DNA from: Eutreptiella sp. 'Long Island Sound 2002'
Taxonomy: Eukaryota > Euglenozoa > Euglenophyceae > Eutreptiales > Eutreptiaceae
DNA length: 64,000 nt
Reading direction: 5' to 3'
Assembly (NCBI GenBank): GCA_964036045.1
Contig: OZ038395.1
Span: 4,056,410-4,120,409, forward strand
How positions within the stretch are numbered: position 1 is the first letter of the stretch; the number at the start of each line of letters is the position of its first letter. Both the position numbers and the translations under genes were made by a program. Below, in pieces: positions 1-64,000 of this stretch. The notes beneath the pieces are model-generated. The model was not told the DNA's origin, searched no databases, and worked only from the letters and a program-made list of their open reading frames with translations.

Positions 1-1580
1 TGTGTTGCACGTCCCCAACAGAGCGCCTCGGACAACAGACGTCTGCACGGGAGCGATCGCCGTGGGGTCAGGAAACCCAGGGACCCAGGGAGAGCGCTCG
101 GCACTCAACCCCCTCCAGGACCCCACCCGCTGTTATGGAACCCGCCCCCCATGGCCCGCAGCACTGGACACCTGCTTGTACCACATGGTACCCCACCCGC
201 AGAACGGCTGACAACCGTAGGAGGAGGGTCCCCCCCCCCCTAAGGCCCAGATTTCATAGTGGGAAAATATGAAATTTACAAAAAGGAAATATTTGATTCG
301 GGCCATTCGTGGTACACGAATTTTCGGGTTCCGCCCCCCCCTCGCTCCTCATACATCGCCCCCCCAGCCCACTAGCCTTTGTGGACCCCTCCTCCGTTTC
401 CGGTGGGACCCCAGTCCCCCGATCCGTACATCTGTAAACACGGAGGATCAACCTCCGACGGGCACAATACCTCACCACCAGTGTTCAAGACCGCATTGAT
501 GGCCGAGCTCCCCCACGTTTTCACGTCGCCGTGTGCGTCGACCCCCCTCCCCCTCGGCAAGGGACGGTGCAACACCCCCCCCCCCCCACAGCAGAGTGCA
601 CAACAGCCCTCTCAGTCGACGTGTCAGTTGCTGTCCAGAGGAGGCATGACGCGCTGCTCCACACGTCGTTTTGCCGGTCGCACGCGCACACTCCCCCTCG
701 GATGCAGACCGTGGCAGGGGAACTGACTCAGCCCCGTGCTATGCCACTCAGTAATACCCGCCGCCGCCCCACGCGGAACTCAGTAGGAACCGCCCCCCCC
801 CCGTGACGGACTCAGTAGGACCCAATTTCTTGGGTCACACGCTAGTGGCAGGTCTGCTCCCACACAAGGCTTGTTCTGCCACATCCCGAGCCTCTGGCCA
901 GTCCCACCAGGTGGCCCCAACGGCTCGCCATCGGGGGGCTTGACCGCGGAAGTGGCGCCGTAAAGTGACGCAGTGCGGGGCAGTCCCGGGTCACGGGATG
1001 ATGCCTTGGGACGAGGCGGGGCGGTGCCCAGGGCCACACCAACCACACAATGCAACGGCCCTGCCAAATCCTTTTCTATCCCTCATCGCTGGCGGTCCTT
1101 CATCACGAGGTTTGTGGTTTCGTTTACCAAAGACAGCCCTTAGGGGCTGCCCTCTCGGCAGGCCCTTCCCGGCAAACCGGTTGCGGGCGGTTGATGACCA
1201 ACCGTTGGCGGTTAACGGCTAAATTTTGTGGGTTAACCACCAAACGCCATCGGGTAATTGCCAACCACTGCCACTTCAGCAGCAACTGCTGCCATTGACT
1301 GGCCAAGCGCCGTTGGTGATGAGCCACGCGCTGTTGGTGGACTGCCGCTTGGTGCTGCTTTGGTGTTGAGTCTCTTGCATTCTGCACCCTATCCGTAGGT
1401 GGATCACCACACTTTTATACACTGTGCTGCTGCATGGGCCCCACCAAGGGCAAAATGCAGGTGTTTGAAATGATGTCCCGCACGCGACAATAAAAGGGGT
1501 GGGTTGACACCACCAGACGCATTGATCCCCCAAAACCAGTATCAGGCCAACCTGCTCTTCCTTTTCCGTCCCCTCAACTC
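1..1580. other. No supported gene
   Basis: This stretch has poly-C runs and overlapping short open frames on both strands, none with recognisable protein character. It may belong to the upstream introns of the gene whose exons start at 5218, because the N-terminal exons of that gene are not visible in the window. Positions about 1190-1360 hold loosely repeated GGTTAA/CCAA-type motifs without clear periodicity. Confidence 0.4.
236..350. repeat. Dispersed repeat, copy 1 (copy 2 at 9730-9850)
   Basis: The stretch from CCAGATTTCATAGTGGGAAA through AATATGAAATTTACAAAAAGG and a GGTACACGAATTTTCGG block to a poly-C run recurs in the same order at 9730-9850 with scattered substitutions. Both copies end in long C runs. 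This is an interspersed repeat of unknown class. Confidence 0.6.
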
Positions 1581-1739
1581 AATATGCCCAGGGGCGGTGA
1601 CAATTTTATTTGGGGGGGAGGGTGCCCCTTGGAGCCCCCGCAAATTTTGGGGGGGGGGGTTGCGGAAAGGGGCTCCAAGGGCCACAAGCTTCTTTCCTCA
1701 ATACAAATGCCTGAAATCTTACACCCCCCACCTTTCCGG

Positions 1740-1780
1740 TCGCCGGAAATGCCGGGAACGTGGCCGAAGATCCTCTTTCT
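1740..1780 (+). repeat. CCGGAA-rich motif shared with 22412
   Basis: The string TTCCGGTCGCCGGAA followed by an imperfect CCGG(G)AACGTG block occurs here and again near 22412-22452. It is a short dyad-rich repeat, probably the end of a dispersed element. Confidence 0.35.
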
Positions 1781-1790
1781 CGCACCAACA

Positions 1791-4622
1791 TCACAATGGT
1801 ACCTGTGGTCCCTGCACCATGGGTCTGCCAGACCCAGGGCGAGGGGTATTGTAGCTGGGTGGGGTCATGGACTGGCTGTAGCTGGGTGGGGACATGGACT
1901 GGCTGTAGCTCGGTGGCAACATGGACTGGCTGTAGCTGGGTGGGGACATGGACTGGCTGTAGCTGGGTGGGGACATGGACTGGCTGTAGCTGGGTGGGGA
2001 CATGGACTGGCTGTAGCTGGGTGGGGTCATGGACTGGCTGTAGCTGGGTGCGGACATGGACTGGCTGTAGCTGGGTGGGGACATGGACTGGCTGTAGCTG
2101 GGTGGGGACATGGACTGGCTGTAGCTGGGTGGGGACATGGACTGGCTGTAGCTGGGTGGGGATATGGACTGGCTGTAGCTGGGTGGGGATATGGACTGGC
2201 TGTAGCTGGGTGGGGACATGGACTGGCTGTAGCTGGGTGGGGTCATGGACTGGCTGTAGCTGGGTGGGGATATGGACTGGCTGTAGCTGGGTGGGGATAT
2301 GGACTGGCTGTAGCTGGGTGGGGACATGGACTGGCTGTAGCTGAGTGGGGTCATGGACTGGCTGTAGCTGGGTGGGGACATGGACTGGCTGTAGCTGGGT
2401 GGGATCATGGACTGGCTGTAGCTGGGTGGGGACATGGACTGGCTGTAGCTGGGTGGGGTCATGGACTGGCTGTAGCTGGGTGGGGACATGGACTGGCTGT
2501 AGCTGGGTGGGGACATGGACTGGCTGTAGCTGGGTGGGGTCATGGACTGGCTGTAGCTGGGTGGCAACATGGACTGGCTGTAGCTGGGTGGGGTCATGGA
2601 CTGGCTGTAGCTGGGTGGGGACATGGACTGGCTGTAGCTGGGTGGGGTCATGGACTGGCTGTAGCTGGGTGGGGACATGGACTGGCTGTAGCTGGGTGGG
2701 GACATGGACTGGCTGTAGCTGGGTGGGGACATGGACTGGCTGTAGCTGGGTGGGGACATGGACTGGCTGTAGCTGGGTGGGGTCATGGACTGGCTGTAGC
2801 TGGGTGGGGTCATGGACTGGCTGTAGCTGGGTGGGGACATGGACTGGCTGTAGCTGGGTGGGGACATGGACTGGCTGTAGCTGGGTGGGGACATGGACTG
2901 GCTGTAGCTGGGTGGGGACATGGACTGGCTGTAGCTGGGTGGGGACATGGACTGGCTGTAGCTGGGTGGGGACATGGACTGGCTGTAGCTGGGTGGGGTC
3001 ATGGACTGGCTGTAGCTGGGTGGGGACATGGACTGGCTGTAGCTGGGTGGGGACATGGACTGGCTGTAGCTGGGTGGGGTCATGGACTGGCTGTAGCTGG
3101 GTGGGGACATGGACTGGCTGTAGCTGGGTGGCAACATGGACTGGCTGTAGCTGGGTGGGGACATGGACGGGCTGTAGCTGGGTGGGGACATGGACTGGCT
3201 GTAGCTGGGTGGGGTCATGGACTGGCTGTAGCTGGGTGGGGACATGGACTGGCTGTAGCTGGGTGGGGACATGGACTGGCTGTAGCTGGGTGGGGACATG
3301 GACTGGCTGTAGCTGGGTGGGGACATGGACTGGCTGTAGCTGGGTGGGGACATGGACTGGCTGTAGCTGGGTGGCAACATGGACTGGCTGTAGCTGGGTG
3401 GGGTCATGGACTGGCTGTAGCTGGGTGGGGACATGGACTGGCTGTAGCTGGGTGGGGACATGGACTGGCTGTAGCTGGGTGGGGACATGGACTGGCTGTA
3501 GCTGGGTGGGGACATGGACTGGCTGTAGCTGGGTGGGGACATGGACTGGCTGTAGCTGGGTGGGGACATGGACTGGCTGTAGCTGGGTGGGGTCATGGAC
3601 TGGCTGTAGCTGGGTGCGGACATGGACTGGCTGTAGCTGGGTGGGGTCATGGACTGGCTGTAGCTGGGTGGGGACATGGACTGGCTGTAGCTGGGTGGGG
3701 ACATGGACTGGCTGTAGCTGGGTGGCAACATGGACTGGCTGTAGCTGGGTGGGGTCATGGACTGGCTGTAGCTGGGTGGGGACATGGACTGGCTGTAGCT
3801 GGGTGGGGACATGGACTGGCTGTAGCTGGGTGGGGATATGGACTGGCTGTAGCTGGGTGGGGACATGGACTGGCTGTAGCTGGGTGGGGACATGGACTGG
3901 CTGTAGCTGGGTGGGGACATGGACTGGCTGTAGCTGGGTGGGGACATGGACTGGCTGTAGCTGGGTGGGGACATGGACTGGCTGTAGCTGGGTGGGGATA
4001 TGGACTGGCTGTAGCTGGGTGGGGACATGGACGGGCTGTAGCTGGGTGGGGACATGGACTGGCTGTAGCTGGGTGGGGTCATGGACTGGCTGTAGCTGGG
4101 TGGGGACATGGACTGGCTGTAGCTGGGTGGGGACATGGACTGGCTGTAGCTGGGTGGCAACATGGACTGGCTGTAGCTGGGTGGGGTCATGGACTGGCTG
4201 TAGCTGGGTGGGGTCATGGACTGGCTGTAGCTGGGTGGGGTCATGGACTGGCTGTAGCTGGGTGGGGACATGGACTGGCTGTAGCTGGGTGGGGACATGG
4301 ACTGGCTGTAGCTGGGTGGCAACATGGACTGGCTGTAGCTGGGTGGGGACATGGACTGGCTGTAGCTGGGTGGGGACATGGACTGGCTGTAGCTGGGTGG
4401 GGACATGGACTGGCTGTAGCTGGGTGGGGTCATGGACTGGCTGTAGCTGGGTGCGGACATGGACTGGCTGTAGCTGGGTGGGGTCATGGACTGGCTGTAG
4501 CTGGGTGGGGACATGGACTGGCTGTAGCTGGGTGGGGTCATGGACTGGCTGTAGCTGGGTGGGGACATGGACTGGCTGTAGCTGGGTGGGGACATGGACT
4601 GGCTGTAGCTGGGTGGGGACAT
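1791..4622 (-). CDS. Open frame through the minisatellite (nonapeptide repeat), doubtful
   Basis: On the minus strand the array reads as about 103 copies of the nonapeptide [10 protein letters not shown], followed by a short non-repeat tail ending in a stop. The Ser/Pro/Tyr composition is superficially like low-complexity phospho-repeat domains such as the RNA polymerase II CTD, but the heptad pattern is absent. An in-frame TAG lies one codon upstream of the first Met, so it would need a splice acceptor there to be part of a larger protein. Two plus-strand frames are equally open (an AVAGWGHGL repeat and a WTGCSWVGT repeat). The most common variant (GAC/GTC) is silent only in the AVAGWGHGL frame. 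I cannot choose between the frames and non-coding is most likely. Confidence 0.15.
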
Positions 4623-4626
4623 GGGC
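1848..4626. repeat. 27-bp minisatellite, about 103 copies
   Basis: A 27-bp unit (TAGCTGGGTGGGGACATGGA plus CTGGCTG) is repeated head to tail without indels. Only a few variant positions recur: GAC/GTC/GAT before ATGG, GGCAAC replacing GGGGAC, GCGGAC, and GACGGG. The period is a multiple of three, so three of the six frames stay open throughout. Short flanking strings containing GGCTCCAAGGGCC occur on both sides (about 1670 and 4880). It could lie in an intron of the 5218-8573 gene or be coding. Confidence 0.95.
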
Positions 4627-5217
4627 TAGTCGGAGTTGTCTCGCGAATACCTCGAGTAGTACCGCTGACTAGACCCAGGGCTGTAGCTGCGTCTGACTCT
4701 GTGAGGCTCAATGTTCGTCCCTGAAAACACTTGCCTTTGGTGTCTTGCTCTTGTTGCATGGGGGCCTTTCACTTGGGGGGGCGGGGGCTTTGTGGAGATT
4801 TGAAATATGCATGAAAAACATGGACAAAAGAGAGCTGACCCTTGGAACCCCCTCCAGGGGGGGGAGGGGGGGGGGAAAGTGGCTCCAAGGGCCCCCTAGC
4901 CCCATGCAAATTTTTCGGGAGCCCAGCCCTGCAACTGCATTCCTGTGGGCTAAGTATAGGTAAGTGGGAATCACCGCGAGGGCAGGCGCTGCTGTGAACA
5001 ACTCAAAGGTCTGTGCAACGACTTGCTGTGCCCCCAAAGCCCCCGTTCGAGGGGCCAGAAGGCGGGGGCGAGGACCTTAGAGGGGATGATCGGGGGCGGT
5101 CATCGGGGGGATGACCGCCCGCGATGACCCGGGGCGGTCACGGGGACCGCCCTTGATGCTGCGGGGCCGCCCCGCAGCAGCAGGGGCGTCCACGCACCTT
5201 CGCATTTCCACACGCAG

Positions 5218-8149
5218 ACACGCTGGAGCTCCTTCTGAAGCACCCGAACCGTGTCTACGCCCAAATCGGATTGTGTTCGGTGGATGAGACGCTGATCCAC
5301 CGCACGGAGCCGGGGGCTGGCGCGCCTGAGGACCGTCTGAGGCAGATCAGGAAGCTGCTGGAGGGCGGTGTGCGCACGACGGTCCGGATGGATCCCTTGT
5401 TCCCCGGGTACTGCCCCACCCGTGCCCGTCGCTTTGTGGTTGGGGGCGGTTACTGTCGGTTACACATGCCCTTGCCGCGGGGGGGGTACCCCCCCCCCTT
5501 CCAATGCACCCCCGGGGGGGGCGGGATGCACCGGTGCAGCCACCCCATGGCGGGTGTTGCTGTGGATGCGGTGTGCATTTGCTGTGCATGTTCGGTCGCA
5601 CGCCGCTGCTCACGCGTCGCGTGCGCTGCTCTTCACTCCACTGCCCCCCCTGCGCCTTCGTGCCCCCCACTGCCCCGTCCCCTGCCCCCCAGTCCACCGG
5701 CGCCCTGGCCCGCAGGATCACCGACACGGACGAGAACATCGAGGCGACCTTCTCCGCCGTCAGCAAACTGGGGGTCCAGGACGTCACGGTCTCGTACCTC
5801 TTCATGCGCCCGCACATCCGCCGCAACGTGTCCCGCGCCAACAAGGGCTCCTTCCAGGACATGCTGCGGCTGTACGCCCGGGACACGACGGAGGTGCAGT
5901 TCCACGAGGAGAGCGCGCCCATCGAAGTCCCGGCGACGGGGTGGCGCGCGCGGCGATATCGGTGAGTGCCTGCCCCCAGGGCTCCTTTTGACAACTCGGC
6001 ACCACCCGGGCGGGGGCGGGAACAGGGAACCAGAATGGAGCAAATGGTGGAGCGTGCGCATGGGAGGCAGCGACAATAAAGGGGATGGCCTGGCCAGCCA
6101 GCCCCGTCGCTACCGGGTGCCAGGGCAACCCCTGCTCAACCGGCATCAGGTGGGGGGTGTCTCCCGCAGCCCAGATGGGCTGTTTGCGCAACAGGAGCGG
6201 GAGCCCATCAGGGGCAGACCAACCGTGAGGGGGAAAAGGACATATGGTGGACGGCCCGGACAGCGCATGGAGGAACAGGGCACCTGGGCCGCACAGAACC
6301 ACAGCGAGGCAGGCTATGGACGGCCTGTGGACAGAGGTGTGTGGACAGCAAAAACAGTCAAACGACCCCGGCAACAACCAGCACATCCTCAATACGCCAA
6401 TTATTGGGCGCCGCTGACACGCAAACGGCACATCCTGCCACATTCAGCACAGCCCCAACACACCAACCACTGGGCTCCGCGAACGCGGAAATGACACCAG
6501 CAAGAGCACCGGCCGCACCGGCCGACAGAAAGCAGCGACCCGACGCAATATGCGAAGGGACGACCGGGTGACTGTCCAGGGCCCCGTAAAGGAGCAACAA
6601 CCAGACGGAATGTCGCACAGGGGGGCAGGATGGTCCCCCAGCCCCCCCCGCCGCCCCCCCCCCCCCCCGGACTCACCCCCCACCTCTTAAAAGATGGGGT
6701 GTAATTTTCTTCCGGGCCTTCGGCCAATCAAAACATTTCTCCGGTGCCTTTGGCGCCAGTCAGTTTAGGCCAAAGACCAAGTTTAGACATTTGGCGCCTC
6801 TAAAGCCTCAGCACCAACGGCGGCCTGCCCCTTGTGCCCTGCTTTCGTGTGCATTGCGGCAGGCGGCTGGGGTGCTTCAGTGGTGGGGCAATCGCTGGTG
6901 GCGGTGGCGGGGCAGCCTCCAGCGGCGTGTCTCCTCCGCGGCATGCGGCTGACTGCTTGTTCGTTGCCTGCGTTTCTGGCCATAGCCTAGACGCTGTTCT
7001 GTCCCGCCGTACCTCATCGTACTGCAGTTCAAATGGGGTACGTGCCCTTCCCCCGCGACCAGCACAATCATATTGCCCCTTTTCCAACAGACGTTTGCAA
7101 CAGGCGCCCGGGGTCGAGTCTTGGGCCCATCACGAGCTTCTCTTCCCCCCCCCCCCTCCTCTTGTGGTTGTTAGAAGCCCCTGTCAGGAACATGATCCCG
7201 CAGATGCACACCCCAGCGCGCACAAGTCAGTGCTGGAGTCGGCAAACCCCTGCACGGACTCGGAGTGTGCATCAGGATGCACCTGGTCAACGGCACGGGC
7301 AACAGCCCGTCTCTGGGACGGCCGACCCCCGGAGTAGTCAAACAGGACAAGTCATCCGGGGGCTCCGTTGACACAACCAAAACACGTTCGGGCCCACAGA
7401 GGGTCAGAATGAGCGGTGGCGAGAGGCCAATACGCGCCGCCAAAGGCGAACAACCGAATCCCGAGGCCTTGTGCCACCCCCCCCCCCCCTTTCTCTCTTC
7501 TGGCCTACATGTGCTGCCTCTTGTGCTGAGGGTGTCACCAGCACCACCCCACGTGACAGTCCAATAGATCGGCACCAGGTCCCGGGGGGATTCGGTGGGA
7601 CAGTGATGGGGCGCCGCGGGAGGCTGGTTGGTTGGTTTGCCTCCGCGCCCGAACTCGGATGCCGATGATGGCTGCGTGTCGCGTGCGCTGCACCGCTGGT
7701 CCTGGAGACCCCGGGGCTTTGGACACGAGTGTCCGGTCATGTCGAAGGACAAGATCCCTCCCTGACGGAGGGAACCCAAGATCGTCATACCCTCAGCCTC
7801 GCCCGGGCGGTACTGCATCGCTCATGTCGCTGGTGTGCTTTTTGGCCCCCAGGGTGCGGCTTACGTTGTTTCCCCCGCGTGCCTGTCCGTGGCTCCTTCT
7901 GTGTGTCTGTGCGTCTGCGCGCGCGCGCGCGCTCGCGTGCCGTGCGCGCGACCTCGTTCGCCCACCTGACGTGGGTCTTACGACGCATTGTGTTGTGGTT
8001 TAAGCCATTTGCACGGCGTGCACGGCCGTGAGCACGCGAACAGTCGTTCATGTTGTTCCAGAGGTTTTGGATGTGGACCAGAAAAATTATCCACGGGGTT
8101 CGGGGGGAGGGGGGGCGTTATGGTTGGGGTTAGTCACATGATTTCTCCG

Positions 8150-8207
<58 letters not shown>

Positions 8208-8573
8208 TCGACCCCGATTTCTCTGCGCTCTGGGGACTGCCGAGGTGGCAGGGTTAGGGTTACGTCCCGCCCAGACCCCCCCCGCCCCTCCCCGCCCCAA
8301 CCCACGGAGGCCTCCGGCCACCAGTCAGTCGGTGGGGGGCGTCGCGTGCGCATATCCCTCGGTGCCTCGAGCTCAAAACGGGTGCACCCCTCCACCGCCT
8401 CGCCGTCCCGCTCTCGCAGCGCCTTCCAGAAGGCCGCGGCCAAGCACAAGCTGAAGCTGCACATCTGCAAGTGCAAGAACAGCGACATGGAGGACATCGA
8501 GGAGCTGGTGCCCTCGTGCGACGGCTGCCAGATCGCGGGGCCCCAGTCCGCCTGCCACGGCAAAGGGGCGTGA
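5218..8573 (+). CDS. Radical-SAM spore-photolyase-like protein, last three exons
   Basis: Three exons join in frame: 5218-5407, 5716-5961 and 8420-8573, with acceptor CACACGCAG before the first, GT..CCCGCAG for the 308-bp intron and GGTGAGT..CTCGCAG for a 2,458-bp intron. The joined protein reads ...SVDETLIHRTEPGAGAPEDR, then a MDPLFPG/ITDTDENIEA junction, then VSYLFMRPHIRRN, and a Cys-rich C-terminus with ICKCKN and CDGCQIAGP before the stop. This pattern resembles the C-terminal half of SPL-type radical SAM proteins (DNA-repair photoproduct lyase relatives) and suggests an FeS enzyme. The radical SAM CxxxCxxC exon is not visible upstream, so the gene is incomplete here. Exons are strongly GC-biased. 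Confidence is high for the exon joins and moderate for the family. Confidence 0.7.
6683..6806. repeat. Dispersed repeat with TTTGGCGCC motifs, copy 1
   Basis: It shares an ordered set of strings with 8668-8790: a TTTTCTCCGG-like block, TTTGGCGCC, GTTTAGGCCA and GGCGCCTC(C/T)(A)AAA. Both copies follow a run of C, sit within 2 kb of one another and flank the last exon of the gene. Confidence 0.5.
7195..7312 (+). repeat. Dispersed repeat, inverted relative to 28110-28205
   Basis: About 85 bp starting GTCAGTGCTGGAGTC matches the reverse complement of 28115-28205 with few differences. In both copies one frame stays open and reads SECASGCTWS flanked by similar residues, so it may derive from a coding exon of a transposon. 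Confidence 0.6.
8154..8202. repeat. (CT)n microsatellite
   Basis: About 24 uninterrupted CT dinucleotides lie within the long intron. Confidence 0.95.
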
Positions 8574-8667
8574 CCCGGCGTGCGGCCACTGACGCGCCCC
8601 CAGCCCAGGGCTCCTTTTTAACAACTGTCCACCGGTTGGGGTGGGGGTTGGGGGGTGGCACCCCCCC

Positions 8668-8790
8668 TTTTTAAGTGTTTGGGCCAAAATTTTCTCCGGG
8701 CATTTGGCCCATCAACAATGGTCTCTGGCGCATTTGGCGCCTCCAAAAACTAGTTTAGGCCACAACTTTTCTCCGGCGCCTCCAAAAACT
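8668..8790. repeat. Dispersed repeat with TTTGGCGCC motifs, copy 2
   Basis: Second copy of the repeat described at 6683-6806. It lies about 95 bp downstream of the stop codon at 8573, so it may fall in the 3' untranslated region. Confidence 0.5.
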
Positions 8791-9494
8791 CCGCACCCCC
8801 CGGGAGGGGGGAGGGGGCTGGACTCCCCCCCCCGCCCCCCATACTGAGGCCTTGTGCCAACCCGCCCCCCCCGGTCCCTCCGCAACGCGGGGGTCCTACG
8901 GCGGGGGGCCTCGTTCCCGACCCCTCCACCCGCAGTGCAGTGCCTCCGAAGGCAGTGGGCCCTCTTTTTTGTCCGTCAACATGGCGCCAGCCAACCCGCC
9001 CCCCCCCCCCTTCAGAACGCCCCCTCCCCCCCCCTTTCTAAGACATCTCTGCCCGTCCCCCCCTGACGCATCCGCAAGTTTCGGTCTAGTCCCGGGGTCC
9101 GGGTGTTCGGCCCCACCGACGAGCCGGAGCCTGAGCCCCTCCCCTCGGACACCCTCTGCCACGAGGGGAACGAGGGAGGGCCCGAGGCGGACACGCACAC
9201 GCCGGCAGCGCGCCCCCAGTGCACGCCCGCGTGGCCCAGCGGCCGATCGCGACTCGACGAACGGCGAAGCGGCAGAGGCACCGCACCTCCGAAGCACCGC
9301 CCGGGGGAACAGCCCCGGCGGCACGCCTGCGCACAGCTCACCCACAAGTGCGGCCGGCCGGAAGTTGGCAGTGCCAAACGGCAAACCTACGCCCCACGCC
9401 CCCTCAGAGTTTTGCTCAACACCTCAGCATCTCGTGGAAGGGCAATGGCGGGAGCTAGGGGTACCAGTGCATACCAGTGCTCTTGCAGAAAGCT

Positions 9495-9705
9495 CGACCA
9501 AATGTGGTGATAAACTTTTGTAGAATTGGATAACTGCGGCGTGGTACCCTAAGGTCCACGACCAACTTCACAGCTTCCTCTGGGGTACAGAGTTGCTGCT
9601 TCTTTTTCAACTCTTCTTCGATTTTTTTGATGTGGTGACTAGAACCATAAACTTTTTCATTTACTTGTAATAAGAGGTGGCGGCGGTTTGGAGACCCTAC
9701 AAAAA
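9495..9705 (-). pseudogene. Possible coding remnant, unknown protein
   Basis: The minus strand has a frame with real protein character for about 65 residues: an IKKIEEELKKKQQL segment followed by a TPEEAVKLVVDLRVPRRSYP stretch. It sits in a region otherwise full of homopolymers and next to a dispersed repeat (9730-9850). I do not recognise a family. It is probably an exon or a piece of a decayed mobile element. Confidence 0.3.
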
Positions 9706-9729
9706 GTTGGCCAATGCATCCACAACACC

Positions 9730-9850
9730 CCCTACCCCCTGAGACCCGGATTTCGTCGTGCGAAAGAATGAAATTTACAAAAGGAAACATTGATTTGGGC
9801 TACTTTTGGTACACAGACTTTTGGATTTTTCGGTTCCAGACCCCCCCCCC
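9730..9850. repeat. Dispersed repeat, copy 2 of 236-350
   Basis: Carries GATTTCGTCGTGCGAAAGAA, GAAATTTACAAAAGGAAA and GGTACACAGACTTTTGGA in the same order as the 236-350 copy, again ending in poly-C. Confidence 0.6.
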
Positions 9851-12800
9851 CCCTTCAGCAAAACTCTCCCCCCCCCCCCCCCGCCCAACAGTTACTGAGT
9901 GCCGCATCATCGTCTCCGGTGCTATGCCCGGCCGCGGCTGTTCCAAAGCCGGGCCTTCCACTGACCCAGCGCGGCGCCCCCTGGCCTCACGGGCTGCCCC
10001 CTTGGCACCCTCTCCTGCATGGGATGAGTACCCGGGCGGAAGGCTGCGGGGCTGTGTGAGGGCTGGCGTGTCCACGGCACAGACCGTGGCCCCGTAGCGC
10101 GTGTCCCACCCCATCCCTGTGCCACGCCATCCGGTCGTGCCCCATCGAAAGGTCATGTGCCCTCCCCTCGTCGCCCTTGTACTTCTGGTCTGCATCCACC
10201 GGCCCCGGCTGAGCGTGAGTCGTGGCTTCCGTAGGCCGCCCCTTTGCCCCGCCTCCTTCGGGCCCCACCCCTTCTCGCCGAGTGGCGGTCTCCTCAGGTC
10301 AAACCGCCCCCCTCCCCCCCCCTCGTTGTGCCCCCGCCTCGTCTTGTCCGGCGGTGCGCGGCCAGGGCCGTGCTTTGCACGCCCTGATCCGCGCGGTGCT
10401 GTCGGCAAGAGGCAAAGGGGCCTGGTCGTGTGTCCGCGCTGCTGCCCTCCGCACAGCTACGGACACCGACGTGACCCGTTGCTGTGCCAACAGGCGGCTG
10501 TCGGCCGTGAGCCCACCCCGAGCGCGCTGCATTCCGGGGGGAGCACGCGCCGCATGCTCCCTGGGCACACTTGGGGATGGCCCATGGCTCCCGCTCAGGT
10601 ACAGTTGGGTAGGCACAGGCCTTCACATGCGTTCGCATGTGCTTTCGCATAACTTCCGCGGATAACTTACCCCCGAACCGGCGCATGCACGTGCCCAAGC
10701 AAGTATGCACCTTCCAAGCAGTCTGCTGGTTGCCGAAGGCGGGCAGTTGTGTGTTCGGGTCGCGCTTCCCCCCTGACTTCCATTTATCATGAGTTGCTGT
10801 CCTCCGGGCACGGCGCTTCCGCAAAGAGTTGGAGCAGTGCTCACGGGCTGAGGCAGTGAGTGACAACTGTTTGCTCACTTGATCGGCTTTGGTGTATTGG
10901 AGACAATAAATCTTCTAATGCGAGGCGCGCCTCCAGACTCGGCGGAATGGTCTCGTGGAAAAGTGGAGGAAGTTAGAGATGGTCAACACACAAAAAAAGA
11001 CTCTGATGTACAACAACACACCCGCTGCCGCCCCCCTCCAGGGCTCGACGTTGGCAGTGCAATCCTTGGCAGCGCCACCCCAAGCCCTTCGGCAACATCC
11101 TTCTGGGGTATCACTGTCACTTGGCACCCCGATCGGCAAGGGGTGCTAGTCCCGAGCTTTTAGGCTGGAAGATGGGGTGATGCAGAATGCGTCACATCAC
11201 CTGCACGCAAATGCCCCCCAGGGTCACAGGATCGGAACACGCCCTGTGCCGTTATGGCTGCTTCGACCCATGTATGCTGCAGGCAGGGATGGAATATCGT
11301 TCCTGGGTTTAGTAAGCTCTGGATCAGTGTGCCAGGGGTGCCTGCAACACCCACCAATGGACTTGAACTCATGGTGTTGCAGCCTTGTAGGAGAGTACCA
11401 ACCCCCCGCCATGTCACTGGCCCCCCTTGCAGAACAAAGAACCATGGCCCCCCAGCCGCTGCCCCCCCCCCTTCAGAAGTGAGAATCATGGCCCGCCCCC
11501 AGGGCCTTTTGCCTAAAAGCAGCCAATGCTGTGCATTTCTTGGCTCCACATTGTTAGAGGATGCGCATGCAACATTATTTTGCTCGTACAATCGATACTT
11601 AATGCGTAGAAGTGTATCGTTGGGCTATGGTTGTAAACTCTTGGAAGGCCTTGGAATGGTATCCCGGGGCATGTCGCTGGCCCCCCCACCTGGAATGAAG
11701 AAACATGGCCCACCTAGCCGCTGCCCCCCCCCCCCCCCTTTCAGAAGTGAGAATCATGGCCCGCGCCAACGGCATGGGAGGGCGGGGGTAGGAATGTTGA
11801 GCTGCGGAGTTTGATTTAAATGGAGGCTTTCGCAAATGCCCTGCCCCTCAAAAATAGCCTGTCGGCATTGCACGGAGGAGCACACAGCTGAACAGCGTTG
11901 CAGTGTCGGGCACACCTTTGATGCGGACCCTGCCGTCTGTTGCGCCCACTGACGCAGGCCATCAGCGCCAATCGACGCGGAACCCCATTTCATCCCCTTC
12001 TTGACGAGGCGTAGCAATGGCAACACCTCGTCACGGGCATGCACACAACGCAAGCGCATGGAACACGCAGGTGCCTGTGTGGGATGGTAAGAGTGTCGCC
12101 GTCGAACGATGGCACCTCAGACACACAAATGCGTGGCGCAGTTTTGGAGTCAGCAGCCTTCCGGAACTTGACATGGGCTGTAAAAGGGTATTGCCTGCAC
12201 CCGCCTCCTCTTCACCGATGGAGATGGGGGGACCAGCGGCGGCGCTGTTCACGCCATCCGCTGGCGCGGGGCGCTTCTGTATGGCAGGCACTGTGTTTGT
12301 TGATGTTGCGGAACATGCAACACCAAACGTGACTGGCACACAAAGCCCCCCTTTGTGACGCTCAATGGAAGCCGAACCTGACCATTGCGATGCACGCGGA
12401 CACCACAACGGGCTGAAGTCCGATGTGTCCTGCCCATTTGCGCAGGGTACAGATAATGGCATTTTCTCTGGGGGTTGTCCTGGAGCGAGGACTCGACTCT
12501 AGAAGGTGGCGGGAGCGTGGCTTCCATCATCCTCCACTTGTTCTCGGACCAGGGCCCCCAGTGGACCTCTTTTGGGTTGAAATGAACAATTGCCCCCCCA
12601 TTTGCAGTGGCTCAACTGCAAGCACCCCACCCAAACGGCGTGAGTGGAACTCTCACTCACTTGACCTCTGCTTGCCTGATGAACTAGAGGGATACCTGCT
12701 GACGGTCTGGAACCACAATGATGGGAAGGTTTCCCACCATTCCCCCCTTTCCCTTTCATTTCCGTCCCATTTCCGTCCCATTTCCGTCGCAATTCCATCC

Positions 12801-14490
12801 CATTTCCGTCTTGTTTCCCCAATTTCCTCCCTTTACCTTCGCAGTTCCTTTCCATTTGCCCCCATGCCCCTTTCCCTACCACTGTTCTCCCATTGCCCCC
12901 GCATTGCCCTCTCATGTGCCCTTCACAGGGGGAGCGGCAGCGCGCCGGGGGCGTGCTGGGCATCTTTTTGGGCCACTTTTGACACTGAGCTGTAATCTAG
13001 GCTTTTTGTGTGGCCCGTTTCCGGTTGGAGATATTGGAGATGCCCCTTTTCACAGGTTTTTTGTTGAATACCCGGATTTTTTTTTCAGCTTCTTATGCAT
13101 TTTGGATGTGGCATATTCGAATTGTCACCCATTTTTACCCGTTTTCAACCATGTTTACCCATTCTCCATCTCTCTTTCCTCCCCCCGAGAAGGTATGGGC
13201 AATGTAGCCATATTGATCTATCCCCACCATTGGGGACCCCGAGAAGGCAGGGGTGATGTAGTAGTAGTGCGGTGCATCCTCCCTTTTGGAAAGTGCCACC
13301 ACTTACCAAAGGATACAGCGCATTTGGAGGGGGGAACCGTGGCGCCTACCGCCCCTTTTCTTCTTCTTTAGCTTTCCATTACGCCTCCATTGCCCTCTCA
13401 ATTGACCCCTCCCCCCCATGTTGCTGCCACTTCCCATTGTCCACCCTCACATTCCTCTCCTATTTTGCCCAGTTCCCACACACCTCCGTTGCCTGGCAGC
13501 CCTGTTTGGTGGCCGCCGAACACGCGGTAATGCAGCCCCGTTAACGAAGGGAAGCCCCAACGCGACTCATTCGTAGGCTTGTGGCCTCATGATGCTACAT
13601 CATCACACACTGCACTTCCCTGTGGTCCCCATGGCCCATGCCCTGCCCTGCCACTTCCGCCCGGTCGTTGCCGTCGTCCCCTGTGCCTTGTGGCGGTGCT
13701 GCCGATGCCTCGCAGACCCAACGGGGTCGCTGGATGGGCTCTTGAAGGCCGTGTGCACGTGTGTGCGCGCGCGCGTGTGCGGGCGTGCGCGCCTGTGTGT
13801 GTCTGGGGGCTTGCATCTGCGCCGCGCGCGCGCGCCCATGTGTGTCTCCCGGCCCTGTCCCGTCTCGCAGAAGGCATTTGGTTTCCGTCGCACGCAGACA
13901 GCCTGTGGCTGTAGGGGGCGGAATGGCGGTTGGGCGCTTACCCCGTCAACCGCTGGGGGGCTGGGGCGTCCACCGACAGCAGTTACTGAAGGGTCCGGGC
14001 AGACCGGAGCCCGGCACTTTGTCATTTTCGTTTCGCACACTGCTGGGGTGTGTCTTGTGGCACGGTCACTTTTCATAGGGGAGTGGCGTTCTTCTCGTTT
14101 ATGCCCTGGACGCTTTTATTAACCTTCGCAGCCCTTTTGAACAAGCTGCAATATGCACGTGCGTCTGTGCTCGTGTGCACATGTGGTTTCGCGCGTGCGT
14201 GTGCGCGTGTGGGTGCGTGTGTGTAGCGGGGGGTATATCCTCAAGGGCATCACAGGCAGCGGGTATATACCCTCAGTACCACGAAGGATCATTTTCATAT
14301 CAGGATACGCATGTCCTGGTGGACCACCGGTGCGGATGGAACCTCCAAAAACTGACCTTGTGTAGCAAAGCCGTCATCAGTTTCCCGTAGCCATACGGGT
14401 GCATAATGATCGTGCAGGGTGCATAATCTGATCACTTCCTGGTAGCCGTACGGGTGCATAATAATTGTGCAGGGTGGATAATTAACGGGG
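9851..14490. other. No supported gene; low-complexity DNA
   Basis: I see no exon I would defend. The region holds a roughly 100-bp direct repeat (about 11393-11500 and 11640-11770, sharing CAGAAGTGAGAATCATGGCC), a run of TTTCCGTCCCATTTCC-like units at 12740-12850, GC-alternating (GTGCGC)n stretches at 13755-13840 and 14180-14222, and several poly-C tracts. Confidence 0.4.
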
Positions 14491-14499
14491 GGCTTGTCG

Positions 14500-15362
14500 G
14501 CAAAAAGTGGGTCAAAACGGCCTGGGGATGAACGGGATATTGACCCAAAAAGTCGGTCAAAACACCCTTGGGATTAACGAGGGATTGACGCAAATTTTGG
14601 GTCACACCAGCCTGGGGATTAACGGGGGTTACCCCATAAAGCGGGTCAAAACGGCCTGGGGGTTGGGCCCACTTTTTGGGTTAATGCCCCGCTAATCCCA
14701 TGCCGTTTTGATCCACTTTTTTGGTTCATGCTCCGTTACCGGCGATGCCGTTTTGACCCACTTTTTGCGACAATCCCCTGTTAATTCCCACGCCTTTTTG
14801 ATCCAATTTTTGGGTTAATCCCCCGTCAACTCCCAGGCCGTTTTGACCCACTTTTCGGGTTGATCCCCCGTTAATCCCCCGGCTGTTTCGACCCAGATTT
14901 TGGGTCAATCCCCCGTTAATCCCCAGGCCGTTTTGACCGACTTTTTGGGTCAATCCCCCATTAATCCCAATGGTCGCTTTGACCCTCTTTTTGGTTCAAT
15001 CCCCCGTTAATCTCCATGCCGGTGTGACCCCCATTTTGGCTGAATTAAAGGAGGGTTAACCCAAAAAGTGGCTGAAAACGGCCTGGGGATGGACGGCAGA
15101 TTAACCCAAAAAGTGGGTCAAAACGGCCTGTAACTTGACGCGGGATTCATCCAAAATGTGGGTCGGAAAGACCCCAGGATTGGCGGGGGAGTATCCCAAA
15201 AATTGGGTGAACACGGCTTGGTATTTAACGGGGGATTAAGCCCAAAAGTGGGTCAAAGCGGCCCTGGGACTGACAGGTGATTTACCCAAAAGGTGGGTCC
15301 ACGGCCTGGGGATTAACGGGGAATTAACCCAAAAGGTGGGTCGAAACGGCTCCGGGATTAAT
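14500..15362. repeat. About 45-bp minisatellite with orientation reversals
   Basis: Units contain GGGTCAAAACGGCCTGGGGA followed by TTAACGGGGGATTAACCC and vary strongly. From about 14500 to 14670 they read in one orientation, from about 14690 to 15050 they read as the reverse complement (CCGTTTTGACCCACTTTTTG...), and from about 15055 to 15362 they return to the first. The array is therefore a plus/minus/plus block and can fold on itself. Confidence 0.8.
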
Positions 15363-15367
15363 CGGGC

Positions 15368-15690
15368 AATTTTTATTCTTAGCCGGTACAATTTGGCCAC
15401 TTTGGGCGCAAATGTACCGGTTGGTATTTTTTTCATTCTCAGCCGGTACATTTTGGCCACTTTGAGCGAAAATGTACTTTCCGGGGGTGTTTTATTTTTC
15501 AGCCGGTACATTTTATTTGTCAGCCGGTACATTTTGGCCACTTTGGACGAAAATGTAACGGCCGGGGGCTTTTTTACTCTCAGCCGGTACATTTAGGCCA
15601 TTTTGGGCGAGAATGTACTGGCTGGGTTTTTTTTTCCTCAGATGGTACATTTTGGCCATTTTTGGCGAAAATGTACTTGCTGGGAAATCA
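15368..15690. repeat. Tandem hairpin units GGTACATTTT..AAAATGTAC
   Basis: Roughly five units each contain CAGCCGGTACATTTTGGCCA, then CTTTGGGCG, then AAAATGTAC. The GTACATTTT and AAAATGTAC arms are inverted repeats around a short GGCC-containing loop. The array directly follows the reversing 45-bp minisatellite. Confidence 0.8.
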
Positions 15691-15934
15691 CCTCCAAGAG
15701 AGGTTGTTAGATCAAGTGGAGGCGGGGGCGTCGTGTACCCCCCCCCCTCTTTTTTGGGGTCGTTTGCATAACATACCCCAAGGTGTGGTTTGTGAAGTCC
15801 AACCCCTTGTAAAATCATCATTTTAGGACCAAAAATCTCCCCAAATCTTTTTTTGGATTTTGACCCCTATACCCCACGGTACCTGGGTACCCCTTTTTGG
15901 GGGGGGGGGCGTGGGCTGGCGGGTGGGGGCCTAG

Positions 15935-15970
15935 GGTTTGGTTTGGTTTGGTTTGGTTTGGTTTGGTTTG
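15935..15970 (+). repeat. (GGTTT)n short tandem repeat
   Basis: Seven GGTTT units in a row. It is too short and too isolated to be a telomere. Confidence 0.85.
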
Positions 15971-16663
15971 GGTCAACGCCTCCCCTGGATGACCAGACCC
16001 ACGGTCAGTGCAACCATCCGTGCGCGACTCGACCGGGCTGGGTGCTCCCCAGTCGCGGTCTCACGGTGTGCCGGACTGCTGACAGGCCCCGAACCCCGCG
16101 GTGGCTCACGCGGAGGGGAGATACCGCCGTGCCTACGTGTGCGGCGTGCCTTTGGGTCCGGGTTGTACCCCGTGCTCCAAGCGCTGGTAGGGAGGCAGTG
16201 GGCGCCTGACGCTAAGCCCGCCGGGGAACTAGTCGTCCTGGACGCGCCGCCTCCAGCTCAACTGACATGCCACTGGCGACACAACGACTACCTGAGGCAC
16301 GGGAACGGCTAAGCCTTGCACTCGACTCGGGTCGCCCGCACTCCTAGATTGCACTGGCAAAAGTGGTGATGCTTAGGGCTGGTTGGCGTGCCACGGTGGA
16401 CTTGCTGCGCGTTTGCAGGGGCCCCGGGGCACGCTAAGCGCTGCCCTGCCCCCGGACCTGCCTGGGTTGTTCACGCGAGTGGCAGTGCCTAGAGGTTCCG
16501 TAGGCATGCCGCTCAAGGGATACCCACCGCGGTCAAGCCGTGAGCCCTTCACAGCCTCCACTTTTTTGGCCGTGAGGGCGCCGACTCCATGAACCCCACC
16601 TGACAGGGGTGCGGCGGGTGGGAGGGGGGGCGGGTTGCGGCCTCGCCCTAGTGGTGGAAGTCT

Positions 16664-17258
16664 GTCATATAGGACCCCATGTATGGGCACGGGGAGACTT
16701 TGCACTGGCAAAAAGGCCCCCATATATGGACATGGGGACAGTTTGCACTCGCACAAAGGCCCATGTATTGGCATCGGGACCCTTAGCACTGGCAACAACG
16801 CCCCCATAAATGAGCATGGCATCCCTTAGCACTGGCAAAAATGCCTCCGTAAACTGGGATGGGGACACTTTGCATTGGCAAAAAGGCCCCTAAATATGGG
16901 CATGCAGACACTTTGCACTCCCAAAAAGGCCCCTACATATGGGCACGGGGACACTTTGCACTGGCAAAATGGCCCCCATTTATCGGCATGGGGACACTTT
17001 GCACTGGCAAAAAGGCCCCCATAAACCGGGATGAGGACACTTTGCACTAGCAAAAAGGCCCCCGTATTTGGGCATGGGACACTTTGCAGTGGCAACAAGG
17101 CGCCCATATATGGACATGGGGACACCTTGCACCGGCAAAAAGGCCCCCATACATGGGCATGGGGACACTTTGCACTAGCAAAAAGGCCCCCATATATGGG
17201 CATGGGGACACCTTGCACTCGCTAAAAGGCTCCCATGTATGGGCATGGGGACACTTTG
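16664..17258. repeat. 43-bp satellite, first block
   Basis: About 14 head-to-tail units of GGCATGGGGACACTTTGCAC plus TGGCAAAAAGGCCCCCATATATG. Many units contain the dyad CCCATATATGGG. The array stops mid-unit at ACACTTTG and resumes at 17972. Confidence 0.9.
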
Positions 17259-17971
17259 TCGCTGCCGCTGCTGCCGCTGCCATTGCCGCGGCCGCGTGCT
17301 CCCCTGTGTCTGGCTGGGGGAGGGGGGGGGCTGCTGCCACGCACCGCGGCGGGGGCGGCAGCATCCGCACCATCCGGTCCGCTGGCTGCAGCTGGCGCCG
17401 GGCTGCCCGCGGTGGCGCGTCGCCGCGCTTGACTCCTTGTTTTGCTCCTTCTTCTCGGTTCGCGCTCAGAGTCCCCCACCAGTGGGAGGGGGGTTGGCTG
17501 CACCCCTGCGGGAATCGGTGAGGCGCACACCACGGGGCGCACGGGGCCCGATGGGGCGCATGTCACACGGGACGGGCGAGGGGAGAGCGCAAAACCCCCC
17601 CACACAGCGGCGACAGGCCCCAGCCCCCGGCCCGGCGAGGCGAGCCCAGGCGGGCACGCTGCTGGCCCTGCCTGGGCTTCACGCGACAGGGGCCGTACCC
17701 CCCGCCCCCCTCAGGGGGGGGGGCACACCTGCACATGGGGCGGGCGACGACCCCCCCAGCAGCCAGGAGAGCGCCAGCTCCACGGGAGTGGCCGGGCGCG
17801 CGTGCACACAGCACGGCCGCGCCTCCTCTGAGTGTACATAGCCCCGCCAGCGCCGTCCTTCCGGCGCGCCGTACAACCATAGGGTGTGGCTAAAGGGACA
17901 GGCCACGGGCATCGCCCGAGCTGCACCTGGCGGCACTCTGTGTACATAGCGTCCAGGACAAGAAAGGACAC
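17259..17971. other. GC-rich block interrupting the 43-bp satellite
   Basis: About 713 bp of very GC-rich sequence begins with a GCTGCCGCTGCTGCC run and ends just before GTGGGCATGGGGACACTTTG. The satellite is cut in the middle of a unit on the left and resumes on the right, so this looks inserted or left between two arrays. No TIRs, poly(A) or clear target duplication are visible, and the open frames look like GC-rich chance frames. Confidence 0.5.
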
Positions 17972-18306
17972 GTGGGCATGGGGACACTTTGCACTAGCCA
18001 CAAGGCCCCCATGTAGCGGCATCATGACACTTTGCACTTGCAAAAAGGCCCCCATATATGGGCATGGTGACACCTTGCACTGGCAAAAAGGCCGCCATAT
18101 ATGGGCATGGTGACACTCTGCACCGACAAAAAGTCCCTCATATATGGGCATGTGGACACTTTGCACTTGCAAAAAGGCCCCCATATATGGGCACGGGTAC
18201 ACTTTGCACTGGCAAAAAGATGCGCATATATGTGCATGGGGACACTTTGCACTGGCAAAAATTCCCCCATATTTGGGCACGGGGACAGTTTGCACTGGCA
18301 AAAAGG
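17972..18306. repeat. 43-bp satellite, second block
   Basis: About eight more units of the satellite seen at 16664-17258. It ends at a different dyad, GGCCTCGTGACGAGGCC (about 18305-18322). Confidence 0.9.
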
Positions 18307-18322
18307 CCTCGTGACGAGGCCA

Positions 18323-19170
18323 TACAGGCGATGCACAAAGGGCTCCATTGTGCATATGCGACATAGTGGCATGATATGAACAGCACGGTTGAAGCAGTGT
18401 ACAGCATTTCATATAGGCTCCCGGGAACCAGGGCTTCTGTTGCAGGGCATGTCCTGCGACGGATCCAACAGCACACGTTCTGGGAAAACAAGCAGCACAG
18501 TAGCTGGCGCCTGCACACAGTTGTGGGACTGGAGGGGGTAACAGGGGTGTGGGAAAATCAGACTGGCTGCCTGGAGACACTGGGTGCTGGGTGAAGCTGC
18601 AGGCACTTGTGTGTGTGTACCGCCCCGAGGACGGGGTGATGTGTCCTCTGTGATTTTGCACGACGAACTCGGTCGTGCTGGTCACAGGTATTGGGAATAT
18701 GCTCCTGTATGTCTATGTATCTTTTTGCCAACCCCCCCCCCCCAAAGACCTCGTGCCGTTATCTTGTCTTGGGGCCGCAAGGGGTGCAGGTAATGATGAC
18801 AGTTATGCCCTGGGCCTGTGACTCATGGAATTTCATTACTTGTTCTGAACCCCGTGAGTAGTTCAGTGCGCTGGAAACACGGCCTGCGTGGGAGGTGATC
18901 AATAGCCTACTCGCTGCGGGGTTGTCCTACAGTCCCCTCCCTGCCTGGGCGACACTGGCAGTGGTGATCAAGGCGGACTAGTGTTGACCCACATCTCCAC
19001 ATACCCCGTACTACAGAAAGGCGCCCAGTGCAATCCAACAATGCTTTTGTTCTGACTGTGCCTTGACGAGAATCAGCGCAAGCCGGCCTCCTTGATTGCT
19101 GCGTGCTGTCTTGACTGTTGCCCGTTTGTTACATATATCGTGTGTGTCGGCAGTTGTATGTGTTGCGCAA
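18323..19170. other. No supported gene
   Basis: Mixed-composition DNA with no frame that looks coding and no recognised repeat other than short C and GT runs. Confidence 0.4.
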
Positions 19171-19225
19171 GCCACGCCCTTGTCCAAGCTACAGTAGGCG
19201 TAGGGACCGTAATGATTGTGTGCAT
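19168..19225. repeat. CTTGTCCAAGC dispersed repeat, copy 1
   Basis: GCCCTTGTCCAAGCTACAGT followed by AGGCGTAGGGACCGTAAT recurs at 19340-19435, 27440-27495 and 27705-27800 with the same order of blocks. The family is unclassified. Confidence 0.7.
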
Positions 19226-19339
19226 TGGTGCACCTTATACCTGGGGGAGGGGTACCGTGTTCCCATGCACTGGAGTGCTCGGATTCCTACTCAATCCAAA
19301 GACTCGGATAATGAGTTAAAACAAAGTATCACGCAAGTT

Positions 19340-19435
19340 GCAGTGCATAAGCAACACCCTTGTCCAAGCAACACTAGGCGTTGGTTCCGTCAATTTGTTG
19401 CTTGGACAAGGGGCAGGGGGTACAGCTCCAGTTTG
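19340..19435. repeat. CTTGTCCAAGC dispersed repeat, copy 2, with inverted arm
   Basis: Here CCCTTGTCCAAGCAAC is followed about 25 bp later by its reverse complement GTTGCTTGGACAAGGG, giving a hairpin. The tail ACAAGGGGCAGGGGGTAC also appears after the 27721 copy in similar form. Confidence 0.7.
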
Positions 19436-19581
19436 TCCGCTGCGGTCTACTTGAGGGACTTCCCGCGGTGAGGATAAACTTGGGGCTAGAGCCAAGATAC
19501 TTAATACAGAGGTAGCGCGCCAAGCACGTGCCGGGCATGCACCAAGCAAACATTCCCCCTGTGCGCGCGCTGTGCAGAAAC

Positions 19582-19690
19582 ACTCCCTGAGAGTACGTTA
19601 GCCCGCCGGGCACTCGCCGGGCAAAGTTTTCCCACGTGTGTTAAGGACTCCCACTCTTCGGTGTGGCCACTTGAGTGGGCTGTGACGCAC
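19582..19690. repeat. Repeat with GCCCGCCGGGCACTCGCCGG, copy 1
   Basis: The block from CACTCCCTGAGAGTACGTTA through the GCCGGGC dyads to AAAGTTTTCCCACGT is identical in 26460-26517. The two following sub-blocks (GTGTTAAGGACTCCCACTCT and TGTGGCC(A/C)CT) occur in swapped order in the two copies. A weaker version of the GCCGGGC part lies at 28990-29020. Confidence 0.75.
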
Positions 19691-19696
19691 AAGATG

Positions 19697-19865
19697 GGGA
19701 TTCTTTAATTTTGAGGTGGGTGGCCATGATGGGGCCTACAAGGGTAGGGTGCATGTTATCGTCCCATTTGTTGGGCGACAAAATGGGAATTCAATTGATC
19801 GCCAACAGTCATACCATGTGCTTGTGATCCGGGTTCCTGGGCTAGAGGAGGGAGTGATGTTTGGG
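19697..19865 (+). pseudogene. DDE transposase remnant (PIF/Harbinger-like), copy 1
   Basis: The plus strand encodes FEVGGHDGAYKGRVHVIVPF and a few more residues before degenerating to a stop. It is clearly homologous to FEVGGHDGAYKGQIHVIVPF encoded at 29160-29235. The D-G-A-Y-K-G motif followed by a VIVPF strand matches the second Asp region of DDE_Tnp_4/Harbinger-type transposases. Only this short piece survives here, so it is a relic. The assignment rests on motif resemblance. Confidence 0.5.
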
Positions 19866-20109
19866 GGTTAAAGCATTGTGATAGATGGCCGGAACATTCA
19901 CTTGGATGCAGGGCACGCCAGACGCGCCGGGCAATCGTACCCTCCCTGTGCAGAATGGGGAGGGTGTCTGGTTGCACCTGGGGAAGGGGCGGACATTCAG
20001 GGCTGGAAGCGGATACTTCTTTGTCGCAGGAAGAGCACGTGCCGCAGGGCGGGGGGGGGGGGGGGGGCATTTGCTGGTGTGAAACGGTACAGTGGGTGAT
20101 GCCCAGTTT

Positions 20110-20225
20110 TGAGGATCACCCTTCAACATGAGGCACACTGCACATCAGTTTAGCAAAACCGAACGAAAGCGAAGTCATCAACAACAAAGCAAGAGGCACA
20201 AATCCCCCCTCACAAAGCCATGTTT
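20110..20225. repeat. Dispersed repeat shared with 25620-25735
   Basis: Blocks CACCCTTCAACATGA, CACATCAGTTTAGCAAAAC, CATCAACAACAAAG and CACAAAGCCAT occur in the same order in 25620-25735. It lies just upstream of the TSR/EGF gene. Confidence 0.7.
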
Positions 20226-20346
20226 CACTTCTCCTCCAATCCCTGTTCGTTGCCCTTCAAGTGCGGTCCATTTTTGCACCTAAATAATGAGCTGCCCACA
20301 CTCACTTTCTGAGGGTCTCTCTTTTTTTTTTTTTCGAGATATTGCA

Positions 20347-22127
20347 ATGGATTTTACAGTCTGGTGGGCCCTTTTGACGACTATTGTGATGTCATTTTTG
20401 TTTTTTGAGTGTTCTGCAGTTTGCATGTACAGGACTGGTCACTATGGACTTCGTGCACCGCAACATGTGGTGGTGGTTCTCGATCACGCGTCCGATCTAT
20501 TGCCTCACACCCACTGAATGGTGGTGCAGCTGTCGGTTGCCATTACCAACCCTGGTCGCAATGGAGTTCGTGCACCGCAACATGTGGTGGTGGTACTCGA
20601 GCACGCTTCCGATCTATCGGCTCACAACCACTGAATGGTGGTGCAGCATGTGACGAGACACAGACCATGGCGCAAGATCAATGCAATGTCGGCGCCTGTC
20701 CTGGTGTTGACCAATGTTCTCCCAATCCTTGCCAACACGGTGGAACGTGCAGTACTGGGGTATACTCACACACCTGTGATTGCCCTGCTGGAATCAGTGG
20801 AGACAACTGCGAGACAAATGTTGACTACTGTTCTCCCAATCCTTGCCAACACGGTGGAACGTGCAGTAATGGGGTGAACTCGCACACCTGTGATTGCCAT
20901 GCTGGATTCAGTGGAGACAACTGCGAGACAATTGATTATTGTTACTATGGTCCTTGCCTCAACGGTGGAACGTGCAGTAATGGGGTGAATTCACCTATCT
21001 GTGATTGCCCTGCTGGAATCAGTGGAGACACGTGTGAGACAATTGACTATTGTTATTTTGATCCTTGCCAACACGGTGAAACGTGCAGTAATGGGGTGAA
21101 TTCACCTATCTGTGATTGCCCTGCTGGATTCAGTGGGGGGAAGTGCGAGACAATTGACTATTGTTCTTCCAATACTTGCCAAAACCAGGGAACGTGCACT
21201 AATGCCACGTGTGATTGCCCTGCTGGAATCAGTGGAGACACGTGTGAGACAATTGACTATTGTTATTTTGATCCTTGCCAACACGGTGGAACGTGCAGTA
21301 ATGGGGTGAATTCATACATCTGTGATTGCCCTGCTGGATTCAGTGGGGGGAAGTGCGAGACAACATGTCACGACAACATCCAACACATGCAATGCAATGT
21401 CGGCGCCTGTCCTGTCAATGAGTGCAATAATGAAGGAGCAGGTCACAATTGTGATGCTAATGCCGAGTGCACCAACACTTATGGATCTTTTACTTGTGCC
21501 TGCAATGCTGGATACTCTGGAGACGGAGTGACATGCACAGCTGTGTCTTGCCCCACAAATTCCAATGGAGCTGATGTACCATCTGGCTGTACGTGTAATG
21601 CTGGGTATAATGGAGTAGTGACTGCAACAACCACAGCCCCATACTATTCCAGTACATGTGCAGGTGGCCTGTTGAATCTGAAGAAGAGCGCGTACACCTA
21701 CAAAGAGGACATTGTTTTCCAATTTCGCCGTGAGGCAGGTGCGACCGCCACCGATTGGATTGCAGTCTACCCGCGCTCTGTTACTGCCCCTGACAGCAGA
21801 GACGAAGCAACGCTGTGGTTTTACGTGTGCAAGTCTCAGAAGGCGTGTAAGTCTCCGGTTTCAAGTGGGACCATAAAGTTGGGCGGTCGTGGCTCGGACT
21901 GGCCTCTGGCCAAGCCTCTGGCACAGGATACCTACAATTTGTGGTATTTTGCTGAGGACAGCTATACCCCAGTCGTCAAAACCCCAGCATCCCCAGTGCC
22001 CTTCCAGGTTAGGCGAAGGCTGCTTTTTGGCGCTGCTGGTGATGAGAGCGCTGCAGCAAACTGCAACCCAAATGTGTTGCTTCTGGTGACCGCCTGCCTG
22101 GCGTTTGTGCTGGCGATGCGGCCATAA
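20347..22127 (+). CDS. Secreted/surface protein with 2 TSR and 7 EGF-like domains
   Basis: A Met at 20347 begins a hydrophobic stretch (MDFTVWWALLTTIV...) typical of a signal peptide, in frame 1. The body lies in frame 3 from about 20409: two near-identical thrombospondin type 1 repeats (WSLWTSCTATCGGG and WSQWSSCTATCGGG, about 20433-20700), six EGF repeats (CSPNPCQHGGTC type, 20704-21360, the fifth shortened), a CNVGACP spacer, and a calcium-binding-type EGF (NECNN...CTNTYGSFTCAC, 21414-21540). A roughly 150-residue region with FQFRREAGATATDWIAVYP follows, and a hydrophobic C-terminus (LLLVTACLAFVLA) three residues from the end suggests a GPI signal or tail anchor. The frame change between signal and TSR could be a 47-bp GT..AG intron (20386-20432), another small intron, or an indel. 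The role is likely adhesion or cell-surface binding. Confidence 0.75.
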
Positions 22128-22514
22128 TTGCTACGCTTTGGCTCAAATCTTGCCATTTGTCAGCTCTGACAGCCCTCATGCCGCACTGTTTTTCCCTTTC
22201 CCAAAGCGCCGCTCTGTGCAACCCTGCAGTGTCGGAAACCGACACACACTGCCGAGGCCCAGCATGTCCAGGGGCACAGTGTGCTGTTCTGGATCTGTTT
22301 GTTTCTGTTTGTTCACATGCCATCAATGAGCCCTGCTATTCCACACATGCTCCCTGACCAGGATTTTGCGTGCAGCCTACCCTGTAAGGGGGGGTGTCAC
22401 CCCCCCCCCCCCCCGTTCCGGTCGCCGGAATAACCGGAACGTGCCGGAAGGTTTTGCCGAAACATTCCGATTCTGTGAAGCCCAATTTTTTTTCAGTGAA
22501 TAATTATATCAACA

Positions 22515-22910
22515 ACCGTGGTACTGCAATTCTGTACCCCAGATGTGTAAATACAATTTGTAGTTAGTGCCAGAACCTCGCAGTGTGAGCAGGAGAACCT
22601 GGATACTCCCAGTCTCTACATTTTGTATTGTTGTTAATGCATGCAAGCTTTGTCTATTCTCTGTTTTGTCACTATCTATAGCCCTTCTTGTTTGGATGTT
22701 CACTAACCAAATAGAAAAAAAAATAATGAGCTGACCACTGGACGGCCTGCGTCTTTTTTTTTTATACGAAGACGTCCTGGCATGAAGACGATGACGTCCC
22801 TCTTTGGCGCTGGGGGGGCGTTCCGCCCCCAACTGCTTCCCTCCATCCCTAACCGGTGACAGCGCGTTGCAGTTCCGTGGGAGAGTCGTCGCATTGGTCC
22901 GCTGTAGTTT
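22515..22910. repeat. Long dispersed repeat, copy 1
   Basis: From GTACTGCAATTCTG to GTCGTCGCATTGG this matches 24660-24990 almost base for base, except that about 70 bp (22632-22703) is missing from the second copy. Its last part also appears inverted at 25532-25590. It looks like an interspersed element with at least three partial copies within 3 kb. Confidence 0.85.
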
Positions 22911-23344
22911 TGAAATAAATCGCAATTTTGATTTTTTCACCAAATCGCACACAAATTGCCCTTTTTTGCCTAGTTTCCTGAGTGTGCAATGGCATGTGAT
23001 GGGCACCATCCTTGGTGTCATGTGTTTGGTTTTCAATACACATTTTCATTTCTCAAAATGTTCCAAGTCCCCTATGGAGCAGACTGAGATTGTCTGGTAG
23101 GTCATGCCTGTATTTTGTAAAGCCGAGTACTTGGCCATGTTGGCCAGAGCCCATGTGCACAATTGCATGTTTCAGGGGAACCAAGGTCTCGGGTTTGAGG
23201 AAGGGACTACATCCAGCCAGGTTGTTTCTGCTCATTTCTTCTGGAGTGCATTGTGCCACCCAGCTGCCCCTGCTTTGCTGCAGCATTTGACAGCCATATT
23301 GATCAACTTCTGGGAGCTTTGCAACGCAGATTGATCCAGCCAGG

Positions 23345-23720
23345 TTCACAGTGCTGAAATTTTTTCAAGCAGGCCTGGGGCCGCAGATTTCAGCATGTTT
23401 CGCTCAGGTCAAAGTGCCGTGATCCATTCTGTCATTCAGCCAATTGCAGTTGCATGGGATTCATGTCTATTTGAAGACATTATTATTGCGCACTTCACAG
23501 AGCTGAATTTTTTCAAGCAGGCCTGGGGCCACCACTTTCAGCTCTGTTGTGTGCCTGGTTTCCACAATGCTTCCCTGATCAGTGCCACATCTGGACCCAG
23601 TGGTATGTTGCGATCCAATGCAGGCCACGCTCGTCAGCTTCATTGACTGCCACATAAAGTATATGGTGCTGAAACTTTTTGAAGCAGTCCTGGGGTCATA
23701 AGTTTCAAACATCATTGTTT
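23345..23720. repeat. Three spaced copies of a 50-bp motif
   Basis: GCTGAA(A)TTTTTTCAAGCA followed by GGCCTGGGGCC and a stretch partly complementary to the start occurs near 23352, 23500 and 23670, about 150-170 bp apart. Confidence 0.6.
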
Positions 23721-24000
23721 CTAAAGTTGCAGTTTTCTTCGTGTTTGCTATTGTGTGCTTGTATGTAGAAGGAAAGGCATGGGAAACAAATGTTGAGCAC
23801 CACAATTAAAATGGTGTAAAACCATGAAAAAATTGCAAAAGGTGGCCAGCGTGAGCTCCACAGCCACCACAAAGATGCAAGAGGTACCAAGCATTGGTCC
23901 CCACCACGTTTATACCGATGGCACAAGCTAGAAAATGCGTACACAAATAGTTTTTTTTGAGTTTTGATGAGAATTCGAGTCCCAAGCATTTTAACATCCC

Positions 24001-24462
24001 AGGTACCAAGCCGAAGCCAAAGCCAGCTCCAAGGCCCAACGCAGCACCGAAGCCCTGGCCCCAAGGGGCAGCACAAACAGGAATTCAGAAGGCTCCAAGC
24101 AGCAGGGAGGCTCATCGCTATCACACAACCGCCGGTCGAATGGTAACACAGCCGACGCAAAGTTTTCGGTCGGCGGTTCGAATCGTGGTCGGCTGACTGT
24201 TGGCGGTGGCGGCGGCGGCGGCGCCATATTCACCCGCCGGGTTCGAACCGCCAACCAAAAAGACTCCGGTCAGCTGCGTTTTACTACAGTGTGTACTAGG
24301 TTTTACCAAATTCCCCTGCCAAGCCTCTTACTAAGAAGTCAAAACCACCACCCAAGAGTGCTGCCCAGAGCATTCCAGTGGAAAGTGGAGAGCATGTGCA
24401 AGAGTTCAAGGTGAAGTGGAGCAGGACCAAGAAGTTTTACACCGAGCCGGTCAAGGAGTAGG
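24001..24462 (+). pseudogene. C-terminal coding fragment, Lys/Pro-rich, unknown
   Basis: An acceptor-like CATCCCAG precedes a frame reading GTKPKPKPAPRPNAAPKPWP. After an unrelated roughly 220-bp GC-rich block with TTCGAA dyads (24130-24300), a second piece reads AKPLTKKSKPPPKSAAQ and ends EFKVKWSRTKKFYTEPVKE then TAG at 24460-24462. Both halves are basic and proline-rich like one continuous tail, so the middle block may be an insertion or intron. I do not recognise the family. Confidence 0.35.
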
Positions 24463-24659
24463 CCTTAGTACATTGGCAGCCCTTTGAACGCATCTTATGC
24501 TGATTGCTTTCGGTTTTGCTGCAATTTCTGTGCCTGCAAATGTGCATGTACGGTTGTGGTGCGGTCCCCCAGGGGGGGGTTGGGGGACCGTCACCTGGCA
24601 ACCGTCCCCCAGGAGGTGGTGGGGGACCGTCTTCCCTGGGGTGGGGAACGACAAGGGGG
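24463..24659. other. Short spacer with GGGGACCGTC dyads
   Basis: It contains several inverted GGTCCCCC/GGGGGACC elements at 24560-24650, which can form a hairpin, and no coding signal. Confidence 0.4.
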
Positions 24660-24990
24660 GGGGGGGGGTACTGCAATTCTCCACCCCAGATGTGTAAATA
24701 CAATTTGTAGATAGTGCCAGAACCTCGCAGTGTGAGCAGGAGAACCTGGATACTCCCAGTCTCTACATTTTGTATTGTTGTCACTAACTAAATAAAAAAA
24801 AAATAATGAGCTGACCACTGGACGGCCTGCGTCTTTTTTTTTTCTATACGAGGACGTCCTGGCGTGAAGACGATGACGTCCCTCTTTGGCGCTGGGGGAG
24901 CGTTCCGCCCCCAACTGCTCCCCTCCATCCCTAACCGGTGACAGTGCGTTGCAGTTCCGTGGGAGAGTCGTCGCATTGGCCCGCTATCGG
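24660..24990. repeat. Long dispersed repeat, copy 2
   Basis: Second copy of 22515-22910 in the same orientation, with the internal 70-bp deletion described there. Confidence 0.85.
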
Positions 24991-26050
24991 CACTAGAGGC
25001 AACAACAAATGGACGGTCAACACGAGTCAATGAGTTGTCATTGCTCTGTATTGCCTGGGAGGTGGACCCCCCTCCCTCCCCAAAGCAGCCAGGGCCCAGT
25101 AGAAGCGACACCCCAGTTAAGGCAACCCCCACACAGGGCCCACACGACACTATGTGTCTATGGCGGGGACATTCAGTCGATCAGCACCGACCATTGATCC
25201 CCCACACGACACCCAAATAAAACCCCATAACACAGCGACACAGGAGCAGATAGCAAAGCGCTTAGGAGCCAATCACTCACCACAAAATGAGTCCACTCCC
25301 TGCACTCGGGGCCTCCTCCACTTCCGGCCAAGTACAAACAACAAGAAACAGCCCCCAATAGATGCACCGCCCCAAGCGGCTAGTGGAAGCAATCTCGCAT
25401 TAGAAGCAACCTTTGCTGAAATTTTTTGGGGTGGGGTGGGTTAAATGGGCATGGATTTCACTACGCATGTGGTTTCGTGCAAAAAAAAGTTGGGCCGCAA
25501 GTTGGGCGGCTGGCATGCCAGTAGCGGGCCAATGCGACGATTTCCCCACAAAACTGCAGCGCGCTGTCATACATCAGGAGAGGAGAAAATAAGCATGGGT
25601 GAAGCAGTACCCAGTCTGAGGAGGCACCCTTCAACATGACGCACACCGCACATCAGTTTGGCAAAACGGAACAAACATCACGCCATCAACAACAAAGTAA
25701 GAGGTGCAAATCCCCCTCACAAAGCCATAAGCCCTGTGGCTGGATAGCACTCGAGAAGCATCCCACAATCCAGGAGCAGAGCTATCAGCGCCATTGCCGT
25801 ATGGGCGGAAATGAGGAAGAGGGCGAAATTTGGAACGGTATAATTTGGCACAAGAAAAGTGTGTCCAAATATGCCGTTTCCCTGGCCGCTTCTGGATGCT
25901 TGCGGTGAGCTTGGACATTAAACTACCGGCCGGGAGCGTTGACCAGCATGCAAAATGTGGCCAACATATTTGACCTGAGTGTGAAAAAGGAAACATTTTT
26001 CCTTTTTCACCTGCAAATGGCATTCTTTTAGTACCTCAAATAACATTCGT
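24991..26050. other. Intergenic, repeat fragments only
   Basis: No supported gene. At 25532-25590 lies an inverted fragment of the long dispersed repeat (GGGCCAATGCGACGA start), and at 25620-25735 the second copy of the 20110-20225 repeat. Confidence 0.5.
25620..25735. repeat. Dispersed repeat shared with 20110-20225
   Basis: See 20110-20225 for the shared blocks. The orientation is the same. Confidence 0.7.
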
Positions 26051-26057
26051 GCATATT

Positions 26058-26735
26058 CCTAATGCTCAATAATGGCATGCAAGTCGAGGAGTTTTCCTTT
26101 GCCAGTGCCGGTGGGTCGCATACCGACAAGAATGTCGTTGATAGAGACCCTAATATGGGGTTTAAGTTGACCTACGCAGCAGCCTACCAATCGATGAAAT
26201 GCATGCGGTCTATCCTTCACACCCATTGGCAGGATCTTCCACTCAAATGTCCCTGCGGGGGTGCAAAAGGCAGTGAGATGCCTGCAATCCTGGGCATTTG
26301 GTGGAAGCCATGCTTTAGAGCAGGGTCCAGAGATGGTTCCCCGCTTGGTTGTGAAGGAGGTCCTCGATTGTCGGTAATGGACAATCATGCCCATGAAGAC
26401 ATGAGTTCAAATACCAGTAATTCATGATCGTCCTCCATTTATTGGTTCCTCGCCTTGGAACACTCCCTGAGAGTACGTTAGCCCGCCGGGCACTCGCCGG
26501 GCAAAGTTTTCCCACGTTTTGGTGTGGCCCCTCGAGTTGGTGTTAAGGACTCCCACTCTTCGGACCCAGGCGCTGTGGGAACAGCTGATATATCCTTTAT
26601 CAAGAAATCCAGTGAATTTCTCGTTCATTTCTTCTTTCTTGATACTCACAGCCCTGACGGGCTTGCACGCCCGAGGTTGTGAGCCTCGGATTCGTTCCAG
26701 TTGACCAAAACTAACACCCTTCGGTCCTCTTTTCA
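26058..26735 (-). pseudogene. Ty3/Gypsy-type reverse transcriptase remnant
   Basis: Minus-strand frames carry the ordered landmarks of a Gypsy RT: an FLDKGYISCSHSAW segment (upstream of the palm), then NYWYLN with PLPTIEDLL, then TAFCTPAGTFEWKILPMGV, and finally a degenerate active-site strand reading INDILVG instead of the usual xxDD form. The landmarks fall in at least two frames. About 110 bp of unrelated repeat (26460-26570, shared with 19582-19690) interrupts the sequence between the first and second landmarks. No LTRs, protease or integrase are recognised nearby, so this is an inactive fragment. Confidence 0.7.
26459..26570. repeat. Repeat with GCCCGCCGGGCACTCGCCGG, copy 2, inside RT remnant
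   Basis: It is identical over its first 57 bp to 19584-19640 and splits the RT pseudogene between two conserved motifs, so it inserted after the retrotransposon. Confidence 0.75.
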
Positions 26736-27436
26736 ATGCATTCGTTTCGATCTACTCATATTCGTTCCCAGTTTGATCAAATAATGAGTCAGCGAAGTCA
26801 TCATAGATCTGTTGACGTAAGGACGCCGCCAGATCTCCGAGGAGTTCGCCGTTAGCCTGAATAACTGACCCAACACATCGTTCATTGTTGTTGAACAGGC
26901 AGTAGAGGGCTCCATTTCCAATTCCAGGAGAGGAACAGCTTCCGTGAGCGTGGGGTCAACGTGGGGCGCCAGTGGCGAACTTTTTTGCACGCCCTTTTGC
27001 TGTGTTGTTCGCGCAGGGTGAGTCATGGACGGGGCTTCAGTCCAAAGGCCTGCGGGGCTCTTCTTTTCAGGCTCACAAGAGGGATAAGTCTTCCAGGGCA
27101 ACTTGTCAGCGTGGAGGAGACAGTGAGGAGATTCACAATCGCCACTTGCAATCACAAGAGGGCTTTATAATGAGCATGCTGTATGCCAGCAATCGCATTG
27201 TGGGCCTGCGTCTCCTCAACTTGGAGATGAACCCATGTTTCAAGCAGCAAGGGAGTACTAATTTCAGATAGTTCTGGGTCTGGAGTGTCCACAGGACCCT
27301 CCCCAATGCTTGCCAACTGTTGGCATTTTGGTCTGAAGGGGGGGGTCTGGAAAAGGGGCTCGGACAACCGCACAAACCAATTTTCCCTCACCCCTGTTTC
27401 CACAACTGTCCATGTACTCCCCTCCCCCCCCCCTGT

Positions 27437-27495
27437 AACAGCTACGCCCTTGTCCAAGCAACAGCGGGCGTAGGGACTGTGGTAATTTGGGACCT
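27437..27495. repeat. CTTGTCCAAGC dispersed repeat, copy 3
   Basis: ACGCCCTTGTCCAAGCAACA followed by GCGGGCGTAGGGACTGT, closest to copy 1. Confidence 0.7.
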
Positions 27496-27704
27496 AATTT
27501 AATTCGGTACCAATGTAGTGCAGCCACATAAGACATGGGTTTGGTGACAATAAGACATGGGTTTGGTGACAAATTTGCTAGTTGCATAGGATGGTGGACA
27601 CATTTGTTGTGAGTGTTTGCCCAATTGAACCCACAGAGCAATGATTTAGGGGATATCTGTGCATTGTATTCCCCTTTCTTGCACCAGCTCACCATGTATG
27701 TGGT

Positions 27705-27805
27705 ATGTGTAAGCCACGGCCTTGTCCAAGCTAAAGTAGGCGTAGGTACCATATTAATTTGGGACTTTCCCGTAGCTATTACAAGGGGACAGGGGTACTG
27801 CTTGG
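27705..27805. repeat. CTTGTCCAAGC dispersed repeat, copy 4
   Basis: CCTTGTCCAAGCTAAAGTAG, then GCGTAGGTACC, then TTAATTTGGGAC as in copy 3, and the ACAAGGGGACAGGGGTACT tail as in copy 2. Copies 2-4 together suggest a family at least 100 bp long. Confidence 0.65.
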
Positions 27806-28109
27806 CAGTGCCAGGGGCATGCACGCAAGATCGGCCACAGTGAGTGGTCGGGCGTGACGTAGGGACGTGGGAAAGGGAAAGGCGCAGGTCCTGGCGATAC
27901 AGCCATGTCCAAGCAGACATCAAAATGATATGCGCGCCGTTTGTTTTGTGGTCTCTTACCATCTTACAGAACATGGCAGTGCAAAGCCCCTTATTCGGAC
28001 CTCCTTGACATGGCAGGCACTCAGTGCTGAGGGAGCTGCCCATCGGCAAGTACGTCTGCTGCTTTCTTGCCTTTTGTTTCTTCCAGCGTCATCCACCACT
28101 GCATTGACG

Positions 28110-28205
28110 TCGATAGACTGCTGTTGCCCGTGCCATTGACCAGGTGCATCCAGATGCACACTCCGAGTCCATGCTGGGTTTGCAGACTCCAGCACTGACT
28201 TGAGC
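28110..28205 (-). repeat. Dispersed repeat, inverted copy of 7195-7312
   Basis: Its reverse complement contains GTCAGTGCTGGAGTCTGCAA and an open frame reading MDSECASGCTWSMARATA, matching the 7.2 kb copy at DNA and protein level. Confidence 0.6.
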
Positions 28206-28984
28206 GCTGGGGTGTGGGGGGGGGGGGGGGGTACTTGCGGAATACTCTGAAATTTCGCCACGTGGGCAGCACAGGGAAAATTTCGGCGCTTCCAAAAGTG
28301 GCAGAATTGGGGGCTTCGGCTTCCCCGTTTGAGCGTATGCCATTCCAAGGGTGGCGAAATCCACCGCAGTTGTGTGTGTTCTCAGCAGATTATGGCTGTT
28401 GCCATCGCAGTAGCAGCATCTGACATACTTTCCATTCCAACCCGGGTTCAATATCGGAGACCACTCGATTGTGTATGTGTGTGTGCAGCACGTCCACACG
28501 CCACTACACCAGACCAGACGACACCCCAAAAGCAAAAGAATGTACGCCACCAGCCCCATGGAGTCAAAGTCGGACCCCGAGCATCATGGTACAGGCCGCG
28601 AGGGTGCAGGGCACAGCAGTGCCACAAAGAACCGGCGCCACATGGCAACGCTGGGCGCAAGAGAGCACCGGCGGAAGCACCGGGACAATCGCCTGGCAAA
28701 AGCCCGGACAAAGTGCGGCAGAAATCGCTGCAGAACGAGGGCTGGAACTGTCCATGGCGGGGACATCCAGTTCAGCTTCCTGACCACCTCGATGCCTGTG
28801 GGTTGTACGTCGTGTAGTGCTTTTTCCTTTGCTGTCGGCGTGTGGACAGAAAAACATCGCCATGTCCTGTAATTGTTATGGACCAAGCTTTCTGCACACC
28901 GCTGCAAGATGCGGTGAAGAAAAATATCTGTGGGATGTCATTTCCCCCTCCCTCTCTGGTGAAAGCTTGTTTGGGCCAGCTTGT

Positions 28985-29370
28985 GGGGGAACGTTAGTGC
29001 GCTGGGCGCGCGCCGGGCATCTTTTGTGACCCGTGCCCCACTGGTGGACTGTTGCCGTTGATATGTTGGGCAACATTATATGGATTTGCCCCTTGGCCCC
29101 CGGGACATCAGCAGATGTTTTGATTTGGGATGGGTATGGACCTTCTCGTACCCAAGGTGATTTCTTTGATTTCGAAGTTGGGGGCCATGATGGTGCTTAT
29201 AAAGGCCAGATTCATGTCATTGTGCCATTCATTGGAACAAAGAATGGCACTTTGACAGCCCGCCAACAATGTTATAATGACGTGGAATGGAGGCGAATTA
29301 CCAGCGGAAGAAGGTCTGGGAAAGAGGGCAGATGGGCCAAGTGCGTGGAAGTGGTCTTTTGGCAGTGACA
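28985..29370 (+). pseudogene. DDE transposase fragment (PIF/Harbinger-like), copy 2
   Basis: The frame from 29033 reads VDMLGNIIWICPLAPGTSAD, then FFDFEVGGHDGAYKG, then VIVPFIG and LTARQQCYNDVEWRRITSGR. The order G-x-I-I-W-I / PGTSAD / DGAYKG / P / LT..Q..YN / R matches the C-terminal two thirds of DDE_Tnp_4 (Harbinger-type) nucleases: the Asp of SAD, the Asp of HDGAYKG and a late acidic residue in DVEWRR. No upstream part, TIRs or second ORF are visible. It appears longer and less decayed than the 19.7 kb copy. Confidence 0.55.
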
Positions 29371-29536
29371 AAGGCGTGTAGCACAGACCATAGTGACAAC
29401 AGGTGCAGCAGAAGCGCGACCCCAGTATCCCCCACCCGGTCCCCCCCACATCCCCTGGTCCCCCCTGTATTGCAGGACTGCACTTCTGTTTGGTCACCCT
29501 TTGGACCAAGAACACAGAGCCGCCACTGTCCGTGCC

Positions 29537-30406
29537 ATGGAGGGCGCGCTTATCCGGCAGCGCGTCGCCCAAACGCCCCACGTCTGGCACTACGGCATCG
29601 CCGTGGGCCCCGACGTGATCCACTTCATGCCCCACAGCCCCGACCCGCACCCGAAGAAGAAGCTGTTCTCCAGCGGCGCCGCGGCGGCCGGCCGCCGCGG
29701 CACGGTCCACCGCGGCCCCCGCGACGCGCCGGGCGCGGCCCCGTGGCAGGTCGCCGCGGCGCCCCCGTCGGAGCACGACGCGGCGGCCATCGCCGCGTTC
29801 GCCCGGCAGTACGTCGGAGCTCAGTTCCCGTACGACGTCCTGACGCAGAACTGCGAGCATTTCGCCCAGTACTGCTTCTGCTGCCGCGCGTGGTCCGCGC
29901 AGAGCGACAAGGCCCTCGTGGGCCTCGGCTCCGGCTTCGGGGGCCTGCTCGGGACCGCGGGGGGCAGCGTGGCCGCCGCGGCCGCCGCGACCACCGCCAC
30001 GGCCGCGGCGGTCGCCGCGGCGCCGCCCGTCACGGCGCTCGGGAGCACGACACTGGGTTCGCTGTGCGTGAGCTGGGGCGTGCTGGCCGCGCCCGCCGTC
30101 GCGGCGCCGCCCGCGTGGCCCTTCGTGCTGCTCGCCGGCACCGTCGCCGTCGCCGGGGCCGCGGCCGGGGCCGTGGTCGGCCGACGGTGGCTGCGGGCCG
30201 AGCCGCAGTTCGATCGTCCCGCGGACGGCGCGGGGGCGGCGGCCGAGGACGGGGGCGAGTGCGTGGTTTGCCTGGACGCCCTGGCGTGCGTGCGGCTCGT
30301 CCCGTGCAACCACACGAACTTGTGCCGGGCGTGCTACGAGCAGCTGCAGCAACGCCCCGGCAGCCGATGCCCTCAGTGCCGCGCCGTCATTGCCAAAGCG
30401 GTGTAG
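29537..30406 (+). CDS. LRAT-like domain, hydrophobic region and C-terminal RING finger
   Basis: 289 residues if the Met at 29537 is used; a splice acceptor-like TATTGCAG at 29475 could add an upstream exon in the same frame. Residues 16-30 (VWHYGIAVGPDVIHF) give the paired His of LRAT/H-rev107 (NlpC/P60-like) acyltransferases. Residues 105-112 (QNCEHFAQ) give the NCEHF nucleophile motif with Cys106. Residues 126-218 form long Ala/Gly/Val-rich hydrophobic segments, probably membrane-spanning. Residues 242-281 form a C3HC4 RING: CVVC, C257-N-H259, C263-RAC266, C278-PQC281. This suggests a membrane-bound lipid acyl-transfer or thiol-hydrolase module joined to a ubiquitin ligase module. Codons are overwhelmingly G/C at the third position, as in the radical-SAM gene and unlike other neighbours. 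Confidence 0.75.
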   Translation: MEGALIRQRVAQTPHVWHYGIAVGPDVIHFMPHSPDPHPKKKLFSSGAAAAGRRGTVHRGPRDAPGAAPWQVAAAPPSEHDAAAIAAFARQYVGAQFPYDVLTQNCEHFAQYCFCCRAWSAQSDKALVGLGSGFGGLLGTAGGSVAAAAAATTATAAAVAAAPPVTALGSTTLGSLCVSWGVLAAPAVAAPPAWPFVLLAGTVAVAGAAAGAVVGRRWLRAEPQFDRPADGAGAAAEDGGECVVCLDALACVRLVPCNHTNLCRACYEQLQQRPGSRCPQCRAVIAKAV

Positions 30407-30619
30407 CGGTGGCCGGATGCCGGTGCGGCCCACCGACTCTTCCAGCGTCGACAGTGACCGGGATGCGCTGTACGAACGCTGGGAATGCGCCCCCCCACCG
30501 TCGCCCGGAAAACCACTGGAAACGTTATCTTGAACTGAGTTGAACTGAACTGAGTCAGTCTGGCAGGAGGTCAGGATCGTGCTGGTGAATTGAAAACCTG
30601 ACATCATCGCACAACATAA

Positions 30620-31022
30620 AAAGCACCCCCCCCCCCCACCAGCCCCCCCCACCGCCCCCCCCCCCCCCACCACCCCACCAGCCCCCCCCCACCAGCCCCC
30701 CCAATAGGCCCCCCCCCCCACCAGCCCCCCCACCAGCCCTCCCCCAATAGCCCCTCCACCAGCCCCGCCACCAGCCCCCCCACCAGCCCCCCACCAGCCC
30801 CCCCACCAGCCACCCCACCAGCCCCCCCACCAGCCCCCCCACTAGCCCCCCCACCAGCCCCCCCAATAGGCCCCCCCCCCCACCAGCCCCCCCACCAGCC
30901 CTCCCCCAATAGCCCCTCCACCAGCCCCGCCACCGGCCCCCCCAATAGCCCCCCCACCAGCCCCCCCACCGGCCCCCCCAATAGCCCCCCTACCAGCCTC
31001 CCCCCACCAACCCCCCCACCAG
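30620..31022. repeat. CCACCAGCCCCCC low-complexity array
   Basis: Irregular units of CCACCAGCCCCCC with occasional AATAGGCCC, including a duplicated block of about 150 bp (near 30660-30775 and 30845-30930). The same array type lies at 57262-57470 and in both places is followed by the same duplicated segment. Confidence 0.85.
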
Positions 31023-31605
31023 CCCTCCAGCCCTCCTCGCCCCAGCGCACCCGCCCGTGCCCCGAACAAGACCCCAATCCGCTGACAGGCCGGCCCTCCG
31101 GTCAGGCAGACCAGCCCTGCAACGTGCCCTCTGACCCGCCCTCTCACCCAACCAAACACAGCCTCGCAAAATGAATTTCGCAGAAGAAAATCGCGAAATG
31201 TCTTCTCCGTTCCCGGTTGCTTTCACAAAAAATCTGACTCAAAGCCCTCAACGCATGATTCATTATTCCGTGAATGGTTAACATTTGTCCGGTGCATTAA
31301 GATTGCCCAACTCCAAGTCCCCAGAAGCCCTGACCGGGTGTGGGGTGTACATGCCCTGCCGTACGTGCAGGTCCATGTGCACGTTCATATACACAGTGGC
31401 CGGTTTGCATCCCCAGGACAGCCTTCTGACAGCCCTCACCAGGAGGCTACATTAGGCGTGGCGAAGGCTGTGTTGACGCCCGAGGGTTGCACCTTCACGG
31501 AGCCTGAGAGGTGCACCCTCCAGATCAACTTCGCACGCTGGGAATCCGTTTCCATTCACGACTGACTCTCTTCCTCTCTGATCATGACCTGCCTCAGCCC
31601 CCCCC
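31022..31605. repeat. Segmental duplication, copy 1 (copy 2 at 57467-58050)
   Basis: From AGCCCTCCTCGCCCCAGCGC through ATGAATTTCGCAGAAGAAAA to CTGATCATGACCTGCCTCAG the two copies are nearly identical, differing by a few substitutions. Here the segment is joined directly to sequence corresponding to 58672 onward, so about 620 bp present in copy 2 is missing. Confidence 0.9.
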
Positions 31606-32009
31606 CTTTTTTTAGAGAGAAAATGATGCCCCCCCCCCCCCCCCCTTCGTTGTCTAAGCATGGGGTGGGCGTTGAACCGCCGTTTTGAGGAAATTTTGGG
31701 ACCGCTGTTTTTGTGGTTCAGAATGGAGGATTGGGAGCACTGGGGAACATGTGTCTGCACATATTTTTCGTCCCTCTCGTCATGGGGACACTACATCCAT
31801 TTGAAGTACAGGGGGGGGGGGGGGGCTTTAATTAGGCGGTGAAAAAATTTGTTTGGACAAATTTCGAAGCCCTCCCTCGTACCAAATATTTCCTTCAATT
31901 TTAAGGAATCTTTGTGCCATATTCTGTCAGGGGGTGCCATAACGACACTCACCCTTTTTTTTTTCACTATGACATCTACACTCTGATGTTACAGTCCTGG
32001 CAGATCCTG

Positions 32010-32125
32010 ATGTAGTTTAGTTGGTAGTCACAACCAGCTTTGGGTATTTTTTTTTGCTTCGCTTTTTTTGGTCTTTTTTATGTCTGCATGTCTGCATGTT
32101 TGCATGTGCAGATGTGCAGATGCAA
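32010..32125 (+). repeat. SINE-related fragment inside the MITE
   Basis: GTAGTTTAGTTGGTAGTCAC resembles the tRNA A-box head at 52618, and CTTCGCTTTTTTTGGTCTTT followed by TGTCTGCATGTTTGCATGTGC matches the tail at 52688-52790. The B-box part present at 52655 is missing here. Confidence 0.6.
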
Positions 32126-32320
32126 TAACAGCAACCATACAGAGCCCACCAGGAAATAACAGCAACCATGCAGAGCCCACCAGGAAATAACAGCAACCAT
32201 GCAGAGCCCACCAGGAAACAACAGCAACCATCCAGAGCCCACCAGGAAATATCAGTAACCATCCAGAGCCCACCAGGAAATAACAGCAACCATCCAGAGC
32301 CCACCCGGAATCCACAATGA
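32126..32320. repeat. 31-bp tandem repeat, about 6 units
   Basis: Units of AACAGCAACCATGCAGAGCC plus CACCAGGAAAT repeat head to tail within the MITE with few substitutions. Confidence 0.85.
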
Positions 32321-32636
32321 ACATCCACTAGGAAGCAGCAGCAAGGGGCCTCATACCAAATTTTCCTTCATTTCTAAGGAGCAATACCAATTTTTAACCC
32401 CGTTCATTTTGGTCATCCGAAAAAAGAAACCTCTTAAGTTAAAGCCCCCCCCCTGTACATGCGGAATGGGAAGGAGATGGAGCACAATGCCGCTTTTGAT
32501 AAAGTACTCTTCGCCATTTGCAGCCCCTCGCCATCCCCATCTGAGGGCTCCCTCACACGTTTGCTGTCACGTGTGTCGCGCGCATGCACGGCCTTGTCTA
32601 CGCACCGGGTGGGCGTTGAACCGGATCTGTAGTAAA

Positions 32637-32832
32637 ACCTAGTAAAAATTTTTTTCTAAAAAAATATTTTTTTTACTGGCTGACAGTTTACTAGGTTCAC
32701 TAGTTTTTACTAGGTATTGGGAACCTAGTAAAAAAAAAGTTTTTTTACTAGGTTTCGGAACCTAGTAGAAAAAAGTTTTTGTTTTTACTACGTTTCACAA
32801 CCTAGTGGAAAAAAAGTTTTTTTTGATAGGTT
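32637..32832. repeat. ACTAGGTT/AACCTAGT palindromic cluster
   Basis: Four or more T-rich/A-rich arms around AACCTAGT and ACTAGGTT, for example TTTTTACTAGGTTTCGGAAC followed by CTAGTAGAAAAA. The cluster ends directly at the first unit of the 85-bp satellite. Confidence 0.75.
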
Positions 32833-32834
32833 TC

Positions 32835-35800
32835 GCACTTGTGGGCCAGTTCTGATTCTGCTCCCCGCTCTGAAGCGATTGGGACTCCCCAGGCGGTAGG
32901 GTTTATGTAGCCACCTTGCCCACTTGTGGGCCACTTCTAATTCTGCCCCCCGCTTTGAAGCGGTGGGGACTCCCCAGTAGGCAGGGGTTATGTAGCCACC
33001 TTGCCCACTTGTGGGCCACTTCTCATTCTGCCCCCCGCTCTGAAGCGATTGGTCCCCACCGCTTCAGAGCGGGGGGCAGAATCAGAAGTGGCCCACAAGT
33101 GGGCAAGGTGGCTACATATTATGTGTATTATGGGTTATGTAGCCACCTTGCCCATTTGTGGGCCACCTGTGATTCTGCCCCCCGCTCTGAAGCGCTGGGC
33201 ACCCCCCAGGCGGCAGGGGTTATGTAGCCACCTTGCTCACTTGTGGGCCACTTCTGATTCCGCCCCGCACTCCGAAGCGTTGGGGACCCCCTAGGCGGCA
33301 GGGGTTATGTAGCCACCTTGCCCACTTGTGGGCCTCCTGTGATTCTGCCCCCCGCTCTGAAGCGGTGGGGACCCCCCAGGCGGCAAGGTTTATGTAGCCA
33401 CCTTGCCCACTTGTGGGCCACTTCTGATTCCGCCCCGCACTCTGAAGCGGTGGGGACCCCCCAGGCGGCAGGGGTTATCCAGCCACCTTGCCCACTTGTC
33501 GGCCACTTCCGATTCTGCCCCCCGCTCTGAAGCAGTGGGGACCCCATAGGCGGCAAGGGTTACGTAGCCACCTTGCCAACTTTTGGGCCACCTCTGAGTC
33601 TGCCCCCCGCTCTAAAGCGGTGGGGACCCCCCAGGTGGCAGGGGTTATGTAGCCACCTTGCCCACTTGTGGGCCACTTCTGATTCTGCCCCCCGCTCTGA
33701 AGTCGTGAAGTCGTGGTGACCCCCTAGGCGGCAGGGGTTATGTAGCCACCTTGCACACTTTTGGGCCACCTGTGACTCTGTCCCCCGCTCCGAAGCGGTG
33801 GGGACCCCCCAGGTGGCAGAGTTCATGTAGCCACCTTGCCCATTTGTGGGCCACTTCTGATTCTGCCCCCCGCTCTAAAGCGGTGGGGACCCCCTAGGCG
33901 GCACGGGTTATGTAGCCACCTTCCCCACATGTGAGCCACCTGCGACTCTGTCCCCCGCTCTGAAGCGGTGGGGACCCCCTAGGCGGCATGGGTTATGTAG
34001 CCACCTTGCACACTTGTGGGCCACTTCTGATTCTGCCCTCCGCTCTGAAGCGGTGGGTACCCCTCAGGCGGCAGGGGTTATGTTGCCACCTTGCACACTT
34101 GTGGGCCACTTCTGATTATGCCCCCCGCTCTGAAGTCGTGAAGTCGTGGTGACCCCCTAGGCGGCAGGGGTTATGTAGCCACCTTGCCCCCTTGTGGGCC
34201 ACTTCTGATTCTGCCCCCCGCTCTAAAGCGGTGGGGACCCCCCAGTCGGCAGGGGTTATGTAGCCACCTTGCCCACTTGTGGGCCACCTGTGACTCTGCC
34301 CCCCACTCTGAAGCGGTGGGGACCACCCAGGTGGCAGAGTTCATGTAGCCACCTTGCCCATTTGTGGGCCACTTCTGATTCTGCCCCCCGCTCTAAAGCG
34401 GTGGGGACCCCCTAGGCGGCACGGGTTATGTAGCCACCTTCCCCACATGTGAGCCACTTGTGACTCTGTCCCCCGCTCTGAAGCGGTGGGGACCCCCTAG
34501 GCGGCATGGGTTATGTAGCCACCTTGCACACTTGTGGGCCACTTCTGATTCTGCCCTCCGCTCTGAAGCGGTGGGGACCCCTCAGGCGGCAGGGGTTATG
34601 TTGCCACCTTGCCCACTTGAGGGCCACTTGTGATTATGCCCCCCGCTCTGAAGTCGTGGGGACCCCCCAATCGGCAGGGGTTATGTAGCCACCTTGCGCA
34701 CTTGTGGGCCACTTCTGATTCTGCCCCCCGCTCAGATCCGGTGGGGACCCCCCAGGCGGTAGGGGTTATGTAGCCACCATGCCCACTTGTGGGCCACTTC
34801 TGACTCTGCCCCCCACTCTGAAGCGGTGGGGACCACCCAGGCGGCAGGGGTTATGTAGCCACCTTGCCCACTTGTGGGCCACTTCTAATTGTGCCCCCCG
34901 CTCTGAAGCGGTGGGGACCCCGAGGCGGCAGGGGTTATGTAGCCGCCTTCCCCACTTGTGGGCCACCTACGACTCTGCCCCCCGCTTTGAAGCGGTGGGT
35001 ACCCCCCAGGCGGCAGGGGTTATGTAGCCACCTTGCCCACAAATGGGCCACTTCTGATTCTGCTCCCCGCTCTGAAGCGGTGGGGACCCCCCAGGCGGCA
35101 GGGGTTATGTAGCCACCTTGCCCACTTGTGGGCCACTTCTGATTATGCCCCCCGCTCTGAAGCGGTGGGGACCCCGAGGCGGCAGGGGTTATGTAGCCGC
35201 CTTCCCCACTTGTGGGCCACCTACGACTCTGCCCCCCGCTTTGAAGCGGTGGGTACCCCCCAGGCGGCAGGGGTTATGTAGCCACCTTGCCCACTTGTGG
35301 GCCACCTGCCATTCTGCCCCCCGCTGTGAAGCGGTGGGGACCCCCCAGGCGGCAGGAGTTATGTTGCCACCTTGCCCACTTGTGGGCCACTTCTGATTCC
35401 GCCGCGCACTCTGAAGCGGTGGGGACCCCCGAGACGGCACGGTTTATGCAGCCACCTTGCCCACTTGTGGGCCACTTCTGATTCCGCCCCCCGCTCTGAA
35501 GCAGTGGGGACCCCCCATGCAGCAGGGGTAGCCACCTTGCCCACTTGTGGGCCACCTGTGACTCTGCCCCCCGCTCTGAAGCGGTGGGAACCCCCCAGGC
35601 GGTGGGGGTTATGCAGCCACCTTGCCCACTTGTGGGCCACTTCTGATTCTGCTCCCCGCTCTGAAGCGGTGTGGACCCCCCAGGCGGCAGGGTTTATGTA
35701 GCCTTCTTGCCCACTTGTCGGCCACTTCCGATTCTGCCCCCCGCTCTGAAGCAGTGGGGACCCCATAGGCGGCAGGGGTTATGTACCCAAGTGGCCCACT

Positions 35801-36227
35801 TGTGGGCCACTTTTGATTCTGCTCCCCGCTCTGAAGCGGTGCGGACCCCCCAGGCGGCGGGGAGGTTATGTAGCCACACTGCCCATTTGTGGGCCACTTT
35901 TGATTCGGCCCCCCTCTCTTTAGCGGTGCGGACCCCTCAGGCGGCAGCGGTTATGTAGCCGCCTTACCCACTTGTCCGCCACTTCTGATTTTGCCCCGCA
36001 CTCTGAAGCGGTGGGGACCCCCCAGGCGGCTGGGTTTATGTAGCCACCTTGCGCACTTGTGCGCCACTTCTGATTCCGCCCCGCACTCTGAAGCGGTGGG
36101 GACCCCCTAGGCGACAGGGGTTATGTAGCCACCTTGCCCACTTGTGGGCCACTTCTGATTCTGCCCCGCACTCTTAAGCGGTGGGGACCCCCGAGGCGGA
36201 AGGGGTTATGTAGCCACCTTGCCCACT
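32835..36227. repeat. 85-bp satellite, block 1
   Basis: About 40 head-to-tail units, consensus starting TTATGTAGCCACCTTGCCCA. Each unit has two dyads: GCCCAC-TT-GTGGGC and CCGCT-CTGA-AGCGG. One unit at about 33050-33117 is inverted. The same satellite resumes at 42589, 48775, 51479 and 53222, so the intervening pieces are insertions into one array. Confidence 0.95.
36223..36227. repeat. Left target-site duplication CCACT
   Basis: CCACT directly precedes the left TIR and is repeated at 42589-42593 after the right TIR; the satellite consensus has only one copy. Confidence 0.75.
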
Positions 36228-36256
36228 CTTAGGCGGCTCAAGTTGGATGGTCAAAA
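36228..36256 (+). repeat. Left terminal inverted repeat
   Basis: CTTAGGCGGCTCAAGTTG, then one mismatch, ATGGT, one mismatch, AAAA, relative to the inverted right end at 42560-42588. Confidence 0.85.
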
Positions 36257-36421
36257 ACGAAGGAAAAGGTAGGAAAATGACAGGTTTCCAAAGACATCAA
36301 AGAATAGTTGTTTTGATGGATATTTTAAAAGCGTCGCAAACAAGTATGGCAGATTAACTATTTCTATAAGAATGATGTGTCCCATGGGCGAGACAGGGAA
36401 AAGTATTGTTTGGTGACCATT

Positions 36422-36445
36422 CTTTGCGCGAGGCCTCGCGCAAAG
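36422..36445. repeat. 24-bp perfect palindrome P1
   Basis: CTTTGCGCGAGG followed by its exact reverse complement, outside any ORF. Confidence 0.9.
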
Positions 36446-36653
36446 ACGTTCATTTGTGTCACATTAATGTGCTACAGCACGACGCATTAGGCAGGTTGTC
36501 GAAAAATGGAACCCTGTCGTATTTATACACGTAACTTAGTACCATTTTCATGATTGCGTGATAGAGATAGATCTATTAACGAATAAACTTCAACAAGTGT
36601 GTACCCAAGAATCTTGAAAAGTATACATGTTCCGGAACAAACTGCAGTTTCAA

Positions 36654-36669
36654 GCGCGAGGCCTCGCGC
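36654..36669. repeat. Palindrome P2 (16 bp)
   Basis: GCGCGAGGCCTCGCGC in the leader of the transposon. Confidence 0.9.
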
Positions 36670-36707
36670 ATGGAACGGCGCATGAGAAACATTAAAGTTT
36701 CGGTGAT

Positions 36708-36731
36708 CATTGCGCGAGGCCTCGCGCAATG
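36708..36731. repeat. 24-bp perfect palindrome P3
   Basis: CATTGCGCGAGG followed by its reverse complement. The arms beyond the core differ from P1 but still pair, so pairing rather than sequence is kept. Confidence 0.9.
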
Positions 36732-37115
36732 GAGGTCACAAGCGCTCGTAGAAACCAAAATTGGACAGATCCGCCAACTACACAGCATGCACATTCCCTT
36801 GATGCGGCGCTGCTGCATGGGCGCCCATACAGGTCCCGCCAGCATCTCCGGTTTTCATACCGTGGTCACCGCTGGCTTCACTGCCCAACAGCGATGGTAG
36901 CGCGCCGCAACTGGCTACCGCAATCAGGATTAACTAGTCAAATGTGGGATCACCAGACAGTTACAATTAACCGAAAATGCTGCATGCGACAAGCGAATCA
37001 CAGAATAATTGGTCGCGCGAAAACTGTGTGACAGGTTGATGTTTGAAATCAAGAAAGTTTTTCAAACAGCGATTTTTACATAGATACAGGTACGCATTCA
37101 TTCTTCACAGCAACA

Positions 37116-38561
37116 ATGCCCCTGCGAAAAGAGGTGGACCTTGAGAAGACAGTGGCCGCAGCATCCGGAGTTTTCCGCGATGTCTGCTCAGAGGAACCGC
37201 CGTACCACACGGCAGAAGAACTGTGGGAAGGACTAAAACAGGGGGACGAGGGCGCGCGATTGTTGTTTGTGTTTTTTCTGCGTCTGCGCAAAAATGAACG
37301 GACGCGTTGCAGCGTTGAAAAGGCGATTGCGGCAGAAGGCAAGAGATGGGTTGGTGTTTTGTTAGAGGAGGCCTGGCGCCTTTATTTGCTGATGCGCCAC
37401 CGCGCAGTTCCATACCAGGGAAAACCAAAGTCAGTTGTTGCGGTAGCGGGGAGTAGGGCGCAGCGTCGCATTTTAGCAAGGTCGGGTCTGGCGCGATACA
37501 GCGCACCTTCGCTGAAGGAGAGGGCCGCAGTCAGGTTACACACTACATGGAACAAAATACACCAACAGTGGGTTGTGTTGTGGATGGACAACTGGTACAA
37601 CAAACAGTTTACCACAAATCCTGACAAGAACGACAAAAGCCTGAACGCAACAGCGTTGGCTGTGTTGCTACTGAAGGATGCACCGCGCTACTGGCATGGT
37701 CATCCTAGCCTGGAAGAGCTTGAACGGCGTGTTCCTGTTGTTGCACGCATGCTGGGAAACACCGAGGGAACGTTTGCACGTATCCTGCACGATCTAGGAT
37801 TTGCAAGCACGCGACCTGTTGTGCGAAACATTAGGGCACCGCTTGACATTATTCGCCCTGTGCCTGCCAAGAGACCACATTGGCGACCCCTTTGTCTAAG
37901 CAAAGAAAAGGTAAGCGGCAACGTATCGCTTCTTAACCTACTGCAATTTACTAGGGACTTGGCGCAGCACACCCGACCAGTTGTCCCTGTTCTATGTGAT
38001 GAGAACATCCATTACCGAATTTGTAAGATGATGTACGGTGAAAAAACAACGGGTTGGAACGTCCGGCTTTTTTTGCGTTCACACCCTATATTATATGGTT
38101 TCTGGCACGCGTACAAATTTTGCGTTACACAAACATTTCGCTCATTTTGGCCGATTGTGACTTTTTTCCGTAAGGGTTTGTTGCGCAGCGGTGACACAGT
38201 CCCCTGTTTTCCCAAGCTGATCACAATGGAGATAACTGTTGGTGCACTGCTGTTGGGTATGGGCCCCCACATACGGCGCCTTAACCGAAAATGTCATTCC
38301 CTTGAGCTGGCACGTCCTGCAAATCGGCAAAGTCGCCTCCGTTACGCTGTGTGTAAGGCCATGCAGGTTCTGTTAACACAATACTGTCCCATGTTACTAT
38401 ACCTAGGACACCTCGTTAGGCAGTGCAATTGGGCTGGGGAGACGGCCAACACGGGTGTTTTTGCTTCGGAGGGATTGCAGATTGTTATGTGTCTGTTAGA
38501 CCGTTTGAACATGGGGGACACACTTTTAAAATACGAACGCACTGTTGCAACTGCGCTATAG
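37116..38561 (+). CDS. Transposon gene 1, candidate transposase (481 aa)
   Basis: An intact 481-residue ORF. Two blocks look catalytic: residues 152-161 (WVVLWMDNWY, Asp158), followed by a NPDKNDKSLNATALAV segment, and residues 290-301 (VPVLCDENIHYR, Asp295/Glu296), followed by FLRSHPILYGFWHAYK (325-334). A hydrophobic strand ending in a conserved-looking Asp, twice, is what an RNase H-like DDE/D nuclease would show, and this is the largest uninterrupted frame of the element, so transposase is the best guess. There is no tyrosine-recombinase R..HxxR..Y signature and no zinc finger. It is followed 24 bp later by gene 2 on the same strand. Function is inferred from context only. Confidence 0.65.
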   Translation: MPLRKEVDLEKTVAAASGVFRDVCSEEPPYHTAEELWEGLKQGDEGARLLFVFFLRLRKNERTRCSVEKAIAAEGKRWVGVLLEEAWRLYLLMRHRAVPYQGKPKSVVAVAGSRAQRRILARSGLARYSAPSLKERAAVRLHTTWNKIHQQWVVLWMDNWYNKQFTTNPDKNDKSLNATALAVLLLKDAPRYWHGHPSLEELERRVPVVARMLGNTEGTFARILHDLGFASTRPVVRNIRAPLDIIRPVPAKRPHWRPLCLSKEKVSGNVSLLNLLQFTRDLAQHTRPVVPVLCDENIHYRICKMMYGEKTTGWNVRLFLRSHPILYGFWHAYKFCVTQTFRSFWPIVTFFRKGLLRSGDTVPCFPKLITMEITVGALLLGMGPHIRRLNRKCHSLELARPANRQSRLRYAVCKAMQVLLTQYCPMLLYLGHLVRQCNWAGETANTGVFASEGLQIVMCLLDRLNMGDTLLKYERTVATAL

Positions 38562-38585
38562 TGCCACACTGCATGGCACACAGCC

Positions 38586-39101
38586 ATGCCTGGACAGGCT
38601 TTTGCCGAGGAATTTTGTGAAAGTCTGCTTTCCAGCCTTGTGACAAAGAAGGGCCAAAACACAGGTGCAGCAACCATTGAAGATGTTGACGATCGGTATC
38701 AGCTCATCATTATCCGCAAAGAAGGTCACAGGGTGAACGTCTGTAAAGTCCCCAATTCCTTTGTCAATTCCGTGCGTCAGCGGTTAACTGCCTACTTGAA
38801 CGCAGAGCGTGTATATGTGCCTTGGGTTAGGTGGTGTGCTGAGCCTACTTGTACAATTCAGGCGCATTGGCCGCGCAGGGGTGTACCTAACTTTCCACCG
38901 TCTCTTCTAATTCCAAAGGGTTCTAACCACTACAAACAAGTCCTTGTGTCTGTGTTGTTGGTGCTAACGCAGCAGGGGCCACTTAAGGCTGGTTTCAAGC
39001 GAAAACTGTCGGAGCTGATCCCCCAACGCAGTGTGTTGGAGGAACAGAGAGAGGCCGACACGCTGCGAAACTTTCGAAGAAGATTGGAGAACATGCAGTA
39101 A
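38586..39101 (+). CDS. Transposon gene 2, unknown (171 aa)
   Basis: A small intact frame that starts 24 bp after the gene 1 stop. It is basic towards the C-terminus (FKRKLSELIPQ, then RNFRRRLENMQ with heptad-like spacing), suggesting a short coiled coil or nucleic-acid contact. No domain is recognised. The stop TAA at 39099 abuts palindrome P4, and GT at 39098 could be a donor instead, so the true C-terminus is uncertain. The small gap to gene 1 raises the possibility that both are parts of one spliced or bicistronic transcript. Confidence 0.55.
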   Translation: MPGQAFAEEFCESLLSSLVTKKGQNTGAATIEDVDDRYQLIIIRKEGHRVNVCKVPNSFVNSVRQRLTAYLNAERVYVPWVRWCAEPTCTIQAHWPRRGVPNFPPSLLIPKGSNHYKQVLVSVLLVLTQQGPLKAGFKRKLSELIPQRSVLEEQREADTLRNFRRRLENMQ

Positions 39102-39119
39102 TGCGCGAGGCCTCGCGCA
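39102..39119. repeat. Palindrome P4 after gene 2 stop
   Basis: An 18-bp perfect palindrome starting with the base after the TAA stop of gene 2. It could act as an RNA hairpin at the transcript end or as part of an intron. Confidence 0.9.
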
Positions 39120-39154
39120 AACAGCATGAAACAACAGGTTAGTACACCCCCTCT

Positions 39155-39176
39155 CTTGCGCGAGGCCTCGCGCAAG
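39155..39176. repeat. Palindrome P5 (22 bp)
   Basis: CTTGCGCGAGG plus its reverse complement, lying between a GTTAGT donor-like string (39138) and a TTGACAG acceptor-like string (39184). Confidence 0.9.
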
Positions 39177-39336
39177 GTTGACAGTCAAAAACAGTGCCGT
39201 GCCCCTTCAGTTTTGCATTCTCAACCATACTGTACTCGTATCCGCTAAAAGCGCCCCACATATGCATTATCGACGACGATTTTAACCATTTTCAAAGTTG
39301 TGTTTCCTTCAATACAGGCTTTCTTCTTATCGCAGA

Positions 39337-42318
39337 ATGGCAAGCCCCGCCAAAAAAACAGCCGAGGAACGAGAAGATACCGACTCTGACCCTGGGACCT
39401 CGGGATCGGAGGCTGGAACACCAAAGAAGGGGCGCAAAAAGAAGGAAACACCAGATCCTGGCTTAACCTTGGGTACTGACATCGAGGACCACCTGAAGCC
39501 GGATGGGAGGCAGGTGGATGTTGAGCTGGACAGCGTGAGAATCGACCAGGAGAAGACAAAGGGGCAGATTAGACGGAAAGATACGAAGTTACTGCAGAAG
39601 CGTATTGAGTCACTCGAAGCAGCACCGCCAACAGGCCCATTACACATCGTTCTCTGGGAAGATAATAGTATGTTGCCAACCGACTTTTCGCTCTTCTCGT
39701 TGCGCGAGCCCTGGCGCATAGACGTGTCTCATATTTGCAGATGGCGATTATTGGTGTGTATCTGGACAGCACAGCGTGGAAGCGATTGCGAAGATTCGGG
39801 AGAAGCGACGTACAGCGTGTCTGGATCTGCAGCAGTGGCATACTGTATGCATCGCCGATATTCTAAAGCCTACGACACCGTGGGCCTTCCGTGCAAAGCT
39901 GGCGGGACAAGCACAAGGAAGCGCACAAGACGTTGAGCCAATTCCGCTGTATGAGGCAGCAGATAACCTCATTTGATGTGTTGAAGATCAGCGGCGGCGA
40001 GGCCTGGCTGACACGTAAAGCAATCTCAAGATCGCCATTGTGGATGCTGTGCAGATGAGTGCCCTGGTTCCAACCGCTGAACTGAAGCAACCTGGTCAAT
40101 TCGTATGTTCATTAATCGTTGTTTCGGTGCTCTTCGTTGCGCGAGGCCTCGCGCATAACGTTGTCACTTTCAGGACAAAACGTATAAATTGTGGAAAGAT
40201 TTTATGACGTTTGCCTACTATGCTGGTCCGGAAGCTGTGAAAGGTCTGCAGAAGTTCCACGACAAAGGGGAGAAAGTCACGAAGAACGCGCTGAAGAAAC
40301 TGGACGGGATCCTGTTGCCGGAGTTCTACAACAAAGTGGCAGAAGTGATGCAGGAAGAAAAAACAACCCTTAAATCCTTGCAGAATTCGTTTGACGACAT
40401 CATCCTTGAGCAGTGGGTCTCAATGCATCTGGACCACCGGCACAACGGCCAGTACGTTCGACCTGAGAAAGGTGTGTACCATCGACGAGACGTGGGTTCC
40501 GTTTCTGCATCGGTGCGCCGCACTTTCTCCATTTCTGTTCTTTAGCCAAAGACATGCGGACCCGCAAAGAGGTTGCTGCACTTGGAAGGCCTGCCCTGAA
40601 GGTGACTCTTGGTACATGGGGCTATTGGCGGGAACCTGAAGGCAAAAGTCGCGGTCCATGGCCGGCATGGAAATCCATGATTCGCGCACCACTGTGGCAG
40701 GTGGCAGAGAAAGGCAAACCCGCCTCCCTGAAAATCCTCAACGTCCAAAAACTCCTGGGCCAAGAGCCTACCAGGAGCCGTGTGGTCCCCCCACCTGCTG
40801 GCGTTACTGGTGACTTCAAGACAGTGGAACAGCAGGATCCATCACTGTCAAGTCAAACTATCACAGTTAAGGCGACCCGAATTGCAGCGTTGACCCACGA
40901 TCCCCCGAGGCGGTTTATTGAGATTGACAAGAACCTGATTGTCATCAACGGCGACATATTTGAACATCTTGCTCCTGAGATGATGTGCCCAGCCTGGCTG
41001 TATGAAGAGATGGCGCGTGCCGATACCCTTATCTGCGGCTCCAAAACTGTTGTTGACAACATGTTCAACGTGCTGGAAACGGAAACAGAGAGGCGTCTCA
41101 ACGATGATTTCAACGCGCCGCGCATTGGCAACATGTTGCTTATTCCCATCTTCAGTTGGCCAGTCAAACCGAAGCCTGCAGGGGATCCTACAACGTTTGA
41201 CGTTCGCTGGTTGCTGATTTCGTCACCGGATAGCTGGTCGAGAAAGGTATAATTCCCTCATTACGTCCGCTCTTGGCGCGAGGCCTCGCGCAATAACTTC
41301 TCCCTCATTGCAGATTCCGAATTATCTGACGTTTGGACCAACTCAAGTAGAGGAGATGGATCCTGTTGAATTTGGCGGTCACCTTCCGATAACGACGGTT
41401 ATGTGGTATTTCGACACTCACCTCTTTTACCTGAAGCAGGATAAGAGCTTCAAGCCTGCGTTTGTGTTCATTGATCATCAGCCGGATCTGGTGTGCAAGA
41501 TCGCGGCCATCGAGCCGGATTCTCGCATGTACCTTCTTGGTGTTACCTCCGACAATCTCTCCGATTGGGTCAACAGAGTGCAGACTCAGTTGAACCACGT
41601 ATTGACACAAGAGTCGAAACTGCACGCGTCTGGTGATTGGGACCAGCAAGCCAACTGGGCAAACCGTGGTATTCCCCTTTGGGTTCGCGATGACAAGGTG
41701 GGTTCTGATGCGTTGTCGCTGAAGGAGGAAGAGACTGTTGAGAAAGGTCAAGCTGCAGAAGCACTTGCCCCTGCAAAGCGGAAGTCTACTGGTGGGGAAC
41801 CAGCCCCCAAGAAGAAGAAGACTGCCTCCAAGCCTCAGGCAGCGAAGTCGGTTACCGGTGCAGAATCCGACGAGAGCGATGGGGATGAAGAGGAGGAGAG
41901 CGAGGAAGAAGAGGAGGAGGAAGCGCAGGTCTCCCAGGGCAAGGCAGCGAAGAAAGTGGCAGCGAAGCCGAGGTCCGAGGAAACCGGGGCCCGAGCTCCA
42001 TTCAAGCAGCCAGCCCGTCAGTCCCAACCAAGAAGCGCGCCCGCAAAGCCACCGCCTAAGGGTAACACGTCCGTTGCTAAGGCATTGGGTTCTAAGATGC
42101 AAAATGTATATTATGCGCGAGGGCTCGCGCTATGCATTCCTCTTCGACGACCTTTATGCTGTCACCTTGTGCGGCACATTTTTCTCTGTGATGCATTTTA
42201 TTGCGCTGTTGTGGTGGTGTTTGCGCGAGGCCTCGCGCAAAGAAGGGGAGCCAAAAAATGCTTCTTGTCGTGCAGCGTGGAACATGGTTTTCGAAAAATG
42301 GTTTTCCAAAGAGATTGA
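39337..42318 (+). CDS. Transposon gene 3, spliced, ParB-like motif and charged tail
   Basis: Six exons join without a frame break: 39337-39667, 39741-39948, 40021-40102, 40174-40471, 40546-41246 and 41314 to at most 42318. Phases are 1, 2, 0, 1, 0 across five GT..AG introns of 67-74 bp. Splicing creates DYWCVSGQHSVEAI, close to the GGxHR/QHS core of ParB-like nuclease or partition folds, and then LDLQQWH and TPWAFRAKLAGQAQG. Later exons give a globular region with LWKDFMTFAYYAGPEAV and MWYFDTHLFYLKQDKSFKP. The last exon ends in a KKKK segment and a run of Glu/Asp, then Lys/Pro/Ser, typical of disordered nuclear proteins. The end may instead be removed by splicing from GT at 42106. The role may be DNA binding for transposition. 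Confidence 0.65.
39668..39740 (+). other. Intron 1 of transposon gene 3 (73 bp, palindrome)
   Basis: GTATGT...TTTGCAG. It contains a degenerate palindrome TGCGCGAGCCCTGGCGCA at 39701-39718, 33 bp from the donor. Removing it joins phase 1 codons and creates the GQHS motif. Confidence 0.75.
39949..40020 (+). other. Intron 2 of transposon gene 3 (72 bp, weak palindrome)
   Basis: GTATGAGG...CGTAAAG. It carries GGCGAGGCCTGGCTGAC, a weak version of the palindrome that keeps the GAGGCCT core, at about 39994-40010. Splicing bypasses the in-frame TGA at 39974 and keeps the frame (phase 2). Confidence 0.6.
40103..40173 (+). other. Intron 3 of transposon gene 3 (71 bp, perfect palindrome)
   Basis: GTATGT...TTTCAG with the 18-bp perfect palindrome at 40138-40155, 35 bp from the donor and 18 bp from the acceptor end. 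Confidence 0.8.
40472..40545 (+). other. Intron 4 of transposon gene 3 (74 bp, different dyad)
   Basis: GTGTGT...TTCTTTAG. It lacks the common palindrome but has GTGCG-C-CGCAC in the matching central position (about 40513-40523), so a stem may be kept with another sequence. Confidence 0.7.
41247..41313 (+). other. Intron 5 of transposon gene 3 (67 bp, perfect palindrome)
   Basis: GTATAATT...CATTGCAG with GCGCGAGGCCTCGCGC at 41277-41292, 30 bp from the donor. Confidence 0.8.
42112..42240. repeat. Two further palindromes near the end of gene 3
   Basis: A slightly degenerate GCGCGAGGGCTCGCGC starts at about 42115, and a perfect 24-bp palindrome lies near 42222-42243. They may lie in a last intron starting with GT at 42106 or in the 3' untranslated region. 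Confidence 0.75.
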
Positions 42319-45296
42319 AAGCTCATGGGTGTTTTTATTGCAAAGCACAAGTGGTATACGAAACAAAAAGTCGTGATTTTCCAAAAAAGAACTTCATTTT
42401 TTTGGAAATAAATCATTTTCCCGGGCAGTCGGTTTTGTTCAAAATAAAGGAAAATGGACCAGTTAATTGCTTTTCACGGGATTTTTGGTTCTTGTGTTTT
42501 ACGTCCCCCCCAAAAGGACTATTTTTTCGCAGTGCCGTAGAGAGGCAGTTTCGGGCACATTTTCACCATGCAACTTGAGCCGCCTAAGCCACTTGTGGGC
42601 CACTTCTCATTCTGCCCCCAGCTCTGAAGCGGTGGGGACCCCCCAGGTGGCAAGGGTAGCCACCTTGCCCACTTGTGGGCCACCTGTGACTCTGCCCCCC
42701 CGCTCTGAAGCGGTGGGGACCCCCCAGGCGGCGGGGGTTATGCAGCCACCTTGCCCACTTGTGGGCCACTTCTGATTCTGCTCCCCGCTCTGTAGCGCTT
42801 GGGAACCCCCCAGGCGGCAGGGTTTATGTAGCCTTCTTGCCCACTTGTGGGCCACTTCCGATTCTGCCCCCCGCTCTGAAGCAGTGGGGACCCCATAGGC
42901 GGCAGGGGTTATGTACCCAAGTGGCCCACTTGTGGGCCACTTTTGATTCTGCCCCCCGCTCTGAAGCGGTGGGGACCCCCCAGGCGGCAGGGGTTATGTA
43001 GCCACCTTGCCCATTTGTGGGCCACTTTTGATTCGGCCCCCCGCTCTTTAGCGGTGCGGACCCCTCAGGCGGTAGCAGTTATGTAGCCACCTTACCCACT
43101 TGTCCGCCACTTCTGATTCCGCCCCGCACTCTGAAGCGGTGGGGACCCCCGAGGCGGCAGGGTTTATGTAGCCACCTTGCGCACTTGTGGGCCACTTCTG
43201 ATTCCGCCCCTGTGCGGCACATTTTTCTCTGTGATGCATTTTATTGCGCTGTTGTGGTGGTGTTTGCGCGAGGCCTCGCGCAAAGAAGGGGAGCCAAAAA
43301 ATGCTTCTTGTCGTGCAGCGTGGAACATGGTTTTCGAAAAATGGTTTTCCAAAGAGATTGAAAGCTCATGGGTGTTTTTATTGCAAAGCACAAGTGGTAT
43401 ACGAAACAAAAAGTCGTGATTTTCCAAAAAAGAACTTCATTTTTTTGGAAATAAATCATTTTCCCGGGCAGTCGGTTTTGTTCAAAATAAAGGAAAATGG
43501 ACCAGTTAATTGCTTTTCACGGGATTTTTGGTTCTTGTGTTTTACGTCCCCCCCAAAAGGACTATTTTTTCGCAGTGCCGTAGAGAGGCAGTTTCGGGCA
43601 CATTTTCACCATGCAACTTGAGCCGCCTAAGCCACTTGTGGGCCACTTCTCATTCTGCCCCCAGCTCTGAAGCGGTGGGGACCCCCCAGGTGGCAAGGGT
43701 AGCCACCTTGCCCACTTGTGGGCCACCTGTGACTCTGCCCCCCCGCTCTGAAGCGGTGGGGACCCCCCAGGCGGCGGGGGTTATGCAGCCACCTTGCCCA
43801 CTTGTGGGCCACTTCTGATTCTGCTCCCCGCTCTGTAGCGCTTGGGAACCCCCCAGGCGGCAGGGTTTATGTAGCCTTCTTGCCCACTTGTGGGCCACTT
43901 CCGATTCTGCCCCCCGCTCTGAAGCAGTGGGGACCCCATAGGCGGCAGGGGTTATGTACCCAAGTGGCCCACTTGTGGGCCACTTTTGATTCTGCCCCCC
44001 GCTCTGAAGCGGTGGGGACCCCCCAGGCGGCAGGGGTTATGTAGCCACCTTGCCCATTTGTGGGCCACTTTTGATTCGGCCCCCCGCTCTTTAGCGGTGC
44101 GGACCCCTCAGGCGGTAGCAGTTATGTAGCCACCTTACCCACTTGTCCGCCACTTCTGATTCCGCCCCGCACTCTGAAGCGGTGGGGACCCCCGAGGCGG
44201 CAGGGTTTATGTAGCCACCTTGCGCACTTGTGGGCCACTTCTGATTCCGCCCCTGTGCGGCACATTTTTCTCTGTGATGCATTTTATTGCGCTGTTGTGG
44301 TGGTGTTTGCGCGAGGCCTCGCGCAAAGAAGGGGAGCCAAAAAATGCTTCTTGTCGTGCAGCGTGGAACATGGTTTTCGAAAAATGGTTTTCCAAAGAGA
44401 TTGAAAGCTCATGGGTGTTTTTATTGCAAAGCACAAGTGGTATACGAAACAAAAAGTCGTGATTTTCCAAAAAAGAACTTCATTTTTTTGGAAATAAATC
44501 ATTTTCCCGGGCAGTCGGTTTTGTTCAAAATAAAGGAAAATGGACCAGTTAATTGCTTTTCACGGGATTTTTGGTTCTTGTGTTTTACGTCCCCCCCAAA
44601 AGGACTATTTTTTCGCAGTGCCGTAGAGAGGCAGTTTCGGGCACATTTTCACCATGCAACTTGAGCCGCCTAAGCCACTTGTGGGCCACTTCTCATTCTG
44701 CCCCCAGCTCTGAAGCGGTGGGGACCCCCCAGGTGGCAAGGGTAGCCACCTTGCCCACTTGTGGGCCACCTGTGACTCTGCCCCCCCGCTCTGAAGCGGT
44801 GGGGACCCCCCAGGCGGCGGGGGTTATGCAGCCACCTTGCCCACTTGTGGGCCACTTCTGATTCTGCTCCCCGCTCTGTAGCGCTTGGGAACCCCCCAGG
44901 CGGCAGGGTTTATGTAGCCTTCTTGCCCACTTGTGGGCCACTTCCGATTCTGCCCCCCGCTCTGAAGCAGTGGGGACCCCATAGGCGGCAGGGGTTATGT
45001 ACCCAAGTGGCCCACTTGTGGGCCACTTTTGATTCTGCCCCCCGCTCTGAAGCGGTGGGGACCCCCCAGGCGGCAGGGGTTATGTAGCCACCTTGCCCAT
45101 TTGTGGGCCACTTTTGATTCGGCCCCCCGCTCTTTAGCGGTGCGGACCCCTCAGGCGGTAGCAGTTATGTAGCCACCTTACCCACTTGTCCGCCACTTCT
45201 GATTCCGCCCCGCACTCTGAAGCGGTGGGGACCCCCGAGGCGGCAGGGTTTATGTAGCCACCTTGCGCACTTGTGGGCCACTTCTGATTCCGCCCC
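42168..45296. repeat. Three 1,043-bp tandem copies of transposon end plus satellite
   Basis: 42168-43210, 43211-44253 and 44254-45296 appear identical. Each unit has the last 421 bp of the transposon, including one perfect palindrome and the right TIR, followed by about 620 bp of 85-bp satellite. The junction CGCCCC/TGTGCGGCAC joins satellite to transposon interior, so units two and three lack a left end. Short ORFs repeated in the units are not genes. Confidence 0.9.
42560..42588 (-). repeat. Right terminal inverted repeat
   Basis: It ends CAACTTGAGCCGCCTAAG, the exact reverse complement of the first 18 bases of the element. The same right end recurs at 43631 and 44674 because of the triplication. 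Confidence 0.85.
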
Positions 45297-45950
45297 GCAC
45301 TCTGAAGCGGTGGGGACCCCCTAGGCGACAGGGGTTATGTAGCCACCTTGCCCACTTGTGGGCCACTTTTGATTCTGCCCCCCGCTCTGAAGTGGTGGGG
45401 ACCCCCCACGCGGCAGGGGTTATGTAGCCACCTTGCCCACTTGTGGGCCACTCCTCATTCTGCCCCCAGCTCTGAAGCGGTGGGGACCCCCCAGGTGGCA
45501 AGGGTTATGTAGCCACCTTGCCCACTTCTGGGCCACTTCTGATTCTGCCCCCCGCTCTGAAGTGGTGGGGACCCCCCATGCGGCAGGGGTTATGTAGCCA
45601 CCTTGCCCACTTGTGGGCCACTTCTCATTCTGCCCCCAGCTCTCAAGCGGTGGGAACCCCCTAGGCGGCAAGGGTTATGTAGCCACCTTGCCCACTTATG
45701 GGCCACTTCTCATTCTGCCCCCCGCTTTGAAGCGGTGGGGACCCCCTAGGCGGCATGGTTTATGTAGCCACCTTGCCCACTTGTGGGCCACCTCTGATTC
45801 TGCCCCCCGCTCCGAAGCGGTGGGGACCCCCCAAGCGGTAGGGGTTATGTAGCCACCATGCCCACTTGTGGGCCACCTGTGACTCTACCCCCGCTCTGAA
45901 GCGGTGGGGACCCCCAGGCGGCAGGGGTTATGTAGCCACCTTGCCCATTT
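42589..45950. repeat. 85-bp satellite, block 2
   Basis: It continues the block 1 array after the transposon, including the satellite parts of the triplication. It ends at the retroposed element. Confidence 0.9.
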
Positions 45951-46300
45951 TTTTTTGTAACACAAGTCCTGAGTCCAACACAAGAAGTCCAAACTAGGAA
46001 GGGCCAGCCCATTATACACACATCACCCTCATCCCACGGGGGTCAGGGGTCAGGGCAGTTGGGTGGCCTGTGGACAACGTTGGTGGGTCAGGGTTCTGCA
46101 GAGTAATGAGCTAATAAACAAAGGCAGTGTCATGCGGGTGATCGCCCCGACTCATGTCTCGTGGATCATGTAGCCAAACGGGGGTACCATGCACGTGGGT
46201 AGTCACTGAGCTAAAATCCAATATGGCTGAGGTGGAGAAAGGGGGGCTGGGGCAGTAGCCTACGGGGGCGTCACTTGAAGTCAGGTGGGGCCGACAGTGT

Positions 46301-47518
46301 TCACAGGATCATCAGGGGGCTGGCTGGGAACTCAGTGTCATTGTCACCGCCAGAGGAGAAGTAGACAGGCCCGGGCAAGGTGGCTCCATAAGAAGCACGT
46401 GCAGATTGGTCAGATTGGAATTTAATCAGGAGAATTCCTGATTGTTGGAAGAGCTGATGGCTGTCCACCGGCCCAAAGGTGGCAGCTGACCTAAGGATCT
46501 CAGGCACGGCGAATGTTGGCGGAAACCGCGCTAGTGTGTATGGTGGGTCGACTGTCCTGTGCACTTCCTGTGCCTGAAGCCGCTGCTGGGTTGTGGCACA
46601 GATGACAATCATTTCGCCAAGGTTCTCTATCTCTTGAACTGTTGGTTGTATGAGTATGGGCTCCCTAACCATCGCAAATAAATCATATTTATTCAAAAGT
46701 ACAATGAAAGAGAATTTTTTCCTAAGGGACGCATTCATGCATATGGCGTCTCTTATCTCCGGCGACGGCATCTTTTTCCTTTTTGGACCACCTTTCACAA
46801 ACTGGGGTTGGTGTGTGATGATGAGTGATGTGGGCTTAACGGATTCATGCAGCAGTCCCAAAGATATCTTCATTTCTTCAAGTGCGTCCTGTTCTTCCCA
46901 AAAACGGGCCAAGACGTCCAAGGGCACGTGAAAATCAAAAATTTTGTACCCATCTGGGTTCGCTTTGGCCGGGATGGGCCAGTGCTCTTTTGTTATCCTA
47001 GGGGCAATGATATCCCTGAGTACCGTGGAAGTGTCGTCCGGGCTTAGCCCGTTCAACATTAACATCAAGGGCAACGTGCCATTGATGTTCCACGTGACTT
47101 CCGTTCCCTCACAATCCAAAATAACGTTTGTGGGTACATCAATTCGTAATTGATACAGGGACGGTTGGGGGCTATAAACTGCGCATTCGTTTTTGGGGTC
47201 CGGGAGCCGTGGGAAAAATTCAACCGTTTTGGCTACATGCTTTCTTGGCAAGGGGGCGGCTGTAAGGTGCATCAATATAAAAGGGTGGTCCAATGGGCAT
47301 GTTTGCTCAGCAATGAAATTGGTAGCGGGGTCACGACTTGCAAGATGCATGATGGGACACACAACAGATAGATATAAAAAAGACAGAGCCGGAATAAGAT
47401 CAATGCGCCGGTCAAGCAAGGTTGCAAAATTGACATCGGCAACATTGGATCTTGAGCTATAGGCAAGCCACACATTGGTTGATTTGTTATTTTTTTTTTG
47501 AGAGACGGAGCAAGGCAA
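46301..47518 (-). pseudogene. C-terminal half of retroposed ORF (405 aa) after in-frame TAA
   Basis: It is the same reading frame as the upstream ORF, separated by the TAA and three codons, so the two were probably one protein of about 767 residues. It contains a SGILLIKFQSDQSARASYGA segment near the C-terminus that resembles the RNP1-side strand and helix of an RRM, plus a basic KGGPKRKKMPSPE stretch. No protease or RT motifs are present. The single stop could be inactivating, a readthrough signal or a sequencing error. The rest is open without further damage. Confidence 0.5.
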
Positions 47519-47527
47519 CCACTTGTT

Positions 47528-48607
47528 TTATGATGGTTTTGTGAGAGTAGAATGGTGGATCATGAAAACGGTGAGTCCCGCAAATTTATTCCACTCCAAG
47601 GTGGGCATATCTGCGAGGGAAAAAGATCGCAAAAAACCCGGATATGCCATACCGTCGCCGTAAATTAGGATTTGAGGGGCGGGGTTTAACGATGCTAAAA
47701 GATTGGGGGGCGGGAGTGGAGACGTATCGTGGCACACAAGGGGGACCGTCGTAAAGATTTCTACCTTGGAGAAGCGTGATTGCCCACGCACGAGAATTTT
47801 ACCTGTTTGGACATCTTTATTTAGGTCACGTGACTCAGGAAAGCCCGTGGGGAGGACACCGTGTGCTTTAAACGATGGGTTGACGATGAGGGCCCATGGA
47901 CTGATTGGATTGGGCGGCAATGGGGCACGAAACTCGTTATTTGATGTACAATCCGGCTCTTTAGTGGTTGGAAACCCATCTTTTTGAGGCGTGAGGAAAG
48001 CGTCACGTAATACCTTTTTATGGTGTTCTTGTGCATCGTTTGGGTCATCCATATTGGTGTCATCTACAAGAGACGGTGAAGGGGAAGGAGCACGGTGATC
48101 AAGATCCACATCTATAGGCGGGTTACCAAGCTCATTATTGGTACCGTTTTTTTCTCGTTCTTCAACCTCGTGTTCATCCTCATGTTGAGGGTCGCTTGTA
48201 TTTTTTTCTTCGTCTTTTTTTTGATCGCCCGGGCTTACGGCAAGCTCCGGGGTCGCGTTAAGGAATGAACTTGAAATAGACGGAGGCAAAGAGCGGTTAG
48301 GAGAGGTAAGGGCATCAACCGCATGTTGGTTTCGGATCATGGAAGAAATTAGTTTCCCAAAGTTGTCTTTGGGTTTTGGCTTAGCCTTGGTAGAGGACTT
48401 GGTGGTGGGGGAAGTGGCTCTCGAAGTAGACGCTTTTCCTTTGTCTTCACGTTTTCCCCTTGGTTTCACGGTATCTGTCTGTTTTTTTTGCATCTCGGAC
48501 GGCATCGAATGCGCCCGCGGGCGGGAAGGGAGAGCATGCAACGGGGACGGTAGCATGGAAGCCGAATGGGCCTCAGAAGGCGCTTTTTGCTCGTGATAAT
48601 CGGACAT
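47528..48607 (-). CDS. N-terminal half of retroposed ORF (359 aa), Gag/ORF1-like
   Basis: It starts MSDYHEQKAPSEAHSASM. The first about 200 residues are disordered and rich in Ser, Pro, Lys, Asp and Glu, followed by a more globular part ending HHSTLTKPS and TAA at 47528-47530. The frame continues through the stop directly into the next ORF: the two starts are 1,089 bp apart, a multiple of three. No domain is recognised. The layout (disordered charged N-terminus, compact C-terminus) fits a LINE ORF1 or Gag-like RNA-binding protein, but it could be a host gene copy. Confidence 0.55.
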   Translation of the reverse strand: MSDYHEQKAPSEAHSASMLPSPLHALPSRPRAHSMPSEMQKKQTDTVKPRGKREDKGKASTSRATSPTTKSSTKAKPKPKDNFGKLISSMIRNQHAVDALTSPNRSLPPSISSSFLNATPELAVSPGDQKKDEEKNTSDPQHEDEHEVEEREKNGTNNELGNPPIDVDLDHRAPSPSPSLVDDTNMDDPNDAQEHHKKVLRDAFLTPQKDGFPTTKEPDCTSNNEFRAPLPPNPISPWALIVNPSFKAHGVLPTGFPESRDLNKDVQTGKILVRGQSRFSKVEIFTTVPLVCHDTSPLPPPNLLASLNPAPQILIYGDGMAYPGFLRSFSLADMPTLEWNKFAGLTVFMIHHSTLTKPS

Positions 48608-48774
48608 AGGTCAGAATCTCGCGATTTTTGCAAATAATGAAAGAGTAGGACAAATAATCAATAATTGGTGCAACAGAAGGAACAGGTGTACGAGAAAAAC
48701 AAGTACAGAAAAAAGTCGACTGCGACAGTCGAAAAATTCAGGCGGTGGTCAAACGCGCGCACGTCGGATGACTC

Positions 48775-50575
48775 GCCACCTTGCCCATTTGTGGGTCATT
48801 TCCGATACGCCCCCCCGCTCTGAAGCGGGGGGGACCCCCCAGGCGGCAGGGTTTATGTAGCCACCTTGCCCACTTGTGGGCCACTTCTGATTCCGCCCCG
48901 CACTCTAAAGCGGTGGGGACCCCCGAGGCGGCAGGGTTTATGTAGCCACCTTGGCCACTCCTTGGCCACTTCTGATTGTGACCCCCGCTCAGTAGCGGTG
49001 GGAACCCCCCACGCGGCAGGGGTTATACAGCCACCTTGCCCACTTGTGGTCCACTTCTCATTCTGCCCCCAGCTCTGAAGCGGTGGGGACCCCCCAGGCG
49101 GCAGGGGTTATGTACCCACCTTGCCCACTTGTGGGCCACTTCTGATTCTGCCCCCCGCTCTGAAGCAGTGGGGACCCCATAGGCGGCAGGGGTTATGTAC
49201 CCAAGTGGCCCACTTGTGGGCCACCTCTGGCTCTGCCCCCCGCTCTGAAGCGGTGGGGACCCCCTAGGCGGCAGGGGTTATGTAGCCACCTTGCCAACTT
49301 GTGCGCCACTTCTGCTTCTGCCCCCCGCTTTGAACCGGTGGGGACCCCCAGGCGGCAGGGGTTATGTAGTCACCTTGCCCATTTGTGGCTCATTTCCGAT
49401 ACGGCCCCCCGCTCTGAAGCGGTGGGGACCCCCCAGGTGGCAGGGTTTATGTAGCCACCTTGCCCACTTGTGGGCCACTTCTCATTCTGCCCCCAGCTCT
49501 GAAGCGGTGGGGACCCACCAGGCGGCAAGGGTTATGAACCCACCTTGCCCACTTGTGGGCCACTTCCGATTCTGCCCCCCGCTCTGAAGCGGTGGGGGCC
49601 CCCCAAATGGTAGGGGTTATGTAGCCACCATGCCCACTTGTGGGCCACCTCTGGCTCTGCCCCCCGCTCTGAAGCGGTGGGGACCCCCTAGGCGGCAGGG
49701 GTTATGTAGCCACCTTGCCAACTTGTGCGCCAGTTCTGCTTCTGCCCCCCGCTTTGAACCGGTGGGGACCCCCAGGCGGCAGGGGTTATTTAGCCACCTT
49801 GCCCATTTGTGGCTCATTTCCGATACGCCCCCCCGCTCTGAAGCGGTGGGGACCCCCCAGGCGGCAGGGTTTATGTAGCCACCTTGCCCACTTGTGGGCC
49901 ACTTCTCATTCCGCCCCACACTCTGAAGCGGTGGGGACCCCCTAGGCGGCAGGGTTTATGTAGCCACCTTGCCCACTCCGTGGCCACTTCTGATTGTGAC
50001 CTCCGCTCATTAGCGGTGGGGACCCCCCAGGCGGCAGGGGTTATTTAGCCACCTTGCCCATTTGTGGGCCATTTCCGATTCGGCCCCCCGCTCTGAAGCG
50101 GCGGGGATCCCCCAGGCGACAGGGTTTATGTAGCCACCTTGCCCACTTGTGGGCCACTTCTGATTCCGCCCCGCACTCTGAAGCGGTGGGGACCCCCGAG
50201 GCGGCAGGGGTTATGTAGCCACCTTGCCCACTTGTGGGCCACTTCTGATTCTGCCCCCCGCTCTGAAGTCGTGGGGACCCCCCAGGCGGCAGGGGTTATG
50301 TAGCCACCTTGCCCACTTGTGGGCCACTTCTGATTCCGCCCCGCACTCTTAAGCGGTGGGGCCTTGCCCACTTGTGGGCCACCTGTGACTCTGCCCCCCG
50401 CCCTGAAGCGGTGGGGACCCCCTAGGCGGTAGGGGTCATGTAGCCACCTTGCCCACTTGTGCGCCACTTTTGATTCTGCCCCCCGCTCCGAAGCGGTGGG
50501 GACCCCCTAGGCGGCAGGGGTCATGCAGCCACCTTGCCCACTTGTGCGCCACTTCTGATTCTGACCCCCGATCTG
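48775..50575. repeat. 85-bp satellite, block 3
   Basis: About 21 units, several with divergent variants (for example CATTTGTGGCTCATTTCCGA). A roughly 510-bp higher-order segment is repeated between 49200-49500 and 49630-49890. Confidence 0.9.
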
Positions 50576-51478
50576 AATGCGATGATTTCTCGTATTGCAG
50601 TTCCACGAACTGCCGAAATACGACCTCTGGGTCTGTAACGGGCCCTCTCCTGTCCATCAACGTGTCTGTGTACATGTGGGTGTGCCTGTGCTTGCTCCAT
50701 GGACCAGTAGAATCTTTGTTGTCCAACTGTGGTGCACTGCTTCATGGCTCTGAAGTTGCTGGGGTCTGAGCCAACAGGCTGCTCCACACTTACAGATGTT
50801 GCCGTATCTGCTTGTGACTGGCCATCTGCTGGTATCTAGTTGCGGTGCTTCTTGTGTGGACTGCTGTTGGAGGTGTAGATTGAGTGATTGATTCTTTAGC
50901 TGATGTCGCACCGTCACAGTATGAGGCACATGGAGAAAGCTGTTGGTGCATAATTTCCCAAATGGTCAGAATGTGCAGGTTCCCCTCTCTTCCCCTTCCT
51001 TGCCCTCCCTCCCACTGGGTATCTGCAATACACATGGCTTGGTACACTCTCCGCCACTGGTGCAAATGGTGGAACTGCTGGTGCGCCTGCTGTTGTCGCT
51101 GCAGCTTCTGCTACCCCCTTAGCCTGCTGCCCACACTGACGCAGTTGTGGCCTCATCCAAGGATGCTTCATCCGCGCTCCACCTGCATGAGAAACAGCGC
51201 TAGCAATATGGAGGGAATATGCGCCACCCGGCCATCCTGCCGCTACGCCCCACACTGCCACGGCTCTATGCAACCACTCTATGCACCACTCGGCCATCCT
51301 GCCGCTACGCCCCACACTACCACAGCTCTATGCAGCCACCCTATGAACCAGTCGGCCATCCTACCGCTACGCCCCACACTGCCACGGCTCTATGCAGCCA
51401 CTCTATGCACCACTTGGCCATCCTGCCGCTACGCCCCACACTGCCACGGCTCTATGCACCACTCGTCCATCCTGCCGC
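50576..51478. other. Insertion in the satellite with 63-bp tandem repeat
   Basis: Non-satellite DNA of about 900 bp. Its right part (51215-51478) has about four units of ATCCTGCCGCTACGCCCCAC plus ACTGCCACGGCTCTATGCA.... The left part starts near a TATTGCAG acceptor-like string but shows no convincing exon. No TIR or tail is visible. Confidence 0.55.
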
Positions 51479-52608
51479 ACCTTGCCCATTTGTGGGCCAC
51501 TTCTCATTGTGCCCTCCGCTCTGAAGCAGTGGGGACCCCCAGGCGGCAGGGGTTATGTAGCCAGCTTGCCCACTTGTCGGCCACCTGTGATTCTGCCCCC
51601 GGCTCTGGAGCGGTGGGGACCCCCCAGGAGGCAGGGGTTATGTAGCCACCTTGCCCACTTGTGGGGCACCTCTGACTCTTCTCCCCGTTGTGAAGCGGTG
51701 GGGACCCCCCAGGCGGCAGGGGTTATGTAGCCACCTTGCCCATTTGTGGGCCATTTCTGATTGTGCCCCCCGCTCTGAAGCGGTGGGGACCCCCCCGGCG
51801 GCAGGGGTTATGTAGCCACCTTGCCCACTTGTTGGCCACTTCTGACTCTGCCCCCCGCTCTGAAGCGGTGGGGACCTCCCAGGCGGCAGCGGTTATGTAG
51901 CCACCTTGCCCACTTGTGGGGCACCTTTTACTCTTCCCCCCGCTCTGAAGCGGTGGGCACCCCCCAGGCGGCAGGGGCTATGTAGCCACCTTGCCCATTT
52001 GTGGGCGATGTCTGATTATGCCCCCCGCTCTGAAGCGGTGGCCCCTAGGCGGCAGGGTTATGTAGCCACCTTGCCCACTTGTGGGGCACTTCAGACTCTA
52101 CCCCCCGCTCTGAAGCGGTGGGGACCCCCCAGGCGGCAAGGGTTATGTAGCCACCTTCCCCACTTGTGGGCCACCTGTGATTCAGCCCCCCGCTCTGAAG
52201 CGGGGGGGACCCCCCAGGCGGCAGGGGTTATGTAGCCACCTTGCCCACTCCATGGCCAATTCTGATTGTGCCCTCCGCTCTAAAGCGATGGGGACCCCCC
52301 AGGCGGCAGGGGTTATGTAGCCACCTTGCCCACTTGTGGGCCACCTGTGATTCTGCCCCCCGCTTTGAAGCGGTGGGGACCCCCCAGGCGGCAGGGGTTA
52401 TGTAGCCACCTTGCCCACTTGTGGGCCACTTCTGACTCCGCCCCGCACTCTGAAGCGGTGGGGACGCCCCAGGTGGCAGGGTTACGTAGCCACCTTCCCC
52501 ACTTGTGGGCCACCTCGACTCTGCCCCCCGCTTTGAAGCGGTGGGTGCCCCCCGCTTTGAAGCGATGGGGACCCCCCAGGCGGCAGGGGTTATGTAGCCA
52601 CCTTCCCT
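51479..52608. repeat. 85-bp satellite, block 4
   Basis: About 13 units continuing the same array, with small deletions in some units (for example near 52035 and 52500). Confidence 0.9.
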
Positions 52609-52609
52609 G

Positions 52610-52800
52610 GCATAGTTCAGTTGGTAGTAGCACTGCAGTGTAATTCCAGGGTCTTGGGTTCAAACCCAGTTGGGCACAATATGGTTACCTTCGCTTTTTT
52701 GGTCTTTTTACCTTCGCTTTTTTGGTCTTTTTACCTTCGCTTTTTTGGTCTTTTTCATGCCTGCATGTTTGCATGTTTGCATGTGCATGCCGCCCGCAGG
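52610..52800 (+). mobile_element. tRNA-derived SINE
   Basis: The head has an A-box-like TAGTTCAGTTGGTAGTAGCA and a B-box-like GGGTTCAAACCC 35 bp later, as in a tRNA gene. The acceptor stem does not pair, so it is not a working tRNA. The tail is three tandem ACCTTCGCTTTTTTGGTCTT units followed by CATGCCTGCATGTTTGCATG. A related head and tail lie at 32010-32125. It interrupts the 85-bp satellite. Confidence 0.65.
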
Positions 52801-53221
52801 ACAGTTTGCTACGGGTCCCCCCATCAGGGGGGACCCTTTCAGTCACTCACAGGCACATGTACCCCTTAAACCCCTCCCCCCTGCTCTCGACCCCTTCCCC
52901 GAAGCAACCAGCCGCAGCACAAATTGGATGACAACATCCGCCGCCTTCGGTTCATGCTGCAATTCCACGGTGATATTGAGGGGCGCCTCCTGTAATTGTA
53001 CTGCCCATAGACTATTTGTTTCAGTGAAATTCTGAGAATTCTGAGCCACCTGTCCAGAGTTGTTGCACCTTGAGGGTTCAGGAGGGCCGCTTACGACATC
53101 GCAATTTTTCCTCAATTTTCCCGCAATTTTCCACAATTTTCCGCAATTTTTCCGCAATTTTTCCGCAATTTTTCGCAATTGGATTCGACCCCCCCAGACC
53201 GCAATTTCCCCCCCCCCCCCT
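52801..53221. other. Remainder of the insertion, with CCGCAATTTT repeats
   Basis: It holds a roughly 14-bp tandem repeat of TTTTCCGCAAT at 53097-53178 and no coding signal. The satellite resumes at 53222. Confidence 0.5.
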
Positions 53222-53690
53222 GCTTCCCCACTTGCGGGGCACCCATGACTCTTCCGCCCGCTGTGAAGCGGTGGGGACCCCCCAGGCGGCAGGGGTCATG
53301 TAGCCACCTTGCCCACTTGTGGGCCACTTCTGACTCTGCCCCCCGCTCTGAAGCGGTGGGGACCCCCCAGGCGGCAGGGTTTATGTAGCCACCTTGCCCA
53401 CTTGTGGGCCACTTCTGCTTCTGCCCCCCGCTCTGAAGCGGTGGGGACCCACCAGGCGGCGGGGGTTATGTAGCCACCTTGCCCACTTGTGGGCCACCTG
53501 TGACTCTGCCCCCCGCTCTGAAACGGTGGGGACCCCCCAGGCGGCAGGGGTTATGTATCCACCTTCCCCAATTGTGGGCCACTTCTGATTGTGCCCCCCG
53601 CTCTGAAGCGGTGGGGACCCCCCCGGCGGCAGGGGTTATATAGCCACCTTGCCCACTTGTGGGCCACCTCAGATTCTGCTTCCCGCTCTA
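53222..53690. repeat. 85-bp satellite, block 5 (right end of the array)
   Basis: The last five to six units; the final unit decays at about 53690. The whole array including insertions spans 32835-53690. Confidence 0.9.
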
Positions 53691-53934
53691 GGGGGACTCT
53701 AGGGGGACAATCCTTTTTTTATTTTGCTCCCCGCGCTAGGCGTTTGGGACCCCCGAGAATGCAGGGGTGTCGTAGCAAGTCTTCCTTCTTTTGGGCCCCC
53801 CTTTTTTCCTTTTGCCCTTTGTGTTTGCAACAGTGTCCTCCAAGCAAAGCTCTGCGGAAGGCACTGAGGCAGGCACGAAGAAATCGGCGACAATGAGTCC
53901 CGTGGGCACGGATGGTGTTGGATGGAGTCTACCA

Positions 53935-54517
53935 AATACAAAACGAGGATCACATAGGGGATGTTTGTAAGTTCTGCAAGTGAAAGTAGTGTGAGTAGAG
54001 CTCTGAAGTTTGACCATGGAGTGCTTGAAAATTATATCCATGATAGACACAGCACTGAATAAATGTTCATCGCAAAGCAACCCTCCCCAACGTGCACGAA
54101 AGGCTGAAGAAAGGTGTTGTTGATGCGACTGAGCTGCTGACAGACGTCTCAAAAACCTAGTGGAGCTGCAAAACAAATCCCTATTGAGGCATGAAATGCA
54201 CGGCCAAAAGCCCATGATGCCAAAGGTAACAGACTGCTATGTGTCACTTCGACAGGGGTATTGCTAAAACTGTTGGTACTCCAATGCGAGCTCCATAAGT
54301 CATGCTCTGGCATTGCAGAAAGGTCACCTAACGGTGGGACTCACAGAAAACCCTGTTTGAGAATTGGACTAGTCTTCCTCGATTGGCTTGTGCGCTTTGC
54401 ACGACACATTCTCAGCCCAAGCTCCTGTACGTGTATCCTGCAGTTACGAGGGAGACTCTCTGGTTAATGTAGTGGCGGTTATCCCATCTTCCTTCTTCGT
54501 TTTCATGCAGGCACAGA
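53935..54517 (+). promoter_or_regulatory. Duplicated upstream region of F-box/LRR gene 1
   Basis: It matches 61217-61789 with small indels, and the last about 280 bp is nearly identical. A TTTTCATGCAG acceptor-like string ends 7 bp before the ATG, so a 5' UTR intron probably lies here. The promoter itself cannot be placed. Confidence 0.5.
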
Positions 54518-55777
54518 ATGATACTGCAATTGCCTTTGGAAGTACTGAACAACGTCACAGATTTTCTTGACTCAGAGTCGCTGTGTCACGTTTGTCAGAG
54601 GTTGAGGGCAGTACTTGGGAGTGGTCGTTATCTCAAGGTGAAGTGCCATGTAAACAAGATTGCACAGCGTGTGATCGGGTATGTTGGAAACATACGGTCA
54701 TTGCGGTTCAGATGTTGTTCATTGAGAAGCAGTGAGGTACAGGCCCTTGCAGCACTGAAAGATGCCCCCTCATTGCATACACTAACCCTCGATCTCCGGG
54801 GAAATTCAGCTGGAGACAGCGGGGTACAGGCCCTTGCATCGCTGAAAGAGGCCCCCTCATTGCATAAGCTGACCCTTGATCTTGGGAACAACGCAATGGG
54901 AGACAGTGGGGCACAAGCCCTTGCAGCGCTTAAGGAGACACCCTCGTTGCATACACTGACCCTTGATCTTTGGCGCAATTTAGTGGCACATAGTGGGGCA
55001 CAGGCCCTTGCAGCGTTGAAGGATGCCCCCTCATTGCATACACTGACCCTCCACCTTTGGAATAATTCAGTGGGAGACAATGGGGCACAGGCCCTTGCTG
55101 CGCTGAAGGAGGCGCCTTCATTGAATGTGCTGACCCTTAACCTTCGCAACAATTCAGTGGGCGCCAGTGGGGCAAAGGCGCTTGCAACCCTGAAAGAGGC
55201 CCCCTCACTGCATACGCTGACCCTCAACCTTGGGAAAAGTTCAGTGGGAGCCAGTGGGGCAAAGGCCCTTGCAACCCTGAAAGAGGCCCCCTCATTGCAT
55301 ACACTAATCCTCGATCTTGGGGACAATTCAGTGGGTGACAGTGGGGCGCAGGCCCTGGCAACGCTGAAGGAGGCCGTCTCATTGCATACACTGACCCTTG
55401 ATCTTTGGAACAATTCAGTGGGAGACAGTGGGGCACAGGCCCTTGCAAGCCTGAAAAACGCCCCCTTGTTGCATACACTGACCCTCAATTTTTGGAACAA
55501 TGCAGTTGGAGACAGTGGGGCACAGGCCCTTGCATCGCTGAAAGAGGGCCCCTCATTGCATTCGCTGACCCTGACCTTTTGGAACAATTCAATTGGAGAC
55601 AGTGGGGCAAAGGCCCTTGCAGCGTTGCAGGAGGCCCCCTCGTTGCATACGCTGACCCTTGATCTTAGGCACAATCCAGTGGGAGTCAGTGGGGCACAGG
55701 CCCTTGCAACGCTGCAGGAGGCATCCACATTGCATACACTGAACCTCGATCTTGGTGATAGTGATGATGAAGGCTGA
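54518..55777 (+). CDS. F-box/LRR protein, copy 1 (419 aa, intact)
   Basis: It starts MILQLPLEVLNNVTDFLDSE, an F-box-like helix set (LPxEVLxxVxxFL..ESLCHVCQRLR, residues 5-33), then a link to about residue 70, then 12 ribonuclease-inhibitor-type LRRs of exactly 29 residues (87 bp): L..APSLHTLTLDL..NSVGDSGAQALA. The C-terminus is acidic (DLGDSDDEG). It is likely a substrate receptor of an SCF-type ubiquitin ligase, with the curved LRR surface binding the target. Near-identical repeats at DNA level suggest ongoing repeat gain and loss. The neighbouring copy at 61790 shares the N-terminus and flanks. Confidence 0.8.
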   Translation: MILQLPLEVLNNVTDFLDSESLCHVCQRLRAVLGSGRYLKVKCHVNKIAQRVIGYVGNIRSLRFRCCSLRSSEVQALAALKDAPSLHTLTLDLRGNSAGDSGVQALASLKEAPSLHKLTLDLGNNAMGDSGAQALAALKETPSLHTLTLDLWRNLVAHSGAQALAALKDAPSLHTLTLHLWNNSVGDNGAQALAALKEAPSLNVLTLNLRNNSVGASGAKALATLKEAPSLHTLTLNLGKSSVGASGAKALATLKEAPSLHTLILDLGDNSVGDSGAQALATLKEAVSLHTLTLDLWNNSVGDSGAQALASLKNAPLLHTLTLNFWNNAVGDSGAQALASLKEGPSLHSLTLTFWNNSIGDSGAKALAALQEAPSLHTLTLDLRHNPVGVSGAQALATLQEASTLHTLNLDLGDSDDEG

Positions 55778-57255
55778 GCCGGCGCTTTCACGGGCCTCCA
55801 TCTTGGGTAGAGTTCAGTTGGATATCGAAGAAGGTCCATCGAAGATAGAAAGTTGTCCGTTTTTCTTGTTGTGTTTGGAAGAGTGCTCACCCGCTTCACC
55901 ACCTCAGACATTGAGAGTTATTTCTTCTGTTTTCTCCCGTTTACCATTCCCTATGTTGTCTGGTGCGGGCACAGCGGCAGGATGAAACATCTGTTGCCGA
56001 AGGATTATTATGAGGGGCAGGCTGTGCCGCGAGATTCGGAAGCATGGGCGCAGTAGGGTGTTGCTCGGCCGCATGTCCAGAAGCTTGCGGTTGATGAATG
56101 GCACGACTCGTCAGGTTGGAAGTAGGGGGTTGACTTGATCCGGTTGGGCCCAAAGAATTTGGTGCCGGATTCGGCGCGGCGTAGGAAATGGTAGCAGTTG
56201 GGGAAGCCACAGAGTTGGTAGGCAATGTCGGTTGAGGGGCTGCACGAGTACGAATTCCTGCGCCAGGTTGAGTGCGTGTGTTTGTGCACTTTGTGAAAAG
56301 AGGCTATTTTGCGCCAGTTGTCCCTTGTATTGCTGTGGTTCCTTAGGCATTGCTGTTGTTTGGCCAAAGGGGGGGCGTTAGCATGCGGGGCAATTTTTTT
56401 GGGCCATTCCCCACCCATGACCGTTTTTGCCCCCCCACCCCCCTCACCAAGCAATCCACAATGTAGTAGCCCCTTGACATCGGGATATGGACTCCAAACC
56501 CACGAGGTTTCTGTGGCCCCTTGAGTTGGGGATATGGACTCAAAATGCTCAACATGTATCCTTCATTTGTGCGAAAATTGCTTGCACAAGCATGCCTATG
56601 ATATCGATGTCCCAGAGTAGCCACTTATTTACTTCAAGATGTCACATGGCTATCAAGAATATAATGTGTTGTGACCATAGAGGACATGCATTTGGGGCCA
56701 CAGCTCAGTTTGGGAATATGAACTGTATTTTCTGGTTGCCTCTCGGCAACGAAGCTGTTTCATCTGAGCCAGAGTATGGTACTACCTGGTCAGTGAAAAC
56801 CACCCAAAATTTGTGTTCTGAGAACATCGGCCATGACTAAAATTGCCATCTCCTCAACCTGCTGCAAAACCTGCTCAAAAACCAGCTCCGAAGGGCAAGC
56901 ATGTCCAATTGTTCTAGGTGAGGTGGAAGGTTGGAAAGGGCTTGCATTCCATGGCACCTGATGCCCCCAACAGTGATTAAGGATAGGCACTATTTGGAAA
57001 GTTGCTTGTGCGTTGTTCCCTGCTGTGTAAGTTTTGAGGCCCGCGCATGCTTTGCGGTTATGTGTGTCATGCGCATGCACGGCCTTGTCTAAGCACGGGT
57101 GGGCGGTGAATTGTTGTTTTGTCTAGACTTTTGGGACCGAGGCCGTGCTTGCGCAAGGGCGGGGGTGGGTATGCAATTTCAATTTCACAGCGGGAACATT
57201 GGACATAGTGTGGAGATGCAACGGAATGCAAGCTTGGCGGACCGGACCATACAGC
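55778..57255. other. Intergenic region, no supported gene
   Basis: The first 83 bp after the LRR stop are duplicated after copy 2 (63928-64000). Beyond that I see no coding frame. Two ATATGGACTC strings 48 bp apart (56485, 56533) are the only local repeat noted. Confidence 0.45.
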
Positions 57256-57261
57256 CATTCG

Positions 57262-57470
57262 CCCCCCCCCAATAGCCCCCCTACCAGCCCCCCCACCACC
57301 CCACCAGCCCCCCCCACCAGCCCCCCCACCACCCCACCAGCCCCCCCACCAATCCCCCCACCAGCCCCCCAATAGCCCCCCCCACCACCCCACCAGCCCC
57401 CCCACCAGCCCTCCGAGCAACCCCCCACCAACCCCCCCCCCCCCACCAACCCCCCCACCAGCCATCCAGC
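57262..57470. repeat. CCACCAGCCCCCC low-complexity array, second locus
   Basis: Same unit type as 30620-31022, again directly followed by the duplicated segment. Confidence 0.85.
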
Positions 57471-58050
57471 CCTCCTCGCCCCAGCGCACCCGCCCGCGCC
57501 CCAAACAAGACCCCAATCCGCTGACAGGCCGGCCCTCCGGTCAGGCTGACCAGCCCTGCAACGTGCCCTCTGACCCGCCCTCTCACCCAACCAAACACAG
57601 CCTCGCAAAATGAATTTCGCAGAAGAAAATCGCGAAATGTCTTCTCCGTGCCCGGTTGCTTTCACACAAAATCTGACACAAAGCCCTCAACGCAAGATTC
57701 ATTATTCCGTGAATGGTTAACATTTGTCCGGTGCATTAAGATTGCCCAACTCCAAGTCCCCAGAAGCCCTGACCGGGTGTGGGGTGTACATGCCCTGCCG
57801 TACGTGCATGTCCATGTGCACGTTCATATACACAGTGGCCGGTTTGCATCCCCAGGACAGCCTTCTGACAGCCCTCACCAGGAGGCTACATTAGGCGTGG
57901 CGTAGGCTGTGTTGACGCCCGAGGGTTGCACCTTCACGGAGCCTGAGAGGTGCACCCTCCAGATCAACTTCGCACGCTGGGAATCCGTTTCCATTCACGA
58001 CTGACTCTCTTCCTCTCTGATCATGACCTGCCTCAGCCCCCCCCTCTCCC
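57467..58050. repeat. Segmental duplication, copy 2 (copy 1 at 31022-31605)
   Basis: Nearly identical to copy 1. It leads, through sequence missing at 31.6 kb, to the intact start of the ULP1-like gene, so this locus is the more complete one. Confidence 0.9.
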
Positions 58051-58909
58051 CGTTTCCCCCAGACCAGTGGACGATCCACAGCACCACCGCTGCTGCTGCT
58101 CTCTAGTGCTTGCGCTACCGGGCGCTTCACTCCCAAACCTCCAGCTGCTGCACTGCGACGGCAGACACTATTTGTGCGTGCGCTGCGCGTGTGTCAACAC
58201 AATATCTGGCAGCGGCTCGAAAGAACTATGTCAATCATGACCGGCCCACTCTTTGGCTTCGCTCTGTGTTCATATGTCTGTGTTGGTTGGAGGGTTTCGG
58301 ATTTTGCCGCGCTGTTGGGATGCCATGTACCTAACCGGCCTAGCGGCTTCTGGAGAAAGGGGGGCGGCTGAACTTGGAGCTGAAGTCCGGTAAATGCGTC
58401 ATGGAGGGGTGCAGACAGGCCCTGTGTGTGCGGTGTCGTGGAATGTGGAGAGCAGCTTGGCGACGCTGCCCGTTGTGCACATCCGTGGGCACGTGGTGGT
58501 GCCCGAGCAGTGGGCCAAATTCTCCAGGGTCTCTGGGTTGTGACCTGATTATCACGTCAATCAATAGCATATGCAAACGGATCTGCAAACGGAAGCAGAG
58601 CCCCATCTTGTTGTTGTCTGTCCTTCGCAAACTCCAAAAAATGGCGGAATTCGTTCGGAGCACCCGGGTTTTAGAGGGAAAATGCCCCCCCCCCCCCCTT
58701 GCACATGCACGGCCCTGTCTAAGCACAGGCTGGGCGTTGAACCGCCGTTTTGAGGAAATTTTCGGACCGAATGGAGGATTGGGCGTTTGTAGAGCGTTTG
58801 TACAGGGAAAGAGGGGCTCGGTCATGTTTGTGATAGTGCATTGTGTTCATAACAACATTGTACCACACATTGCAACCCCATGCTGTTTGTTCTGATGTGA
58901 TTTTCAGCC
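58051..58909 (+). other. Upstream region of ULP1-like gene with RING-like fragment
   Basis: A frame at 58374-58480 reads GKCVMEGCRQALCVRCRGMW and then RRCPLCTS, resembling the second half of a RING finger (C..C..C..C, C..C). Another frame at 58137-58180 reads HCDGRHYLCVRC. These may be exons of an undetected gene or remnants. 58690-58780 matches 31640-31730. Confidence 0.35.
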
Positions 58910-60596
58910 ATGGCTAACAACTTTATGCCCGGCATGGCTAGCACGTACGTTCGGAGCACTGGGGAATATGTGTCTGCACATATTTTTCGTCCCTCTCGTC
59001 ATGGGGACAACTACATCCATTTGAAGTACATGCGGAATGGGAAGGAGATGGAGCACAATGCCGCTTTTGATAAAGTGCTCTTCCCCACACTGACTGCACA
59101 TGCGGAGCCATCAACAAAGGTTCGCACCCGCCAGTCCAAAAAACCTGCATCCCAAAAGAAAAAGGCACTTGCAAAACGCCGCAGGAAGGTGGTGGCAGGT
59201 AGTGATACCGATAGCGACGCTCCTGTCTCCATGCTTGCTTTGAACGCACCCAGTGCCGATGAGTCTACGTCTACTACTGTTGCTGCACCCATGGAGGTGC
59301 ATCGGAGAACTTGGCATTGCCTTAATCTCTTTCGGCCACCTTATGTGTGTGGCCAATGCCACAAGACCGTGTACCTGTGGTGCATGCATTGTGAGGGGTG
59401 TGGCTTTTGCCTACACACTTTGGAGTGTTCAGTTCGTGGAAGGGCGCACCCCAACACGGACAAGTGGCTCTTTCAAAAATGGTGTCAGGAGGTAGACGTT
59501 GAGGAGGTTTTGACCGCCACCCTCCCCAACGAGCCCGTGTCCGGTGACGAGGAGTTGGACGTCCTTTCTAATCCTCTATTGGCCTCTCCCCCAAGTAAGG
59601 AGGTGAAGAAAAAAGAGGTCCAATCATCTGATTCAGAGGTGGACCTCTTTGCGCCTCCCCCTACGGCCCCTGTGCCACCGAAGAAGAAGGCGAAGGGAAA
59701 GAAGGCCTTGCCCAGGGCACCCCCTGTCGACCCTCCCACTCCCCAAAGGCGTACTCGGAGCACCATCCCGAGAGAAACAACCCCATTGGGGGTGGGAGAT
59801 TGGTTGACCGACAAGGATATCGTGTGTTGGTTGAACCAAGAGGTCTGCCACAATGAAATCGATGAACCACGTGCATGGAGTCTAGCGCTTCTATATATCA
59901 AGAGACTCTCCAAGTACATGCAGAGAGTTGAATCCGGCGAAAGAATGGCCAACATGAGGTGGTGCTGTCGCCACATTTTTGTGGTTAATTCCGTTGCATC
60001 GGTTTGTGTGTGCCTTTGATTGTCGTGTCCGGTTGGAGCTTTTCACTATTTGGGTTTGGGAACCCCTAAGCTCCACTCATTTAATCCGTCCTTTCCTGTC
60101 GGCCTTGAAGAAGTCTTTGCGAACCACCAAGCACCGCGCCTTGGGATTCCAAACGGACGGTTGGTCTTGTGGTTTTCAAAGCTTGAACATCGCGAAGCTG
60201 GTGGTGGAGCACCGGGGTACTTTTTCCGATGTGGAGGAGGAGGAGAGTGTTCAGGCCACCCCCACCCCACTCGAAGGCAAGGAGGCCTCCGCCGAGCAGA
60301 GCGTGGAAAGCCCGGAGGCCATGCCGCAACCTTCCATGGCCACTCCCACAGAGGAGGAGGACACCCGTCCCAAGGTCCTCATCCGCGGAGAGTGGCGCAA
60401 GGTGCCGGATGGCTACCTAGCAGATGCATCTGGCCAGCTGGACAGCGACCAGCCTTTAATCGATGACCTGTCCAAGCAGCTAGTGGCAGAGTTGCGCGCC
60501 GCTTGTCAGTTTAACCCCAATCCTGGTGCAAAGCCCAAGTCTGGTGACACAAAAACGGACTTGATCTACAAGCGTGCATTCTGCAACTACTTGTAG
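58910..60596 (+). CDS. ULP1/C48-like protease with Cys-rich domain, frame-shifted
   Basis: Frame 2 (58910-60019) gives an N-terminal region, a basic stretch (residues 71-94), a Cys cluster (147-173: CGQC, CMHCEGCGFC, C173), a long charged linker with KKKAKGKK, then VGDWLTDKDIVCWLNQE (from residue 295), the typical start of a C48 domain, and a candidate catalytic His at about 355 (CRHIFVV). The domain continues in frame 3: FTIWVWEPLSS, where Asp would be expected but Glu is seen, and FQTDGWSCGFQSLNIAK with the oxyanion Gln and nucleophile Cys, ending at 60596 after an acidic tail. The frame change near 59990-60020 is an indel or an unrecognised intron. It is likely a SUMO/ubiquitin-like deconjugase, perhaps of transposon origin. 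Confidence 0.6.
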
Positions 60597-61216
60597 CGGG
60601 TGCATGTTTTGTGGGCTCTATTTTCCTCCGCCGTTTGGTGTACCGATGGTGGAGCGTATAAGATTGCCATTATATTGGCCCCATGTCAGTGCCTTGGCGG
60701 CCTATAATGGTGGCACTAGCGTTGGCCATGGCCCTGTCGGGACTCTTTTTCTTGAGCCTAATTTTGTTCCCAGTGCAGGCACATTGGATGTTGGCCATGG
60801 ACTCTTTTCTTGGGCCTGATTTTGAGTCTAGTGCCAATGACAACATGTGAAACTATGTTATATTGGCCAAGTCCCAACTAATTGGTGGCCACGCAGAGTA
60901 CTATGTGCTTTGTGGACTCGGCGTCCCATTGTTAAGGTCGCTATGGGGTGCCGTACGGAACTGGTAGCTGTAAATATTGCGCATGTATTGCAAAGGTTGC
61001 ATTTCTTTCAATTTTTCAATTTTTTTTAATAATTTACACGACTTACCGCAAAAAAAAATTACACGCCCTTACCGCAAAAATAAAAAAATCCTTTTTTTTA
61101 ATAATTGACACGCATTTACTGCAAAAAAAAAATACACGACTAGACAATTTTTTTGTACACGACTTACATTTTTCACATTGAAATGTGCCCCTGTTGCATG
61201 CGTCTTGTCACTTCGT
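60597..61216. other. Intergenic, A/T-rich runs
   Basis: No gene seen. 61000-61170 has four TTTTTTT...ACACG.CTTAC.GCAAAAAAAA units, a T-rich/A-rich tandem repeat of about 45 bp. Confidence 0.45.
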
Positions 61217-61789
61217 ACCTTCGACTCTATCCAATACAAAACGAAGATCACATAGGGGATGTTTGTACGTTCTGCAAGTGAAAGTAGTGTGAGTAGAGCT
61301 ACCATGGAGTGCTTGGAAATTATATCCATAATAGACATTGCACTGAATACATGTTGATCGCAAAGCAACCCTCCCCTTCGTGCACGAAAGGCCTGAAGAA
61401 AGTTGTTGTTGGTGCTACTGAGCTACTGACAAACATTTCAAAAACCTTGTGCCTATTGAGGCATGAAATGCACGGCCAAAGGCCCATGATGCAAAAGGTA
61501 ACAGACTGCCATGTGTCACTTCGACAGGGGTATTGCTAAAACTGTCGGTACTCCAATGCGAGCTCCATAAGTCATGCTCTGGCATTGCAGAAAGGTCACC
61601 TAACGGTGGGACTCACAGAAAACCCTGTTTGAGAATTGGACTGGTCTTCCTCGATTGGCTTGTGCGCTTTGCACGACACATTCTCAGCCCAAGCTCCTGT
61701 ACGTGTATCCTGCAGTTACGAGGGAGACTCTCTGGTTAATGTAGTGGCGGTTATCCCATCTTCCTTCTTCGTTTTCATGCAGGCACAGA
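61217..61789 (+). promoter_or_regulatory. Duplicated upstream region of F-box/LRR gene 2
   Basis: Counterpart of 53935-54517, including the same TTTTCATGCAG just before the ATG at 61790. Confidence 0.5.
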
Positions 61790-63927
61790 ATGATACTGCA
61801 ATTGCCTTTGGAAGTACTGAACAACGTCACAGATTTTCTTGACTCAGAGTCGCTGTGTCACGTTTGTCAGAGGTTGAGGGCAGTACTTGGGAGTGGTCGT
61901 TATCTCAAGGTGAAGTGCCATGTAAACAAGATTGCACAGCGTGTGATCGGGTATGTTGGAAACATACGGTCATTGCGGTTCAGATGTTGTTCATTGAGAA
62001 GCAGTGAGGTACAGGCCCTTGCAGCACTGAAAGATGCCCCCTCATTGCATACACTAACCCTCGATCTCCGGGGAAATTCAGCTGGAGACAGCGGGGTACA
62101 GGCCCTTGCATCGCTGAAAGAGGCCCCCTCATTGCATAAGCTGACCCTTGATCTTGGGAACAGCGCAATGGGAGACAGTGGGGCACAAGCCCTTGCAGCG
62201 CTTAAGGAGACACCCTCGTTGCATACGTTGACCCTCGATCTTTGCAACAATGCAGTGGGAGCCAGTGGGGCACAGGCCCTTGCAGCGCTAAGGGAGGCCC
62301 CCTCATTGCATAAGCTGACCCTCAATTTTGGTAACAATTCAGTGGGTGACAGTGGGGCAGAGGCCCTTGCAACGCTGAACCAGGCCCCCTCGTTGCATAC
62401 ACTGACGCTCAACCTTGGAGACAATTCAGTGGGAGCCAGCGGGGCACAGGCCCTTGCAGCGTTGAAGGATGCCTCATCATTGCATACACTCTATCTCGAT
62501 CTTGGTTGCAATTCAGTTGGAGACAATGGGGCACAGGCCCTTGCTGCGCTGAAGGAGGCGCCTTCATTGAATGTGCTGACCCTTAACCTTCGCAACAATT
62601 CAGTGGGCGCCAGTGGGGCAAAGGCGCTTGCAACCCTGAAAGAGGCCCCCTCACTGCATACGCTGACCCTCAACCTTGGGAAAAGTTCAGTGGGAGCCAG
62701 TGGGGCAAAGGCCCTTGCAACCCTGAAAGAGGCCCCCTCATTGCATACACTAATCCTCGATCTTGGGGACAATTCAGTGGGTGACAGTGGGGCGCAGGCC
62801 CTGGCAACGCTGAAGGAGGCCGTCTCATTGCATACACTGACCCTTGATCTTTGGAACAATTCAGTGGGAGACAGTGGGGCACAGGCCCTTGCAAGCCTGA
62901 AAGACGCCCCCTTGTTGCATACACTGACCCTCAATTTTTGGAACAATGCAGTTGGAGACAGTGGGGCACAGGCCCTGGCATCGCTGAAAGAGGGCCCCTC
63001 ATTGCATTCGCTGACCCTGACCTTTTGGAACAATTCAATTGGAGACAGTGGGGCAAAGGCCCTTGCAACCCTGAAAGAGGCCCCCTCATTGCATACACTA
63101 ATCCTCAATCTTGGGGACAATGGGGGTGACAATCAGTGGGTGACAGTGGGGCGCAGGCCCTGGCAACGCTGAAGGAGGCCGTCTCATTGCATACACTGAC
63201 CCTCAACCTTTGGAATAATTCAGTGGGAGACAATGGGGCACAGGCCCTTGCTGCGCTGAAGGAGGCGCCTTCATTGAATGTGCTGACCCTTAACCTTCGC
63301 AATTCAGTGGGTGACAGTGGGGCGCAGGCCCTGGCATCGCTGAAGGAGGCCGTCTCATTGCATACGCTGACCCTTGATCTTTGGAAGAATTCAGTGGGAG
63401 ACAGTGGGGCACGGGCCCTTGCAGGCCTGAAAGACGCCCCCTTGTTGCATACACTAATCCTCGATCTTGGGTTCAATTCAGTGGGTGACAGTGGGGCGCA
63501 GGCCCTGGCAACGCTGAAGGAGGCCGTCTCATTGCATACACTGACCCTCAACCTTTGGCACAATTCAGTGGGAGACAGTGGGGCACAGGCCCTTGCAAGC
63601 CTGAAAGACGCCCCCTTGTTGCATACACTGACCCTCAATTTTTGGAACAATGCAGTTGGAGACAGTGGGGCACAGGCCCTTGCATCGCTGAAAGAGGGCC
63701 CCTCATTGCATTCGCTTACCCTGATTTTTTGGAACAATTCAATTGGAGACAGTGGGGCAAAGGCCCTTGCAGCGTTGCAGGAGGCCCCCTGGTTGCATAC
63801 GCTGACCCTTGATCTGAGGCGCAATCCAGTGGGAGTCAGTGGGGCACAGGCCCTTGCAACGCTGCAGGAGGCATCCACATTGCATACACTGAACCTCGAT
63901 CTTGATGATAGTGATGATGAAGGCTGA
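61790..63927 (+). pseudogene. F-box/LRR copy 2, frame-shifted by a small insertion
   Basis: It is identical or nearly so to copy 1 over the F-box and first LRRs, then has more LRRs (about 13 before the break and 9 after). At about 63121-63140 the string GGGGACAATTCAGTGGGTGA of the standard repeat appears as GGGGACAAT, extra GGGGGTGACAA, then CAGTGGGTGA, a net gain of 11 bp. The first frame therefore ends at 63172, while the LRR frame continues from 63136 to the normal C-terminus (SDDEG) at 63927. Without the insertion the protein would be larger than copy 1. It may be a pseudogene, a truncated 460-residue protein or an assembly error. Confidence 0.7.
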
Positions 63928-64000
63928 GCCGGCGCTTTCACGGGCCTCCATCTTGGGAAGAGTTCAGTTGGATATCGAAGAAGGTCCATCGAAGATAGAA

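Follow-up and report, generated by a model that had tools for sequence, protein, structure and literature searches.

The described system closest to the locus studied here is that of VANC21 in Arabidopsis, an element-encoded anti-silencing protein whose motif is reported from VANDAL21 introns as well as from noncoding DNA between its genes and at its termini (PMC5735166), related VANDAL families being described with different versions of the motif (PMC5735166, PMC10398659). Three further systems offer points of comparison, (i) ParB/parS, in which parS is given as a 16-bp site (PMC8494293), (ii) the introners of Amoebophrya, in which inverted repeats are described as joining the 5′ end of the intron to its 3′ end, and direct repeats as spanning the boundaries with the exons (PMC7789003), and (iii) eukaryotic DNA transposons, for which target site duplications (TSDs) are listed as 8 bp in Zisupton and 7 bp in Kyakuja, CMCT elements having mostly CA..TG ends and TSDs of 2–5 bp (PMC12730594).

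The window, i.e., the whole stretch of 64,000 nucleotides of Eutreptiella DNA that was analyzed, contains a decayed copy of a DNA transposon of 6361 bp (36228..42588, forward strand), assigned to family A. The element was studied from the sequences of the window, of regions of contig 1 and of four further copies. Inspection of its termini revealed 29-bp terminal inverted repeats (TIRs; left, 36228..36256, forward strand; right, 42560..42588, reverse strand), which begin CTTAGGCGG / CTTAGGCGGCTCAAGTTG. Both flanks carry the 5-bp duplication CCACT, and an array of an 85-bp satellite surrounds the element. Like KDZ and CMCT elements, some of which have accessory genes, it is a eukaryotic DNA transposon. 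Unlike in Zisupton and Kyakuja (KDZ), its TSDs are of 5 bp rather than 7 or 8, and unlike in CMCT its termini read CTTAG..CTAAG and a Pfam transposase match is absent.

Two genes are carried by the element. The first, ORF1 (37116..39101, forward strand), is probably the transposase, a role read from its place within the element. It had originally been perceived as two separate genes because a TAG codon at 38559-38561 splits the window copy, but it is a single frame that is intact elsewhere, with 661 aa in copies L020-L023 and 665 aa in L019, a member of the related family B. The second, ORF2 (39337..42107, forward strand), is predicted to be spliced through four introns and would encode 833 aa in L020. 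In the window its exon 2 contains two stop codons, and a deletion at the 3′ end, near 42107, takes away its own stop. Neither half of the window ORF1 matched a Pfam family at E ≤ 1, and the family-B ORF1 protein gave a single sub-threshold match (E 0.15). The sub-threshold Pfam matches of ORF2, e.g., CDC45 (E 0.014) and Myc_N (E 0.025), fell on its charged tail. Against the PDB, the first 568 residues of the family-B ORF2 had no match, and the ORF1 profile retrieved two matches short of significance, to a ribonuclease H at E 0.47 and to a PTS component at E 0.98. A profile of the ORF2 N-terminus retrieved ribosomal protein L35 alone (E 0.011), which was judged a chance match. Neither ORF1 nor the N-terminus of ORF2 had relatives in searches of viral contigs, and the predicted structure of part of the window ORF1 taken alone was unusable (mean pLDDT 37).

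The 16-bp palindrome GCGCGAGGCCTCGCGC occurs ten times in the window element, eight copies being perfect, one having one mismatch and one having two. Three perfect copies lie upstream of ORF1 (36426..36441, 36654..36669 and 36712..36727) and two in the spacer between ORF1 and ORF2 (39103..39118 and 39158..39173). Three are found in ORF2 introns, namely in intron 1 (39702..39717, two mismatches), intron 2 (40139..40154, perfect) and intron 4 (41276..41291, perfect). The 3′ region holds the last two, one with a GG center and one mismatch (42115..42130) and one perfect (42223..42238). The intron 1 site takes a one-mismatch form with a CC center in L010 and L020-L023, and another two-mismatch form in L016. 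None of the ten sites overlaps coding sequence, while noncoding DNA makes up 1,889 of the 6,361 bp (29.7%; p ~5e-6 if the sites are independent). Adjacent sites are separated by 55–2391 bp, no tandem array with a score of at least 300 was found within 36228-42588, and L020-L023 have ten sites apiece in an unchanged order. At up to three mismatches the whole window yields 12 matches, from 36426 to 44324, of which ten belong to the element; the remaining two are tandem duplicates of the 3′ end of the element.

In the 2.28-Gb genome, 11,014 perfect copies were counted against none for the reversed control, and the palindrome is thus far beyond chance. Contig 1 was examined over its first 15 regions with a palindrome, and all 50 perfect copies there lie inside sequence that matches these elements over at least 150 bp. 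As far as examined, the palindrome is confined to this element group. A T at −1, an A at +1 or both are present in all but eight of the 11,014 copies, so that copies with unrelated flanks are few and the shared core is apparently TGCGCGAGGCCTCGCGCA. Among the flank types counted, WT..AW accounts for 6,172 copies and GT..AC for 3,608, the mixed type GT..AA being represented by 65 copies over both orientations (28 + 37). Words of the family-A TIR occur 1390 times on the forward and 1350 times on the reverse strand of the genome, and those of the family-B TIR 850 and 839 times. Within 17 elements or fragments, 120 sites were collected, of which 82 are perfect; their centers are GC in 97, GG in 16 and CC in seven. 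Neither the exact palindrome nor its 14-bp center was found in the literature collection searched, and among the papers listed on palindromic transposon sites, on Euglena transposons with introns and on ParB together with a transposon and sulfiredoxin nothing comparable was seen.

Family B (L019, L008, L011 and L005) consists of elements of 6.8–6.9 kb with the TIR CTTAGCCCACGCAAACTG. L019 and L008 have an exact 5-bp TSD, as does L005 once its border is shifted, and that of L011 is one base off. Altogether, exact 5-bp TSDs were seen in six of eight elements (the window copy, L019, L008, L005, L006 and L014), with L007 shifted by one. Between families A and B, ORF1 proteins are 46% identical over their full length (47–49% in the part originally called gene 1) and ORF2 segments 26–33%. 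Ten palindromes are present in L019, L008 and L011 and nine in L005, at places that correspond to those in family A except in intron 1, where B has none, and intron 3, where A has lost the core. The sites are more alike than the noncoding DNA around them in eight of the nine comparisons that include sites, a count slightly biased in their favor since the sites were picked by palindrome match; intron 3, having no site, does not enter it. Between family A and L015 (~79% identical), sites agree at 47/48, 16/16 and 30/32 positions where the rest agrees at 0.76, 0.61 and 0.63, respectively. Between A and B the corresponding values are 38/48 against 0.43 in the 5′ region, 32/32 against 0.48 in the spacer, 16/16 against 0.51 in intron 2, 16/16 against 0.59 in intron 4 and 31/32 against 0.50 in the 3′ region. 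The exception is intron 1, with 5/10 at the site against 0.70, B having no site there. The window is depleted in CpG (CpG observed/expected 0.62, TpG 1.33), and the CpG-rich sites are mostly intact.

The introns of ORF2, in which the palindrome had first been noticed, are four rather than the five in-frame introns originally proposed: intron 1 (39668..39740, 73 bp), intron 2 (40103..40173, 71 bp), intron 3 (40472..40545, 74 bp) and intron 4 (41247..41313, 67 bp), all on the forward strand and all GT..AG. Their splicing is predicted from the open frame; the four junctions leave L020 with 833 aa and L023, whose last intron has TG in place of the AG acceptor, with 832 aa, and they lead to premature ends at 440 and 669 aa in L021 and L022, respectively. 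The additional segment, the second in the original numbering, is exon, as its stops at 39974 and 40016 are sense codons in all six other family-A copies and family B encodes homologous residues across it. The present introns 2, 3 and 4 are therefore the original third, fourth and fifth. The palindrome was correctly placed in introns 2, 4 and 1, with donor-to-start distances of 36, 29 and 34 bp, respectively, and intron 3 indeed lacks the core and has a different dyad, GTGCGCCGCAC. In five of seven family-A copies, intron 3 contains AGTGCGCCGCACT, which aligns to the family-B site with a 9-base gap and looks like that site minus its center. Its local score against the B site was equalled by 19 of 2000 shuffles, the intron copy used being slightly mistyped. 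If this remnant is real, B-type arms would be ancestral. The positions and phases of all four introns are common to families A and B. Over both families, introns hold six sites in 595 bp and other noncoding DNA 14 in 3506 bp, a 2.5-fold difference in density (Fisher p 0.058), so that introns are favored mildly at most.

The arms of the palindrome were compared across copies for compensatory change. Pairing within a site is no better than pairing between sites of the same family. This is illustrated by arm shuffling over 33 sites in five groups, which gave 63/132 at positions 3–6 against 58.0 after shuffling (p 0.14), p 0.25 at positions 1–2 and p above 0.8 at the outer positions. Off-center substitutions in the 120 sites comprise five C>T and nine G>A, small numbers in which no tolerance of G-U pairs is seen. 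The outer arms follow a family consensus, as the half-sites of a dimer would, and are not compensated site by site.

Two gene-less elements follow the two families. N6, of ~1.7 kb (1.3 kb in one copy), has the family-A TIR, and N7, of ~1.2 kb, has the family-B TIR, with exact 5-bp TSDs in seven of nine copies. None of the 20 gene-less copies matched ORF1 or ORF2 by tblastn at E ≤ 0.01. Two N6 and two N7 copies were set against a single A element and a single B element at the same threshold; matches fell at the palindromes or the ends, except for one of 27 bp in an N7 copy, which starts ~60 bp in from the end. Sites are recognizable with up to four mismatches at all 44 places in 11 N6 copies, 31 being perfect, and at all 27 places in nine N7 copies, five being perfect. 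Intact CpGs are more frequent inside the sites than outside, both in N6 (165/176 v 259/340, p 1.3e-7) and in N7 (91/99 v 202/247, p 0.011), and the same holds for intact non-CpG bases (N6, 348/352 v 16290/17146, p 0.0001; N7, 229/234 v 9643/10097, p 0.048). The consensus sites of N6 have WT..AW arms, as in family A, and those of N7 have GT..AC arms, as in family B, with one core mismatch in two of the three. Since the gene-less elements have neither ORF2 nor its introns, the sites cannot act only through ORF2 splicing.

From these comparisons, the palindrome is probably a dyad DNA recognition site for a protein encoded by the element. The original prediction had offered a protein-binding site kept in introns as one of its readings; this survives in a wider form, with putative binding throughout the noncoding islands of the whole element, and its restriction to introns does not. 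A homodimeric element protein, most likely that of ORF2 and possibly that of ORF1, would bind the dyads along the element. The families apparently have the core TGCGCGAGGCCTCGCGCA in common, to which family A mostly adds an outer W..W and family B (A)G..C(T). Some ten sites per full element lie in the noncoding islands, short ORF2 introns included, presumably because exons are unable to carry them. The effect of the bound protein might be anti-silencing, control of transposition or something partition-like. By analogy with VANC, the likeliest purpose may tentatively be sought in keeping the chromatin of the element open or unmethylated, for which we would give somewhat less than even chances.

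The locus resembles VANC21/VANDAL21 (Hiun) and VANC6 of Arabidopsis in having a short element-specific motif in noncoding DNA, introns included, as ten of ten sites are noncoding and three intronic, and in that the motif comes in different versions in related families. It differs in the motif itself, which is YAGTATTAY for VANC21, often in fast-changing tandem repeats, and here a dyad of 16–18 bp dispersed singly. Unlike the fast-changing VANC targets, the sites are stable, with an identical core in distant families. Compared with VANDAL, ORF1 and ORF2 have no known protein family above the Pfam threshold, and the TSD is 5 bp.

Several observations count against an element-owned recognition site. 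The core is missing from family-B intron 1 and family-A intron 3, the proportion of perfect sites is much lower in N7 than in N6 (5/27 vs 31/44), and neither ORF1 nor ORF2 matches a DNA-binding family above threshold. The arm types, too, could stem from descent and not from co-evolving recognition.

The palindromes might instead be internal binding sites of the transposase, needed for transposition and bound by ORF1 for synapsis, copy counting or self-repression. This would fit the gene-less elements, whose retained sites match their TIR family in arm type, and the location of five of the ten window sites ~200–500 bp from an end of the element. Sites for transposition are usually clustered at element ends, however, whereas those observed here also lie in mid-element, in introns and in the spacer between genes, and the core is absent from the TIR itself. 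We regard such a role as unlikely, if the most credible of the alternatives.

A ParB/parS-like system would be a special case of the recognition site proposed above, in which ORF2, a remote protein of the ParB fold, would load at the palindromes and from there spread along the element; it appears quite unlikely. Residues ~55–130 of ORF2 resemble the N-terminal layout of ParB on a reading of the motif. By hhalign, a profile in which one frame was wrong gave P 0.007 (probability 5%), and the profile without that frame gave P 0.03, none of 100 column shuffles scoring as high (best shuffle 20.1 v 20.4); in global mode P was 0.25. A PHROG ParB-like family was the fourth of five weak matches (E 0.32), for the family-A segment only, and ORF2 had no ParB match in Pfam, NCBIfam or the PDB profile search. 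The GERR-type motif, a feature of ParB, is not preserved in ORF2. The ParB_N matches of the genome lie at other loci, mostly on small contigs, in a search that reads exons singly while the ORF2 domain is split by intron 1. The likeness to ParB/parS consists of a short palindromic site in several copies, eight of them perfect in the window element, and of the weak ParB-like signal in ORF2; the differences are that the present sites belong to a eukaryotic transposon and are spread throughout it, and homology is only putative. A more specific version, in which ORF2 would be a ParB-fold clamp that loads at the ~10 palindromes and coats the element against silencing, the specificity of the clamp and the sites having changed together when the families split, is doubtful to a slightly greater degree.

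It is likewise improbable that the elements exploit the site of a host protein, such as an insulator, CpG-binding or nucleosome-excluding factor. In favor of this, the palindrome is CpG-rich within the CpG-depleted window, but the eight copies lacking both element-type flank bases leave no sizeable set with other flanks, and the two families have distinct arm types.

Selfish mini-palindromes or introner-like units inserting into noncoding DNA are very improbable. Sites do occur in several types of noncoding island, and hairpins are possible, but their places match in A and B, where the other noncoding DNA outside introns 1 and 3 is only 43–59% alike, and no spread beyond these elements was seen in the 50 copies examined. 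The spread of an introner-like unit, another of the original suggestions, is contradicted by intron places and phases that are equal in A and B whether the palindrome is present, missing (B intron 1) or reduced (A intron 3). Introners such as those of Amoebophrya are also introns with inverted repeats, but here the dyad is central, the intron positions are common to both families and most sites lie outside introns. Least credible of all is an RNA hairpin that brings splice sites together and assists the splicing of short introns, as first proposed. The palindrome does form the stem of a predicted fold in introns 2 and 4, and the density of sites in introns is the higher one, yet seven of the ten window sites and 14 of the 20 sites of A and B lie outside introns, the gene-less elements retain them and the arms are not compensated.

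These results caution that a motif common to the introns of one gene may have nothing to do with splicing. If the palindrome is an element-owned recognition site, its 11,014 copies, two arm types and gene-less followers make the co-evolution of protein and site directly testable. It would then be an apparently independent instance of a transposon marking its noncoding DNA, introns too, with one binding site, and VANDAL-like marking would exist in a lineage that shares no recognized protein family with VANDAL elements.

The transposon (36228-42588) was flanked on both sides by an array of an 85-bp satellite (33132-36227 and 42589-45947), which is the recipient of the insertion, and more arrays of the same unit were found beyond, reaching about position 53689 of the window. 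At its 3' end, the last part of the element together with satellite formed a tandem triplication (42165-45293) with a period of 1,043 bp, each period carrying one copy of the 16-bp palindrome, at 42223, 43266 and 44309.

In the sequence L006, a longer inverted repeat (positions 5226-5298), matching its own reverse complement at 88% over 73 bp, encloses one palindrome of a gene-less N6 element. Another sequence, L026, holds an element (positions 1-4958) with two right ends, in which the family-A 3' part makes up each half, the two copies lying in opposite orientation to each other.

Besides, the window contains a minisatellite with strong GC skew at 1850-4624 (27-bp unit, about 103 copies, 96% matches), and two related leucine-rich-repeat gene copies (54518-55777 and 61790-63903), whose DNA is composed of an 87-bp repeat and which gave a weak F-box match. 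Finally, ParB genes of bacterial look were present on small contigs of the assembly (C1696, C1228, C953 and others), which are possibly contaminants or symbionts within it.
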